DNA of 64,000 bases from Nymphaea colorata. Taxonomy: Eukaryota > Streptophyta > Magnoliopsida > Nymphaeales > Nymphaeaceae. The stretch lies in assembly GCF_008831285.2 (NCBI RefSeq), contig NC_045143.1:17272464-17336463 (forward strand). Direction: 5' to 3'. Below are positions 1-64,000 of this stretch, in pieces. The notes beneath the pieces were generated by a model. The model saw nothing but the letters and a program-made list of their open reading frames with translations, had not been told where the DNA came from and ran no database searches. The first letter of the stretch is position 1. Every line of letters begins with the position of its first letter. Position numbers and translations under genes: made by a program.

Positions 1-299
1 CATCAACATAATGGTCAGTTTTAAGAGGTTACATGTGAGACAAAAGTATTGACTACGAAAAGCATGCAATACTATAAAAGTGCGAGGGCATGATGAAAAT
101 AGTTAACTAAATGTTAGATTACTTGAGGTGTATTTTTTCACAATATGAACATCATGCCGCCATTCGAGATCAGATGGGGCAGCTGCTCTATTTTGACTGA
201 TGAAAAGTACTACAATCTTTTTATGAAAAGGGTCATGACGACCTTGTCGTCGTCTTGATGAATTTCATCTCGAAATATGATATAAGGTGCATGTCATGA

Positions 300-420
300 A
301 TTTAGGATATGATGTCCTTGACATATGGTTTGTTTCCTTTACAATGAAAGATAAGACAAAATGTTGGTTGAAATCAGTGGTCGATGTTCAAATTGGTAAT
401 TGAGAGGAGATGTAAAAAGG
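300..420 (+). pseudogene. Degraded retrotransposon gag scrap
   Basis: A short in-frame stretch (about 312-395) reads like the plant Ty3 gag motif in which an F-x-F-S-L segment precedes K-D-K-A-x-x-W-L. Here it is FTMKDKTKCWLKSV. Stop codons and frame breaks lie on both sides and no LTR is recognisable, so this is only an old fragment. Assignment rests on one motif. Confidence 0.45.
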
Positions 421-2744
421 CTATTGAAAACAAAAATATTTCAATTTTACATTGAACTAGGGTAAAAAAAGATACGATGAACCCCATACAACAAGAGGGG
501 AAAGTAGTTTCGTGAGACCTGGGAACCACATAAGAATCTTGAGGAGGCAACGTCCCCACCATCAAGTTTAAAATGTCAGTTATGTGCAATTAAAATAAAT
601 GACTGATAGGTTGTCATGGTAAAGTAGCGGATGTTGCATGTGGGAGCACATTCTTGACAAATAGCGATGAATGAACATAGATTTTGTTTGGGATTATTAT
701 TGACAATTTTATGCATCTCGCCTTATCATCTTCACATTTAATCATTATTGTATTTATCAGGTGCCCTTACCATATAATCAACACAATGTGAAGATTAGTT
801 AAAGTGCATAAACAAGCACATAAAGCAAAGCTTGGATGTTAACTGAAGTAAAAGATGCTCATATTTAATATGTTAGTGTCCTTGTCATATGTAAATTAAG
901 TTGTAAATTATAGCTCAAATAAATGACCCATTTTTTCCTGAAGTGGTCTTTTATTTCCAATTTCAAGGATCTAAATAGATGTCGCGCTGTTGTGAGTTTC
1001 AGCCTAACTCTTGGCTTCTTATATAATATGACGTGCAGGGAATGATTTGGGAGCCTTTTGCTACTTTGGGTTGTATTCATATAATTGACATGGACAAGTA
1101 AGTGCCAAAGATATGTCTTTGGTAAGCGGAATAAATGCAGTATCGGGTAAAAGGTCGTGACACCTTTGAAGGTATAAATGTATATAAATGACCAAGCATT
1201 GGAAACCGCAATTATAAAAATTAAAGAAAATTTAAAGTCTGGTGCTGGAAATGCCAACACCAGTGGCTCCGGCGCCATTATTGTTCATGACCTTTCCAAC
1301 ACAAAGCACTTGAAGGGAGAGAGTCCTTTTCTCTCTTTTCCATTTTCACGGTACAGCCTCTCCTTTCTCTTCCCTTCCAAAAGTATGGAAGAAAGGCACA
1401 TACTTTTTGGCGGGGAAAAGGGTTTGAAGATCTAGTGAAGGAAGGAGTAAAACCGTGATTAATAAACTTTTAATTCAGAAATTAAGATTAGCTAAGTTGG
1501 GTATATTGAACATCAAAGTGATTCTTTTACGTTAAATATGTCGATTTTAAAACGAAATCTAATTCCTTTTGAAACAAAAGTTTTTATTTTCTTATTGATG
1601 CTCGTTATTTAACTTTTTCTTATTAGATCAAGCGTCCAATTCTGAAAGCATCCAAACATTTTATCTTTTTAATGGATAACTTTACTAGACATAGAACTGA
1701 GTTGAGTTGCAGCTCATGGCCAAGTGATTGGAGTAACTTCGGATTGATGAAGGCAGAGAGGTATGTCATGAAGCAACTTGGCCGTCAAAGGTACAAAAGT
1801 CACAACAGTTCTGTTGTATGTACATACAACAGCAACTAGGCCTTTATGGTAGTTTATGAATTAATCTTCATCTACATTTGTCTACAAAGCAAACCTAACA
1901 CTTACCATGGGAGAGATGTTGATTGGAGAAAAAAAGGGGTATACTAGTCTTGATCATACCCCCAAGATACAGTAATTGAGAGCAGCACTTATTATGACCA
2001 TTTCCTTGGTTGAATGGAAGGCACAAGGTATTGTCTGCACACTGATAATCAGACACCAATTAAATAACTCAGTCGACTTAACACCAGCTGACGGAGGTTG
2101 AGAGTTCGATCCTGCGATAGTCTCTTGGCATAATCTGGTAGCTTAATTTAATTACATCCAAATTTCACTTAAATCCAAGAGATGAATGTTAGCCCTTGTT
2201 TGAAAAAGGAACCGCAGACCTGCCCCTGTCCTTGGACACACTGCTTACTAGGAAGTTGGTGAATCCAACCCTTTTTCTTCTTGCTTTGTACAGAGGTTTG
2301 AATGTGTGAATTCTGAAGCACTCATCGCACATTCAACCATGCATGCTCACACCGATGAGTAAAATGATTAATTAGCAAAGGTATGTTATAACTAGTATAT
2401 AATAGTCATCATCATGAAGAGACGCTATCCAAATTCATATAGTTTAATATGCCTCAATGGATTTATGGCCCAATTGGCAGCGGAAGGATGGACAAATATC
2501 ACAAGGGCGAGTGACCCATCAGTATTTCTTCCATGTCCTGGTGTGAAGCATCATGACCATAACTTTTGGCATCATGGCCCACAAAATGTGAACATTCCCG
2601 ATAGATTTTTTTTTTTTTTTTTTTTTGAAGGTAGGGAATTATATTGCCTGAGTTAGTTGCCATTTCTGAAAAGAAAAATGTTCATCATGTGGTTGCTGCA
2701 AACACTTGCTTGAATTGGTTGCCTTTCCATCCTATCCTTCGATT
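421..2744. other. Intergenic, nothing recognised
   Basis: AT-rich DNA with many stops on both strands. The only short open frames (for example 865-1278 minus and 1178-1435 plus) have no family resemblance and no supporting signals. A run of about 20 T lies near 2607-2626. Confidence 0.5.
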
Positions 2745-3200
2745 ATGTGGGGCACTAGCTATTAGAAGGCTATCGCAAATACTTGTGTGTATGCAATTTA
2801 TATGTGTATGTGTATGATCTGTAAAGCTATATGCACAAATGCGTATATAACTGTAGTCTTATAAGTTATGTAGGCATTTTCTAATTTTTATGTTTGTGTG
2901 AGCTCAGCTTGGTCAAAATCGAGTCTGACCAAGCTATGCTCGGGTCTCATACTGCTTCCTCCTTCAAAATGTTGTATCTTTTTGTTTTTCTTTTAGGGCA
3001 GGTGATTCTTTTCTCTTGTAGTTATGCTGTTTTAAACAACTTTTAAGTGTCATTCATTATAGTTTCACTATTCAATTCAGATCTGTGAGTTTTTTAGGCT
3101 TAATGCCTTATATCACACCAGTGAGGGGGCATCAACTATCTCTAAGCTGTGCATCCCTTCTGCACACAAATACCTGCACTTCCAAAGCTCAAGTTGAAAT
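2745..3200 (+). repeat. Dispersed direct repeat, copy 1
   Basis: This segment recurs at 5053-5425 in the same orientation. Both copies begin with GTGGGGGCA-type sequence and AGCTATTAGAAGG, then share the TATATGTGTATGTGTATGAT stretch, the AGCTCAGCTTGGTCAA block, the GTGAGTTTTTTAGGC block and the TCTGCACACAAATAC block. Indels separate the blocks. No coding potential is seen. It is probably a non-autonomous transposable-element remnant of unknown class. Confidence 0.65.
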
Positions 3201-4198
3201 ACATGAAAAAAAGTAGAAAAAATTAATTGAGCCAACTCAGCCTGGTCCGGTTCAACTCGAGCTGGCCCGGTGCGCAGCCATTTTCATGGCAGGTTGGGGG
3301 ACCGAAAGTCCGACCATCCCAGCCAAATGCCATTCTTAGTAACATGTCCAAAGTGTAAACATTTTAAAAAAATTAAGAAAAGTGAGGCCTATTTATGAAA
3401 TTAAAGCAAAATTCTGATTAAAACTCTGTAATTGCAAAAAAAAATGACAGTTAGGAAGGTAAGTTTGAATTAAACGTGCGTCAAAAGTATTTGGCATTGG
3501 CTAATTTGTGGATGAGATTCAAGTCAGTGATTGGTTATTTCCTCTATGTGCCAAAAACACAATAATCCTATAGACATATGGGATCTTATGCTTCCGTTTT
3601 ATAACTTTTCTCGTTAAACGCTAAGAGCCAAAAAGTTATCGCAAACGGCCATGTTATTTAGAATTTGCTTTCCCCAACTCGACAAACCGTTGCCTACTCC
3701 CACCGCCTCTGCCACGCCTCTCCAAGAAACGTCTCAAATTTCTCCTGTGTCTCCCTATTCTTCTTCTTCTCTGCAATGCAACCCGTCTCCGTCCACATCC
3801 CTCTTCTTCACATGTATGAACGAAACCTTATACTTCTCGCTCACACTAGGTTCTGAGTCGGCCATGGCCAACACAAAACGCCCTTTTCTTTCGCTTCTTA
3901 AGTATCTCAGATTGACAGCCCTAACCTGCGCGATCAAGGTGGTGCAGCCCTATCAATGATGGGTGTTCTCATATGACGTCGTTTGAAACGGGTATGCTAA
4001 CCTGGTCTCTATGTCTCTCTCTCTGTTTAAGGCTCTGCGTCATCCATCGCTGACGCACCTCTTGCCATATGTTATCTCTTTTTGTCTCTTCATTCGTTTG
4101 TTCCCTTCAACGCGGTAGCCCTCAATTGGTTGATGAATGTCAGTGTGTATGTACACTCTGTTTTTTTTTAATGCTTCAACTTATGTTCTTAGTTCACA
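3201..4198. other. Intergenic, pyrimidine-rich towards 3.7-4.1 kb
   Basis: No gene is supported. The open frames at 3651-3959 are low-complexity C/T-rich translations. The stretch from about 3650 to 4190 is C/T-rich with CTCTCTCT tracts and could be promoter or 5' leader for the candidate gene beginning at 4199, but no TATA box or intron signal decides this. Confidence 0.4.
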
Positions 4199-4605
4199 AT
4201 GGCGATCGAGGGCGGCACGATCGCATCAAGAGGATCTCGACCGGCGATCCGTGTGACCAAATTTCCCCAAGCCCGGTATTCTCTCTCTTCTCTTGAGCTC
4301 GGTTCTTGATTACTTGCGGTGGGGCTTCAAATTTCTGGTCTTGGGTTCTGTTCTTTATTTGCAGGGGTGCGCCATCTACCAGTGGTTGTCGGAAGCCAGC
4401 AATCACCTCCAACAATCATTCCCTGAGATGCGCATCAAATCCTCAAAGGTTAGAGGCTTAGAACAGGGGTAGTTTATTGTCATGCATTCGAGAGGAGTTG
4501 GTAGGGGTTGCTTGAAGGGTTTTAACTTGCAGGTTTTCTGATGATGCACAGTTAAGATGGTTCCAACACCATAGACCTTCGATTCTACATGCATCAAAAA
4601 AGTGA
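4199..4605 (+). CDS. Possible small three-exon gene (77 aa), function unknown
   Basis: Three open segments join in frame through canonical GT-AG introns. Exon 1 is 4199-4275 (ATG, CpG-rich, 25 codons plus 2 nt, donor GTATTC). Exon 2 is 4365-4448, after the strong acceptor TTCTTTATTTGCAG, with donor GTTAGA. Exon 3 is 4533-4605, after TTTAACTTGCAG, ending in TGA. The phases fit at both junctions. The predicted protein starts MAIEGGTIASRGSR and ends HASKK; it is basic, with no signal peptide, membrane segment or motif I recognise. It may be the 5' part of a longer gene if a later donor is used before the stop. No homology is claimed; the case is only concordant splice sites, phase and base composition. 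Confidence 0.35.
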
Positions 4606-5052
4606 TAGTGATCATCCTTTGACTTGTCTTAGACTTTCGTATGTATGATTAGGATGCAGAAATCGTATTTCAGTACTCATCTAATTTAAGTTTTTGCCTG
4701 GAGAGTCGGTGAAATTTCAGAAAGAATAGATTTGTATTGGAATTTGATAGGGGACTACTTATGTGAACTTCAAAATATTTTATAGGAGCCTTAGTTGGAC
4801 TTTGAAATGTGAGCTGGAATTGATTTAGATATATGTTGTTATATGATCTAATGTAGTCTATCAACCTTGTGTTTATTGGTCTTCCAGCTACTGTTGGATT
4901 CTTGTCGCTCAACACAGCTCAACCTTGTGGTTGGTTGAGTTGCACACTAAAGGTTCTGTTTAGGGCTTTTTTTTGTGGTTTCAAAAAGTTAGGAGATAAT
5001 GGTAATAGGTTTATGGTGAAAAAAACATCTAATGCAGAAAATGGACAAAAGG
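4606..5052. other. Intergenic, nothing recognised
   Basis: AT-rich sequence between the candidate small gene and the second repeat copy. It could hold further exons of that gene, but I found none. Confidence 0.4.
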
Positions 5053-5425
5053 TATGTGGGGGCATTAGCTATTAGAAGGTTTTTGTGTATTATCGCAAAC
5101 TTGTGTATATGCATTTATATGTGTATGTGTATGATCCATAAGCTATATGCACAAGTGCGTATATAACGTAGTCTTACATATATATACATTTGACTATATG
5201 AGTAATATATGTAAGCATTTTTATTCTTTTTGTAATTGTATTTTTCTAATTTTTATGTTGTGCAAGCTCAGCTTGGTCAATTGAGTCTGACCAAGCTATG
5301 GTCAGACCTGTGAGTTTTTTAGGCCTTGGTGCCTTATATTATCACAAGAGGTAGGGACTTCAACTATATCGGAGCTGAACATCTCTTCTGCACACAAATA
5401 CTGCATTACAAGCTAAGTTGAAATT
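5053..5425 (+). repeat. Dispersed direct repeat, copy 2
   Basis: Second copy of the segment at 2745-3200, in the same orientation. It has an extra TA-rich insertion around 5177-5245 and lacks about 100 bp present in copy 1 near 2955-3070. The shared blocks and their order leave little doubt about common origin. Confidence 0.65.
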
Positions 5426-7499
5426 CTCAGGAATTTGCTAAAGGAAGTTGTGATCATTGATATATACTTGCTTTTGCTCTTGAAAAGTTTCATGTTTCAG
5501 GCGGAGTTCTAAAATCTGTCCATCCCCATAGTCTCATCCCCTCATCCAAAAATTTTTTATTGCCCCGTTGTTTCACTAAACCTGACCTTTAGGCCAATAT
5601 TTTCCGATGTTTAAGCTTGCTTTGCTAAAAGTGACACTATGAACAATTTTCAACCTGCTCATAAATGCAAAGAGGGGCATATATTTAAATGCAATATTTT
5701 CTTACATTTTAGATCCTAAAGGCCCAAACTGGTCCACATTTTTCTAAAATTTCCTTCCAAGTTCTTTATTTTTGGACCTAATGATTATGATCTGGGACAA
5801 TGACAAGGCCCAAGTTCTTTACTCCTCTCCAACAACCTTGTACACATGAAACCTTTGAAATCAATACCTTTAAAAGAGTAGTGACTGTATTTTGTTTTAC
5901 AAAAATGCCAAAAAGATACTCCAATGACGGTTTTATGTGTATGGAAACTGTTACTGAGAGCAGGGGTAGTTATTACAATTGTCTTTTGGCCGTCGGTTTT
6001 CCATGCTTACAATTGCTCTATATTGTGTCGGCGACTTATGGGGATTTTCCATTCATATAGCTGTCTGGTACCTAAGTTGAGTACCATTTAACCATTAGGA
6101 GAGGGAAAATGTGTCCTTATTTTATTACTTTCGGCAGCTTGACACTGTGATTACAGCAGCTGCCTGTATCAAATTCAATAATGACTAGCAAGGGAATGAG
6201 TAGGTGTGACACTTATTAAAAATTACAAAATGTGGGTTTTTCAGGTTGCAGGCAAAATGTAGGCCCAAAAAGGAAATTTTTCAAATGTCTGTCCCTTGTC
6301 AATGATTGAATAATATTTTTTGCATATGGGCATATAAAAAATTTATCGAGGTATGACACTTTGGGATTCATGTAACTAATTTGCATGTCCAAGTTATCCA
6401 TATTGGTGCTCACTGTGCCTGTTGTCTAGATTTGTACATTTCCAGTCAATAGTTGGTATGAACTGTCAATTTTTGCCTGCAGAATCTTGGTTTGTTTATG
6501 GTTCAAAATTCAAATACCTGTTTTATATATCTGCTTATAATGAAATGGATAAAATATGTTGATTTCAAACAAAAAAAAATCTGATTGTTGGAGCTAGAAC
6601 CGACTAATTATATTCAGAGTGTGTGTTTAAACCAATTTAACACCTTCTTAGTAATCGGTGTGCTTCATGTTCAATCTCTGATCATCCTTCCAAATTTTCT
6701 GCTTCAATGCTTTCAGATTATTTCTTTTGACGAAGTAATGCCTTGGGGTTGTTAGATCCATTTGCTTCAACACTTTATGTTACAAAAAGAAGAACCAAAT
6801 AATAGTTTTGCTGCACCTAACTCTCCTTGCTCCATAGGGTTTTAGAAAGTTGTTCAAGAACCGTACAGACATTGGGATCAAAACAAAATGGGGAAACTTA
6901 ATATGAAGCTATTGAAGGAAGCATGTATAATGTATATTTTCTGCACATAAGATTCTTGTCAAAGATTATCTTGAGGCACAGTGTGTCATACCGTTATTAT
7001 TGCCAAACAACCACCCAAGCACCTCTTGGTTTTGCTATGCATCTCTTGAGTTCCCAATGTCTGGTTGATGTAACCAGATCCAATATCAATAAAATAACAT
7101 GTCCCTTAATCTTTACCATCTAACGGTGTTTCATTTATCTTCACAGAAACCATCAAAGAAGAATTTTTAATGTCATAAATGATTGTTTTCCCAACTAGAT
7201 CACTCTCTCATTTTCTAGTGATAGAATAGTTACTGCAGTGTGTCCATTTGGCAACCAAAAAGCAAAAAGAAATATTTTGTAGACAGGGGAGGGGGAGAGA
7301 GTGAAGTGGCAAAAGATGGGTCACCTATGCAGGCCAGGCACTATCTAGGGATTACATTTATATATGTATTCTCTTAATATTATAATAATTATTATAGATA
7401 GATAGATATATAGATATGTATATATGACTAGAATTTCTTTCATTGAGATGTTCTAAAGTTTGATCTGATTCTGGATTACATTGATGCAGGAATTTTTTT
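5426..7499. other. Intergenic, mostly unrecognised
   Basis: No convincing exon or element was found. A short GATA-type tract with flanking TATATA lies at about 7395-7425. The stretch lies upstream of the RAD4 remnant and may include its decayed introns or exons, but nothing was specific enough to call. Confidence 0.4.
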
Positions 7500-7781
7500 T
7501 TTTATTGGCGTGCCTAACATGTCTGTTTACTTTGGTTGTGCATGGTAAGTAGGACGCTCCTCTGTTCTTCGGAAACTGATGCTTAATGTTGATAAATTAG
7601 CAAAAAGGAAGATAGTGTTGATTTCAGCTTGCTTGTCTTTATACAGGCCAGCAAGCGAGAGAGGCAAGGGACACACACTCGAAGCAATAGTCTGCACTTC
7701 TTCCTGTCAATTCGGTCACCACCTGCAATATCCACCAACCAGCTTGGGTTCCATCATATTTGTAGCATTAATTCAGAGTTT
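7500..7781 (+). pseudogene. RAD4/XPC-like gene remnant, N-terminal half region
   Basis: RAD4/XPC recognises distorted DNA in nucleotide-excision repair. From about 7625 to 7781 the sequence can be aligned, with frame shifts, to the conserved plant RAD4 stretch that runs from the alanine/leucine-rich FALE-x-R-x-GT segment through EEIAALSVALFRAL to VSILDVASLKP. For example, TTCCATCATATTTGTAGCAT matches the codons for VSILDVAS. A weaker match around 7505-7545 recalls the VHLLCLLxRGR block. Stops and shifts make it non-functional. The segment runs into the assembly gap. The assignment is strengthened by the much clearer RAD4 exon on the other side of the LTR at 11989-12138. This half alone would not be decisive. 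Confidence 0.45.
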
Positions 7782-7881
7782 NNNNNNNNNNNNNNNNNNN
7801 NNNNNNNNNNNNNNNNNNNNNNNNNNNNNNNNNNNNNNNNNNNNNNNNNNNNNNNNNNNNNNNNNNNNNNNNNNNNNNNNN
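7782..7881. other. Assembly gap (100 N)
   Basis: Exactly 100 N, the usual placeholder for a gap of unknown size. Right of it the sequence is Tat-element leader (matching 59602-59852). Left of it is RAD4-like sequence. The missing part should therefore contain the rest of a minus-strand Tat element and the middle of the RAD4 remnant. Confidence 0.98.
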
Positions 7882-8135
7882 ATTTGAAATTTTGAGAGCA
7901 TACATGGGCTGCATACAATCCTTAAATTGAGGAGGGGTAGGATAAATTGAAATGAATGAGGTTCATGAAATCTCCTCAATGTACACTACATGATGTCGGT
8001 ATGCATTTTTGTGAGTTTAATTTTTTTTTTTTTTTTTTTTTGTGCAATTGATGTCCGACATTGGTGAAAATAACTCATATATGATCCAAATAAGTCTTTA
8101 GACAAACAATGACGGGTCCCACCGAGTGTGCCATC
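7882..8135 (-). mobile_element. Tat-type element leader and primer-binding-site region (copy A)
   Basis: Read on the minus strand this follows LTR A. Immediately after the LTR end (...GCGAACA) comes GATGGCACACTCGGTGGGAC (8116-8135), whose TGG beginning two bases from the LTR is the normal form of a plant primer-binding site. It continues through a long A-run (T-run at about 8019-8041 on plus) into the gap. The same leader is found at 59602-59852. I could not assign the priming tRNA. Confidence 0.75.
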
Positions 8136-11100
8136 TGTTCGCACCCCACTCCCTTTTCAAGAAGGTCGAAATGCGAGTCAGCAAAATTCTTTTAAAATTT
8201 GGGTTTTGAGAAAATTTTCAAGAGAAAGGGATCCGCTCGTCGGTACGAGGTCCAACCGTTCCTGCCGCCTTTAACAGGGGTAATTAGACCAAGGACTAAG
8301 GATCATTTGGATCATATACGAGTTATTGATGTAAGTCCTATATGCTTATGCATTGAGGTTTTGGATTCAAGAACCGAAATTCATTTTTTGAATAAATGAA
8401 TTTGAATATTGGGGGTTTTCAAGTTGGTTTAAAAACCTTTGTTTTGGTGTTATTTGAAACACATAATTCATGAGGATTTTTGAAGATTTGGAATTGAGTT
8501 CTTTGTTGTGAACTCTAGATGATGATGATCATCTTATGATAAAAATTGATTTTGAACTCTTCTTTTGTCAAATCATGTGATTTGTAGAATTCATTCCTTT
8601 GAAAGAACATGGGTTCCAAATTGTTAGAAAACATGTTGTTTTTCAAATGCACTTTGGCCAAAAGATTATGAATGCATTGCTTGTGTTTTCTTTTGAAGTT
8701 AAGTGAAGTTTACAAATTCTCATTGCAATATGACTTGATCATTTTTTGCAACTTAAATTTGAATCACTTAATTTCTTGAGAATGTGCATGTGGTGCCATT
8801 GATTTTGAGTGAAAGTGAATGCATGAAACGAGAATGGAAACTATATGGAAAATTCATTCTTCTCTCTCTCATAATCCATCAAGATTCATTCATATGAAAC
8901 ATACATTCTTCACTCCCTCATAATATCTCAAAGTCCGTATTGCACGTCATACAATCTATACATGAAGATTGATTAAAATGTAGGACTTTCTCTATATGTG
9001 CTCATTATATGATTAAGCACATGAATTAGAGATGTAGTCCATAAGCTTGAGGCTTGACATAAAATTATCAAAATGATGAAAATATATAAATGATGTCAAG
9101 TTCAATCTTTGAAACGGATGGGAGACATGGATGACGTCCACTTTTGTCTCAAAATAGCTAAAAATCAGACCTTGTGTTGATTTAAATAGCTGAAAATTGT
9201 GGACATTGATTCCAATAAGGACTTGTTTCTTAGATAGAAACAATGAGTTTTTCAAATCTATTCAAATTCCAGATTTCGTAGTAATGAAATCATCAACTCC
9301 TTTGGATGATTCTAGGATGGTTGGTATTTCAAATATGTAAATTTTGATATTCTTGAACCAATTCCTATGAAACATGGTCTGATTTCAACAACATACATAC
9401 ATCTTACGTATGGGTTTGCTGAAATTAAGTAAAAATGAAATGAAAATAATTTATAATCTTGCACTAGAAAAATCAATAAAAATGGCCCATTTCCTTAAAG
9501 ACCGGTTTGGAAACATGTTCCAACCTGATTTTAAGGGAGGAATGTAATTTGTGACAAGAAATTGGATACATATATGTACATATATAACAATGTATACATA
9601 TATGTACCTTACTTTTCAAAATGAAATTTTATCAAGGGACCGCATGACTCATGAATCATGATGATTCATGGCTGGGTTCTTTTATGTAGGAAGATTGAGA
9701 ACTTGTTTCAAATCTTCCCTACTACCCTTGATTAATTGAATTGAAAGACATGAATCGAAATGACTGTGAATAAGAAAGAAAATAAAACAATACTCAAGCT
9801 TTCGTCCATCATTTCGCCATGCAAGGGTGGATCACATTCATAAAAACGTATTCATCCCTTATAGGCATTTTCATCATACATGGTGCAGCAAAATCACTCT
9901 CTCACCGTGGGATTCTCTCATGGTAGGAAGTTTAAAATGGTATTAAGTTGGTTCCTTTGAAAGGGACGTGGCTTTGGGGCCAATTTCAAAATTTGATACT
10001 TGGGTTCATATTTAAGAAAAAAAAAAACGACATATGTATGCATTATGCATTAACATGTACATTGAAGCGTAGGTTTCCCTTAGCTGGACATCATTCCCAG
10101 CCGTAAGCAAATGAAAATAAACCCTCCCACGAATTGTTGGAATTAAAATAAATCAACAATAAGCTAAAGTAGAAGAGAAGTGAGTTAAGATCACCTACCT
10201 TGCGGTCGGTCTTGATGTTTGTCCTTCGTCTTCACTTGTTTTCGAACCCAAGCAATCCTAAGCAAGAATCCAACCGTGGATTCAAGCTTAGCAAAGCTAG
10301 AATAAGAAATAGCTTGCTTGCTGGAATTTGGAGTGGTAAAGAGGGCTTCTCACCACGAAAATCCTAAGTAAGGGTTCACTTAAGCACCCTAACTTAGCAA
10401 AATCAATGGGGAGAATAGAAGAAAGTGAAGAAGAGAATGGGAGAAAAAGGGGAAGGGGGCTTGGACGAACCTCTTCTCTCTTCCTTGGCTTCTCCCTCCT
10501 AGCTCCTTAGCTGCAGCAATTTGATATAATGCTCCAAAATTTCGTCCTCCCCCTTGGTGGCCAAAGGGAGGTTTATATAGAGGAGGAGGTGGGTTCAACC
10601 ACCTTCTTAACTCACCTTGGGAACTTGCTTAAGACCTTGGGGACTTGTAAAATGAGTTAAATAGACTTTAAAGGCTCTAATTGACCATTTCTCAGCCTAT
10701 TTCCACGAGCTAGGTGGGCTGGGCTAGGTTTGGTCAACTTGGGTTCAGACCTAGGTGACCATTTTGACCAAAATTTTGGACGAAAATGCCCTTGCACAGG
10801 GTTTTGCCCTTATTTTGTACTATTTATTTATTTTTTGTTTGAAATCGAGCTTATAAGGTTAAAACCTAGTTACTAAGCTCCAAATGCCATTGAATTATAT
10901 AATTAAATTTAAATTTTAATAAAATTTAAAAATTTTATCAAATTTGGTTCGAAAAGGGTATTTTCGTCCAAAACTTGATTGAAAATGGATTTCAACTGAA
11001 TCAAACTTTCACTTGAGAAATTCAATTTAAATTTGGTATTTGATTCATGCATTTGACAAATTCAAATGTTTATTTGCCTTTCATAAACCATTTTAGGTTT

Positions 11101-11962
11101 TTTAATCTTAAGTTGACTGCAGAAGGGCAAAATTGTCCAAATTGATCAATTTCGACCAATTGACCAAAGTCAAAGCTCATTTGCAAGTAGTTTGACTTTA
11201 TTTGAGGTAATTTGATAAATTTGGGTCAAGAAAGCTCTTAATTGAGCTAAATTGTACTTTGACTGAGTTTAGTCAAAGTGGGTTTGGTTCGGTCAAAGTC
11301 TATTTTCGTCCATTAATTGGATCATGAGACAGACTTACGTTTTGACTATGTTGAGCCCATTGTGACCGAACCTAGCTGGAATTGGCACCACATTTGAGTG
11401 CACCCGGGTCAAACCTACTTGGATTAAGTAGGTTAGGTGAGTTTGACCAGTCTAGTAATTGCTTCCTTGGAAATTATTTTTTTCTTTAAGGAGGATCTGG
11501 TTAAAGAAGAGAGAGAGACATAAATGTCTCTCTTTTCCTAGGTTTCTCCTTTATTTCTTCTTGAAAATGACTTTTCTTCAATTAATTTGAGAGAAAATAT
11601 TTATTTATTATTTTTTTTTGACATGGAGGGGGGCATGGCCCCTGGGGAGGGCTCTTGACCACACGGGCTAGGTGGGGCCCACACGTGGGTCCCACGTAGC
11701 ATTTTAGACTGAATTAGATCCAATTCTTGGATCTAAGTCAAAATTTGCATTTTGCAATTGGATTTGGATTTCAAATGACATTTGCAATTGAATTTGGACT
11801 CGTAATCCTGCATTGGGATTCGTGTATCGGGTTAAATTCACGATTTGAATCTAATTGTTCTTTAGATTCGAAATTGGCTTTGAAATTGCAAATTTTCACA
11901 ATTCTTTTGTGAAATTTTCACATTGCTTCAATTTTGATGTGGAAAAATTTGGGGTGTTAACA
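8136..11962 (-). mobile_element. Full-length Tat-type LTR, copy A (3.83 kb)
   Basis: On the minus strand the LTR starts TGTTAACACCCC and ends GGGGTGCGAACA, so it has TG...CA ends. It is nearly colinear with LTR B (44569-48392) and LTR C (54341-58172) but carries more differences from them than they have from each other, for example lacking the TAAATAAGG duplication near 10370. A TATA-like box (TATATAAA on minus, 10572-10579) marks the likely U3/R boundary. Because leader and primer-binding site follow it, it is the 5' LTR of a minus-strand element whose body lies in the gap. It sits inside RAD4-like sequence. Short open frames within it are not genes. Confidence 0.88.
10194..10199 (-). promoter_or_regulatory. 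Splice-donor-like site in LTR A leader
   Basis: On the minus strand the R/U5 part reads GCAAG|GTAGGTGATC, a near-consensus 5' splice site about 0.37 kb downstream of the TATA-like box. The same site is present in LTR B and LTR C, and a GTATGT donor occupies the matching place in both old, divergent LTRs (near 14999 and 22427). Conservation suggests a leader intron; no acceptor has been established. Confidence 0.4.
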
Positions 11963-11988
11963 ATCAGTGTCCAGTATGAGTCTTTCAG

Positions 11989-12138
11989 GTGGTGAAACAC
12001 ACTTGAAAAGTCAATAGAGTACAAGCATTTCAAGATGGTGATGAGCTCAAGGTGAATGATAGCAAAGGAACTCTGGAACTCTATGGGAAATGGCAAACTG
12101 AATTGTTATGTCTACCTCATGATGGTATAGTGCCAAAA
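11989..12138 (+). pseudogene. RAD4/XPC-like exon (BHD1 region), with stop codon
   Basis: A 50-codon exon between the acceptor TCTTTCAG and the donor GTATTG. It translates to a segment with DGDELKVNDSKGTLELYGKW and then CLPHDGIVPK, a close match to plant RAD4, where LELYGKWQ-x-EPLCLPHAVNGIVPK is highly conserved at the start of the beta-hairpin domain 1 region. Two defects mark it as dead: an in-frame TGA at 12004-12006, and loss of residues within the CLPHAVNG motif. It begins only 26 bp beyond the end of LTR A, so the retroelement landed in or next to the preceding intron. Later RAD4 exons were not found downstream. Confidence 0.75.
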
Positions 12139-12486
12139 GTATTGTTTCTCTTCTATATTTAAAGGGTTGGAGATTCTTCCTGTTTGGTTTAGAACTTCTG
12201 ATGGGGCCTTTTAGTTTATGAGAATTAGACAGTGTTTGTAGTAAGCAAAGATAGAATATCTATGCTTCTGCAAAGAGTTGAATATAATGGATTAGCTTTT
12301 CTGTTGCATGTGGGCATGTGGTATTGTGAGGGCCCTGAAAAAAGTAAGTGGTTAAACTTTCTAATATTAGATTAGCATCTAGCAAGTTTTTTTTTTCTTC
12401 ATTTTGTTTTGCATCTGATATTCAAATAGTCTTATTTTCAGGCTTTGCCATCAGAATTGGCTCCAAAGATGCGAAATAATTGTTTG
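12139..12486. other. Unrecognised, possible RAD4 intron remnant
   Basis: Follows the RAD4-like exon donor. An acceptor-like TTATTTTCAG occurs near 12442, but the following sequence does not clearly match RAD4. Confidence 0.35.
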
Positions 12487-12690
12487 CACTACTACAAACA
12501 TTGTTATTTGGCCATTGCAAATAGCCACAAAGTCGTTGCGAATAACATCATAGGCAATGACCCTCACCGTAGGGGATAATCCAGGCTGCCGTTGCCAATA
12601 ATGTTATTGGCAATACTTGCCACTTTGTTGGCGAGGGTGGAAGTTGTTGGCAATATGGTCTGTTACGTGGAAATGGTATGTTTAGTAGTG
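12487..12690. mobile_element. Small CACTA-like non-autonomous element (204 bp)
   Basis: The left end CACTACTACAAACATTG and the right end GGTATGTTTAGTAGTG are imperfect inverted repeats with the CACTA/TAGTG termini of plant En/Spm elements. Inside are repeated TTGCAA/TTGGCAA-type motifs, including the palindrome TTGCCAATAA-TG-TTATTGGCAA, which resemble sub-terminal repeats. The expected 3-bp target duplication is not seen (TTG left, ACT right), so the boundaries or class could be wrong. It lies just past the truncated 3' end of the Derlin-like gene. Confidence 0.5.
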
Positions 12691-12742
12691 ACTATTGTCA
12701 CCGCTACAGGCCCCTCCATTTTTCAAGGAAAAAAAAAAAAAC

Positions 12743-13995
12743 TTAAGGGTTTCTCCCTCCAACGGATGGATGGAGCACAGTTAAGAAGTAATAATGATGA
12801 CCTGCAACAATCCCCATTAGATGTGGAAGCAAAGGAGATCCAAAGATGACGTCCAACGCTAGTACTATCCAGGGCAGATAAAAAGCCTGCATGACCACAT
12901 TTTGTTACGTGAGCATTTTCCTAGAAAAAAAACATATGCAGATGGAAGTTGATGGGTTCTCAAAATTAGCTAACAGGTACACACCATGGCCAAATAACGT
13001 ACTTTAACAATCTAAGGAACTAGTTTTTTCAGTACCTTTAGAGTAACAAGGCCATATATGTTAATTTGACCATTTAGATATGCTCTACTCCATACATACA
13101 AAAGCATGAAAACCAGTGATACTCCTAGGAAAAATGGCATCATCTGCAGAACAATGGAAAATGCCTGAAACATTAACATTAGAGAGTTAGTAGTCTAATA
13201 GGCTTAAGCTTCCACAATGGAGAGGACATATTTCAGAAGGACAACTTGAACATCAATTTCAAAATTGAAATATACTAGAGAACAAAAGAAAAAGCACAAG
13301 CCATCAACCAACTGGCTCCAAAGATTATCATCCATAAAAATTCAGCAGTTGGCATAGCAAAGGGCCCTTGTTCCAGTTGGACTTGATATCTAGCTATGAG
13401 TCGTGTAAAATTAAATTCTTTTAGAGCTTTCTAACAGATGCTGGACAATTAAAACTTTAAAGCTAAAGCAACAAGAACCTTTTTTATACCCTCAACTAAT
13501 ACTTGATTATCTATAGACAACTTACATCATCGAGATGATTCCATAATTAATAGTGAACTTAACAAGGAATAAAAAATTTGTAATGACCCTCCATATCTGC
13601 AAAAAAATTAAAATAACTCATTAAAGTGGCAAAAAAGGTTTTGCAAGTTGAGACATTCAAGAAATAACACAAAAAACTCCATATAAGGAATATTTCTAGT
13701 ATGAAACCATTAACCAAAAAATGTCTTTGCTTTTTCCTTTCCATTCAACCTCTCATTTTTGCACTCTAAATGTGACCCAAATTAATCTAAATCATATATT
13801 CTAATAAGTCAGAAGCCAAAAAGGTACCATACGCCGAAACCCCCAAACATTTAGAGATACCTGAAAGCATTGAAGCACTTCACTATATATTAGAGCAATA
13901 TAGTAAGGATTAACCAAGCCAAGATGAAACACAGTTGTTGTCAACGCGCATATGGTTCCATAAGTTTTGCTTACTTGTAGAACTGATGCTAGTAC
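12743..13995 (-). pseudogene. Derlin-1-like gene, five recognisable exons, probably partial
   Basis: Derlins are ER membrane rhomboid pseudoproteases of ER-associated degradation. Five minus-strand exons spell the family in order: 13995-13861 (VSKTYGTICALTTT...NPYYIALIY), 13596-13526 (IWRVITNFLFL...FTINYGI, donor GTAAGT), 13395-13302 (QLEQGPF...TAEFLWMMIFGA), 13164-13036 (FFLGVSLVFMLLYVWSRA...INIYGLVTLK), 12886-12743 (FYLPWIVLALDVIFGSPL...GIVAGHHYYFLTVLHP). Phases agree across all four introns. WR and the GxxxG-like IVAGH segment are present. Defects: no first exon with ATG found, no AG acceptor at the expected edge of exon 3, a GC instead of GT donor at its end, a G-to-V change in FFLGKF, and a stop after GGRNP that removes the conserved C-terminal tail. 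It is too well kept to be ancient, so a young pseudogene or a partial duplicate is the likeliest reading. Confidence 0.8.
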
Positions 13996-14859
13996 CTGGA
14001 TCACAACATTAACAAAAAGTGTTGAGTGTTAATGTTGGCCAAACTTAGTGGCTATCCAAATGAAGGCTCTGCTTATGTGCCATAAAAGAGATGTTAAACT
14101 TTGTTTGGAAAAGTAATATGAATCGATAGACATATCTCTACATAAATAAAATGCACTGGACACAACTTGACACAACTCTGAGAATGCTCACTTTTTCCCC
14201 AATGGTAGCACGAAAAGATCATTTTGCACCATTTATAACTTTCATAGATTTTTTGGCAAGTCATCCATTGAAGAAGAATAAAATTAATTCAAATCACTAG
14301 GTTCACATATTGCTAGTTTGTGAATGCTTGTCGTAAAAGTAAGGGTTAAAACAAGTCTCAGGCAAAACAAACACCCATAAATGATGCATCTTCATCATCT
14401 ATGGTCAAACATTGAAGGGAAAAGGAACAACATCTAAAAGAAAATCCTAAGATTTAACAATACCCATTGGTGCATAAACAATTCCAATATGAAAAATTCA
14501 AATGAATTAATACCAATTTGAATTCACATGAAGGTCCATTAACTAAATAAAGAGCGGTTGTTCTTACTGTATGATTTGTTCATAACATAACTTAAGATCT
14601 AACTATTTCTGAACAATACGAATCTAATAACACCTATTCTAATATGCCATGTATTCAAGAAAGCAACCTAATGTGTGCATATGTGTGCCTGTGGAAACAT
14701 GCATTATTGTGCCATCACATACCAATGGAACTAGCACAATGTACATGCATTTATGTGTGTGCAAGCGTAAATTTAACATGCATTATTGCAACATCATGAA
14801 TCAGCTCAAGTTTGACCTTTCAACTGAAAAAATGTGACCTTATGGAGTTATGATTCATA
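13996..14859. other. Upstream of the Derlin-like gene, nothing recognised
   Basis: The missing first exon of the Derlin-like gene should lie here if the gene is intact. I found no ATG exon with the expected E-Y-Y-x-S-L-P-P type ending. Confidence 0.45.
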
Positions 14860-16830
14860 TCAACTAAGCTTCATTCAAGAAAGCTTTAGCATGAGGAGGA
14901 GGCTTCCCAAAGAGACATCTTCAACACCTTGGAGCTTCATTCAAGAAAGCTTTAGCATCATACGGAGAAGGAGACTCATTTTCTAAGACACATTAGAGGT
15001 ATGTAATTAATATCCCAATCATTTTCTTTTTCTTTCCTTTTCCCTTCTTCATCCCTCATGGCCTTACAAGATAGCTCTCAAATCTCTTCTTCGGAGTCAA
15101 GAGCTATACTTGAGCACACCGGATGCATGAGAAGGTGAAACAAGATTTCATTCTAGGATCGAAATATGTTTTTATCTTATCTTGAATGTGTGCTTTGTTT
15201 TAAGATGTTGTTTATGCATAGTTGATTGTTTTTTTTATGCAAATGAACGGTAAGAATGAGTGCTTGGATCAGGATTTTTTTTATTATTATGTTGATTTTT
15301 TATGTTGAGATTTGCCCAACCCAGGAAAACCTCTTTCGAATGTGTATATCTTAAAGTGCATCTCCATAACATTCTTACGATTAGCATTTTGAATCACCCG
15401 GTTAGGGATCTCAATGAGAGTTTTTTACGTTATTATCTTTCTTTTTGTGTGTGCTTGATTTTCTCTCATACCTAATGGTAGGAGAAATAAATTTTCTTGT
15501 AATAGATGAAATGGTTATTGTTTTATGTAAAAAAATATTTGAAATCATGTTTTTAAAAGAATTTCAAAAATAAGAACCTTCTTCAATGAGACCTTGGAGA
15601 CTTAGCTAGGCTCTTGCATGAGCTCAAGTTCCTCTCAGCTTACATAGAAAAATTAAAATTGGAAATGCTTCAACTAATCTCTTGATTTTCATATATGTAT
15701 ATGTGTATATATATGTTGTATAGATATACACGTACATGAATATCTCTCTTTATCCTTCTTTCTCTATGATTTAACATATTGTTTTATAGGTTTTCATATA
15801 CATATATGCATAAATAAGTATATATGTGTATTCCACTTTCTCTCTCTAAATCTTCTTCTCTCTCTCTTTCTCTTAGATTTAAGACCCTCCTTTTATAAAT
15901 TTTCATATACACACATACATATATCTCCTTCTCTCTCTTTAAAATATTTCTTTCGTCATTTTTTAAACCTCTTTCTCTTTCTCTTTCTCTTCCTCCCTAT
16001 TCCTTTTGGCTTAAAATTTTTGCTTTTCTTTCTTCCATTCTATTAAATATTTCTTTTCTAAGATCTATCGGTTTAATTTCTATTTATCGACTTCACTAAA
16101 GCTAAAACCCAAGTAGTGACCCAATATTAGAATCATGTTTGATGATCTACAACTCTATTTTACTTTCAAATCTTTTTTTTTTCTCTTCATGAGAATATTT
16201 AGAACAAGTATGTAAACAAATTTAAATGTATGTAATAGGATATTCTTACATGAATGATATGGTATGAATAAATAATTTTATTTCAATCATATATAATCAA
16301 CGCATTCATACATTCACATTTACTTGTGGAATTCATGAATGATCGCAAATACATCTCTAAAAGAACTTAAGCAAGATGAGATGGAGCACTACCTAGATAG
16401 TAATCGAATTAAAGCAAAATCTTAAACCTACTGAAGTTCTTAATAGAACACTAAATCGATTTCAAAAAGTGATCATCAAAATGGCCATATTATCTTTCAA
16501 AGATTTTCAAATGATATTTGCAAAGACTTCTCGATTCAAAAAATCAAAATGGTCTATATTCTCAAATGATCCTTCAAAACTTTTTCATCCAAAAGTTTGA
16601 AACTTCAAATTTTCAACATTATTTCCAAACATCACACCGCATTTAAAATGAAGAAGATGTTTAAGTAAAAATGAAATGCATCAAGGATAAACGTAGCCAT
16701 TGGATTGGCTACCCCCAATAAAGGCACCAAGAATGACCAATCTTTCATTTAAAAAATAAGACTATATTTCTGAAGCACTCCAAAAACCAAAATAAATTTT
16801 ATGGATGCAAACAAAAACTAACTGATAAGT
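14860..16830 (+). mobile_element. Old LTR (plus orientation), diverged relative of the Tat LTR
   Basis: This segment matches, in reverse complement, large parts of 18540-19109 and 21217-22560. Anchors are the CTTCATTTTAAATGCGGTGTG-like block (16610-16650 versus 18670-18700), the GACCCAATATTAGAATCATG block (16119-16138 versus 21271-21290) and the GGTATGTA donor-like block (14998 versus 22427). Its right end contains GGATTGGCTACCCCCAATAA, related to the U5 end of the 3.8-kb Tat LTRs. Many TA-rich and CT-rich insertions have accumulated. The 5' end is not defined. Confidence 0.6.
14870..14958 (+). repeat. Short tandem duplication
   Basis: The 25-bp string beginning AGCTTCATTCAAGAAAGC occurs at about 14869 and again at about 14933, giving a 64-bp period. 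It is a local duplication within the old LTR. Confidence 0.7.
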
Positions 16831-16998
16831 TTAAAAATGAAATGCATCAAGGATAAACATAGCCATTGGATTGGCTACCCCCAGTAAAGACACCAAGAAT
16901 GGCCAATCTCTCATTTCAAAAATAAGACTATATTTCTGAAGCACTCCAAAAACCAAAATAAATTTTATGGATGCAAACAAAAACTAACTGATAAGTTT
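16667..16998 (+). repeat. Tandem duplication, two ~165-bp units
   Basis: Both units begin AAAATGAAATGCATCAAGGA and end AACTAACTGATAAGTTT, with only a few substitutions between them (CGTAGCC versus CATAGCC, CCAATAAAGGC versus CCAGTAAAGAC). The duplicated unit covers the U5-like end of the old LTR. The inverted partner at 18.6 kb has only one copy, so the duplication is younger than the split of the two LTRs. Confidence 0.85.
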
Positions 16999-18539
16999 CA
17001 CTCTTTCTTTTGCATTGTCCCTTTACATTATTATCAAAGCAACTATTTGGCCTGATGATATGAATGAAAGAGAGAGATGGCTCATGTTCTTTTGATGCAA
17101 AAATGAGCTAGCATTCTAGCTCTGCATACCTTTGCATATTGGACAGGTAAAACATAGATTTTTTTTATCTAATTGTGATGTATAGACATGCTCATTATGG
17201 TCCCATTCTGGTCCCCCTTGTTTTGCTACCATTTTTAGTTTCTTCAAATCTTCACATTATATCGTAAGGTATACTAAATTTGATTATAGGAAGCATTCCA
17301 CTTATAGACCCCAAAGGTGGAAAGAAAATGAAAAAACTGCAAAATTTGGTAGTAGATATGCATCTAGTGGTATGAAATCGCATTACCAAGGGAGACAAAA
17401 CCTGGTAGAGGATGAAAAAAAAAATAGGAATTTTATGATCAGTTTTTCATGCCACATAGTGTTTGTCGAGTAAGTACAATACATGTAACTACTGAAGAGA
17501 GAAGGTGAACTATAAATTAATGACTTTCTCCATGAAGGACTCATATTTAATTTAATCATGTCTTTATGAAGTTGGCAATTTCATGAGCAGACAACTAAGT
17601 CATCATTCCTTAAGAAAAATTCTCTTCATAAAAGGCACTTGATCTTGAATTGAACAATGCATAGAATTTTTCATTTCGTAATATGTGCAGAAAGCACACT
17701 TATACAACCATATCAACTATGAGTCAACACTTATAGTCGATCCATAATGGGGAGTTTAACTATTTGTTGTTTTGTTCACTGATAGTTTTTCTAAGGATAA
17801 CAAGGTATAGTGTATGAAAGTAGGCCCCTTTAGTCAATCTTCAGTAATACCAAAATCCATACACTACTTGATTCTTGGATTTGTTTTCTGGTCCATTGGT
17901 AATTGGGTGATCTATATATCCTTGGCCGTGTTTTTTATGAGTTCACTATCCACATTATTAGGTAAAAAGTTCCATCTAAAGATGTACAAAACTGTTTGCA
18001 TGTTCATGTCAACGTTCTTCTTGAAAGTCTTCATTTTAATTAGTTGTTCTTCTTTGTTCCTCTTTGCCTTTACTCTTTTCATGCATATGCTTAGACAAAG
18101 AAACCAACCAAATACTTTTCTGCTTTTGATTTTATAGGATTCTTGTTTTTTTCCTTTTTCTTTCACCATATTTGAAACTTTAGTCTTCTCATTCAATCTA
18201 AATTGCAACTACAAAATCATAAGAATGAGCGGCTTAATTTTAGAATCTCTCAACATTCACCAGTCTTGGTCCTCGAGATCATTTGCAGCATTGTGCTGGA
18301 GGACTGGTGGGATTGTCGATGGGCCAAATGCTGCACATGTAACATGAACAACCATATATAGATGGGGAGGAAGGTTCAATGACCTATTTGAAGAGCATTC
18401 CTATGATATGCTTCATGAAGTTTTGGTAAATAAAGTTTCCATATTTGCTATTGACTTGCAAGTAAGTTTGTGTTTGCAACCCCAAAAATCCATTTTCGTT
18501 TTTTAAGTGCTTTATAATTTATTTTTTTTTTAAATAAGA
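16999..18539. other. Spacer between the two old LTRs, nothing recognised
   Basis: The open frame at 17814-18137 is hydrophobic and AT-rich without family resemblance; it overlaps another frame on the opposite strand. No gag, protease or polymerase motif is visible, so this is not an intact element body. Confidence 0.45.
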
Positions 18540-19109
18540 GGAGAAAGGGACTCACCCGTCTGTACAAGGATTGACCATTCTCGGCACCTTTACCAGGGGC
18601 AACCAATCCAAGGGCTATGTTTATTCTTGATGCATTTTATTTTGGCTGAAACATCTTTTTATTCTAAATGTGGTGTGATGTTTGCAAAAATGTTGAAGAT
18701 TTTGATGTTTCAAATTTTTGAAAAAGTTTTAAAGAATCATTTGAGAATATAAAACATTTTGATTTGGGAAATTTTGAATTGAGAAACTTTACAAATATCA
18801 TTTGGAAACCTTTAACGATCACTTTTTGAAGCCACTTTAATGTTCTCTTAAGACTTTAAGTAGGTTTGAGATTTTGCTCTAATTCAATTACTACCAAACT
18901 AGATGTCAATATTATTTTGATTAAGTTCTTTTAGAGATGTGCTTGTGATCATTCATGATGTCATGTGAATGTGGATGTATGAATTCATTAACCCTATATG
19001 ATTAGAAGCAAATCATTCATTCCTACTATAACATTCATTAAAAGCATTCCTACCATCACATACATCTAAGTTTCCTGTTTTTATTTATAAGATTGTCATG
19101 AATATTTTT

Positions 19110-21216
19110 GGGGCCGTTTGATGACAAAGAAATCTGGAATTGAAAAAACATTTCTGGAAATAAGTTTTCTGGAATAAAGGAATGGGAAAAATGTTTATGA
19201 TTCTCATTTTGATGTGCGTGTGTTGATTGTAAATTTATTTCTTAGTTTGATGAAAAAGAAATATATTTCTAGGTTTAGTGGAATGCATCTGGTTCTTGGT
19301 GTTCGTTTGACGATCCTTTTTTTTCTTAGATTTTTTCATTTTGCTCAATTGTTTGTTACCTTGAGTGCTTCTACTATTCAAATTGCATTAGACTATACTG
19401 ACAGGTGATATCGCCATTGACGTGGTATTGCCGACTGGACACTGTAGAAGGGAAGGGTAACCAAAATGGAGTTCGATTGACGTTCATAGTGAAGAACAAG
19501 ATATGGGCTGAGAGGTATTATGGGACGTATAATGAAATTCTCAACTTTTTCTCCCTGAAAGAGTAGACAACAAAGTGTAGTTTAGCTCTTGACGATAATT
19601 GGAGTGCATGATTTTTCTAGAGATCCAAGAAGGTTGCTGGTGGAACGATTGAGGTAGGTTTCTTATGTTGTTTTAGTCTTCAAGGAAATTGAAAATGCTG
19701 TTATATGTTGGTGTGGGATAATACATGATATATTTATATATGTTGAAGACAGAAAAGAAACCATGAAAGATCCCCAAAACAGATAATGACCATCTTGGCT
19801 TTTCAGGTTCAGCAAAAGAATCCCCATCCACAATTTCACAGAATCCTTATTTGTTGGTATATTGTTTAATATCTCTTAAGCAAGGGACAGGGAAATGGAG
19901 TTCATCAACTATAAATATTTAAAGGGAATTAATTTTCCGAACAAAGAAGATTGGATGATCATGTCAAATAATCCCTCAAGAACTCGCCATAAATTATGAC
20001 ATGAAAGATCACCTAATCCATTTGAAGAAGGAATTGACTTAAAAGATGCACTATAAACCCAAATAATTTGCTTTCAGCTAAGTGGAACTTACAAGGCCAT
20101 AATTACAAGAAATAGATTCAACAATGTCTGCCGCAGTTTTCTTAGATCAGAAGATCTATACATACCACTGGAAAACAATTAGAAAGCAGTAAGCTACTTG
20201 GTCTACTCAGGAAGAGTATGTTCGAAAGCACGCAATGCATGTTGTACTAATCTTGGTGAGAACCTAATGTGATATGACTCATAAAGAAAGCTAGAAGCCA
20301 ATTTAGTAACAGCTAGCCAAAAACTATTAGATGCGTCTTACATCACATACCTAGAGCCGTTCATTGGTTTTCAAACCTGAAGAAAATGAAGAGTTAAGTC
20401 TGGTAATAGAACCTCAAGAACATGTTTAAGGCTGGGCACAACTATAACTACAGTAGAGAGGCAATGGAGCGAGAGAGACGGAAGGGATCGCGCTGAGTTG
20501 TAGACTCAATGCTTGAAATAGCTGCTACCAAAGGCAGGGAACAAATTAAGGCAGGGAACGTGTAGTGAAAAATAGAAATCATAACACAAGTGCCAATCCA
20601 ATCACAAAATTAGGCAAAAGAGCTCTCGAAGAAGATTCATCAGGAAGGAAAACAAAAATAGACAAGAAGATGTAAGAGGAGGTGGATCTCGTGAAAACCC
20701 TACCCATTTGATTTTCAGCCCTTGCAAGGAGTTGATGATGTTTCTTGAGGCAACTTTTCCAGATCCACTGAAAATCGAGCAACAAGTCTATGTTATGATG
20801 ATGGAGAGAGGAATGCATAGTCAGTGGATCACCAGGAACAGAGGGAGAGAGAGAGAGAGAGAGAGAGGATTACTTACACAGCAAGAGAATGAGAGGGTGA
20901 GAGGGACGACGGATGCATCTGAGGCAGCAGCAACGAAGGAAGGCAGCAACAGCAGGAGCAGCATTCCTCTCTCTCTCGTGGGTGGGGTGAAGCAGCTGAG
21001 GACAAGAAGATGGCCTTTGCATGCCCTAACGGGCAAAAAAAAAAACAGAAAATATCTTTCCACCTCTCACGGTGGAAAGATGTTTCCGGAAATTTTTTTC
21101 TGAAATGTCTTCAACGTTACAAAAAATATTTGCACATTTGATGAAATGGAAATATTTTAAATATTTAAAACATATTTCTTGTTCAACAGTATATTTCCAG
21201 TGAATCAAACGAGCCC
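19110..21216. mobile_element. 2.1-kb non-autonomous TIR element inside the old LTR
   Basis: The left end GGGGCCGTTTGATGA and the reverse complement of the right end, GGGCTCGTTTGATTC, are matching terminal inverted repeats. The element interrupts the old LTR exactly, with TTT on both sides as a possible 3-bp target duplication. GGGCC-TTTG ends and a 3-bp duplication recall PIF/Harbinger-type elements, but this is not proven. No transposase frame is visible. The right half holds CT/GA-rich sequence (20840-20990) and a perfect 9-bp hairpin (21056-21064 with 21071-21079). Confidence 0.55.
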
Positions 21217-21483
21217 TTTATGAAAATAGAAAAGTTTTTGAAAATGGAATAGGGTTCTAAACCATCAAGTATGATTCCAATATTGGGTCATTACTTGAGT
21301 TTTAGTTTCGGTGAAGTCGGCAAATGAAAAGTTAAAACCTTAGATCTTAGGAAAAAAAATATTCAAAACAATGGAAAAGAGAAAAGACTTTAATCCGAGA
21401 GGAATAAGGAAAGAGAGAAATAGATTTTGAAATTCACAAAATAAAAGGTTTATAAAAGGGAGAGATATACATATTCTTATATA

Positions 21484-21484
21484 C

Positions 21485-21541
<57 letters not shown>
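21484..21541. repeat. (TA)n microsatellite
   Basis: About 58 bp of nearly pure TA within the old LTR. It creates spurious Ile/Tyr-rich open frames on the minus strand. Confidence 0.95.
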
Positions 21542-21542
<1 letters not shown>

Positions 21543-22990
21543 GAAAAAGAGAGAGATTTTAGAGAGAGAAAAAGTGGAACACATGTATATACATTCATTT
21601 ATACATGTACATATATGAGAATTTGTAAAAGAGTATGCTAAATCATAAAGACAGAAAGACAAAGAGAGAGAGTCATGTGCAGTATAGTATATAACATGTA
21701 TATACGCATATGTTTTTATGAGATTTGAAATCAAGAAATAAGTTAAAAATATATTACTTCAATTTTTTTATGTAGGCTGGAGAGGAACTTAAGTCATGCA
21801 AAAGCATAGGCTAAGTCTCCAAGGCCTCATTAAAGAGGGTTCTTGTTTTCGAAAATCTTTTAGAAAACATGATTCTAAGTATTTTTATATGTGTCGTTTA
21901 TTACAAGAAAATATATTTCTCCTACGTTGGGTATGGAAGAAAATCAAACACACATGCAATGGAGAAGAATGTAATAAAACATTCATTGGAGTTCCTAACT
22001 GGGTGATTAAGAGAGGAATTAAACATGAAAATGTCATGAAGATGCATTTTAACAAGTACATATTCATGAAGGGTTTTTCTCGGGTTAGAGGAATCTCAAG
22101 CTCAAAATCAATATAATAATGAAAAAATCTCAACCCAAACACTCATTCTCACTGTTCATTCACTCATTAATTAAGAAAAACTATCAAGCATGGACATCAT
22201 CTCAAGCATGGACATCATCTCAAGCATAGATGATGAACAAAGCAACATAACAAAAATATTTTGAAAATAAATAAAGAAACAAAATTTATTTCGCCTTGCA
22301 CATGCTCTCAATGCATTCAAGAGTAGCTCTCGACTCTAGATAGGAAATTTTTAGAGCTATCTTGCACTGCCATGGGGAGGTGGCAAGAGGAATGAAAATA
22401 AATGAAAACAAATAGAGGACTACATACCTAAAATATAGATGATATTAGGAACAAGTCTCTTTCTTCTCATGATTCTAGAGTTTCCTTGGGTGATGCTCCA
22501 AAATAATAAAGGTATCCAAGAGATCTCCTTGTGCTCCTTTGAAGGATTGGAACTTAGAGAAACTTGCTCCCAAGGTTGGAGAAGAAGAAGAAGAGAAGAA
22601 GAGAGAAATGGAGAGAGAGCAAAGGAAAACTTTAAATCTTCAGATAAGAAAACAATAGAAGTTCCCCAAGGGTTAGCACATGCCCAAAAGAGAAGATTAT
22701 GAGGGTATTTCTAAATAGTTTTGGAGTCAAAACTCAAATTTTGAATTTTTTTAATTTAACAACATTTTTATGCAAATTTCAAGTATTTTTGAATGATTTT
22801 TTATTTTTTTTAAATATGTTTTGACCAAGTGGGATTGGCCATTAGCCATGCAAATACCCCTTTGGGGTGTGGACAGGGCTAATGCCCACCCAACATAGCC
22901 AAACCCTCCCTCCCAAAGGGGTCATTTTAGCCAAAAATGGGGCCTACACTATTCGTAGCAAAAAGTGGGTTCACTATTCTCATCCCCTTG

Positions 22991-24130
22991 TCACTTATTG
23001 GTTAAATAAAAGTTTTTTAATAAATGGCTACCCAAGCTCAAGCCAAATCTTGGATCGAGAGTTCGAGCTTCTTAGCTCAAGCTTTGAATCAAGTTTGAGC
23101 CAGCTCGAACTGTAGATATTGAGAAACTAGGCTATCTTGGGCTGACCCAGCTTGGCTCAAACTCGGCCTGTAGGTTACCCCTCTCATGTTCATACGGAAA
23201 TTATCACATCTAGTTCGTGTTAATAAAGTTTGAATTCCGATCCAAAATGGAACTTAACATACGAGCTACTTGAACTACAGTGAATTTGAGTTTGAATCCA
23301 TCCATGCCAAACCAGAGGCGGCGGCTCTGATCTTCATGTTTTAGAAAGGGCAGTTCTGTCATGTATTCTCCATTCTGAGTTTATCCTCAACAACGAACCC
23401 TCAAAACTCTGTAACATAATTCATACAACTTTGATGGAACCCACAAAATTAAGTAACCGCCCCCACATAAATTGCCTTCTTTATGTATAAATACCTCCTT
23501 TAATTTTTACTTATTGATTTATAGAGACTTCCCTTGAAGTTTAAAATTTAAACTTTGGTGCTCATTGGACAGAAATTTGAACCCCATAGATGCATGGTTG
23601 TGGAGTGGAGACAAACAAACGGAAAAAATTCCTGCATCCTGACGATGAGCGGTTGAGATTCTCTGCCCGCCATTTTGTGGTCTCTCGGAAAAAGAAAACC
23701 GTGTACGTCGAGACAGGCGGTGTGGTGGGGAGTCAAATATCACGAGCAAGCAAAAGAAATCTTTAACAGCTGTGGCCCTGTTTTGAGAACATGTGGGCCG
23801 GGAGAGGAGACATACCGATGGCATCGGACCGTCACTGTAGCTCAAGGTCGACCCGGCACTGAGCGGGTTTGGTCGGATTAAAATAAAATATATACTTTTA
23901 AATATAAAATAATATAATTAATCATAACAAAATGTATATTATTTAAAAATAAAATAATATTTAAAAAATGTATTAAATTGAATCGCGCTTCGTCGGGCCA
24001 ACTAAGGCGGACTCGGTAAGTTACCGGATCGAGTCAACTCAGTGCTGTTTTTTAGATGGACCCGTTGCCCAGCGTTACTCACCTTTACTTCCGCATGTCA
24101 TGAGCTCAATTTCAAGGAAAACGAAAATGG
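22991..24130. other. Intergenic, upstream of PGIP-1
   Basis: Contains AT-rich and GAGCTCGAGC-like low-complexity DNA (23030-23110) and a short AT-rich island flanked by GC-rich sequence at 23880-23980. The overlapping frames at 23519-23881 show no recognisable domain. The last few hundred bases should include the PGIP-1 promoter. Confidence 0.45.
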
Positions 24131-24210
24131 GATCCATTAATGAAGCGCGTAAGCTGGCCGCCTTTAGAAAATTTTGTCGAAAGCGGGCGCCAGAGAGACA
24201 GAGACGGAGA

Positions 24211-24219
24211 TTATAAAGT
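24211..24219 (+). promoter_or_regulatory. Probable TATA box of PGIP-1
   Basis: TTATAAAGT lies 65-73 bp ahead of the chosen ATG (24284). That spacing implies a transcription start near 24240 and a short leader of about 45 nt, and it supports the downstream ATG over the one at 24140, which would lie before the TATA box. Confidence 0.5.
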
Positions 24220-24283
24220 GGGGAGTAGCTTCTGGTCTACCTTCATCCACGAGCTGAGCAGTCTGCAACAAGGGAGTTTGGAA

Positions 24284-25261
24284 ATGCCTCGCCTTTTCGT
24301 CTTCCTTTTGTTCTCCCTCTCCATCACCGTCGCCTCTGCTTCCAGGTGGCGATGCCTTCCCGAAGATGCGCAGGTTGTGAACGAGATCTTCGCCGCCCTC
24401 AACCGGACGACCTTCACCGGTGACTGCTGCCACCTATTCAGCATGATCCAGTGCAATCCAAACACCAGCAGCGTGACGAGCTTCAGCCTCTTCGGCGATG
24501 ACTTTAATGGCCCGATTCCGGCAGCCATCGCCAAGTTCCCCAATTTGCAGTTTCTCAGCATCCATAAGATGCCGAATCTTCATGGAGGAATCCCACCATC
24601 CTTCGCCAGCCTCACCAAGCTCACCTACTTTCGCATCACCTGGACGAACGTCTCCGGCCCCATACCAAGTTGGTTGAATCGACTGACCAACCTGGGGGGT
24701 TTGGACCTGTCCTACAACCAGTTCAGTGGCTCCATTCCCCCAACCCTTGCTGATCTTCCCAGTCTCACATGGCTGCATTTGGACCGCAACAAGCTGACCG
24801 GTCCCATACCCGAGTCCTTCGGCCAGTTCCGAGGCGCCAACCCTTCGATCTTCCTCTCTCACAATAGCCTTTCCGGCCCCATACCCAAGTCTCTTGGCCG
24901 TGTCGATTTCTCCACCATCGATCTCGATAGGAATCTGCTAGTCGGCGACCCATCTCACCTCTTCAACAATCGATCCAAGTCACTGAGCACCTTGATTCTC
25001 TCCCGGAATCTCTTCGATTTCGACCTGACCGGTGTCACCTTCCCGTCCGGCTTGCAGATCTTGGATTTCTCACATAACATGATAGGGGGAAGCATCCCCA
25101 CGGAAATTACGAGCCTCGCTAACCTGCAGCAGTTCAACGTGAGCTACAACAGGCTGTGCGGGAGGATCCCCCAAGGTGGGAACATGCAGAAGTTCGATAG
25201 TTCGTCCTATATGCACAACCGCTGCCTCTGTGGACCGCCGCTCTCTGCTAAATTATGTTGA
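24284..25261 (+). CDS. Polygalacturonase-inhibiting protein-like LRR protein (PGIP-1)
   Basis: A 325-residue single-exon protein, the normal length for plant PGIPs, which are secreted wall proteins that bind fungal polygalacturonases. A signal peptide (residues 1 to about 20, MPRLFVFLLFSLSITVASA) is followed by a cysteine N-cap with the DCCHL motif, ten extracytoplasmic-type LRRs with LxGxIP spacing, and a cysteine C-cap (HNRCLCGPPL...C). The frame is open from 24140, but that ATG would bury the signal peptide behind 48 polar residues, so the ATG at 24284 is chosen. Several NxS/T glycosylation sites are present (for example NVSG and NNRS). Its closest visible relative is PGIP-2 at 39752-40735 on the opposite strand. 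PGIP-type specificity, rather than another short LRR protein such as an FLOR1-like protein, is inferred from length and caps. Confidence 0.92.
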   Translation: MPRLFVFLLFSLSITVASASRWRCLPEDAQVVNEIFAALNRTTFTGDCCHLFSMIQCNPNTSSVTSFSLFGDDFNGPIPAAIAKFPNLQFLSIHKMPNLHGGIPPSFASLTKLTYFRITWTNVSGPIPSWLNRLTNLGGLDLSYNQFSGSIPPTLADLPSLTWLHLDRNKLTGPIPESFGQFRGANPSIFLSHNSLSGPIPKSLGRVDFSTIDLDRNLLVGDPSHLFNNRSKSLSTLILSRNLFDFDLTGVTFPSGLQILDFSHNMIGGSIPTEITSLANLQQFNVSYNRLCGRIPQGGNMQKFDSSSYMHNRCLCGPPLSAKLC

Positions 25262-25297
25262 AATCTGTTTTACTCAACCCTCTGAGCTTGCCCACTC

Positions 25298-25303
25298 AAT
25301 AAA
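25298..25303 (+). terminator. Polyadenylation signal of PGIP-1
   Basis: AATAAA lies 37 bp past the stop codon, in a normal position for a short plant 3' UTR. Confidence 0.6.
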
Positions 25304-25631
25304 TGCAGCTCTGTTTTCTCTGGTTTGGTTAACTTAAGAATAGCATTTCGGAAATTAATTCCGTGTAAGTTCGGAAAATCGTGTTTTCTCTTCTGGGATG
25401 TCGAAGAAATCACTTAAACGATGTATGTATATCACGACATTATTTTGTCATTCTCTTGGTGGTTATTCTTTACTTTCTAGTTAAAATGAAAACGTTTTTT
25501 CTTGTGAAACCAGACAATTTTAAGTCTCGGGATCAAGGAAAAACAGAGGAACAGCTCAAAACGAAAATCTGAAAAGCCAAAATGTTACTGCAGAACTGGA
25601 GAAGTACGCAGGAAACAGAGCAGGACAAGTC

Positions 25632-25671
25632 GAGAGACAGAGACAGAGACAGAGACAGAGACAGAGAGAGC
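25632..25671 (+). repeat. (GAGACA)n microsatellite
   Basis: About five GAGACA units followed by GAGAGAG. It lies between PGIP-1 and the copia element and is not coding. Confidence 0.9.
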
Positions 25672-25859
25672 GACTTCATGGAGTCAAAAATGCATTTATG
25701 TATCAAGTTGGGATATTTCGCGTGGGAGACGGAAACAGCCCAGAATTTACTCTTTTTAGAGGCTGGGCTTTCGATTGTTGTGACTTCCAAGAGCTCCATC
25801 GATTAATGCCTCCATCAGTTTTCTCCATCGATTAGATATCTCCATACATAATTGTCGTT

Positions 25860-26325
25860 TTCAGTTAAAGCTACAACTGACGCAATTTTTGCCTTCGTTG
25901 CGAGTGAAATTAGCTTTTATAGCTAGTTGCTTTTGCAAGCAGAGGCAGCTCCTGAGAAAAGTAGCAGAGCAAAGGAAAAACAGGCAGCAGCTTAGGCGTA
26001 AAACAGAGACACACCAGCAAATTTTAAAAAACCGATGTATACGCATAAGAAAATCGTCCTTTTCTTTCATTAAAAATGAGAGGTATCTATTCAATGACTC
26101 AGGATTAGGGCAGAATTATGGCAAGAGAAGCTTATTGTTCCCTTTATTATAATAATTACCAAAAAATCACAAGAAAAATCAATGGTGAAAATCCTTTTTT
26201 GTGCACTCAAATCCCCACCGCGTGGGAACATATCTGCAACAGAATTGATATATGCCTCATAAGAAAGAAAATATTTGAAGCCAAAGTATCCGGATTCTTC
26301 TAATTTTAGGCTTTAACACCCCCTC
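25860..26325 (-). mobile_element. Probable 3' LTR of the old copia element
   Basis: On the minus strand a polypurine tract (AAGGAGGGGG, about 26327-26336) is followed directly by TGTTAAAGCC, the expected start of an LTR. The far end is not fixed. No matching 5' LTR was seen at the right end of the element, so the call rests on position and the polypurine tract. Confidence 0.45.
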
Positions 26326-29300
26326 CTTGAACTGGAGGGTGAGATCACCTACACTCAGTTTGGATTTGAGAATGCAAATTGATCCTTATTTAAAGACTTG
26401 GTAAATATATCCACCAACTACAAGTGTGACGGAACATGCTAAATATTAATCATTCCAGTTGTAACCACATTACACACCAGGTGACAGTTGATTTTGACAT
26501 GCTTGGTGTGTACATTCCAAACAGGATTCGCTGAAATTTGTATAGTAGATTTGTTATCATTAAACAAGGTGATTGGATGAGGAACAACAACTGGAAATCT
26601 GCCAACAGTGCTTTTGGCCAAACTATTTTGCATTCAATGTCTACTATAGTTTTGTACTCAGCTTTTTGCATTTGTCAATTTTGTAATTCAGCAAGAGGTT
26701 TATTTACAAAATTGGTGAGCTGGTGAGAGGAAGGAAGATGCTGAACCAATAATTTTCCCCTTGTAACATGATCTCAAACAAAGAGTGAATCGATCTCAAT
26801 ATGTTTGCTTTTCTGGAGTAGAATGGAATTGGCAGACAAGCATGTAGCGCTCACATTGTCACACCAAATGACTGAAGCACAAGTGATTTGAATTCCAAGT
26901 TCCCCAAGAAGAGATCATAATTAGAGAAGTTCAGCAGCATTGTTGGCAACAGCCCTATATTCAGCCTCTGTAAATGAACAAAAAACAATAGGTTGCTTTT
27001 GGAACTCCAAACGATCTAATTAGGTCCGAGATAAATTGTATAGGCTCCAGTAGATTTTCGATCATCAGAGCAACGGCCCAGTCTCAATCAGAATAGGCAT
27101 TTAGCTCCCATTTGAACTTGGGAAGGAGAAGACCATACTGCAAGGTACCCTTTAGGTAGCAGAGAATGCGCTCGACTGCAATCCAATGGTCAAGTGTCGG
27201 TGCTTGCATAAATTGGCGGGCCTTATTAACAGCAAAGGCAAGATTGAGAGAGAGAGAGAGAGAGAGAGAAATATTGAAGTGCACCCACTGTTTGCCTATA
27301 TTGTGTGGTGTCCAGAAAATGAGCGCCCACCTTAGTTAATGCTGTGGTTGTTGACGTGGGAGTGGAGATAGGCTTAACCCCAACAATTTTTGCTCATCTC
27401 AAAAGAATATTTATACTGCATTAAGAATAAGCTGTGTGAAGACTGAATAGCTTGGACTCTGAGAAAATAGTGGAGAGGCCTTAGATCCTTGAGAGCAAAT
27501 TCCTTGTTGAGTGTATTGATCAGACGTTACATAAAGAATTGGATGTCCGGATGTCATCTACATATATTGTCATATAGATCTTAAATTGCCACCCATTAAG
27601 AACAAATTATGAAATGTCTGTGGTGGCCATTTGCAATCCACTTGAATGAGAGCACAATTCAACTCTTGATGCCAGGCTCCAGGAGTCCGTTTCAGTCCAT
27701 ATAAAAGCATTTTGTAAACTACAAACGCACCAGGGTGATGCTCATCTTCATACTGGTGGTTGTGCCATGAAGACTGGTTTTGTCAAGACACTATTCAAGA
27801 AAGCATTGTTAACATCTAATTGTTTAATCATCCAATCATGAGAGATGGCAAGAGAAAGCTCTGTGCAAATGGTTGTGGATTTTACTACTATGTGTCGAAG
27901 TAGTTGACCCCATCAGTTTGATAGTATTGCCTTGAACCTGTATATTGTGCTTTACTTTGTAAACCCACTTGCAACCATTGATGGGGTTGATCTGAAAGAG
28001 AAGAGACAAGCATCCAAGTTCCATTACTGCAGAGAGCCTCAACTGCTTTTTTCATGGGGTCACTCCAGTGAGCATGTTGGGCAGCCTGGTTATAGGTTTT
28101 GGGTCTTAGGTCATCGACTTTGGAATTGAGGGCAAGAGGAATAGGATACAAAGTCGACTAGTACACATTTGGTCGATGAGTCCCATCTTGGGATCGTGTG
28201 ACCATTTGGTGCATACGAAGACGTCGTATAGTGGGCTGTTTACAAGAGGATGAAATGGTCTCATTAGGTTCAGGTTTTGACCCTTCAAGGCTCGGCGAGG
28301 GAGTGCCTTGGTAAATGTCGGGTTCAATGGGTGTTGATAAAGGTAATGGAATAGAAACCAGTGTGGCTTTAGGGGTTTCAATGGGTTTTTGGCTGACTGG
28401 GTATGAGCAAAAGTTGGGTCTCATTAAAAATTACATTTTGATTAACTATATATTTCTTAGTTTCATTTGAAAACAGATGAAACCCTTATGGACATTAGAA
28501 TACCCAAGGAGGACACATTGTTTAAAATTTAAATTCTAGCTCGTCTTTCTAGTGGGTTGAAGGCACGAGTATATAATACAACCAAAGACACAGAGAGATG
28601 TGCAATTAGGTGGCCTCCCAAACAATACTTCATAAGTTCAAACTTATGAATCATATCTCTAACAACTTCAAAATTAGGATGACCTAGTCTCTCATGCCAT
28701 CATTCCAAGGGAACATGCTCCTCATAAAGCACCAACTTCTTGTGTTTCTCAATGTCTACCGGCGTCAGCAAGTTGATCCGGTAGAGCCTTGCATGACTTG
28801 TCCCCCTAAGAATCTCTCTTGTTGTGAGCTGATCCTTAACCACATAGTTATCATGATGAAATTCAAAAACATCTTTATCCTCGTTGAAAAATCTATTAAC
28901 CGACAATAAAGTGTGAACTATGTTGACAACATGTAAGATATTTTGCAAAGAAATATAATATTTAGAGACTTTGAAGAGAGCCTTACCAATGTCCTTGAGA
29001 GGAACTCCTAAGCCATTACCCATTTTGACTAAATCAAAACCTACGTAGGACTCATGCAAGGATAGATTCTCCAATATATTTGTTATTTGGTGGCTTGCCC
29101 CAAAGTCTGGGATCCAGCCGTTTCCATCCATTATATGCAGAGGAAAAGAATGATAGACAGTAGCTTCACTTCCTGTTTGATTTTGGGAATTAATATTGCC
29201 AGTGATTTGAAGCAAGTGTTGGTAGAGTGTCCTGGCTTGTCACAGTAGCGGCAAACGACTCTAGGCTTGTTGTAGTCAGTATGGCCACCTACCTCTTCCT

Positions 29301-29880
29301 CGTCCACAGCCACGATTAAAGTTATTGCCTCCTCGACTATATGAACCTTGACAAAAGTAAACCTCTTTAACTTCAGTTTTATATTATGTAACATTAGCCA
29401 AGGGCTGCACCATACCACCACTTGATGCATCCTTTTGATCTTTGATTTGTGTTTCTTGAATAAGAAGCAGTCCGTTCAATTCAGCTAGAGATATAGGATT
29501 CACATAAGTTGTAACAGTGCTTTAAATGGTCCATATTCTAGCGGGCGGCCTCTTAAGAGGTGCATTATCAAGTCTTCATCATCGACAGGTTTGCCAGCCT
29601 TAGCAAGCTGGTGAGCCAACATCTTGGCCTTTTATATTCATCAGTAGATAAAGTACCCTTCTTAAGAACATGTAATTGCTCTTTTAACTGCATGTTCTTT
29701 GATCGAGAATGGGCTGCGAAACACTATATGAGAGTCTTCCATAAGCCATATGAGGTATTCAATCCAATGACATGAGCATGCACAGTATCATTAAAAGACA
29801 AGATGAGTTGGTCGTTCTTCAGCCAGCCAACAACTTGAAAATCCCATGAACACCATACCTGAACTGAACAATGATTTTGA
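26326..29880 (-). pseudogene. Decayed Ty1/copia gag-pol, integrase core missing
   Basis: Minus-strand fragments follow copia order from right to left: a gag zinc knuckle (CRYCDKPGHSTNTC, near 29230-29270); protease/GAG-pre-integrase (IPDFGASHQITNIL near 29080, with a WHERLGHPN motif near 28680); the integrase C-terminal part (FLGY-like, 28500-28620); RT (EPKTYNQAAQ...HW near 28110, YVDDI near 27555); and RNase H (ILCYLKGTLQYGLLL near 27150, then DNKSTIQISANP near 26545). Between the GHPN motif and the integrase tail the catalytic core is absent, so an internal deletion lies near 28640. Many stops and shifts are present. Integration competence has been lost. Confidence 0.85.
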
Positions 29881-29961
29881 TCGAATCGAAGGTGTCAAAA
29901 ACTACCAAAAATTTCCCCAATGGTACTAGATAGACCCCTACCAGATGGCTAGAGTTTTCCC

Positions 29962-33793
<3,832 letters not shown>

Positions 33794-35038
33794 TCAAACT
33801 GCAGCTGTAGTAGCCTGCTTATGCACGAAGGCGATGCCCTTGTCAATGCTTGCCTTCAGTTCTGGTTTCAAGGCTTCCAGGGCCTTCTGCTCATACTCAG
33901 ACAGCCCTTGAAGATCTGCAGATATGAAGGCTTCGATACCCTGCTTCCCCAGCTTGACTCTTGAAGCAAAGAATGGAAGCTCCGACAGCTCAGACTGCAC
34001 ATAAGAACATTCATACACGTCGCTATCACCATCCAAGGCCCTGAGGGAAGATTCCACAAATCTAGCTGCTGCATATGCCATGGAAAGAGTAGCTGAACCA
34101 GCACCAGCTTTTGCCTCAACAACTTCAGTTCCAGCATTTTGGATCCTCACAGTAAGATCCTCCACCTCTTCACCGGTGAAACTAACTGATGGCTTTGTTT
34201 TGGACAGTAATGGTAATATAGTAATGCCGGCATGCCCACCAACAACTGGTACATCAACATCAATCAGCCTCAGATTCTTCTTCTGTGCAACAAATGTATT
34301 TGCTCTCACAACATCAAGGGTGGTAACCCCAAAAAGCTTTTTTGGATCATAAACGCCTTTCTGTTTCAAAACTTCAGCTGCAATTGGCACGGTGGAATTG
34401 ACTGGATTGCTGATAATGTGAATGAAGGCACCAGGACAATTATCAGCCACTGCCTCAACTAAGCTTTTGACAATACCAGCATTGATATTGAAAAGATCAT
34501 CACGTGTCATGCCAGGCTTCCTTGGCACTCCAGCTGGAACCACGACAACGTCCACACCTTTCAAGGCATTAGCCAACTCAGAAGGACCTGTAAAGTCCAG
34601 GACCCGAGAAGGAGTATTGCAATGACTAAGGTCAGCAGCAACTCCTTTAACGTTAGCAACATCATAAAGATGCAATGAGGACACCAACGGGGACATCTTG
34701 ACCAGAAGTGCTAGCGGTTGCCCAATTCCTCCAGCAGCCCCCAGGACAGCTACCTTGTAGGACGAAGCTCTTGGCAGCAGACAACTAGATTGTTCGCATG
34801 CTTGTTTGCATTCTAATGATCTTGATGAAACTAGAAGAGCAGCACCACTTTCCTTGCCTAAGAATGAAGATTCCGATTCCATGATGACACCAGTTGCTGC
34901 CTTCAGACCACTGAACCTCTGAAGATCAACTCTGGGCTTGAACCTTGCAAAAGAGGGCCTGAACCTTGATGATGGAGATGAATATGCATCAAAACCAGTG
35001 GTTCTCATTGAAAAAGCGGGCGTTGTCATTGATGCCAT
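33794..35038 (-). CDS. Plastid NAD-dependent malate dehydrogenase
   Basis: A 414-residue single-exon protein that interconverts malate and oxaloacetate with NAD(H). The first ~90 residues are Ser/Arg-rich and acid-poor at the N-terminus ([15 protein letters not shown]...), a plastid transit peptide. The LDH/MDH fold follows: GAAGGIG dinucleotide loop at 100-106, Asp126 at the end of beta-2 (NAD preference), substrate arginines in [12 protein letters not shown] (R173, R179) and R245, NPVN at 211-214, and the catalytic Asp242/His269 pair (LDVVRAN and GGHAG). Everything needed is present and the length matches the plastid NAD-MDH of other plants, which is also encoded by one coding exon. The transit peptide and lack of extra cysteine-bearing extensions argue against the mitochondrial, glyoxysomal and NADP-dependent forms. 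The ATG at 35038 is the first in frame. Confidence 0.96.
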
Positions 35039-36255
35039 TACCGCTGTATTTCTCTGTGCTTCACAAAAAAATTAGCATTTGTCACAACCCAGAGATGTCC
35101 ATAGATTCCAAACACAACAAAAGTTGAAGCAGGCCAAGAAAGTAATGGAAACCAGTCCCACACTATTAGAGAAAGAAAAAAAAATCCAAATTGGTATAAT
35201 TTCCTACCAGTTACAAAATGGCTACTTTGTGATCATGGACAAAAATAGGTAGAATATAGGACTGCCTTGACATTTCCAAAGGATGTACAAGACTTTTCTT
35301 TAATAAGGCGTTCCAGCTAAAACAACAATATAACAAGAATGACCCTGTGTGTGAGAGAGAGGCTGAGAGAGAAAGATGCACAAGAACAGCTCACAAACTC
35401 TTCTAGAGAAAGCCCATTAAATATTACAAAGTCGTCCAGCATTCAAGCTGTAGGCAATATTTTTAAACCCAGTGAGCTGGGACCCGGCTTTGCCCATTAT
35501 CAGCTCATGACTCGGGATTCAACTCGGTGACTACAGCTTGAGTTTTGTTCAATATGGCTTTTCAAGCAGAATAATATATAACTTGCAAACGTAAAGGTTG
35601 TAAAATGACCTGATTACATGCATAATTCAGAAGAAATAAGTCAAATTAACGTCAAGTAAAGCCATGACTAAGTTACATTACTCATATAATAATAAGAAAT
35701 TGGATGATTAAGCTACTCTAGAGTAGTATATTTCAACATAATTGAGTATCAATGAAAAACAAGCCAACAAAAACAAGCATTAAAGTGAAGATAGATTATA
35801 ACACCAAATTTTGGGTGCACAGAATATTGGGAAAGTCAAACAAATTGACTCCGTGAGTCAAAAGAGCTTCGGGCGAGTCAAACAAGTCTTTGGTGAGTCT
35901 TTCTGAGCTTTGGATAACACTGAGCCCCTACTAGGGGCCAGGGGGACCTGGTAGGAGGATGAGCCAGCCAAGTTGACTCTGCGAGTCCTTAAACATTAGT
36001 TGTAGCTCTGCCATTACACCTAACGACTACCATTCTGAAAGTCAGAAAATATAAAATTCTTAGCCCACCAAAGAAGACATTAGAAATAATGGGAAAAAAA
36101 ACTTTTAAGAACTAGAATAGTTCTGCTGAAAAATGATTTCCTCAGTAACTCGAGTATTCATATCTAAAGACCTACAAGAAAAATTATTTCATTTTGACTA
36201 GAAGATCATTTATACATCATAAAGAGGAGATGTACTCATTATTCAAGATGCACAA
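35039..36255. other. MDH 5' region, otherwise unrecognised
   Basis: On the minus strand a T-run followed by GCACAG (about 35052-35075) resembles an acceptor, so a 5' UTR intron just before the MDH ATG is possible, as is known for this gene family. A (GA)-rich tract lies near 35350. No other gene is seen. Confidence 0.4.
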
Positions 36256-36529
36256 TGTTAGCGTATGGGGATCGGGTCTGTTCAGACCCGATCCATTCTC
36301 CTTATATCCACACGCCTAAAGTTACTAGGCGGTGGCTCTCTTGTAATATTTTATAATTTTATGTACAAATCTGTTGTAATCTATTAGGGTTATTCTTTTA
36401 ATTAAAGATTAAGGAACGCAGGGTGTGTTAAGCCGGCTGCTCCCTTTCCTCCATGTCTTCTTTCATCCTCTCCTCTCAATATATCTGTTTTGCATACGGA
36501 GAGACGAGTACTTTGTGAAAATTCTTACA
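36256..36529 (+). mobile_element. 5' LTR of a copia element (274 bp)
   Basis: Starts TGTTAGCG and ends TTCTTACA, with TG...CA termini, and is followed at once by the primer-binding site. It contains a short palindrome ATCGGGTCTG-TTCAGACCCGAT near its start. It does not match the LTR-like sequence at the other end of this element (37962-38348). Confidence 0.85.
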
Positions 36530-36542
36530 TGGTATCAGAGCC
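36530..36542 (+). other. Copia primer-binding site (initiator Met tRNA)
   Basis: TGGTATCAGAGCC is the standard plant copia primer-binding site, complementary to the 3' end of initiator tRNA-Met, and lies directly after the LTR. Confidence 0.95.
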
Positions 36543-36749
36543 AGGTTGCATCGTCCTTCGGTGAGTGATTTCAGTTTGATGTGATTAGCCCTAATGTGTC
36601 CTAAATTCTTTCTTTTCTGGCGTGGTCATCCCTCTTTTCAGTTTCTGCCCTAAATCTTGCGTGATTTTCCCTAATTGATTTGCCCTAATCGTTGTGCCCT
36701 AATTTTCTCATCGTTTTGCCCTAATTTCTGTCGTTGCCCTAAATCAATT

Positions 36750-37328
36750 ATGGATCAGCCGACTCCCTCTCTTCTATCTTCTAGCTTTTTCTCCCAACTT
36801 ATTTCTCAAAAGCTGAATCATAGTAACTATTTGACTTGGAAACGTCAAATAGTCCCTTTTATTAAAAGTCATAGACTCTATGGGCATATCGATGGGACCA
36901 CTCCAGCACCTCCTATGTATATTGACCGTGAAGTGAAGAAGACCGTAGTGGGAGATCAAGTTGCTGGGGCTGCAGCTATGAGTGAAATCAGATTTGAATA
37001 TGAAACCATTACTGAAAATAATCCTGAGTATGAAGCTTGGCTGGCTCACGACCAGTCCCTTGTTGCCTATATTACTTCTACTTTGTCAGAGGAAGTATTA
37101 GGAGGTATTGATAATGATTTAACAGCCCTAGAGTTGTGGTCTACCCTTGCCACCACGTATTCTCAAGTATTCGAAGCACGTTTTCTGCAGTTAAGAAGGC
37201 AATTTCAGGACATCAAGCGTTGGACGCGTACTGTTTTGGAATATTTGAATGAAATTAAAAGTGTAAGTGATCAACTTGCTGCCATTGGACATCCCGTCAG
37301 CGACAAGACAAAGTGCAACAAGCCTTGA
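36750..37328 (+). pseudogene. Copia gag, N-terminal part (frameshifted)
   Basis: The start at 36750 (MDQPTPSLL) is chosen because the upstream frame to 36675 lies in the leader. The protein carries the plant copia Gag pattern: KLNHSNYLTWKRQIVPFIKS near the start, a D/E-rich segment ending in AWLAHDQSLVAYITSTLSEE, then LWSTLATTYS and LRRQFQDIKR. The frame stops at 37328, and the Gag sequence continues in another frame to the zinc knuckle at about 37615. It would form particles for reverse transcription if intact. Confidence 0.85.
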
Positions 37329-37663
37329 GTGGACTGGGAACAGATTTTGATATTTTTTGAACAGCCTTGGAAGTCCTACCTATTCTTCCATCTTTCGAAG
37401 ATCTCAAGGCTAAGTTATTCCAACACGAAGCTAGTCGTGTTCAGCGACAGAATTTGATTCCTTCCAACAGTCACAATGTACTGATCACAGGGACACATGC
37501 ATTGCAAGGGAATCGCACTCGTACTTGGATTCCTCAGGTAGGAATGGGAAGAGGGATTCTCCCAACACCACAGGGCATGAACACTACTTCTGCCACATCT
37601 AGATGGGTTCCGACTTGTTTCTATTGCAACAAGAGGGGGCATGTAAAGTCAGAATGTGTGTGA
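37329..37663 (+). pseudogene. Copia gag, C-terminal part with zinc knuckle
   Basis: Continuation of Gag after a frame shift. It ends with the CCHC knuckle CFYCNKRGHVKSEC and then a TGA stop. Protease, integrase and reverse transcriptase should follow, but the sequence jumps to an RNase H tail of another copia type. Confidence 0.75.
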
Positions 37664-37671
37664 ATGATACG

Positions 37672-37945
37672 ACTACTAAAAGACATTAAAGAAGATGTGG
37701 ATTATGCAGCAAGACTCTATTACGATAATAAAAGTGCAATTAGACTTTTAGTGAATCTTGTCTACCATGTTCAAACAAAAATATAGAGGTGGAACATCAT
37801 TTTATCAGAGAGAAGGTATTCAAAGGAGAAATTAAGTTGCAGCCAATCACTTTAGAAGATCAAGTCGCTGACATCTTTACCAAATGCTTGTCAATGCAAA
37901 CTTCATCAAGCTTAGAAGAACGCTAGGAGTCATGAGTAGAGAGTC
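37672..37945 (+). pseudogene. Copia RNase H C-terminal fragment
   Basis: Reads IRLLKDIKEDVDYAARLYYD then DNKSAIRLL and, after frame breaks, DQVADIFTKCL-type sequence, the standard end of copia RNase H. Several stops interrupt it. It is joined directly to the gag zinc-knuckle end, so about 3 kb of pol is missing. Confidence 0.8.
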
Positions 37946-37951
37946 AGTAAC

Positions 37952-37961
37952 GAGGGGGAGA
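37952..37961 (+). other. Copia polypurine tract
   Basis: GAGGGGGAGA between the RNase H fragment and the 3' LTR-like sequence; it would prime plus-strand synthesis. Confidence 0.75.
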
Positions 37962-38348
37962 CTATAAAAAGTTATCATTGACTCTCTTGAAAGAGTCGAG
38001 AAGACTCTAGAGGCTGTGAGCCTCCCTTTTAAAAGGAGAAGCTTATGTAATGATTAAAAGAAATAAAAATAATAATAATAATAATAGAATGTGGTGGATT
38101 CTTCCACCACTGACTTGTCCTCCCTATAAATAGGAGTGTTGGCCATTATGTAATACATGAAAACCAAATTTAAATATTAAGTGACGTTGTGTGCTCACCT
38201 CGTGAGCTCTTTTCAAGTGTGTGTTTGGGTATTAGCTCACTATATGAGTTAGTTAAGGTGAGTTCTTATACCCTTCTATTGTAAATTTCATTTTAACAAG
38301 TAATAAAAGTGTATTATTTAAAGTCTCTTTGGTGCATACTTTACAACA
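37962..38348 (+). mobile_element. 3' LTR-like sequence of a second copia family
   Basis: Begins just after the polypurine tract and ends about ...CTTTACAACA. It contains a TATA-like CCTATAAATAG near 38126 and an (AATAAT)n tract near 38070. Its sequence is unrelated to the 5' LTR at 36256-36529, so the element is chimeric. Confidence 0.6.
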
Positions 38349-39178
38349 TTGCTTAGTTAAGTTCACTTTGGGAACTTTGTTGGCTTGGTTAATGAGTTTT
38401 TATTAAATCAACTTTGTCAAAATTATTATTGAGAATTATTTTGGACGTCGAGACTTAGTCAGTTTTTTTAGCATAAATTATTCGAGTTTGAATCTAAGTT
38501 ATATATAGGGCCCACATTTTCACCTACAATGGCAACTCTATCAAGGCAGCTAGGGGGCTAACACTTTAACGTATATGGTAAAATCGAGCTCGATGGAGAA
38601 AACTGATTGGGGCAATTTAGTAGTTTATTAATGGAGCTCTTGGTATTCAGAACACTCGAGGAGTTCCTTGGAAACACAGCACTAAAAAGCCCACCTTGGC
38701 GGTTTATGTTTCCCAAGTGATATCCCAATTGAGACACAAAAGCAAACGCAGCTTGAATCTATTTTGGTTAGTATTTTGGTTCAATTCTTCAATATCCTTG
38801 TGGTTTATGGATTTTCACTGTGCTTTTTCACTATTTTGCTTAAACTCTAATTAGGGATGTTCAAGGAGCAGTCGAGCCTGGGCTTACCCAGCTCGAAGTC
38901 AGTTTGACTCACATATTGCTCGGTTTGAGCTCGAGCTGAGCTTTATGAGGTCAGCTTGAGCTTAAGCACGACTCCATCAATTGAGTGTGAGCTCGAGCTC
39001 AACTCATTGCTGAAGGAACATCATCTTCTTGTTATCACAAACAACTAAGGATGTACAACGAGTCTAGCCAAGTTTGGCTTGAATCGAACTCGTTCGTATA
39101 ACTCAAGTTATAAACTCAGTCCAGTTCTCATATATGTTTTGGTATGGATGCATGATTTCATTTTTATTTCTTCCGCAC
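38349..39178. other. Intergenic, transposon-like low complexity
   Basis: Holds GAGCTCGAGCTGAGC-type sequence (38870-39010) common in decayed plant transposons. No gene. Confidence 0.4.
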
Positions 39179-39183
39179 GCTCT

Positions 39184-39395
39184 TTTTTTTTTTTTTTTTT
39201 TTTGTCATTTCTCCCTCCCTCCCTCCCTCCCTCCCGCCCGCTCGCTTCTTTCTTCTTCCTCCTCATCTCCTCTTCTTCTGGTCGCCACCTCCTTTTCTCC
39301 TGAGCTGGAACCGCAAGTCTCAACTCTCCCTTTGTCTTCTCCTCTTCTTGTTCTTCTTCACCTCCTCTCTCTCTCTCTCTCTCTCTCTCTCGGTT
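39184..39395 (+). repeat. Pyrimidine-rich microsatellite cluster
   Basis: A T-run (39184-39203), then (CCCT)n, TTCTTC/CTC-rich sequence and a (CT)n tract near 39363-39391. The open frames at 39079-39502 are translations of this low-complexity DNA. Confidence 0.9.
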
Positions 39396-39751
39396 TCTAT
39401 CTCTCCTCCTCCTCCGTTTTCTTCGTCCTCCTCCTCACCGTCGGGTCCAGCTTAAACGAGTCCAGCTCGAGTTTTATAACTAGAGTTTTAACTCATACTT
39501 GAACTGCGTCGAGCGTATAAGAGTGAGCTGAGTCGACCCCGAGTTGTACATCACTAATTGAGACTTAATTTTCCGGAATTTTTTTTTTTTACTAAATTCG
39601 TGATCATTAATTGGTATGAACCATCTCTTTGAAAGCCCAATCTGAAATATTATTTATGAGTTCCATCCACCACAAATACTGGAGCCGGAGTTATTTATTT
39701 CATGGGCAAGCCCTCAGGATGAGATCGATTGCAGATCTGCTCTTCGGGTTT

Positions 39752-40735
39752 TCAGCATTTAGGGGAGAGTGGCGGTCCACAGAGGCAGCGGTTGTGCATA
39801 TAGGACGAACTATCGAGCTTCTGCATGTTCCCACCTTGGGGGATTTCCCCGCACAGCCTGTTGTAGCTCACATTGAACTGCTGCAGGTTGGGTAGTTCCA
39901 CAATCTGCGTGGGGATGCTTCCGTATATCATGTTGTGTGAGAAATCCAAGATCCACAAGCCGGAGGGGAAGACGACACTGGTCAGGTCGAAATTGAAGAG
40001 ATTCCGGGAGAGAATGATGCTGGTCAATGACTTGGATCGGTTGTTGAAGAGGGGAGATGGATCGCCAACTAGCTGATTCCTGTCGAGATCGATTCTAGCG
40101 AAATCTGCTTGGGCAAGAGATTTGGGAACGGCGCCAGAAAGGCTGTTGTGAGAGAGGAAGATCTGCAGGTTGGCACCACGGAACTGGCCGAAGGAATCGG
40201 GTAGCGGGCCGGTCAGCATGTTGCGGTCCAAATGCAGCATTGTGAGCTTTGGAAGATTGGCAAGAGTTGGGGGGATGGAGCCACTGAGCTGGTTGAAGGA
40301 TAGGTCCAAGCTCTCCAGGTTGGTCAGTCGATTCAACCAAGTCGGTATGGGCCCCGACACGTTGGTGCCGCTGATGCGCAGATAGGTGAGCTTGGTGAGG
40401 CTAGCGAAGGATGGTGGGATTCCTCCGTGAAGGTTCGGCATGTTGTGGATGCTGACATACTGCAAGTTGGCGAACTTGCCGATGGCCGCCGGAATCGGGG
40501 CATTTAACTGATAACTGTTGAGGGTGAAGCTCGTCACGCTGCTGGTGTTCGGATTGCACCGGATCATGTTGGTCAGGTGGCAGCAATCGGTGCCGGTGTA
40601 GGTCCAGTTGAGGGCCGCAAAGATCTCGGCCACAACTTGCGCGTCTGCGGCAGGACATTGCCACCTGAAAGCAGAGGTGAGGGTGAAGGAGAAGGAGAAG
40701 GTGAATAAAAGGGAGACCAAAATTAGGCGAGGCAT
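39752..40735 (-). CDS. Polygalacturonase-inhibiting protein-like LRR protein (PGIP-2)
   Basis: A 327-residue single-exon protein, paralogue of PGIP-1 (24284-25261) and convergent with it. Signal peptide at residues 1 to about 22 (MPRLILVSLLFTFSFSFTLT...), N-cap with DCCHL, ten LRRs with LxGxIP spacing, and C-cap HNRCLCGPPLSPKC. Two long blocks are shared with PGIP-1 almost unchanged (NMPNLHGGIPPSFASLTKLT and RLCG-x-IPQGGNMQK). It differs in the first LRR (SYQLNAPIPAAIG against FGDDFNGPIPAAIA) and in some concave-face positions, where PGIPs choose their target enzymes. Intact, with no stop or shift, and therefore likely functional. No clear TATA box was identified upstream. Confidence 0.92.
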   Translation of the reverse strand: MPRLILVSLLFTFSFSFTLTSAFRWQCPAADAQVVAEIFAALNWTYTGTDCCHLTNMIRCNPNTSSVTSFTLNSYQLNAPIPAAIGKFANLQYVSIHNMPNLHGGIPPSFASLTKLTYLRISGTNVSGPIPTWLNRLTNLESLDLSFNQLSGSIPPTLANLPKLTMLHLDRNMLTGPLPDSFGQFRGANLQIFLSHNSLSGAVPKSLAQADFARIDLDRNQLVGDPSPLFNNRSKSLTSIILSRNLFNFDLTSVVFPSGLWILDFSHNMIYGSIPTQIVELPNLQQFNVSYNRLCGEIPQGGNMQKLDSSSYMHNRCLCGPPLSPKC

Positions 40736-41157
40736 TTGCGAAATATCTTATTGCAGACTCTGTTTGGTTTGTAGGCGAAGGTAGATGCGAAATCTACTTC
40801 CCTTATGTAGTCTCATTCTGTTTCTCTCTCTCTCTTACATAAAAGATATTTCTAAGTGGAAACCGTTGACTTACAGGGGCGGCTACGCGTTTAGTGTTCT
40901 CAAATAGTTCTTTTTCCTTTTTTTTTTCTTTGATTGGAACTCATGCTTAACTTGAGGAAAACTAAGGTACACAAAGGAAAAACTTACTATTCATAGTTCT
41001 TTTGGTTGTGAGCATAGTTCAAATTGCACATCTTTCTCTCTCGGCATATAATTCTATCCATTGAAGCGCCACAAATGTTGAAATTTCTTTTGTTTTTGAG
41101 CATTAACACTGTGTTCTGAGTGTCCCGCGCCCATCATATTTGTGGTTTTCTTTCCAG
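40736..41157. other. PGIP-2 upstream region
   Basis: Should contain the PGIP-2 promoter. A CT-rich tract lies at 40818-40834 and a T-run near 40915-40930. No gene. Confidence 0.4.
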
Positions 41158-41229
41158 AGGGACCATAAGACGGGTGAGGTATCTGATCAACCTTTGGGCA
41201 CCGTTCATCATGAGGATGAATTCATTTCA
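41158..41229 (+). other. Isolated exon-like segment (24 codons)
   Basis: A 72-bp open segment is flanked by the strong acceptor TTTTCTTTCCAG and the consensus donor GTAAGT. It encodes RDHKTGEVSDQPLGTVHHED and four more residues, ending in FIS. I do not recognise the protein and found no neighbouring exon that fits, so it may be a remnant of a lost gene or chance. Confidence 0.3.
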
Positions 41230-42409
41230 GTAAGTGCCAACATTAGTTCATTGACTAGAACGTTCTTATCCATCTAGTACTTGGGATACCGATGACTCTG
41301 TGTATCAGCCCACAGAATATTTTTGTGAGTCCTATCTAAATGGCTTGGATTATTCTTACTGGGTCCCTTAAACTGGAGTATAAATGGAATTCAATTCAAG
41401 ATGCCTTGTACCTGATCCACGCTAGATCTGTTCATGGTGAGCAAGAAAATGCCATGAAAAGAGGCAGATAAGAGTGGAATTTGGTTTCAATTTTTGGTGA
41501 TTTGCGTGCCAGCACTATGCACCATCTGTGTCCAAAACTGGAAGCACCAACTTCCCACGGTATCTTCTTGTGGACAAACGAGCAGGCAGCAATTTAATTA
41601 AATGCATAAATAGGACTTTTGGATTACTGAGGTGCATTATTTTGAAAATCAAACCGGAGTCTGGTTTGGCAAAGAAGGATCCAAAATTTTCAAATTCAAA
41701 TTCATTATCATTCAAACAGTTTGTTTTCCATTTTGAATCTGAATATAAATTTTGCTTTACGTCCCTATGAACATGAAAGGGGTAATCTAACTAGGAAGGA
41801 ACACTGGCGGCATGAAGGCATTTCCCACAGAAGAGTAGCGAGGTAGATAAGCACCAATGAACCATATTCCAGTTCTCTCCAGGAAACAGATTAGTGGTGG
41901 GATACTGATAGCTTTAATATTTAACATTCAAATCAAGCGTATTTAGATTTTGCAGACTGAACAAAAGTTGTTTTCCTGATGTGAATTAGAAAGTGATGGC
42001 ACGTTGTTATGTGCTTTAAGTAATGAAGTTGCCAGTTCAAATTGCTTTGTAACGCTCATGATTGTTCTATCTATTTAAAGTTTATGCAGTGGCAGCACTC
42101 GGCAAGAGAGAAAAAATCTTTTTCTGTAGATGTTAGGTGAAACACATCACTGAACCACATTATCCTCTGCTTGCGTTCTTTGTTTTCATTACTTGGAGCG
42201 TTACCTTGAGTTTTTTATCCTGCATTCTCATTTTTCTCATCCCATATCATTGGGCTCAAGCTCATCCCCTGTTTCCGTTGCATCAAGCACTTTCAAATAT
42301 CTGTACCCATATAACTTAAACATAGCAAATTTTATATCACTGAAATTGACACATTCCATTTTCCTTTTGCGGAAGACACAACTTTTGGGTCTGATATAAA
42401 GCCAGGATA
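41230..42409. other. Intergenic, nothing recognised
   Basis: No domain or element ends seen. The frames at 41515-41770 overlap on opposite strands and look like chance. Confidence 0.4.
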
Positions 42410-42720
42410 TGATGGGCTTTCTTGATGGAGGTCATCCTATGCCAACCTAGACAATCACTCATAAGAAGGTCGATGGAAGCGAAGCCGCTGTTCTCAAGCC
42501 AGACTTTGATGCCAGGAAACAATCAAATTATATGCTTTGAGGTTGGATTACTGATACTCTCTCTAAAGAAGCTTTTGGTCTGGTGGTGGGTTTGCAAACT
42601 GCTGCAGAAGTTTGGAATGCCTTAACTGCTGCATATGCACAAGACTCTTAAGAATGAGAGCTTGTTTTCGATGCAAAAATTACAGACATTCAGAAAAAAA
42701 GGTCTCGACCACGGAACTGA
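42410..42720 (+). pseudogene. Decayed copia gag (UBN2-type) fragment
   Basis: Shifted fragments read GFLDGGHP, then KPDFDARKQSNYML, WITDTLSKEAFGLVVGLQTA and AEVWNALTAAYAQDS, the order and spacing of plant copia Gag around its W-x-x-L core. Stops and shifts are frequent and no LTRs are visible. Confidence 0.65.
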
Positions 42721-44117
42721 TGCAGCTTATGGGACTGCTCTTGGAGCATTCCCAAGTATAGTGGCAGTTCACTAGACTGCTCTTGCTGTAAGTGCAAGTG
42801 TTACTGCAGTCCACCAGACTGCTTTTTCTGCACCTTGAAAAAATTGCAGTTCACTCAAAAACGTCTCTCCAAGGGAAAATAGATTAATACTATTCTATTG
42901 GTTTTGCTAAATATATACTTACAAAGTATTTTTAAGAACAGCATTGTGTTCTTCGGATGCATTTCATAAAAGTTGCACCATGTTCTTATTTTAAAGAATA
43001 TGATATAATACTTTGTTGTTACATCAATCAATCAAAATCTGAACATAATCATACCATAAGAAAAACAAAAACATGATGTTTTTAAAATATGAATTCTAAA
43101 AATATGTATTCTATAAACATATATAATGGTTTCTTTTTTTATTATACAGCTCGTTAGATTGACACATGGTCTAGATCTAATTAGTGATGCTTTTGTTTTT
43201 TTTATCAAATACCATATTGAGGTGACAAGTGGTCTAGATGTAGTGGTCTCACAAATTCACAATTAAGTGCATTCATGAATTCTCCAATTTAGAATACAAG
43301 ACTTAAAAGAACTTCCATGAGCCATTAACCTTCGGCTGAATTGGAAATATTTCTTCATAAAAAGGGAAATCTTTCCATCTGAGACTTCTTGTTGCTGAAG
43401 AGATCAACAGAGAAAGTTAATGAATGCTAATAATGAGCGACAGTTTAAAATCATTCCCTTCAAAACTAGCACTGCGAGTTGGATTTTGTAGGTTTCTAGC
43501 CACCTGATACACAAGGTAGACACAGCTTTAGAAACAGAATATGTATCCTTCTTTGGAAATGATTGGTTTAGTAGACATATGGTTATGAAATCATAATTGC
43601 TTCAAAATACTTTCATAATTCACTACGGTGGTTGCAACTTGTTCTACCTGCCGAAAATGATCAAGTGAATTAGTTTCATACTTTCATTCATTGCATTTGT
43701 GCTCTTTTACTGATAAAAAGGTGCTTGCTGTTAGCTACGATCCCTCTATTTTTCTCCATGGATCTATATGATGTAGATGTCCCTGTTAAAACTGGTTGAA
43801 AACTTCTACCATGAAAAAAAATTTTCTCTTCAAAAAGTGTCTTGCAAGGAAATTCTACTGTTTTTTTCCTACCTGTTATGTGTGTTTCCTATGGCTACTC
43901 ATAGTGCCAAAGAGCGATGAAGATTGCAGAGCTCAAGAGTGAAAATGCAACAAGACCATCTGTCCTCTATTATTGTGCTCACAAGATCTACAACTCATGA
44001 AATGCTTAAGCTCTCCATCAGCAAGAGCTTTCGCACTTAAGATTCAGAGATCTTCAAGCATATTGTTTTTATGGATTTTGTCTGCAGATGTACCTATTTT
44101 TACCAAAGTTTTCAAGC
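42721..44117. other. Intergenic, nothing recognised
   Basis: AT-rich sequence with no long open frame, up to the left edge of the rearranged Tat complex. Confidence 0.45.
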
Positions 44118-44178
44118 ATAGTTGAATGGAATTTCGAAGAAATTGAAAAGTGAAAGCTTACTGTGACGGTTCACCAGT

Positions 44179-44223
<45 letters not shown>

Positions 44224-44248
44224 GATAGATAGATAGATAGATAAATAG

Positions 44249-44279
<31 letters not shown>

Positions 44280-44568
44280 TGTAGGAGAATGTTCTTTTCT
44301 TGGAAATTCAAGGTTTCTCTATCTAGATAGGATTTATTGACACAAGCACTAACAATAGATACTAGAGTTGTCCCATGAAAGTTATTTCTCTTTTTTAATG
44401 CTCCATTAAAACATAGAGTCCTTGATTTTCAACTGAAACATACAATTCATTGACTAGAGCTTGTAATAAGTCTGGAAAGCCTATTGCTGGTTGTTGTTTC
44501 TGTATGGAAAAAGATATGGTTGATAAGGATAATGATGATACTTGTGATTCAGTCTACTATAGGTCAAT
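44118..44568 (+). repeat. Unit X, flank of LTR B with compound microsatellite
   Basis: Contains (CA)n, (TA)n, (GATA)n and (TA)n in sequence (about 44180-44276), then 290 bp of unique sequence with a short frame starting MTRACNKSGKPIAGCC. It is repeated in reverse complement at 51671-52119, almost base for base. The frame is short and unassigned. Confidence 0.85.
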
Positions 44569-47500
44569 ACCCCACTCCCTTTTCAAGAAGGTCGAAATGC
44601 GAGTCAGCAAAATTCTTTTAAAATTGGGGTTTTGAGAAAATTTTCAAGAGAAAGGGATCCGCTCGTCGGTACGAGGTCCAACCGTTCCTGCCGCCTTTAA
44701 CAGGGGTAATTAGACCAAGGACTAAGGATCATTTGGATCATATACGAGTTATTGATGTAAGTCCTATATGCTTATGCATTGAGGTTTTGGATTCAAGAAC
44801 CGAAATTCATTTTTTTGAATAAATGAATTTGAATATTGGGGGTTTTCAAGTTGGTTTAAAAACCTTTGTTTTGGTGTTATTTGAAACACATAATTCATGA
44901 GGATTTTTGAAGATTTGGAATTGAGTTCTTTGTTGTGAACTCTAGATGATGATGATCATCTTATGATAAAAATTGATTTTGAACTCTTCTTTTGTCAAAT
45001 CATGTGATTTGTAGAATTCATTCTTTTGAAAGAACATGGGTTCCAAATTGTTAGAAAACATGTTGTTTTTCAAATGCACTTTGGCCAAAAGATTATGAAT
45101 GCATTGCTTGTGTTTTCTTTTGAAGTTAAGTGAAGTTTACAAATTCTCATTGCAATATGACTTGGTCATTTTTTGCAACTTAAATTTGAATCACTTAATT
45201 TCTTGAGAATGTGCATGTGGTGCCATTGATTTTGAGTGAAAGTGAATGCATGAAACGAGAATGGAAACTATATGGAAAATTCATTCTTCTCTCTCTCATA
45301 ATCCATCAAGATTCATTCATATGAAACATACATTCTTCACTCCCTCATAATATCTCAAAGTCCGTATTGCACGTCATACAATTTATACATGAAGATTGAT
45401 TAAAATGTAGGACTTTCTCTATATGTGCTCATTATATGATTAAGCACATGAATTAGAGATGTAGTCCATAAGCTTGAGGCTTGACATAAAATTATCAAAA
45501 TGATGAAAATATATAAATGATGTCAAGTTCAATCTTTGAAACGGATGGGAGACATGGATGACATCCACTTTTGTCTCAAAATAGCTAAAAATCAGACCTT
45601 GTGTTGATTTAAATAGCTGAAAATTGTGGACATTGATTCCAATAAGGACTTGTTTCTTAGATAGAAACAATGAGTTTTCCAAATCTATTCAAATTCCAGA
45701 TTTCGTAGTAATGAAATCATCAACTCCTTTGGATGATTCTAGGATGGTTGGTATTTCAAATATGTAAATTTTGATATTCTTGAACCAATTCCTATGAAAC
45801 ATGGTCTGATTTCAACAACATACATACATCTTACGTATGGGTTTGCTGAAATTAAGTAAAAATGAAATGAAAATAATTTATAATCTTGCACTAGAAAAAT
45901 CAATAAAAATGGCCCATTTCCTTAAAGACCGGTTTGGAAACATGTTCCAACCTGATTTTAAGGGAGGAATGTAATTTGTGACAAGAAATTGGATACATAT
46001 ATGTACATATATAACAATGTATACATATATGTACCTTACTTTTCAAAATGAAATTTTATCAAGGGACCGCATGACTCATGAATCATGATGATTCATAGCT
46101 GGGTTCTTTTATGTAGGAAGATTGAGAACTTGTTTCAAATCTTCCCTACTACCCTTGATTAATTGAATTGAAAGACATGAATCGAAATGACTGTGAATAA
46201 GAAAGAAAATAAAACAATACTCAAGCTTTCGTCCATCATTTCGCCATGCAAGGGTGGATCACATTCATAAAAACGTATCCATCCCTTATAGGCATTTTCA
46301 TCATACATGGTGCAGCAAAATCACTCTCTCACCGTGAGATTCTCTCATGGTAGGAAGTTTAAAATGGTATTAAGTTGGTTCCTTTGAAAGGGACGTGGCC
46401 TTGGGGCCAATTTCAAAATTTGATACTTGGGTTCATATTTAAGAAAAAAAAAAACGACATATGTATGCATTATGCATTAACATGTACATTGAAGCGTAGG
46501 TTTCCCTTAGCTGGACATCATTCCCAGCCGTAAGCAAATGAAAATAAACCCTCCCACGAATTGTTGGAATTAAAATAAATCAACAATAAGCTAAAGTAGA
46601 AGAGAAGTGAGTTAAGATCACCTACCTTGCGGTCGGTCTTGATGTTTGTCCTTCGTCTTCACTTGTTTTCTAACCCAAGCAATCCTAAGCAAGAATCCAA
46701 CCGTGGATTCAAGCTTAGCAAAGCTAGAATAAGAAATAGCTTGCTTGCTGAAATTTGGAGTGGTAAAGAGGGCTTCTCACCACGAAAATCCTAAGTAAAT
46801 AAGGGTTCACTTAAGCACCCTAGCTTAGCAAAATCAATGGGGAGAATAGAAGAAAGTGAAGAAGAGAATGGGAGAAAAAGGGGAAGGGGGCTTGGACGAA
46901 CCTCTTCTCTCTTCCTTGGCTTCTCCCTCCTAGCTCCTTAGCTGCAGCAATTTGATAGAATGCTCCAAAATTTCGTCCTCCCCCTTGGTGGCCAAGGGGA
47001 GGTTTATATAGAGGAGGAGGTGGGTTCAACCACCTTCTTAACTCACCTTGGGAACTTGCTTAAGACCTTGGGACTTGTAAAATGAGTTAAATAGACTTTA
47101 AAGGCTCTAATTGACCATTTCTCAGCCTATTTCCACGAGCTAGGTGGGCTGGGCTAGGTTTGGTCAACTTGGGTTCAGACCTAGGTGACCATTTTGACCA
47201 AAATTTTGGACGAAAATGCCCTTGCACAGGGTTTTGCCCTTATTTTGTACTATTTATTTATTTTTTGTTTGAAATCGAGCTTATAAGGTTAAAACCTAGT
47301 TACTAAGCTCCAAATGCCATTGAATTATATAATTAAATTTAAATTTTAATAAAATTTAAAAATTTTATCAAATTTGGTTCGAAAAGGGTATTTTCGTCCA
47401 AAACTTGATTGAAAATGGATTTCAACTGAATCAAACTTTCACTTGAGAAATTCAATTTAAATTTGGTATTTGATTCATGCATTTGACAAATTCAAATGTT

Positions 47501-48392
47501 TATTTGCCTTTCATAAACCATTTTAGGCTTTTTAATCTTAAGTTGACCGCAGAAGGGCAAAATTGTCCAAATTGATCAATTTCGACCAATTGACCAAAGT
47601 CAAAGCTCATTTGCAAGTAGTTTGACTTTATTTGAGGTAATTTGATAAATTTGGGTCAAGAAAGCTCTTAATTGAGCTAAATTGTACTTTGACTGAGTTT
47701 AGTCAAAGTGGGTTTGGTTCGGTCAAAGTCTATTTTCGTCCATTAATTGGATCATGAGACAGACTTACGTTTTGACTATGTTGAGCCCATTGTGACCGAA
47801 CCTAGCTGGAATTGGCACCACATTTGAGTGCACCCGGGTCAAACCTACTTGGATTAAGTAGGTTAGGTGAGTTTGACCAGTCTAGTAATTGCTTCTTTGG
47901 AAATGATTTTTTTCTTTAAGGAGGATCTGGTTAAAGAAGAGAGAGAGACATAAATGTCTCTCTTTTCCTAGGTTTCTCCTTTATTTCTTCTTGAAAATGA
48001 CTTTTCTTCAATTAATTTGAGAGAAAATATTTATTTATTATTTTTTTTTTAAATGGAGGGGGGCATGGCCCCTGGGGAGGGCTCTTGACCACACGGGCTA
48101 GGTGGGGCCCACACGTGGGTCCCACGTAGCATTTTAGACTGAATTAGATCCAATTCTTGGATCTAAGTCAAAATTTGCATTTTGCAATTGGATTTGGATT
48201 TCAAATGACATTTGCAATTGAATTTGGACTCGTAATCCTGCATTGGGATTCGTGTATCGGGTTAAATTCACGATTTGAATCTAATTGTTCTTTAGATTCG
48301 AAATTGGCTTTGAAATTGCAAATTTTCACAATTCTTTTGTGAAATTTTCACATTGCTTCAATTTTGATGTGGAAAAATTTGGGGTGTTAACA
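44569..48392 (-). mobile_element. Tat-type LTR B, 3' LTR of the minus-strand element
   Basis: On the minus strand it starts TGTTAACACCCC directly after the polypurine tract and runs 3.82 kb, but lacks the last 7 bp (GCGAACA) before joining unit X. A TATA-like box is at 47003-47010 (minus). It differs from LTR C at only a handful of positions (for example 45383, 45562, 46751, 47896, 48177), and from LTR A at many more. It has no target duplication because its outer end is truncated. Confidence 0.92.
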
Positions 48393-48412
48393 GATGCCCC
48401 TCTTTGTTGTTA
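48393..48412 (-). other. Tat polypurine tract, copy B
   Basis: On the minus strand AACAACAAAGAGGGGCATC lies directly before the LTR start TGTTAACA. The same tract occurs before LTR C. Confidence 0.8.
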
Positions 48413-49452
48413 AGCAAATTGAATAATTTGCTTAATAGCAAAGATTCACGCACCAAATTTTTGCAAATCGTTTGGAAAATCCATTTTTCAAATGATGTTG
48501 AACCATCCTCGCTCGAGGGGAAATGCTAGGCATAGACCTGAAATAAGAAGATTTTTCTCCATCTCATTGGAGACTTTGTACAGGAATTAATGTTGGTTGA
48601 AAAATTTTGTAATTGTGAAAGTTTTTGCATTTGATGCTTTGAGAAATTTGCCCTCGATGCCTTCTAAACCATTGGCAAGTGCTTTTTCTCTTCTTTTACT
48701 TAGTTTTTCATATACTCGCTTTTGCTTTTGAATTTTGATTTTCTTTTTGAGCCACCCTTCACTCTTGGGAGAAATTCCTCACCACCCCAAAAGCTACTAC
48801 GGAGTTCCACCGCTTTGGCGGTTTTGTGTAGTTTGCTTTGTGTAATATCAAGTCTATCGGGCTTTCTTCTGAACCCTTGTAACAAGCTTTGGGCCGGTAA
48901 CTCCTAGACCAGTTGGCCTCAGGGTACCAAATGTAAAACACTCCCCGGGCTTACTTGCTCGAATTCAGAAGGCTTTAGGAGACTTAATATAAGCAAAATG
49001 TTCATGGATTGCTTTTTAGCTTCACGGCGTAAGCATAGGTCATATGCCCACCCGCGCCTGCTGAGCTTTGAACCAGAGGAACAACTACACTCACCCCGAG
49101 CTCATTGCTCAACTCATTTCGCTTGATAGCTTTTTCTAGCATCTTGCCAAGGTCTTTTAGGTGACAAGACTTTTTCTTATGGCATCTCATGCTAGACCTT
49201 TACAAATGCCGATTGTCGGGACCAACATTAATTACTATACATAAGTCCCTCAATGTCTGTGAAATTTCTTGCCTATTTCAAGACGATGCCCTTGCAATTG
49301 CCCTCAAGACATGGGTTGAGTTTGAAAATTTTGATGCATTTTTGAAACTTTTCCCTAAGGGATACCATGCCCCATAGTTGGTTTGAAAATTGTTACAAAC
49401 GTGCTTATCAAAGCACAACTATTTTGAATTTTTTTTTTTTTGAATTGCAAAT
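48413..49452 (-). mobile_element. Tat 3' non-coding region, copy 1
   Basis: About 1.0 kb between the integrase stop and the polypurine tract. It is repeated at 53281-54321 and, shorter, at 58398-59326. Several 60-residue frames recur in all copies (for example one starting MRCHKKKSCHLKDLG on the minus strand, 49190-49002) but have no family resemblance. Long 3' untranslated regions are known in Tat-group elements. Confidence 0.75.
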
Positions 49453-51213
49453 TCAAGTATAGAATTTTTTGAGATGCAAAGCATTAATTGGAACGGGAAT
49501 TTCAACCCCATCGGCATCAATCAGTCGATAAGAATTGTGAGGTAGAACCTCTTTGACAACATATGGTCCTTCCCAGTTCGGCGCCCATTTTCCTTTGGGT
49601 CTACTCCTGAGTGGAACTATGGATCTTAAAACAAGATCATTTACCTGAAATTTTCTTTCAATGACTGATTTGGCATAATGTCGGGCGACTCTCTTACGAT
49701 AGACTTCGGCATGCTCTGCCGCTTGTAGTCTTTTCTCGTCTAAGAGGTCTAATTGAGTAAGTCTCTTTTTTTGATATTTGTTATTTGGGAGTTCAATGAG
49801 AGCAGCAAATTTCATTGCTGGTTTTTGGACATGTAATGGAAGGACAATTTCCGTTCCATATACTAATTCTGCTGGTGTAGCATTGGTGGGTGTCCGAATT
49901 GTGGTTCGATACGCCCAAAGTGCATTGTGCATTTTCTCGTGCCAATCTCGGCCTGTTTCAACTGTCCTTTCTAAGACACGAATCAAAATCTTGTTGGTTG
50001 CTTCTGCCTGACCATTACCTTGAGGGTAATATGGGGCAGAAAAGTGATGTTGTATTTTGTGTTTATGACAAAGATTGCGCATTTTCTCATTTTTGAAATG
50101 AGTACCGTTATCAGAAACGATATCATGCGGGATGCCAAATCTACACAAAAGATTTTTATGAATGAAGGACACTACGTGTTGTCCTTCGACTGTTTTTAAA
50201 GTGATCGCTTCCACCCATTTGGTGAAGTAATCTGTAGCTGCAAGAAAATACCTGTGTCCATTTGAGGCAGGTGGATTGATTGGACCGACTACGTCGAAGG
50301 CCCACATGGAGAATGGCCATGGTGAGCTGACCGAATGAAGGTACGCTGCTGGAGCATGAATTGATGGTGCATGCAACTGACATTTGATGCATTTCTTGAC
50401 AAATTGGTGACAGTCTCTTTGCATTGTGGGCCAATAGTACCCTGCTCTGACTATCTGCTTGACGAGGGTCTGATACCCTACATGTCCCCCACAAATTCCT
50501 TCATGGGCTTCTTGAATGACTTCTAGTGCCTCATTTGCATCGAGACATCTAGCATATTCTGTGCTGAATCCTCTTCTGTATAGGATGTCGGCTAGAATGA
50601 AATATCTTGAAGACATGTGTCTCAAAACTCTTTGCTCTTTTCGAGACATTTCTGGTGGAAGTGTTCCAGTTTGGAGAAAATCCTTGATGTTCTGATACCA
50701 TGGTGTTTCTCTACTTTCTGCTTGCAACACCTGTTCTGGTATGACAAAAGATGGTTGTTCGAGTCTTCCAACTTCAAAAGATCTGATAGATTCTCCAGGT
50801 TTGAAGGCAATGGTAGAGCCGAAACTGGCTAAACCGTCTACTATTGGGTTAAATTCTCTTTTGACATGTAAGAGTTGACATTCCTCGAACTGTCTTAAGA
50901 GGGAAGCTGCTAACTCTTGATATGGGATCAATTTTTGATCTTTGACTTGCCAATCTCCATTGACCTGACTGACAGCTAAGAGAGAATCTCCAAAAATGCG
51001 AACTCTCTGCACTTTAAATTTGAGCAACATTTTGAGTCCTTGGATTAGGGCCTCGTACTCTGCCACATTATGCGTGCAGGAAAAATTCAATTTGAGAGAG
51101 TAAGGAATCATTTCCCTTTCTAGTGCAACAAGCAATGCATTCATAATCTTTTGGCCAAAGTGCATTTGAAAAACAACATGTTTTCTAACAATTTGGAACC
51201 CATGTTCTTTCAA
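49453..51213 (-). CDS. Tat element second RNase H (C-terminal part) and integrase, copy 1
   Basis: A 586-residue frame. Residues 1-28 are read from LTR fragment E and are not part of the protein; real coding starts at about 51127. It then holds the rest of the second, plant-type RNase H (NVAEYEALIQGLK, FGDSLLAVSQVNGDW, and a closing VDGLASF), the integrase zinc domain (H-H-C-C in HEGICGGH...KKCIKCQ), the integrase core with D (WAFDVVGPI), D (VSDNGTHF) and E (QGNGQAEATNKIL), and a C-terminal domain (VNDLVLRS...NWEGPYVV). Integrase joins the cDNA to host DNA. All visible catalytic residues are kept, but the polyprotein upstream is cut off by the inserted segment, so this is a fragment of the frame that ends at 60169. 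Confidence 0.9.
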   Translation of the reverse strand: MKEHGFQIVRKHVVFQMHFGQKIMNALLVALEREMIPYSLKLNFSCTHNVAEYEALIQGLKMLLKFKVQRVRIFGDSLLAVSQVNGDWQVKDQKLIPYQELAASLLRQFEECQLLHVKREFNPIVDGLASFGSTIAFKPGESIRSFEVGRLEQPSFVIPEQVLQAESRETPWYQNIKDFLQTGTLPPEMSRKEQRVLRHMSSRYFILADILYRRGFSTEYARCLDANEALEVIQEAHEGICGGHVGYQTLVKQIVRAGYYWPTMQRDCHQFVKKCIKCQLHAPSIHAPAAYLHSVSSPWPFSMWAFDVVGPINPPASNGHRYFLAATDYFTKWVEAITLKTVEGQHVVSFIHKNLLCRFGIPHDIVSDNGTHFKNEKMRNLCHKHKIQHHFSAPYYPQGNGQAEATNKILIRVLERTVETGRDWHEKMHNALWAYRTTIRTPTNATPAELVYGTEIVLPLHVQKPAMKFAALIELPNNKYQKKRLTQLDLLDEKRLQAAEHAEVYRKRVARHYAKSVIERKFQVNDLVLRSIVPLRSRPKGKWAPNWEGPYVVKEVLPHNSYRLIDADGVEIPVPINALHLKKFYT

Positions 51214-51670
51214 AAGAATGAATTCTACAAATCACATGATTTGACAAAAGAAGAGTTCAAAATCAATTTTTATCATAAGATGATCATCATCATCTAGAGT
51301 TCACAACAAAGAACTCAATTCCAAATCTTCAAAAATCCTCATGAATTATGTGTTTCAAATAACACCAAAACAAAGGTTTTTAAACCAACTTGAAAACCCC
51401 CAATATTCAAATTCATTTATTCAAAAAAATGAATTTCGGTTCTTGAATCCAAAACCTCAATGCATAAGCATATAAGACTTACACCAATAACTCGTATATG
51501 ATCCAAATGATCCTTAGTCCTTGGTCTAATTACCCCTGTTAAAGGCGGCAGGAACGGTTGGACCTCGTACCGACGAGCGGATCCCTTTCTCTTGAAAATT
51601 TTCTCAAAACCCCAATTTTAAAAGAATTTTGCTGACTCGCATTTCGACCTTCTTGAAAAGGGAGTGGGGT
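51128..51670 (+). mobile_element. Tat LTR fragment E (U5 end, plus orientation)
   Basis: Reverse complement of 44569-45112 of LTR B, with the same missing 7-bp terminus. It forms the left edge of the segment inserted into the RNase H coding sequence. Its inner end (ACAAGCAATGC) is inside the LTR, not at an LTR terminus. Confidence 0.9.
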
Positions 51671-52013
51671 ATTGACCTATAGTAGACTGAATCACAAGTA
51701 TCATCATTATCCTTATCAACCATATCTTTTTCCATACAGAAACAACAACCAGCAATAGGCTTTCCAGACTTATTACAAGCTCTAGTCAATGAATTGTATG
51801 TTTCAGTTGAAAATCAAGGACTCTATGTTTTAATGGAGCATTAAAAAAGAGAAATAACTTTCATGGGACAACTCTAGTATCTATTGTTAGTGCTTGTGTC
51901 AATAAATCCTATCTAGATAGAGAAACCTTGAATTTCCAAGAAAAGAACATTCTCCTACACTAATATATATATATATATATATATATATCTATTTATCTAT
52001 CTATCTATCTATC

Positions 52014-52058
<45 letters not shown>

Positions 52059-52119
52059 ACTGGTGAACCGTCACAGTAAGCTTTCACTTTTCAATTTCTT
52101 CGAAATTCCATTCAACTAT
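51671..52119 (-). repeat. Unit X', inverted copy of unit X
   Basis: Reverse complement of 44118-44568, including the compound microsatellite at about 51963-52058. It joins integrase copy 2 at 52119/52120. Confidence 0.9.
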
Positions 52120-53280
52120 TCTTCAAGATATTTCATTCTAGCCGACATCCTATACAGAAGAGGATTCAGCACAGAATATGCTAGATGTCTCGATGCAAAT
52201 GAGGCACTAGAAGTCATTCAAGAAGCCCATGAAGGAATTTGTGGGGGACATGTAGGGTATCAGACCCTCGTCAAGCAGATAGTCAGAGCAGGGTACTATT
52301 GGCCCACAATGCAAAGAGACTGTCACCAATTTGTCAAGAAATGCATCAAATGTCAGTTGCATGCACCATCAATTCATGCTCCAGCAGCGTACCTTCATTC
52401 GGTCAGCTCACCATGGCCATTCTCCATGTGGGCCTTCGACGTAGTCGGTCCAATCAATCCACCTGCCTCAAATGGACACAGGTATTTTCTTGCAGCTACA
52501 GATTACTTCACCAAATGGGTGGAAGCGATCACTTTAAAAACAGTCGAAGGACAACACGTAGTGTCCTTCATTCATAAAAATCTTTTGTGTAGATTTGGCA
52601 TCCCGCATGATATCGTTTCTGATAACGGTACTCATTTCAAAAATGAGAAAATGCGCAATCTTTGTCATAAACACAAAATACAACATCACTTTTCTGCCCC
52701 ATATTACCCTCAAGGTAATGGTCAGGCAGAAGCAACCAACAAGATTTTGATTCGTGTCTTAGAAAGGACAGTTGAAACAGGCCGAGATTGGCACGAGAAA
52801 ATGCACAATGCACTTTGGGCGTATCGAACCACAATTCGGACACCCACCAATGCTACACCAGCAGAATTAGTATATGGAACGGAAATTGTCCTTCCATTAC
52901 ATGTCCAAAAACCAGCAATGAAATTTGCGGCTCTCATTGAACTCCCAAATAACAAATATCAAAAAAAGAGACTTACTCAATTAGACCTCTTAGACGAGAA
53001 AAGACTACAAGCGGCAGAGCATGCCGAAGTCTATCGTAAGAGAGTCGCCCGACATTATGCCAAATCAGTCATTGAAAGAAAATTTCAGGTAAATGATCTT
53101 GTTTTAAGATCCATAGTTCCACTCAGGAGTAGACCCAAAGGAAAATGGGCGCCGAACTGGGAAGGACCATATGTTGTCAAAGAGGTTCTACCTCACAATT
53201 CTTATCGACTGATTGATGCCGATGGGGTTGAAATTCCCGTTCCAATTAATGCTTTGCATCTCAAAAAATTCTATACTTGA
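52039..53280 (+). CDS. Tat integrase, copy 2 (inverted, 5'-truncated)
   Basis: A 413-residue frame. The first 27 residues come from the (GT)n tract and unit X'; integrase sequence begins at 52120 (SRYFILADILYRRG). It contains the complete zinc domain, the D-D-E core and the C-terminal domain, identical in protein sequence to copy 1. The second RNase H and everything upstream are absent. The start ATG within the microsatellite is accidental and no promoter is evident. Confidence 0.88.
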
Positions 53281-54321
53281 ATTTGCAATTCAAAAAAAAA
53301 AAAATTCAAAATAGTTGTGCTTTGATAAGCACGTTTGTAACAATTTTCAAACCAACTATGGGGCATGGTATCCCTTAGGGAAAAGTTTCAAAAATGCATC
53401 AAAATTTTCAAACTCAACCCATGTCTTGAGGGCAATTGCAAGGGCATCGTCTTGAAATAGGCAAGAAATTTCACAGACATTGAGGGACTTATGTATAGTA
53501 ATTAATGTTGGTCCCGACAATCGGCATTTGTAAAGGTCTAGCATGAGATGCCATAAGAAAAAGTCTTGTCACCTAAAAGACCTTGGCAAGATGCTAGAAA
53601 AAGCTATCAAGCGAAATGAGTTGAGCAATGAGCTCGGGGTGAGTGTAGTTGTTCCTCTGGTTCAAAGCTCAGCAGGCGCGGGTGGGCATATGACCTATGC
53701 TTACGCCGTGAAGCTAAAAAGCAATCCATGAACATTTTGCTTATATTAAGTCTCCTAAAGCCTTCTGAATTCGAGCAAGTAAGCCCGGGGAGTGTTTTAC
53801 ATTTGGTACCCTGAGGCCAACTGGTCTAGGAGTTACCGGCCCAAAGCTTGTTACAAGGGTTCAGAAGAAAGCCCGATAGACTTGATATTACACAAAGCAA
53901 ACTACACAAAACCGCCAAAGCGGTGGAACTCCGTAGTAGCTTTTGGGGTGGTGAGGAATTTCTCCCAAGAGTGAAGGGTGGCTCAAAAAGAAAATCAAAA
54001 TTCAAAAGCAAAAGCGAGTATATGAAAAACTAAGTAAAAGAAGAGAAAAAGCACTTGCCAATGGTTTAGAAGGCATCGAGGGCAAATTTCTCAAAGCATC
54101 AAATGCAAAAACTTTCACAATTACAAAATTTTTCAACCAACATTAATTCCTGTACAAAGTCTCCAATGAGATGGAGAAAAATCTTCTTATTTCAGGTCTA
54201 TGCCTAGCATTTCCCCTCGAGCGAGGATGGTTCAACATCATTTGAAAAATGGATTTTCCAAACGATTTGCAAAAATTTGGTGCGTGAATCTTTGCTATTA
54301 AGCAAATTATTCAATTTGCTT
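53281..54321 (+). mobile_element. Tat 3' non-coding region, copy 2
   Basis: Reverse-complement equivalent of 48413-49452, with the same short recurring frames. Confidence 0.75.
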
Positions 54322-54340
54322 AACAACAAAGAGGGGCATC
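54322..54340 (+). other. Tat polypurine tract, copy C
   Basis: AACAACAAAGAGGGGCATC immediately precedes the start of LTR C. Confidence 0.8.
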
Positions 54341-57300
54341 TGTTAACACCCCAAATTTTTCCACATCAAAATTGAAGCAATGTGAAAATTTCACAAAAGA
54401 ATTGTGAAAATTTGCAATTTCAAAGCCAATTTCGAATCTAAAGAACAATTAGATTCAAATCGTGAATTTAACCCGATACACGAATCCCAATGCAGGATTA
54501 CGAGTCCAAATTCAATTGCAAATGTCATTTGAAATCCAAATCCAATTGCAAAATGTAAATTTTGACTTAGATCCAAGAATTGGATCTAATTCAGTCTAAA
54601 ATGCTACGTGGGACCCACGTGTGGGCCCCACCTAGCCCGTGTGGTCAAGAGCCCTCCCCAGGGGCCATGCCCCCCTCCATTTAAAAAAAAAATAATAAAT
54701 AAATATTTTCTCTCAAATTAATTGAAGAAAAGTCATTTTCAAGAAGAAATAAAGGAGAAACCTAGGAAAAGAGAGACATTTATGTCTCTCTCTCTTCTTT
54801 AACCAGATCCTCCTTAAAGAAAAAAATCATTTCCAAGGAAGCAATTACTAGACTGGTCAAACTCACCTAACCTACTTAATCCAAGTAGGTTTGACCCGGG
54901 TGCACTCAAATGTGGTGCCAATTCCAGCTAGGTTCGGTCACAATGGGCTCAACATAGTCAAAACGTAAGTCTGTCTCATGATCCAATTAATGGACGAAAA
55001 TAGACTTTGACCGAACCAAACCCACTTTGACTAAACTCAGTCAAAGTACAATTTAGCTCAATTAAGAGCTTTCTTGACCCAAATTTATCAAATTACCTCA
55101 AATAAAGTCAAACTACTTGCAAATGAGCTTTGACTTTGGTCAATTGGTCGAAATTGATCAATTTGGACAATTTTGCCCTTCTGCGGTCAACTTAAGATTA
55201 AAAAGCCTAAAATGGTTTATGAAAGGCAAATAAACATTTGAATTTGTCAAATGCATGAATCAAATACCAAATTTAAATTGAATTTCTCAAGTGAAAGTTT
55301 GATTCAGTTGAAATCCATTTTCAATCAAGTTTTGGACGAAAATACCCTTTTCGAACCAAATTTGATAAAATTTTTAAATTTTATTAAAATTTAAATTTAA
55401 TTATATAATTCAATGGCATTTGGAGCTTAGTAACTAGGTTTTAACCTTATAAGCTCGATTTCAAACAAAAAATAAATAAATAGTACAAAATAAGGGCAAA
55501 ACCCTGTGCAAGGGCATTTTCGTCCAAAATTTTGGTCAAAATGGTCACCTAGGTCTGAACCCAAGTTGACCAAACCTAGCCCAGCCCACCTAGCTCGTGG
55601 AAATAGGCTGAGAAATGGTCAATTAGAGCCTTTAAAGTCTATTTAACTCATTTTACAAGTCCCAAGGTCTTAAGCAAGTTCCCAAGGTGAGTTAAGAAGG
55701 TGGTTGAACCCACCTCCTCCTCTATATAAACCTCCCCTTGGCCACCAAGGGGGAGGACGAAATTTTGGAGCATTCTATCAAATTGCTGCAGCTAAGGAGC
55801 TAGGAGGGAGAAGCCAAGGAAGAGAGAAGAGGTTCGTCCAAGCCCCCTTCCCCTTTTTCTCCCATTCTCTTCTTCACTTTCTTCTATTCTCCCCATTGAT
55901 TTTGCTAAGCTAGGGTGCTTAAGTGAACCCTTATTTACTTAGGATTTTCGTGGTGAGAAGCCCTCTTTACCACTCCAAATTCCAGCAAGCAAGCTATTTC
56001 TTATTCTAGCTTTGCTAAGCTTGAATCCACGGTTGGATTCTTGCTTAGGATTGCTTGGGTTAGAAAACAAGTGAAGACGAAGGACAAACATCAAGACCGA
56101 CCGCAAGGTAGGTGATCTTAACTCACTTCTCTTCTACTTTAGCTTATTGTTGATTTATTTTAATTCCAACAATTCGTGGGAGGGTTTATTTTCATTTGCT
56201 TACGGCTGGGAATGATGTCCAGCTAAGGGAAACCTACGCTTCAATGTACATGTTAATGCATAATGCATACATATGTCGTTTTTTTTTTTCTTAAATATGA
56301 ACCCAAGTATCAAATTTTGAAATTGGCCCCAAGGCCACGTCCCTTTCAAAGGAACCAACTTAATACCATTTTAAACTTCCTACCATGAGAGAATCTCACG
56401 GTGAGAGAGTGATTTTGCTGCACCATGTATGATGAAAATGCCTATAAGGGATGGATACGTTTTTATGAATGTGATCCACCCTTGCATGGCGAAATGATGG
56501 ACGAAAGCTTGAGTAGTGTTTTATTTTCTTTCTTATTCACAGTCATTTCGATTCATGTCTTTCAATTCAATTAATCAAGGGTAGTAGGGAAGATTTGAAA
56601 CAAGTTCTCAATCTTCCTACATAAAAGAACCCAGCTATGAATCATCATGATTCATGAGTCATGCGGTCCCTTGATAAAATTTCATTTTGAAAAGTAAGGT
56701 ACATATATGTATACATTGTTATATATGTACATATATGTATCCAATTTCTTGTCACAAATTACATTCCTCCCTTAAAATCAGGTTGGAACATGTTTCCAAA
56801 CCGGTCTTTAAGGAAATGGGCCATTTTTATTGATTTTTCTAGTGCAAGATTATAAATTATTTTCATTTCATTTTTACTTAATTTCAGCAAACCCATACGT
56901 AAGATGTATGTATGTTGTTGAAATCAGACCATGTTTCATAGGAATTGGTTCAAGAATATCAAAATTTACATATTTGAAATACCAACCATCCTAGAATCAT
57001 CCAAAGGAGTTGATGATTTCATTACTACGAAATCTGGAATTTGAATAGATTTGGAAAACTCATTGTTTCTATCTAAGAAACAAGTCCTTATTGGAATCAA
57101 TGTCCACAATTTTCAGCTATTTAAATCAACACAAGGTCTGATTTTTAGCTATTTTGAGACAAAAGTGGACGTCATCCATGTCTCCCATCCGTTTCAAAGA
57201 TTGAACTTGACATCATTTATATATTTTCATCATTTTGATAATTTTATGTCAAGCCTCAAGCTTATGGACTACATCTCTAATTCATGTGCTTAATCATATA

Positions 57301-58172
57301 ATGAGCACATATAGAGAAAGTCCTACATTTTAATCAATCTTCATGTATAGATTGTATGACGTGCAATACGGACTTTGAGATATTATGAGGGAGTGAAGAA
57401 TATATGTTTCATATGAATGAATCTTGATGGATTATGAGAGAGAGAAGAATGAATTTTCCATATAGTTTCCATTCTCGTTTCATGCATTCACTTTCACTCA
57501 AAATCAATTGCACCACATGCACATTCTCAAGAAATTAAGTGATTCAAATTTAAGTTGCAAAAAAATGACCAAGTCATATTGCAATGAGAATTTGTAAACT
57601 TCACTTAACTTCAAAAGAAAACACAAGCAATGCATTCATAATCTTTTGGCCAAAGTGCATTTGAAAAACAACATGTTTTCTAACAATTTGGAACCCATGT
57701 TCTTTCAAAAGAATGAATTCTACAAATCACATGATTTGACAAAAGAAGAGTTCAAAATCAATTTTTATCATAAGATGATCATCATCATCTAGAGTTCACA
57801 ACAAAGAACTCAATTCCAAATCTTCAAAAATCCTCATGAATTATGTGTTTCAAATAACACCAAAACAAAGGTTTTTAAACCAACTTGAAAACCCCCAATA
57901 TTCAAATTCATTTATTCAAAAAAATGAATTTCGGTTCTTGAATCCAAAACCTCAATGCATAAGCATATAAGACTTACACCAATAACTCGTATATGATCCA
58001 AATGATCCTTAGTCCTTGGTCTAATTACCCCTGTTAAAGGCGGCAGGAACGGTTGGACCTCGTACCGACGAGCGGATCCCTTTCTCTTAAAAATTTTCTC
58101 AAAACCCCAATTTTAAAAGAATTTTGCTGACTCGCATTTCGACCTTCTTGAAAAGGGAGTGGGGTGCGAACA
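54341..58172 (+). mobile_element. Tat-type LTR C (3.83 kb, complete)
   Basis: Starts TGTTAACACCCC and ends GGGGTGCGAACA. A TATA box (TATATAAA) at 55723-55730 places the transcription start near 55.76 kb, giving a U3 of about 1.4 kb and R-U5 of about 2.4 kb. A donor-like GCAAG|GTAGGT lies at 56103-56112. It is preceded by a polypurine tract, like a 3' LTR, yet followed by the first bases of a primer-binding site (GATGGC), like a 5' LTR, so it sits between two truncated element bodies. Confidence 0.93.
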
Positions 58173-58397
58173 GATGGCAAATCAGTCATTGAAAGAAAAT
58201 TTCAGGTAAATGATCTTGTTTTAAGATCCATAGTTCCACTCAGGAGTAGACCCAAAGGAAAATGGGCGCCGAACTGGGAAGGACCATATGTTGTCAAAGA
58301 GGTTCTACCTCACAATTCTTATCGACTGATTGATGCCGATGGGGTTGAAATCCCCGATCCAATTAATGCTTTGCATCTCAAAAAATTCTATACTTGA
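58164..58397 (+). pseudogene. Tat integrase C-terminal scrap, copy 3
   Basis: From 58179 the sequence is the last ~72 codons of integrase (KSVIERKFQVNDLVLRS ... LHLKKFYT), with one V-to-D change (EIPDPIN). It is fused directly to the GATGGC that follows LTR C. Gag, protease, RT, RNase H and most of the integrase have been deleted between primer-binding site and this point. A GCA/CA overlap at the junction is compatible with microhomology-mediated deletion. Confidence 0.88.
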
Positions 58398-59326
58398 ATT
58401 TGCAATTCAAAAAAAAAAAAAATTCAAAATAGTTGTGCTTTGATAAGCACGTTTGTAACAATTTTCAAACCAACTAAGGGGCATGGTATCCCTTAGGGAA
58501 AAGTTTCAAAAATGCATCAAAATTTTCAAACTCAACCCATGTCTTGAAGACAATTGCAAGGGCATCGTCTTGAAATAGGCAAGAAATTTCACAGACATTG
58601 AGGGACTTATGTATAGTAATTAATGTTGGTCCCGACAATCGGCATTTGTAAAGGTCTAGCATGAGATGCCATAAGAAAAAGTCTTGTCACCTAAAAGACC
58701 TTGGCAAGATGCTAGAAAAAGCTATCAAGCGAAATGAGTTGAGCAATGAGCTCGGGGTGAGTGTAGTTGTTCCTCTGGTTCAAAGCTCAGCAGGCGCGGG
58801 TGGGCATATGACCTATGCTTACGCCGTGAAGCTAAAAAGCAATCCATGAACATTTTGCTTATATTAAGTCTCCTAAAGCCTTCTGAATTCGAGCAAGTAA
58901 GCCCGGGGAGTGTTTTACATTTGGTACCCTGAGGCCAACTGGTCTAGGAGTTACCGGCCCAAAGCTTGTTACAAGGGTTCAGAAGAAAGCCCGATAGACT
59001 TGATATTACACAAAGCAAACTACACAAAACCGCCAAAGCGGTGGAACTCCGTAGTAGCTTTTGGGGTGGTGAGGAATTTCTCCCAAGAGTGAAGGGTGGC
59101 TCAAAAAGAAAATCAAAATTCAAAAGCAAAAGCGAGTATGTGAAAAACTAAGTAAAAGAAGAGAAAAAGCACTTGCCAATGGTTTAGAAGGCATCGAGGG
59201 CAAATTTCTCAAAGCATCAAATGCAAAAACTTTCACAATTACAAAATTTTTCAACCAACATTAATTCCTCTACAAAGTCTCCAATGAGATGGAGAAAAAA
59301 CTTCTTATTTCAGGTCTATGCCTAGC
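58398..59326 (+). mobile_element. Tat 3' non-coding region, copy 3 (truncated)
   Basis: Matches copies 1 and 2 up to GGTCTATGCCTAGCATT, then breaks into leader sequence of opposite orientation; the last part of the region, the polypurine tract and the LTR are missing. Confidence 0.8.
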
Positions 59327-59852
59327 ATTGACTCCTCCAAGGGTTTTCTAGATTTGGGCTCTCCATTTCTCCTTGTTCACCCAGCGATATACCGGGACTA
59401 TTGTCCGTTTCGGTACTAATGGGGGGACTTCTCAGTCCAATTGGGTGGTCCAGTTGTAAGGCTATATCTTGGACTAATGTCCTAGAAATAGCCCGGCAAC
59501 ATGATGACCGGGATATGATATAGGTAAGGATTTGTTTTTCAAAATTCATGAGAAGATGCAAAATAGATGGCTCTATTGCATACATTCCTAAGAGATAGAT
59601 TTGAAATTTTGAGAGCATACATGGGCTGCATACAATCCTTAAATTGAGGAGGGGTAGGATAAATTGAAATGAATAAGGTTCATGAAATCTCCTCAATGTA
59701 CACTACATGATGTCGGTATGCATTTTTGTGAGTTTAATTTTTTTTTTTTTTTTTTTTTGTGCAATTGATGTCCGACATTGGTGAAAATAACTCATATATG
59801 ATCCAAATAAGTCTTTAGACAAACAATGACGGGTCCCACCGGGTGTGCCATC
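59327..59852 (-). mobile_element. Tat leader and primer-binding site, copy D
   Basis: Minus-strand leader following LTR fragment D. The primer-binding-site region reads GATGGCACACCCGGTGGGAC (59833-59852), one base different from copy A. It extends about 275 bp beyond what remains of the copy A leader, and a frame here (59322-59696 minus) contains no Gag motif. It ends abruptly at 59327 against the opposite-strand 3' region. Confidence 0.75.
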
Positions 59853-60168
59853 TGTTCGCACCCCACTCCCTTTTCAAGAAGGTCGAAATGCGAGTCAGCA
59901 AAATTCTTTTAAAATTTGGGTTTTGAGAAAATTTTCAAGAGAAAGGGATCCGCTCGTCGGTACGAGGTCCAACCGTTCCTGCCGCCTTTAACAGGGGTAA
60001 TTAGACCAAGGACTAAGGATCATTTGGATCATATACGAGTTATTGATGTAAGTCCTATATGCTTATGCATTGAGGTTTTGGATTCAAGAACCGAAATTCA
60101 TTTTTTTGAATAAATGAATTTGAATATTGGGGGTTTTCAAGTTGGTTTAAAAACCTTTGTTTTGGTGT
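59853..60168 (-). mobile_element. Tat LTR fragment D (U5 end, minus orientation)
   Basis: The last ~316 bp of an LTR, ending correctly (GCGAACA) next to the primer-binding site but cut at its inner side at GGTGT, where it joins the RNase H coding sequence. With fragment E it makes the inserted segment 51128-60168 bounded by inverted LTR ends. Confidence 0.88.
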
Positions 60169-61929
60169 AATGAAAAGTATCCCAATGCCTGCCCCAGCTG
60201 TGCTCTTAGATCCATCAAAGTACATCTCCCAAATCGGCTCTGGTTCAGTTGTCAGGATTTGCTCATCTGGAAAATCATCATTTGTTCTAATTTCTTCATA
60301 TAGAGGAAAATCTGCCAATTGGTCTGCAATGGCTTGCCCCTTGATTGATTTTTGTGACACATATTCCAAATCATATTGCATCAGCAAAACCTGCCACTTT
60401 GCTATCCTTCCATTCAGAAATGGCTGTTCGAGGATATATTTGAGTGGATTAAGTTTGGATAAAATTTTAACTTCACAAGCCAATAGATAATGCCTTAATT
60501 TTTGACACATCCACACCAAGGCTAAGCAAGTTTTTTCCATGTGCGAGTAGTTCTTTTCATACTGCACAAATGTCTTACTGATGTAATAAATGGCATGTTC
60601 TATTCGGCATCCTTCTTCATATTGAGCCAGAAATCCACCACAGGTTGAATCGTTAACTGTGATGTAAAGGAGTAGAGGTTCCCCTAAAATTGGAGGTTTT
60701 AAAATTGGTGGGCAAAGAAGATACTTCTTGATCTTTTCGAATGAGGCTTGACATTCATGCCCCCATTCAAATTTGACTCCTTTCCGCAGTAAATGGTTGA
60801 AGGGTTCGCATCTCATGGCGAGATTAGATATAAACCTTCTGATTGATTGAATTCTGCCTTGCAAGCTGCGTAGCTCCTTAAGATTTGTTGGGGGTGACAT
60901 TTCGATGATCGCCTTTGCTTTGGAAGGATCCATCTCGATTCCCTTTTGGCTGACCATAAATCCCAAAAGCTTACCGGATTCCACACCAAATACACATTTT
61001 TGTGGATTCAATCTAAGTTTGTATTGTAAGAGTCTATCAAAAACTTGAGAGAGAATGTTGATGTGATTCTCCCTTGTTTTTGACTTAATTAGTAGATCAT
61101 CTACATATGCATTCATGATTTGACGTATTTGGTCATGAAAAATAGCTGCCATAGCCCTTTGATATGTTGCCCCAGCGTTCTTCAAACCAAATGGCATTAC
61201 TGTATAGCAGAAGGTACCCCATGGGGTTGTAAATGATGTTTTGGCTTGATCTTGAGCTTCCAACTTAATTTGGTTATAACCAGAATATCCATCCATAAAG
61301 GAGAACATAGCGTGACCTGCGGTACTGTCTACCAACAAGTCAATGTTTGGAAGTGGGTAGTCATCCTTTGGTGTAGCCTTATTCAAATCTCTGAAATCGA
61401 TGTAGAGCCGAATTTTGCCATTTTTCTTTGGGACTACCACAATGTTTGCTAACCATTCAGGATAGTCGATTGTTCGGATGAACCCTGCCTTTAGTAGGTC
61501 TTCCAGGCCTTCCTTAACTTGCCCCTCAAGACGAGGGTCTAGTTTCCTCAACTTTTGTTTGATTGGCTTGCATTCTGGTTTCAATGGTAGTCGATGCTCG
61601 ACTAATTTTGTATCAAGTCCTGGCATGTCCTCATAAGTCCACGCAAAGGCTTCTTGATGCTTTTTGAGGAAATCTATCAACTCTTTTCTTTCTTCTGCTG
61701 AGAGACTTGTTCCAATTTGCAAAATCTTTGGACTCTCTTCCGTGCCAATGTTAATTTCCTCAATCGGATCATTAATCAGAGGTGACGGTTGATCTTGCTT
61801 TCTCATTTGGATGAACTCTGGACATTCGGCCTCAGTGAGTTCTGGATTTATCTCCTTAAAAGCTTTTGATGTTTGATCCTCAAATGCCATCCTAAAGATT
61901 GTAAAGAAGTTAGATGAAATTTGAGACAT
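60055..61929 (-). CDS. Tat element reverse transcriptase and RNase H (truncated)
   Basis: A 624-residue frame. RT occupies about residues 150-330: IRLYIDFRDLNKATPKDDYP, the catalytic Asp in FMDGYSGYNQI (D213), MPFGLKNAGATYQ, and YVDD at 275-278. The connecting RNase H follows (DSTCGGFLAQ, HMEKTCLALVW, then ILSKLNPLKYI, where related elements usually have DPLKY, so an acidic residue appears lost). After a tether (KSIKGQAIADQLADF) the second RNase H starts (WEMYFDGSKSTAGAGIGILF) and is cut at 60168. Residues from about 589 on are LTR sequence. The second RNase H domain plus the very long LTRs place it in the Tat/Ogre group. Its continuation is at 51127. Confidence 0.92.
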   Translation of the reverse strand: MSQISSNFFTIFRMAFEDQTSKAFKEINPELTEAECPEFIQMRKQDQPSPLINDPIEEINIGTEESPKILQIGTSLSAEERKELIDFLKKHQEAFAWTYEDMPGLDTKLVEHRLPLKPECKPIKQKLRKLDPRLEGQVKEGLEDLLKAGFIRTIDYPEWLANIVVVPKKNGKIRLYIDFRDLNKATPKDDYPLPNIDLLVDSTAGHAMFSFMDGYSGYNQIKLEAQDQAKTSFTTPWGTFCYTVMPFGLKNAGATYQRAMAAIFHDQIRQIMNAYVDDLLIKSKTRENHINILSQVFDRLLQYKLRLNPQKCVFGVESGKLLGFMVSQKGIEMDPSKAKAIIEMSPPTNLKELRSLQGRIQSIRRFISNLAMRCEPFNHLLRKGVKFEWGHECQASFEKIKKYLLCPPILKPPILGEPLLLYITVNDSTCGGFLAQYEEGCRIEHAIYYISKTFVQYEKNYSHMEKTCLALVWMCQKLRHYLLACEVKILSKLNPLKYILEQPFLNGRIAKWQVLLMQYDLEYVSQKSIKGQAIADQLADFPLYEEIRTNDDFPDEQILTTEPEPIWEMYFDGSKSTAGAGIGILFITPKQRFLNQLENPQYSNSFIQKNEFRFLNPKPQCISI

Positions 61930-62048
61930 TGTATATAGAAGTAATTTGCATTTGTCATTGTATTTTTGAAGGTATTACAAAATGAAGACACTTGGTCTAT
62001 TTGAGTACAATGACGACAAAATGACAAAATGATGGCGGATTTGTTGAT
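61930..62048 (-). other. Protease-RT junction with acceptor-like sequence
   Basis: About 120 bp separate the protease stop from the RT frame, which is in a different frame. Just before the internal ATG of MAFEDQ the minus strand reads CTTCTTTACAATCTTTAG|G, a good acceptor-like site. Ogre elements are known to splice an intron between protease and RT. No donor with matching phase was found, so splicing is only a possibility. Confidence 0.35.
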
Positions 62049-62930
62049 TCAAATTGATGGTGAACATCCGCCTATGGTATTGCTCTTGACGAAAGGTACT
62101 GGCTTGAATTCTACCTCAACATCCACTTTTTCATAGCTTTGGCACCCCAAGGCTTGAGTGCCTCGTTGTCCTGTCAAGGTAACTGGTTCCAAGATTCCAT
62201 TTTCATGTTTGCCAAGGCCAGTAAATGACTGGTAGCCATGGCGTATGAGTAAATCCAATCCTTTCTCATTCTGGCAGAATTTCTTGAACAACGGATGACT
62301 TTTGTAACTTGTTTCAAGTTTGGTACCCCTTTTCACCCATACCTGTTTCTTTGGTTTCTGAATGGCCAATCTGCTAAGACTTTGAGATATTTCTTCCTCT
62401 TTGCAGACTCGAATACTGGGTACCTCAATTGTATATGTTGGTACCGGAATCATTGGGTGTACAAGCCGACTTTCCCTATCCTCTGCATAGATGGTTATAG
62501 AATTCCCGTTGTGAGTCCATTTGACACACTGATGTAGAGTGGAGGGAACTGCATTGGTAGCATGAATCCATGGCCTGCCAAGCAACAAGTTGAAGGAGGG
62601 TTCTATATCCACCACATGAAATAAAACCCGATGATACGTCTCAGAAATATTCAAATCCAGACATATGCATCCTAGGCATGGTTGTCCTGTCCCGTCATAT
62701 CCATGGATGAAAATTTTAGATGGAGTATAGTCAGCCTGTCTTATGCCCAACTCACGAGTTGTTTGTTGTGGACAGATGTTCAGGCTTGCTCCACCATCAA
62801 TTAAAACGTGGGAGACTCTGGTGCCCCTTGTCTCTATCACTATGTGCAAGGCGTCATTGTGCGATGCACCTCCAGTTGGTAGATCTTTATCAGAGAATAT
62901 GATCGGACTATTTTCACATAATTCAAAAGC
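62049..62930 (-). CDS. Tat element aspartic protease region
   Basis: In frame with gag and separated from it by the single TGA at 62931-62933. The sequence after that stop reads FELCENSPIIFSDKDLPTGG, then HNDALHIVIETRG, then the protease active-site region VLIDGGASLNICP (catalytic Asp in IDGGAS) and LGRPWIH, the usual downstream flap/partner motif. The first ATG is at 62849, but the upstream sequence is typical of the family, so readthrough or a mutated sense codon is more likely than a separate start. It matures the Gag-Pol polyprotein. The C-terminal half includes a G-patch-like GLGKHENG. It ends at 62049. Confidence 0.85.
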   Translation of the reverse strand, partial: AFELCENSPIIFSDKDLPTGGASHNDALHIVIETRGTRVSHVLIDGGASLNICPQQTTRELGIRQADYTPSKIFIHGYDGTGQPCLGCICLDLNISETYHRVLFHVVDIEPSFNLLLGRPWIHATNAVPSTLHQCVKWTHNGNSITIYAEDRESRLVHPMIPVPTYTIEVPSIRVCKEEEISQSLSRLAIQKPKKQVWVKRGTKLETSYKSHPLFKKFCQNEKGLDLLIRHGYQSFTGLGKHENGILEPVTLTGQRGTQALGCQSYEKVDVEVEFKPVPFVKSNTIGGCSPSI

Positions 62931-64000
62931 TCATTCATTCCCCCTGTTAGGGCTAAACCCTCCCTTCTTGACTTCAGGTAAGGGGTCCAATTCATTGAAA
63001 ATGGATTCTAATGGTTCAGGGTCGCACACTTGTGACTTCTGATCAATATCTGTCAGATGGTCTTGTTTAACCAGTCTGGTTTGTGCATTGATGGATCCTT
63101 TATCATGTTTGAAAAGCAATCCAAAGAAATCCAGGGACGCTGTATCCCTTTTGTTTGTCACCATAATTTGACGACCTGTTGAAAATCTGACCATCGAAAC
63201 TATTCCTTTGCCATGTTTAGGAAAAGGATTCTTGAGAATGTCCGGCTGTTCACTGACCTCTTTGATTATTTCTTTGTCAACTGCATCTTGCACAATATTT
63301 TTAAGTACAAGGCAGTCTTCTGTATCATGTCCTGGAGCGCGATGAAATTTGCAGAATTGCTCTTTGTTTTTCCCCATCATTGGTGGGGGGTTGGAGACTT
63401 TTGGGAGAAACAGAGTACCTCTTTCGATTAGCATATGCATGACCTCTTCATAACTTTGTTGTAATGGGGTAAATTTTCTATCGTACCCCCATCCAGGATG
63501 TTTGTTTTTGGTGCCACTACTACTGCCACTAGCTTTGTCCATTACCCCTTTATTCTTAGGATATTCGGACTTTTCTTTCTTGAAAGCTGCAGCGTTGGCC
63601 ACGATGTTGGCTGGAGCATTCTGACTTCTGCTATTCTTTTTTGTATCTTCCCTTACTTTTACCGGGATGACAGCATCAAAAGCTCCATTCTCAATTCCTG
63701 CTTCAATGCATTCTGCCCTCTCAGTGAGATCGATGAAAGACTTGATTGGAGCATTGGAAATGAGGCTCCTTAATGGTTGTGTCAAATTGTTTACGATCAA
63801 TCCCAGTGCATGGGATTGAGAGATTGGGTCTCTCATCTTGTTGCAAGAAGACCTCCACCTCTGAATAAAATCTCTCACCTTTTCACCTGGCCTCTGTTTT
63901 AGATAGCATAATGTGGTGATCGTTGGTGCAGTTTCAACGTTTTGAATGAACCTTTCGATGAAAAGGTTGATTAACATGTCAAAATTTTTCAATTCCACTG
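62931..64000 (-). CDS. Tat element Gag, cut by the window edge
   Basis: The frame is open to the right window end, so the N-terminus is missing. It contains the retrotransposon Gag core (LINLFIERFIQNVETAPTIT, LKQRPGEKVRDFIQRWR, then NNLTQPLRSLI) and a C-terminal zinc motif (CKFHRAPGHDTEDC) followed by LKNIVQDAVDKEIIKE. Gag forms the virus-like particle. It ends RGNE-TGA at 62931 and the same frame continues into the protease, so Gag and protease are separated by one stop only. The 5' LTR, primer-binding site and Gag start must lie beyond 64 kb. Confidence 0.9.
   Translation of the reverse strand, partial: VELKNFDMLINLFIERFIQNVETAPTITTLCYLKQRPGEKVRDFIQRWRSSCNKMRDPISQSHALGLIVNNLTQPLRSLISNAPIKSFIDLTERAECIEAGIENGAFDAVIPVKVREDTKKNSRSQNAPANIVANAAAFKKEKSEYPKNKGVMDKASGSSSGTKNKHPGWGYDRKFTPLQQSYEEVMHMLIERGTLFLPKVSNPPPMMGKNKEQFCKFHRAPGHDTEDCLVLKNIVQDAVDKEIIKEVSEQPDILKNPFPKHGKGIVSMVRFSTGRQIMVTNKRDTASLDFFGLLFKHDKGSINAQTRLVKQDHLTDIDQKSQVCDPEPLESIFNELDPLPEVKKGGFSPNRGNE

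What the first reader, a model, noticed from the sequence alone, without database searches (positions are those of the whole stretch)
44118..58172. Near-identical 6-kb palindrome made of Tat element halves
Arms 44569-50613 and 52120-58172 are reverse complements, with identical integrase proteins and only scattered LTR differences. A second inverted pair (44118-45112 with 51128-52119) is nested across the spacer. Ordinary nested insertion gives complete LTR ends and target duplications; here the breakpoints lie inside LTRs and coding sequence, which points to template switching, inversion between elements, or a mis-joined assembly.
Basis: partly seen in the sequence, partly recalled or inferred. 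Interest (0 to 1): 0.75.

Follow-up and report, generated by a model that had tools for sequence, protein, structure and literature searches.

The report
Retrotransposon broken and patched with itself
A plant jumping gene was interrupted by a 9-kb patchwork made mostly of copies of its own two ends, largely backwards, forming a near-perfect 6-kb palindrome; this is most likely a scar of error-prone DNA repair, and the locus might also make a hairpin RNA that silences the whole family.

Summary
The palindrome is real in the assembly: arms 44569-50613 and 52120-58165 differ by 12 substitutions and 1 indel, and a second inverted pair (44118-45111/51128-52119) crosses the spacer. It is not a nested insertion. 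One Tat-type element (E1, minus strand, 44569-70667, running past the window) carries a 9,041-bp insert (51128-60168) in its archaeal-type RNase H region, with ends inside LTR fragments. The insert is a mosaic: (1) E1's own LTR end plus its host flank, inverted; (2) E1's integrase-3'UTR-LTR, inverted (the palindrome arm); (3) a fragment of another family copy; (4) E1's own 5' LTR end and leader. The five new junctions share 6, 8, 2 and 0 bp, and one has 6 unmatched bases. Each occurs once in the 408-Mb genome; the uninterrupted site occurs 154 times. Best model: serial, mostly local template switching during break repair. Fold-back reads and overlap mis-joins fit poorly (two symmetry centres, polarised transition-rich substitutions, junctions with at most 8 shared bp). 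But the assembly around is flawed (gaps at both contig ends, 16.6-kb terminal redundancy), so reads must confirm. A bolder, untested reading is a hairpin-RNA source like Mu killer.

The parts
44569..48392 (-). LTR A: 3' LTR of E1, lacking its last 7 bp; left arm of the palindrome (outer part)
   Evidence: end compared with the complete LTR ends
44114..44568 (.). F: host flank of E1's truncated 3' LTR; junction J5 at 44568/44569 is a 3.6-kb host deletion with 4-bp microhomology relative to the E1-free copy on the same scaffold
48393..51127 (-). E1 3' part: rest of archaeal-type RNase H, integrase, 3' UTR, polypurine tract; palindrome arm to 50613
   Evidence: ORF and Pfam; polypurine tract read by eye
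51128..51670 (+). A': inverted copy of the last 543 bp of E1's truncated LTR A (insert segment 1)
   Evidence: carries J5
51671..52119 (-). F': inverted copy of host flank F, joined at J4 (52119/52120, 0 bp shared) to integrase (insert segment 1, continued)
   Evidence: junction found once
52120..54340 (+). B internal: integrase and 3' UTR copied from E1, inverted (1 substitution in 2,221 bp); right palindrome arm
54341..58172 (+). LTR B: full-length LTR, nearest to LTR A among scored copies; followed by 7 nt of primer-binding site (58173-58179)
   Evidence: junction J3 found once
58174..59329 (+). E: integrase C-terminus and 3' UTR from a different family member (insert segment 3; its first 6 bases overlap the primer-binding-site match); J2 at its right end shares 8 bp with the next segment
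59330..60168 (-). D: leader, primer-binding site and last ~316 bp of LTR, nearest to E1's own 5' end (insert segment 4); J1 at 60168 shares 6 bp with the target
60169..64000 (-). E1 5' part: RT and RNase H (Pfam) preceded by gag- and protease-like ORFs (named by eye); continues beyond the window to the 5' LTR, which ends at 70667 (extended coordinate)
7882..11962 (-). Duplicate of E1's leader and 5' LTR (copy C) at the left end of the contig; with the flank to 24515 it equals 66586-83207 with 0 substitutions

Best explanation
A chromosome break (or broken replication fork) inside the archaeal-type RNase H region of retrotransposon E1 was repaired by DNA synthesis that jumped several times between nearby templates. 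Read left to right, the growing end copied (1) E1's truncated 3' LTR end and its host flank backwards, (2) jumped back and copied E1's integrase-3'UTR-LTR backwards, making the palindrome, (3) switched to another family member's integrase end and 3' UTR, (4) switched strand through an 8-bp match to E1's own 5' leader and LTR end, and (5) rejoined the other side of the break through a 6-bp match. Shown from sequence: the segments, their nearest sources among scored copies, order, orientation and junction lengths, and that the insert post-dates the J5 deletion because A' carries it. Inferred: a break as the trigger, one event rather than several, and the polymerase pathway (MMBIR/FoSTeS-like or alternative end joining).
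For: Source tests: B internal differs from E1 by 1/2,221; E1 scores 4002 bits and the next scored copy 3934 (40 of 1107 candidates scored). LTR B is nearest to LTR A (6841 bits), then E1's 5' LTR (6782) and its duplicate (6774); every other scored copy is at or below 6622 (38 of 1376 scored). D's nearest relative is E1's 5' end (1500 bits, next 1491, a small margin, 40 of 1254 scored), and it shares T at 44626 with E1's 5' LTR, absent from A, A', B and the 4 family copies covering it. F' contains the locus-specific J5; outside this locus F is matched over its whole length only by the E1-free copy. Junctions: 6 bp (J1), 8 (J2), 2 (J3), 0 (J4), 6 unmatched bases (J6); 6 or more and 8 or more occur in 0.25% and 0.04% of random junctions. 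Target: in the four family copies where it was read the site is CCCTTTCTGGTGTAATGAA and little or nothing of it is lost. At up to 2 mismatches the five junctions each occur once and the uninterrupted site 154 times.
Against: J4 has no shared base and J6 has 6 unmatched bases, so end joining is needed too. Segment E is not local: E1's copies rank 25-26 of the 40 scored for it. LTR B runs exactly to its end plus 7 nt of primer-binding site, as unprocessed cDNA would, and those bases cannot come from LTR A, whose end is deleted. A' and B share two derived bases (44755 G, 44764 T) that A lacks, which needs a later gene conversion or a several-step history. The genome searches score only 38-40 candidates each, so a nearer relative could be missed.
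Confidence: 0.6

Rival explanations
1. Capture of reverse-transcribed DNA: incomplete cDNAs of E1 and of another family member, possibly with a read-through transcript into F, were joined end to end into a break in E1.
For: B has the shape of the 3' half of a linear cDNA: integrase-3'UTR-polypurine tract-full LTR plus 7 nt of primer-binding site; [quoted passage not shown] A'-F'-B-E all have the same polarity. E comes from another family copy. Differences between A and B cluster in the inferred R-U5 part: 9 in 2,412 bp against 3 in 3,633 bp, p=0.017 (the boundary is inferred from a TATA-like motif).
Against: B lacks the variants private to E1's 5' LTR (44626, 45024, 45165), which normal reverse transcription of E1 RNA would put in R-U5. 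The 8-bp J2 joins opposite strands. F' needs a read-through transcript. B's internal part is nearest to E1 by a wide margin.
Confidence: 0.15
2. Assembly or read artefact: the palindrome does not exist in the plant.
For: The contig carrying it (7882-83207) lies between two 100-N gaps and its ends repeat each other for 16.6 kb with 0 substitutions and 14 indels; further near-identical copies of the surroundings sit inverted on the same scaffold. No reads were available.
Against: A fold-back read gives one centre of symmetry and a small spacer; here there are two centres and a 1,506-bp spacer. The arms differ by 12 substitutions (9 transitions) and 1 indel, polarised to both arms (A 4, B 8), while the differences between the two contig ends, which I take for consensus errors, are 14 of 14 indels. 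Overlap mis-joins need long shared sequence; the junctions share at most 8 bp.
Confidence: 0.2
3. Ordinary nested insertion of a second element in opposite orientation, later damaged by recombination or deletion.
For: The insert holds a full LTR with internal sequence on its left side; nesting of LTR elements is common in plants and in some families prefers the same family (PMC6911290, passages).
Against: Both ends of the insert lie inside LTR fragments, not at LTR termini; no clear target duplication; the insert contains E1's own host flank and J5; one segment runs in the opposite direction.
Confidence: 0.03

Closest known systems
Complex templated insertions at double-strand breaks in yeast, including inverted pairs from one locus (PMC11724301, passages)
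   Same: Several fragments joined at a break, same-locus fragments in inverted orientation, microhomology at junctions
   Different: The yeast inserts described in the passages are tens to hundreds of bp; this one is 9 kb and templated mainly from the broken element itself; inferred from sequence only
MMBIR/FoSTeS-type complex rearrangements
   Same: Serial jumps, inverted and direct segments, short shared bases, local templates plus one distant template
   Different: Known mostly from human disease and yeast (recalled; only listings seen); here inside a plant LTR element
Template-switching complex LTR elements of Triticeae (Sabot and Schulman 2007, PMC1950507, whole text)
   Same: Fused copies of one family thought to arise by switching templates
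   Different: Those are proposed to arise during reverse transcription and keep outer LTRs and target duplications; this has neither, and its segments run in both orientations
Capture of retrotransposon cDNA at breaks (PMC10802722, passages; PMC4516963, search listing)
   Same: Retroelement fragments inserted at a break; LTR end with extra primer-binding-site bases
   Different: Most segments here come from the broken locus itself, including host flank
Mu killer of maize (PMC3440606, start of abstract in a search listing)
   Same: Partial inverted duplication of a transposon that could give a several-kb hairpin transcript
   Different: Derived from a DNA transposon and known to silence; no RNA data exist here

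Membership tests
Tat lineage of Ty3/gypsy LTR retrotransposons | Second, archaeal-type RNase H between native RNase H and integrase (retrovirus-like arrangement in PMC10508981) | tested here: met
   RVT_1, RT_RNaseH, then RVT_3 (PF13456), H2C2, rve across the split pol; definition from passages of PMC10508981
Tat lineage of Ty3/gypsy LTR retrotransposons | RT phylogeny placing the element in Tat | not tested
   No tree of plant elements was built
Nested LTR-retrotransposon insertion | Complete LTR termini at both ends of the insert | tested here: not met
   Insert ends lie inside LTR fragments
Nested LTR-retrotransposon insertion | 4-6 bp target-site duplication | tested here: inconclusive
   Left side reads AGTGCA where intact copies read GGTGTA (4 of 6 match); the right GGTGT is also present in the LTR, so it cannot be told from microhomology
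Reverse-transcription template-switch complex (Sabot-Schulman type) | Flanking target duplication, matching outer LTRs, shared internal LTR between two internal regions | tested here: not met
   No outer LTRs on the insert; segments in both orientations
Serial template-switching repair (MMBIR/FoSTeS-like) | Several templated segments in both orientations with mostly local sources | tested here: met
   Three of four segments nearest to E1 or its flank, one ectopic (38-40 candidates scored per genome search for the element pieces)
Serial template-switching repair (MMBIR/FoSTeS-like) | Microhomology at junctions | tested here: inconclusive
   8, 6 and 2 bp at three of five junctions, 0 bp at one, 6 unmatched bases at one
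Captured cDNA at a break | Termini or variants found only in cDNA | tested here: inconclusive
   7 nt of primer-binding site after LTR B fits; B lacks the 5'-LTR variants expected in R-U5
Hairpin silencing locus (Mu killer-like) | Transcript across both arms and small RNAs acting on the family | not testable with these tools
   No RNA data

The most novel reading that the evidence does not exclude
The repair scar has become a family-wide silencing locus. A transcript from E1's 5' LTR would run through antisense integrase-LTR (arm B), a 1.5-kb loop and sense integrase-LTR (arm A): a hairpin with a stem of about 6 kb that matches a family with at least 154 uninterrupted copies of the target site. 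Such an RNA could feed small RNAs against the whole Tat family, as proposed for Mu killer against MuDR. If so, a retrotransposon's faulty self-patching would be a natural route by which a plant gains an RNA 'vaccine' against a young, burst-type LTR family.
Probability: 0.12. Interest if true: 0.7.

Novelty: new member of a known kind. Interest (0 to 1): 0.42.

Why it matters
It is a base-resolved case of a plant LTR retrotransposon used as its own repair template at multi-kb scale, with a nearest source for every segment and the uninterrupted site known from sister copies. It shows how palindromes can arise from LTR elements without transposition, and it gives a concrete locus at which the idea that such palindromes start hairpin-driven silencing of LTR families can be tested. 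If reads do not support it, it is a warning about assemblies rich in such elements.

Tried and rejected
Rejected: simple fold-back read (two symmetry centres, 1,506-bp spacer, polarised substitutions); nested insertion (ends inside LTRs); inversion between two elements (E1 present on both sides, segments are extra copies); B as a sister element's copy; B as the second unit of the tandem duplication (the duplicated stretch has 0 substitutions in 16.6 kb, LTR A and B have 11).

My idea that B's R-U5 was copied from E1's 5' LTR by reverse transcription failed: B lacks that LTR's private variants. tRNA scan of the window with ARAGORN: 0 genes. Folding F' alone (z -2.65) says nothing on function; it is dominated by a simple repeat. 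The order of the A/A'/B variants was not fully resolved, and no age was computed. PMC10462705 and PMC6097286 (passages) were looked at for parallels and not used as support.

Rows dropped: of ten 1.2-kb LTR stretches fetched, six aligned to LTR A (L036, L038, L039, L040, L042, L044) and four did not (L037, L041, L043, L045). L040 aligned over 196 bp only and was left out, which used five. For internal sequence the six loci L003-L008 were used. In one search the target site was found in four of these six (L003-L006); L007 and L008 are held in the opposite orientation and the forward-strand string search returned nothing for them.
Full report
WHAT IS THERE. The inverted repeats are as described: 44569-50613 against 52120-58165 (6,046 columns, 12 substitutions, 1 indel), and 44118-45111 against 51128-52119 (2 substitutions and a 2-bp microsatellite indel). 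The integrase proteins of both arms are identical over 387 positions. The two pairs have different centres of symmetry, so this is not one fold-back.

THE HOST ELEMENT. On the minus strand the window holds gag- and protease-like ORFs (named by eye, no search), RT and RNase H down to 60169, an interruption, then the rest of an archaeal-type RNase H, integrase, 3' UTR, polypurine tract and an LTR (51127 to 44569). Pfam finds RVT_1 and RT_RNaseH before the break and RVT_3, H2C2 and rve after it, the retrovirus-like Tat order described in PMC10508981 (passages). The next 10 kb of the scaffold hold E1's leader and its 5' LTR, ending at extended coordinate 70667. E1 spans 26,099 bp including a 9,041-bp insert.

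THE EMPTY SITES. Inverted on the same scaffold, about 160 kb to the right, lies a second copy of the surroundings (97.6-99.9% by segment) without E1. There the flank of E1's 5' LTR reads TTTG/ATCAGTGTCC, and F runs on into 3.6 kb of host DNA that is missing beside E1. So J5, where E1's 3' LTR lacks 7 bp, is a 3.6-kb deletion with a 4-bp match. Whether this copy is an allele or a paralogue is open. For the insert, the four family copies in which the site was read have CCCTTTCTGGTGTAATGAAAAG, and that site occurs 154 times in the genome at up to 2 mismatches. The insert sits in it with little or no loss.

WHERE THE INSERT CAME FROM. (1) A'-F' (51128-52119) is E1's truncated LTR end plus host flank, with J5 inside it. 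F is matched over its whole length elsewhere only by the E1-free copy (97%), with partial matches of 74-87% on five other contigs. It was therefore copied from this locus after the deletion. (2) B (52120-58179): its internal part differs from E1 by 1 base in 2,221, and E1 scores 4002 bits against 3934 for the next scored copy; its LTR is nearest to LTR A, then to E1's 5' LTR. (3) E (58174-59329) differs from A by 9 substitutions and 1 indel, one of them at the junction, carries the common family bases at 49301, 49303, 49374, 49493 and 49498 (four family copies each), and E1's own copies rank 25-26 of 40 for it, E itself being first, so it came from elsewhere. (4) D (59330-60168) is nearest to E1's own 5' end by a small margin (1500 against 1491 bits) and shares a base with it that A, A', B and four family copies lack. 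These four searches scored 38-40 of 791-1376 candidates, so 'nearest' means nearest among those scored.

JUNCTIONS. Shared bases: J1 6, J2 8, J3 2, J4 0; J6 has 6 bases matching neither parent end exactly, though 4 of 6 agree with the target. Six or more shared bases are expected in 0.25% and eight or more in 0.04% of random junctions drawn from these sequences. Each of the five is found once in the genome at up to 2 mismatches.

IS IT REAL? For: 12 substitutions, 9 of them transitions, with one indel. With E1's 5' LTR and family copies as outgroups, 4 are new in A and 8 in B (four of the LTR sites rest on the duplicate of E1's 5' LTR alone). The differences between the two redundant contig ends, which I take for consensus errors, are 14 of 14 indels. 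The junctions share too little to be overlap errors. Against: the contig is bounded by 100-N gaps at 7782-7881 and 83208-83307, its ends repeat each other over 16.6 kb with no substitution, and reads were not available. The repeat may be a real, very recent tandem duplication of about 58.7 kb whose joint holds a 1.4-kb Copia-like piece (36246-37650, named by eye), or an assembly loop. In the assembly the insert junctions are present once.

MECHANISM. The path left to right is: E1 3' end backwards, flank, jump back, E1 integrase to LTR backwards, another family copy, strand switch to E1's 5' end forwards, rejoin. The E1 sources lie within about 7 kb of the break, measured on the element without the insert. 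This is what serial template switching during break repair would give; yeast shows inverted same-locus insertions at breaks (PMC11724301, passages) and fold-back synthesis (PMC10622511, abstract). The strongest counter-sign is B's right end: a complete LTR plus 7 primer-binding-site bases, as in unprocessed cDNA; in yeast 40 of 56 wild-type 3' LTR inserts carried nucleotides present only in cDNA (PMC10802722, passages). But B lacks the variants that E1's 5' LTR would have contributed. A mixed origin, with cDNA as one donor, stays possible. A-B differences lean toward the U5 end (mean position over the arm p=0.002, within the LTR p=0.036; LTR against internal p=0.067, not significant). R-U5 against the rest gives p=0.017, and other cut points give p from 0.001 to 0.157. 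This hints at a mosaic LTR B; the R boundary rests on a TATA-like motif, not on mapped RNA.

UNRESOLVED. A' and B share 44755 G and 44764 T, which A, D, the E1 5' LTR and five family copies lack. Either A' and B exchanged sequence later, or A was converted back.

PRECEDENT. Complex LTR elements thought to be made by template switching are known from Triticeae, rice and maize (PMC1950507, whole text), and recombination among family members during reverse transcription from Arabidopsis (PMC5668417, passages). The former keep outer LTRs and target duplications. Among the titles and abstract starts listed (20 of 137; 15 of 17; 8 of 13; 10 of 12) I saw no plant case of an LTR element patched with inverted copies of itself; that speaks only for these listings of an open-licence library.

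CONSEQUENCE. E1's pol is split before integrase. Read from its 5' LTR, the locus would give antisense then sense integrase-LTR with a 1.5-kb loop. Mu killer, a partial inverted duplication of MuDR, is proposed to silence by such a hairpin (PMC3440606, start of abstract in a listing). Nothing here tests this.

Noticed in passing
window 7882-24515 and extended 66586-83207: The contig holding the palindrome starts and ends with the same 16.6 kb (0 substitutions, 14 single-base indels), between two 100-N gaps: a very recent tandem duplication of about 58.7 kb or an assembly loop.
   Followed up: partly
C6:17425573-17483341 (extended 153110-210878): Further inverted copies of the same surroundings (97.6-99.9%) on the same scaffold, two of them overlapping across another 100-N gap; one has a 5.7-kb insertion the others lack. 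Looks like unmerged haplotypes placed in series, or an inverted segmental duplication.
   Followed up: partly
window 36246-37650: A 1.4-kb Copia-like fragment (named by eye) lies exactly between 36245 and 37651, which are joined to other sequence in the other copies; it looks like filler at a duplication joint.
   Followed up: partly
window 24104-25261 and 39752-40747: Two polygalacturonase-inhibitor-like leucine-rich-repeat ORFs in opposite orientation (about 84% identical DNA), with more related stretches further along the scaffold (naming recalled, not searched).
   Followed up: no
window 33794-35071: ORF resembling a plastid NAD malate dehydrogenase (naming recalled), so the element lies in a gene-bearing region.
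   Followed up: no
extended -6548 to 61 (left of and at window start): Self-comparison suggests a tandem array of units of about 245 bp, 80-94% alike, just left of the window.
   Followed up: no
LTR A (44569-48392) and E1's 5' LTR (duplicate at 8136-11962): About 17 substitutions separate E1's 5' LTR from both A and B, against 4 seen only in A; most are not polarised. An uneven count for two LTRs of one insertion, so E1 may be a recombinant.
   Followed up: no
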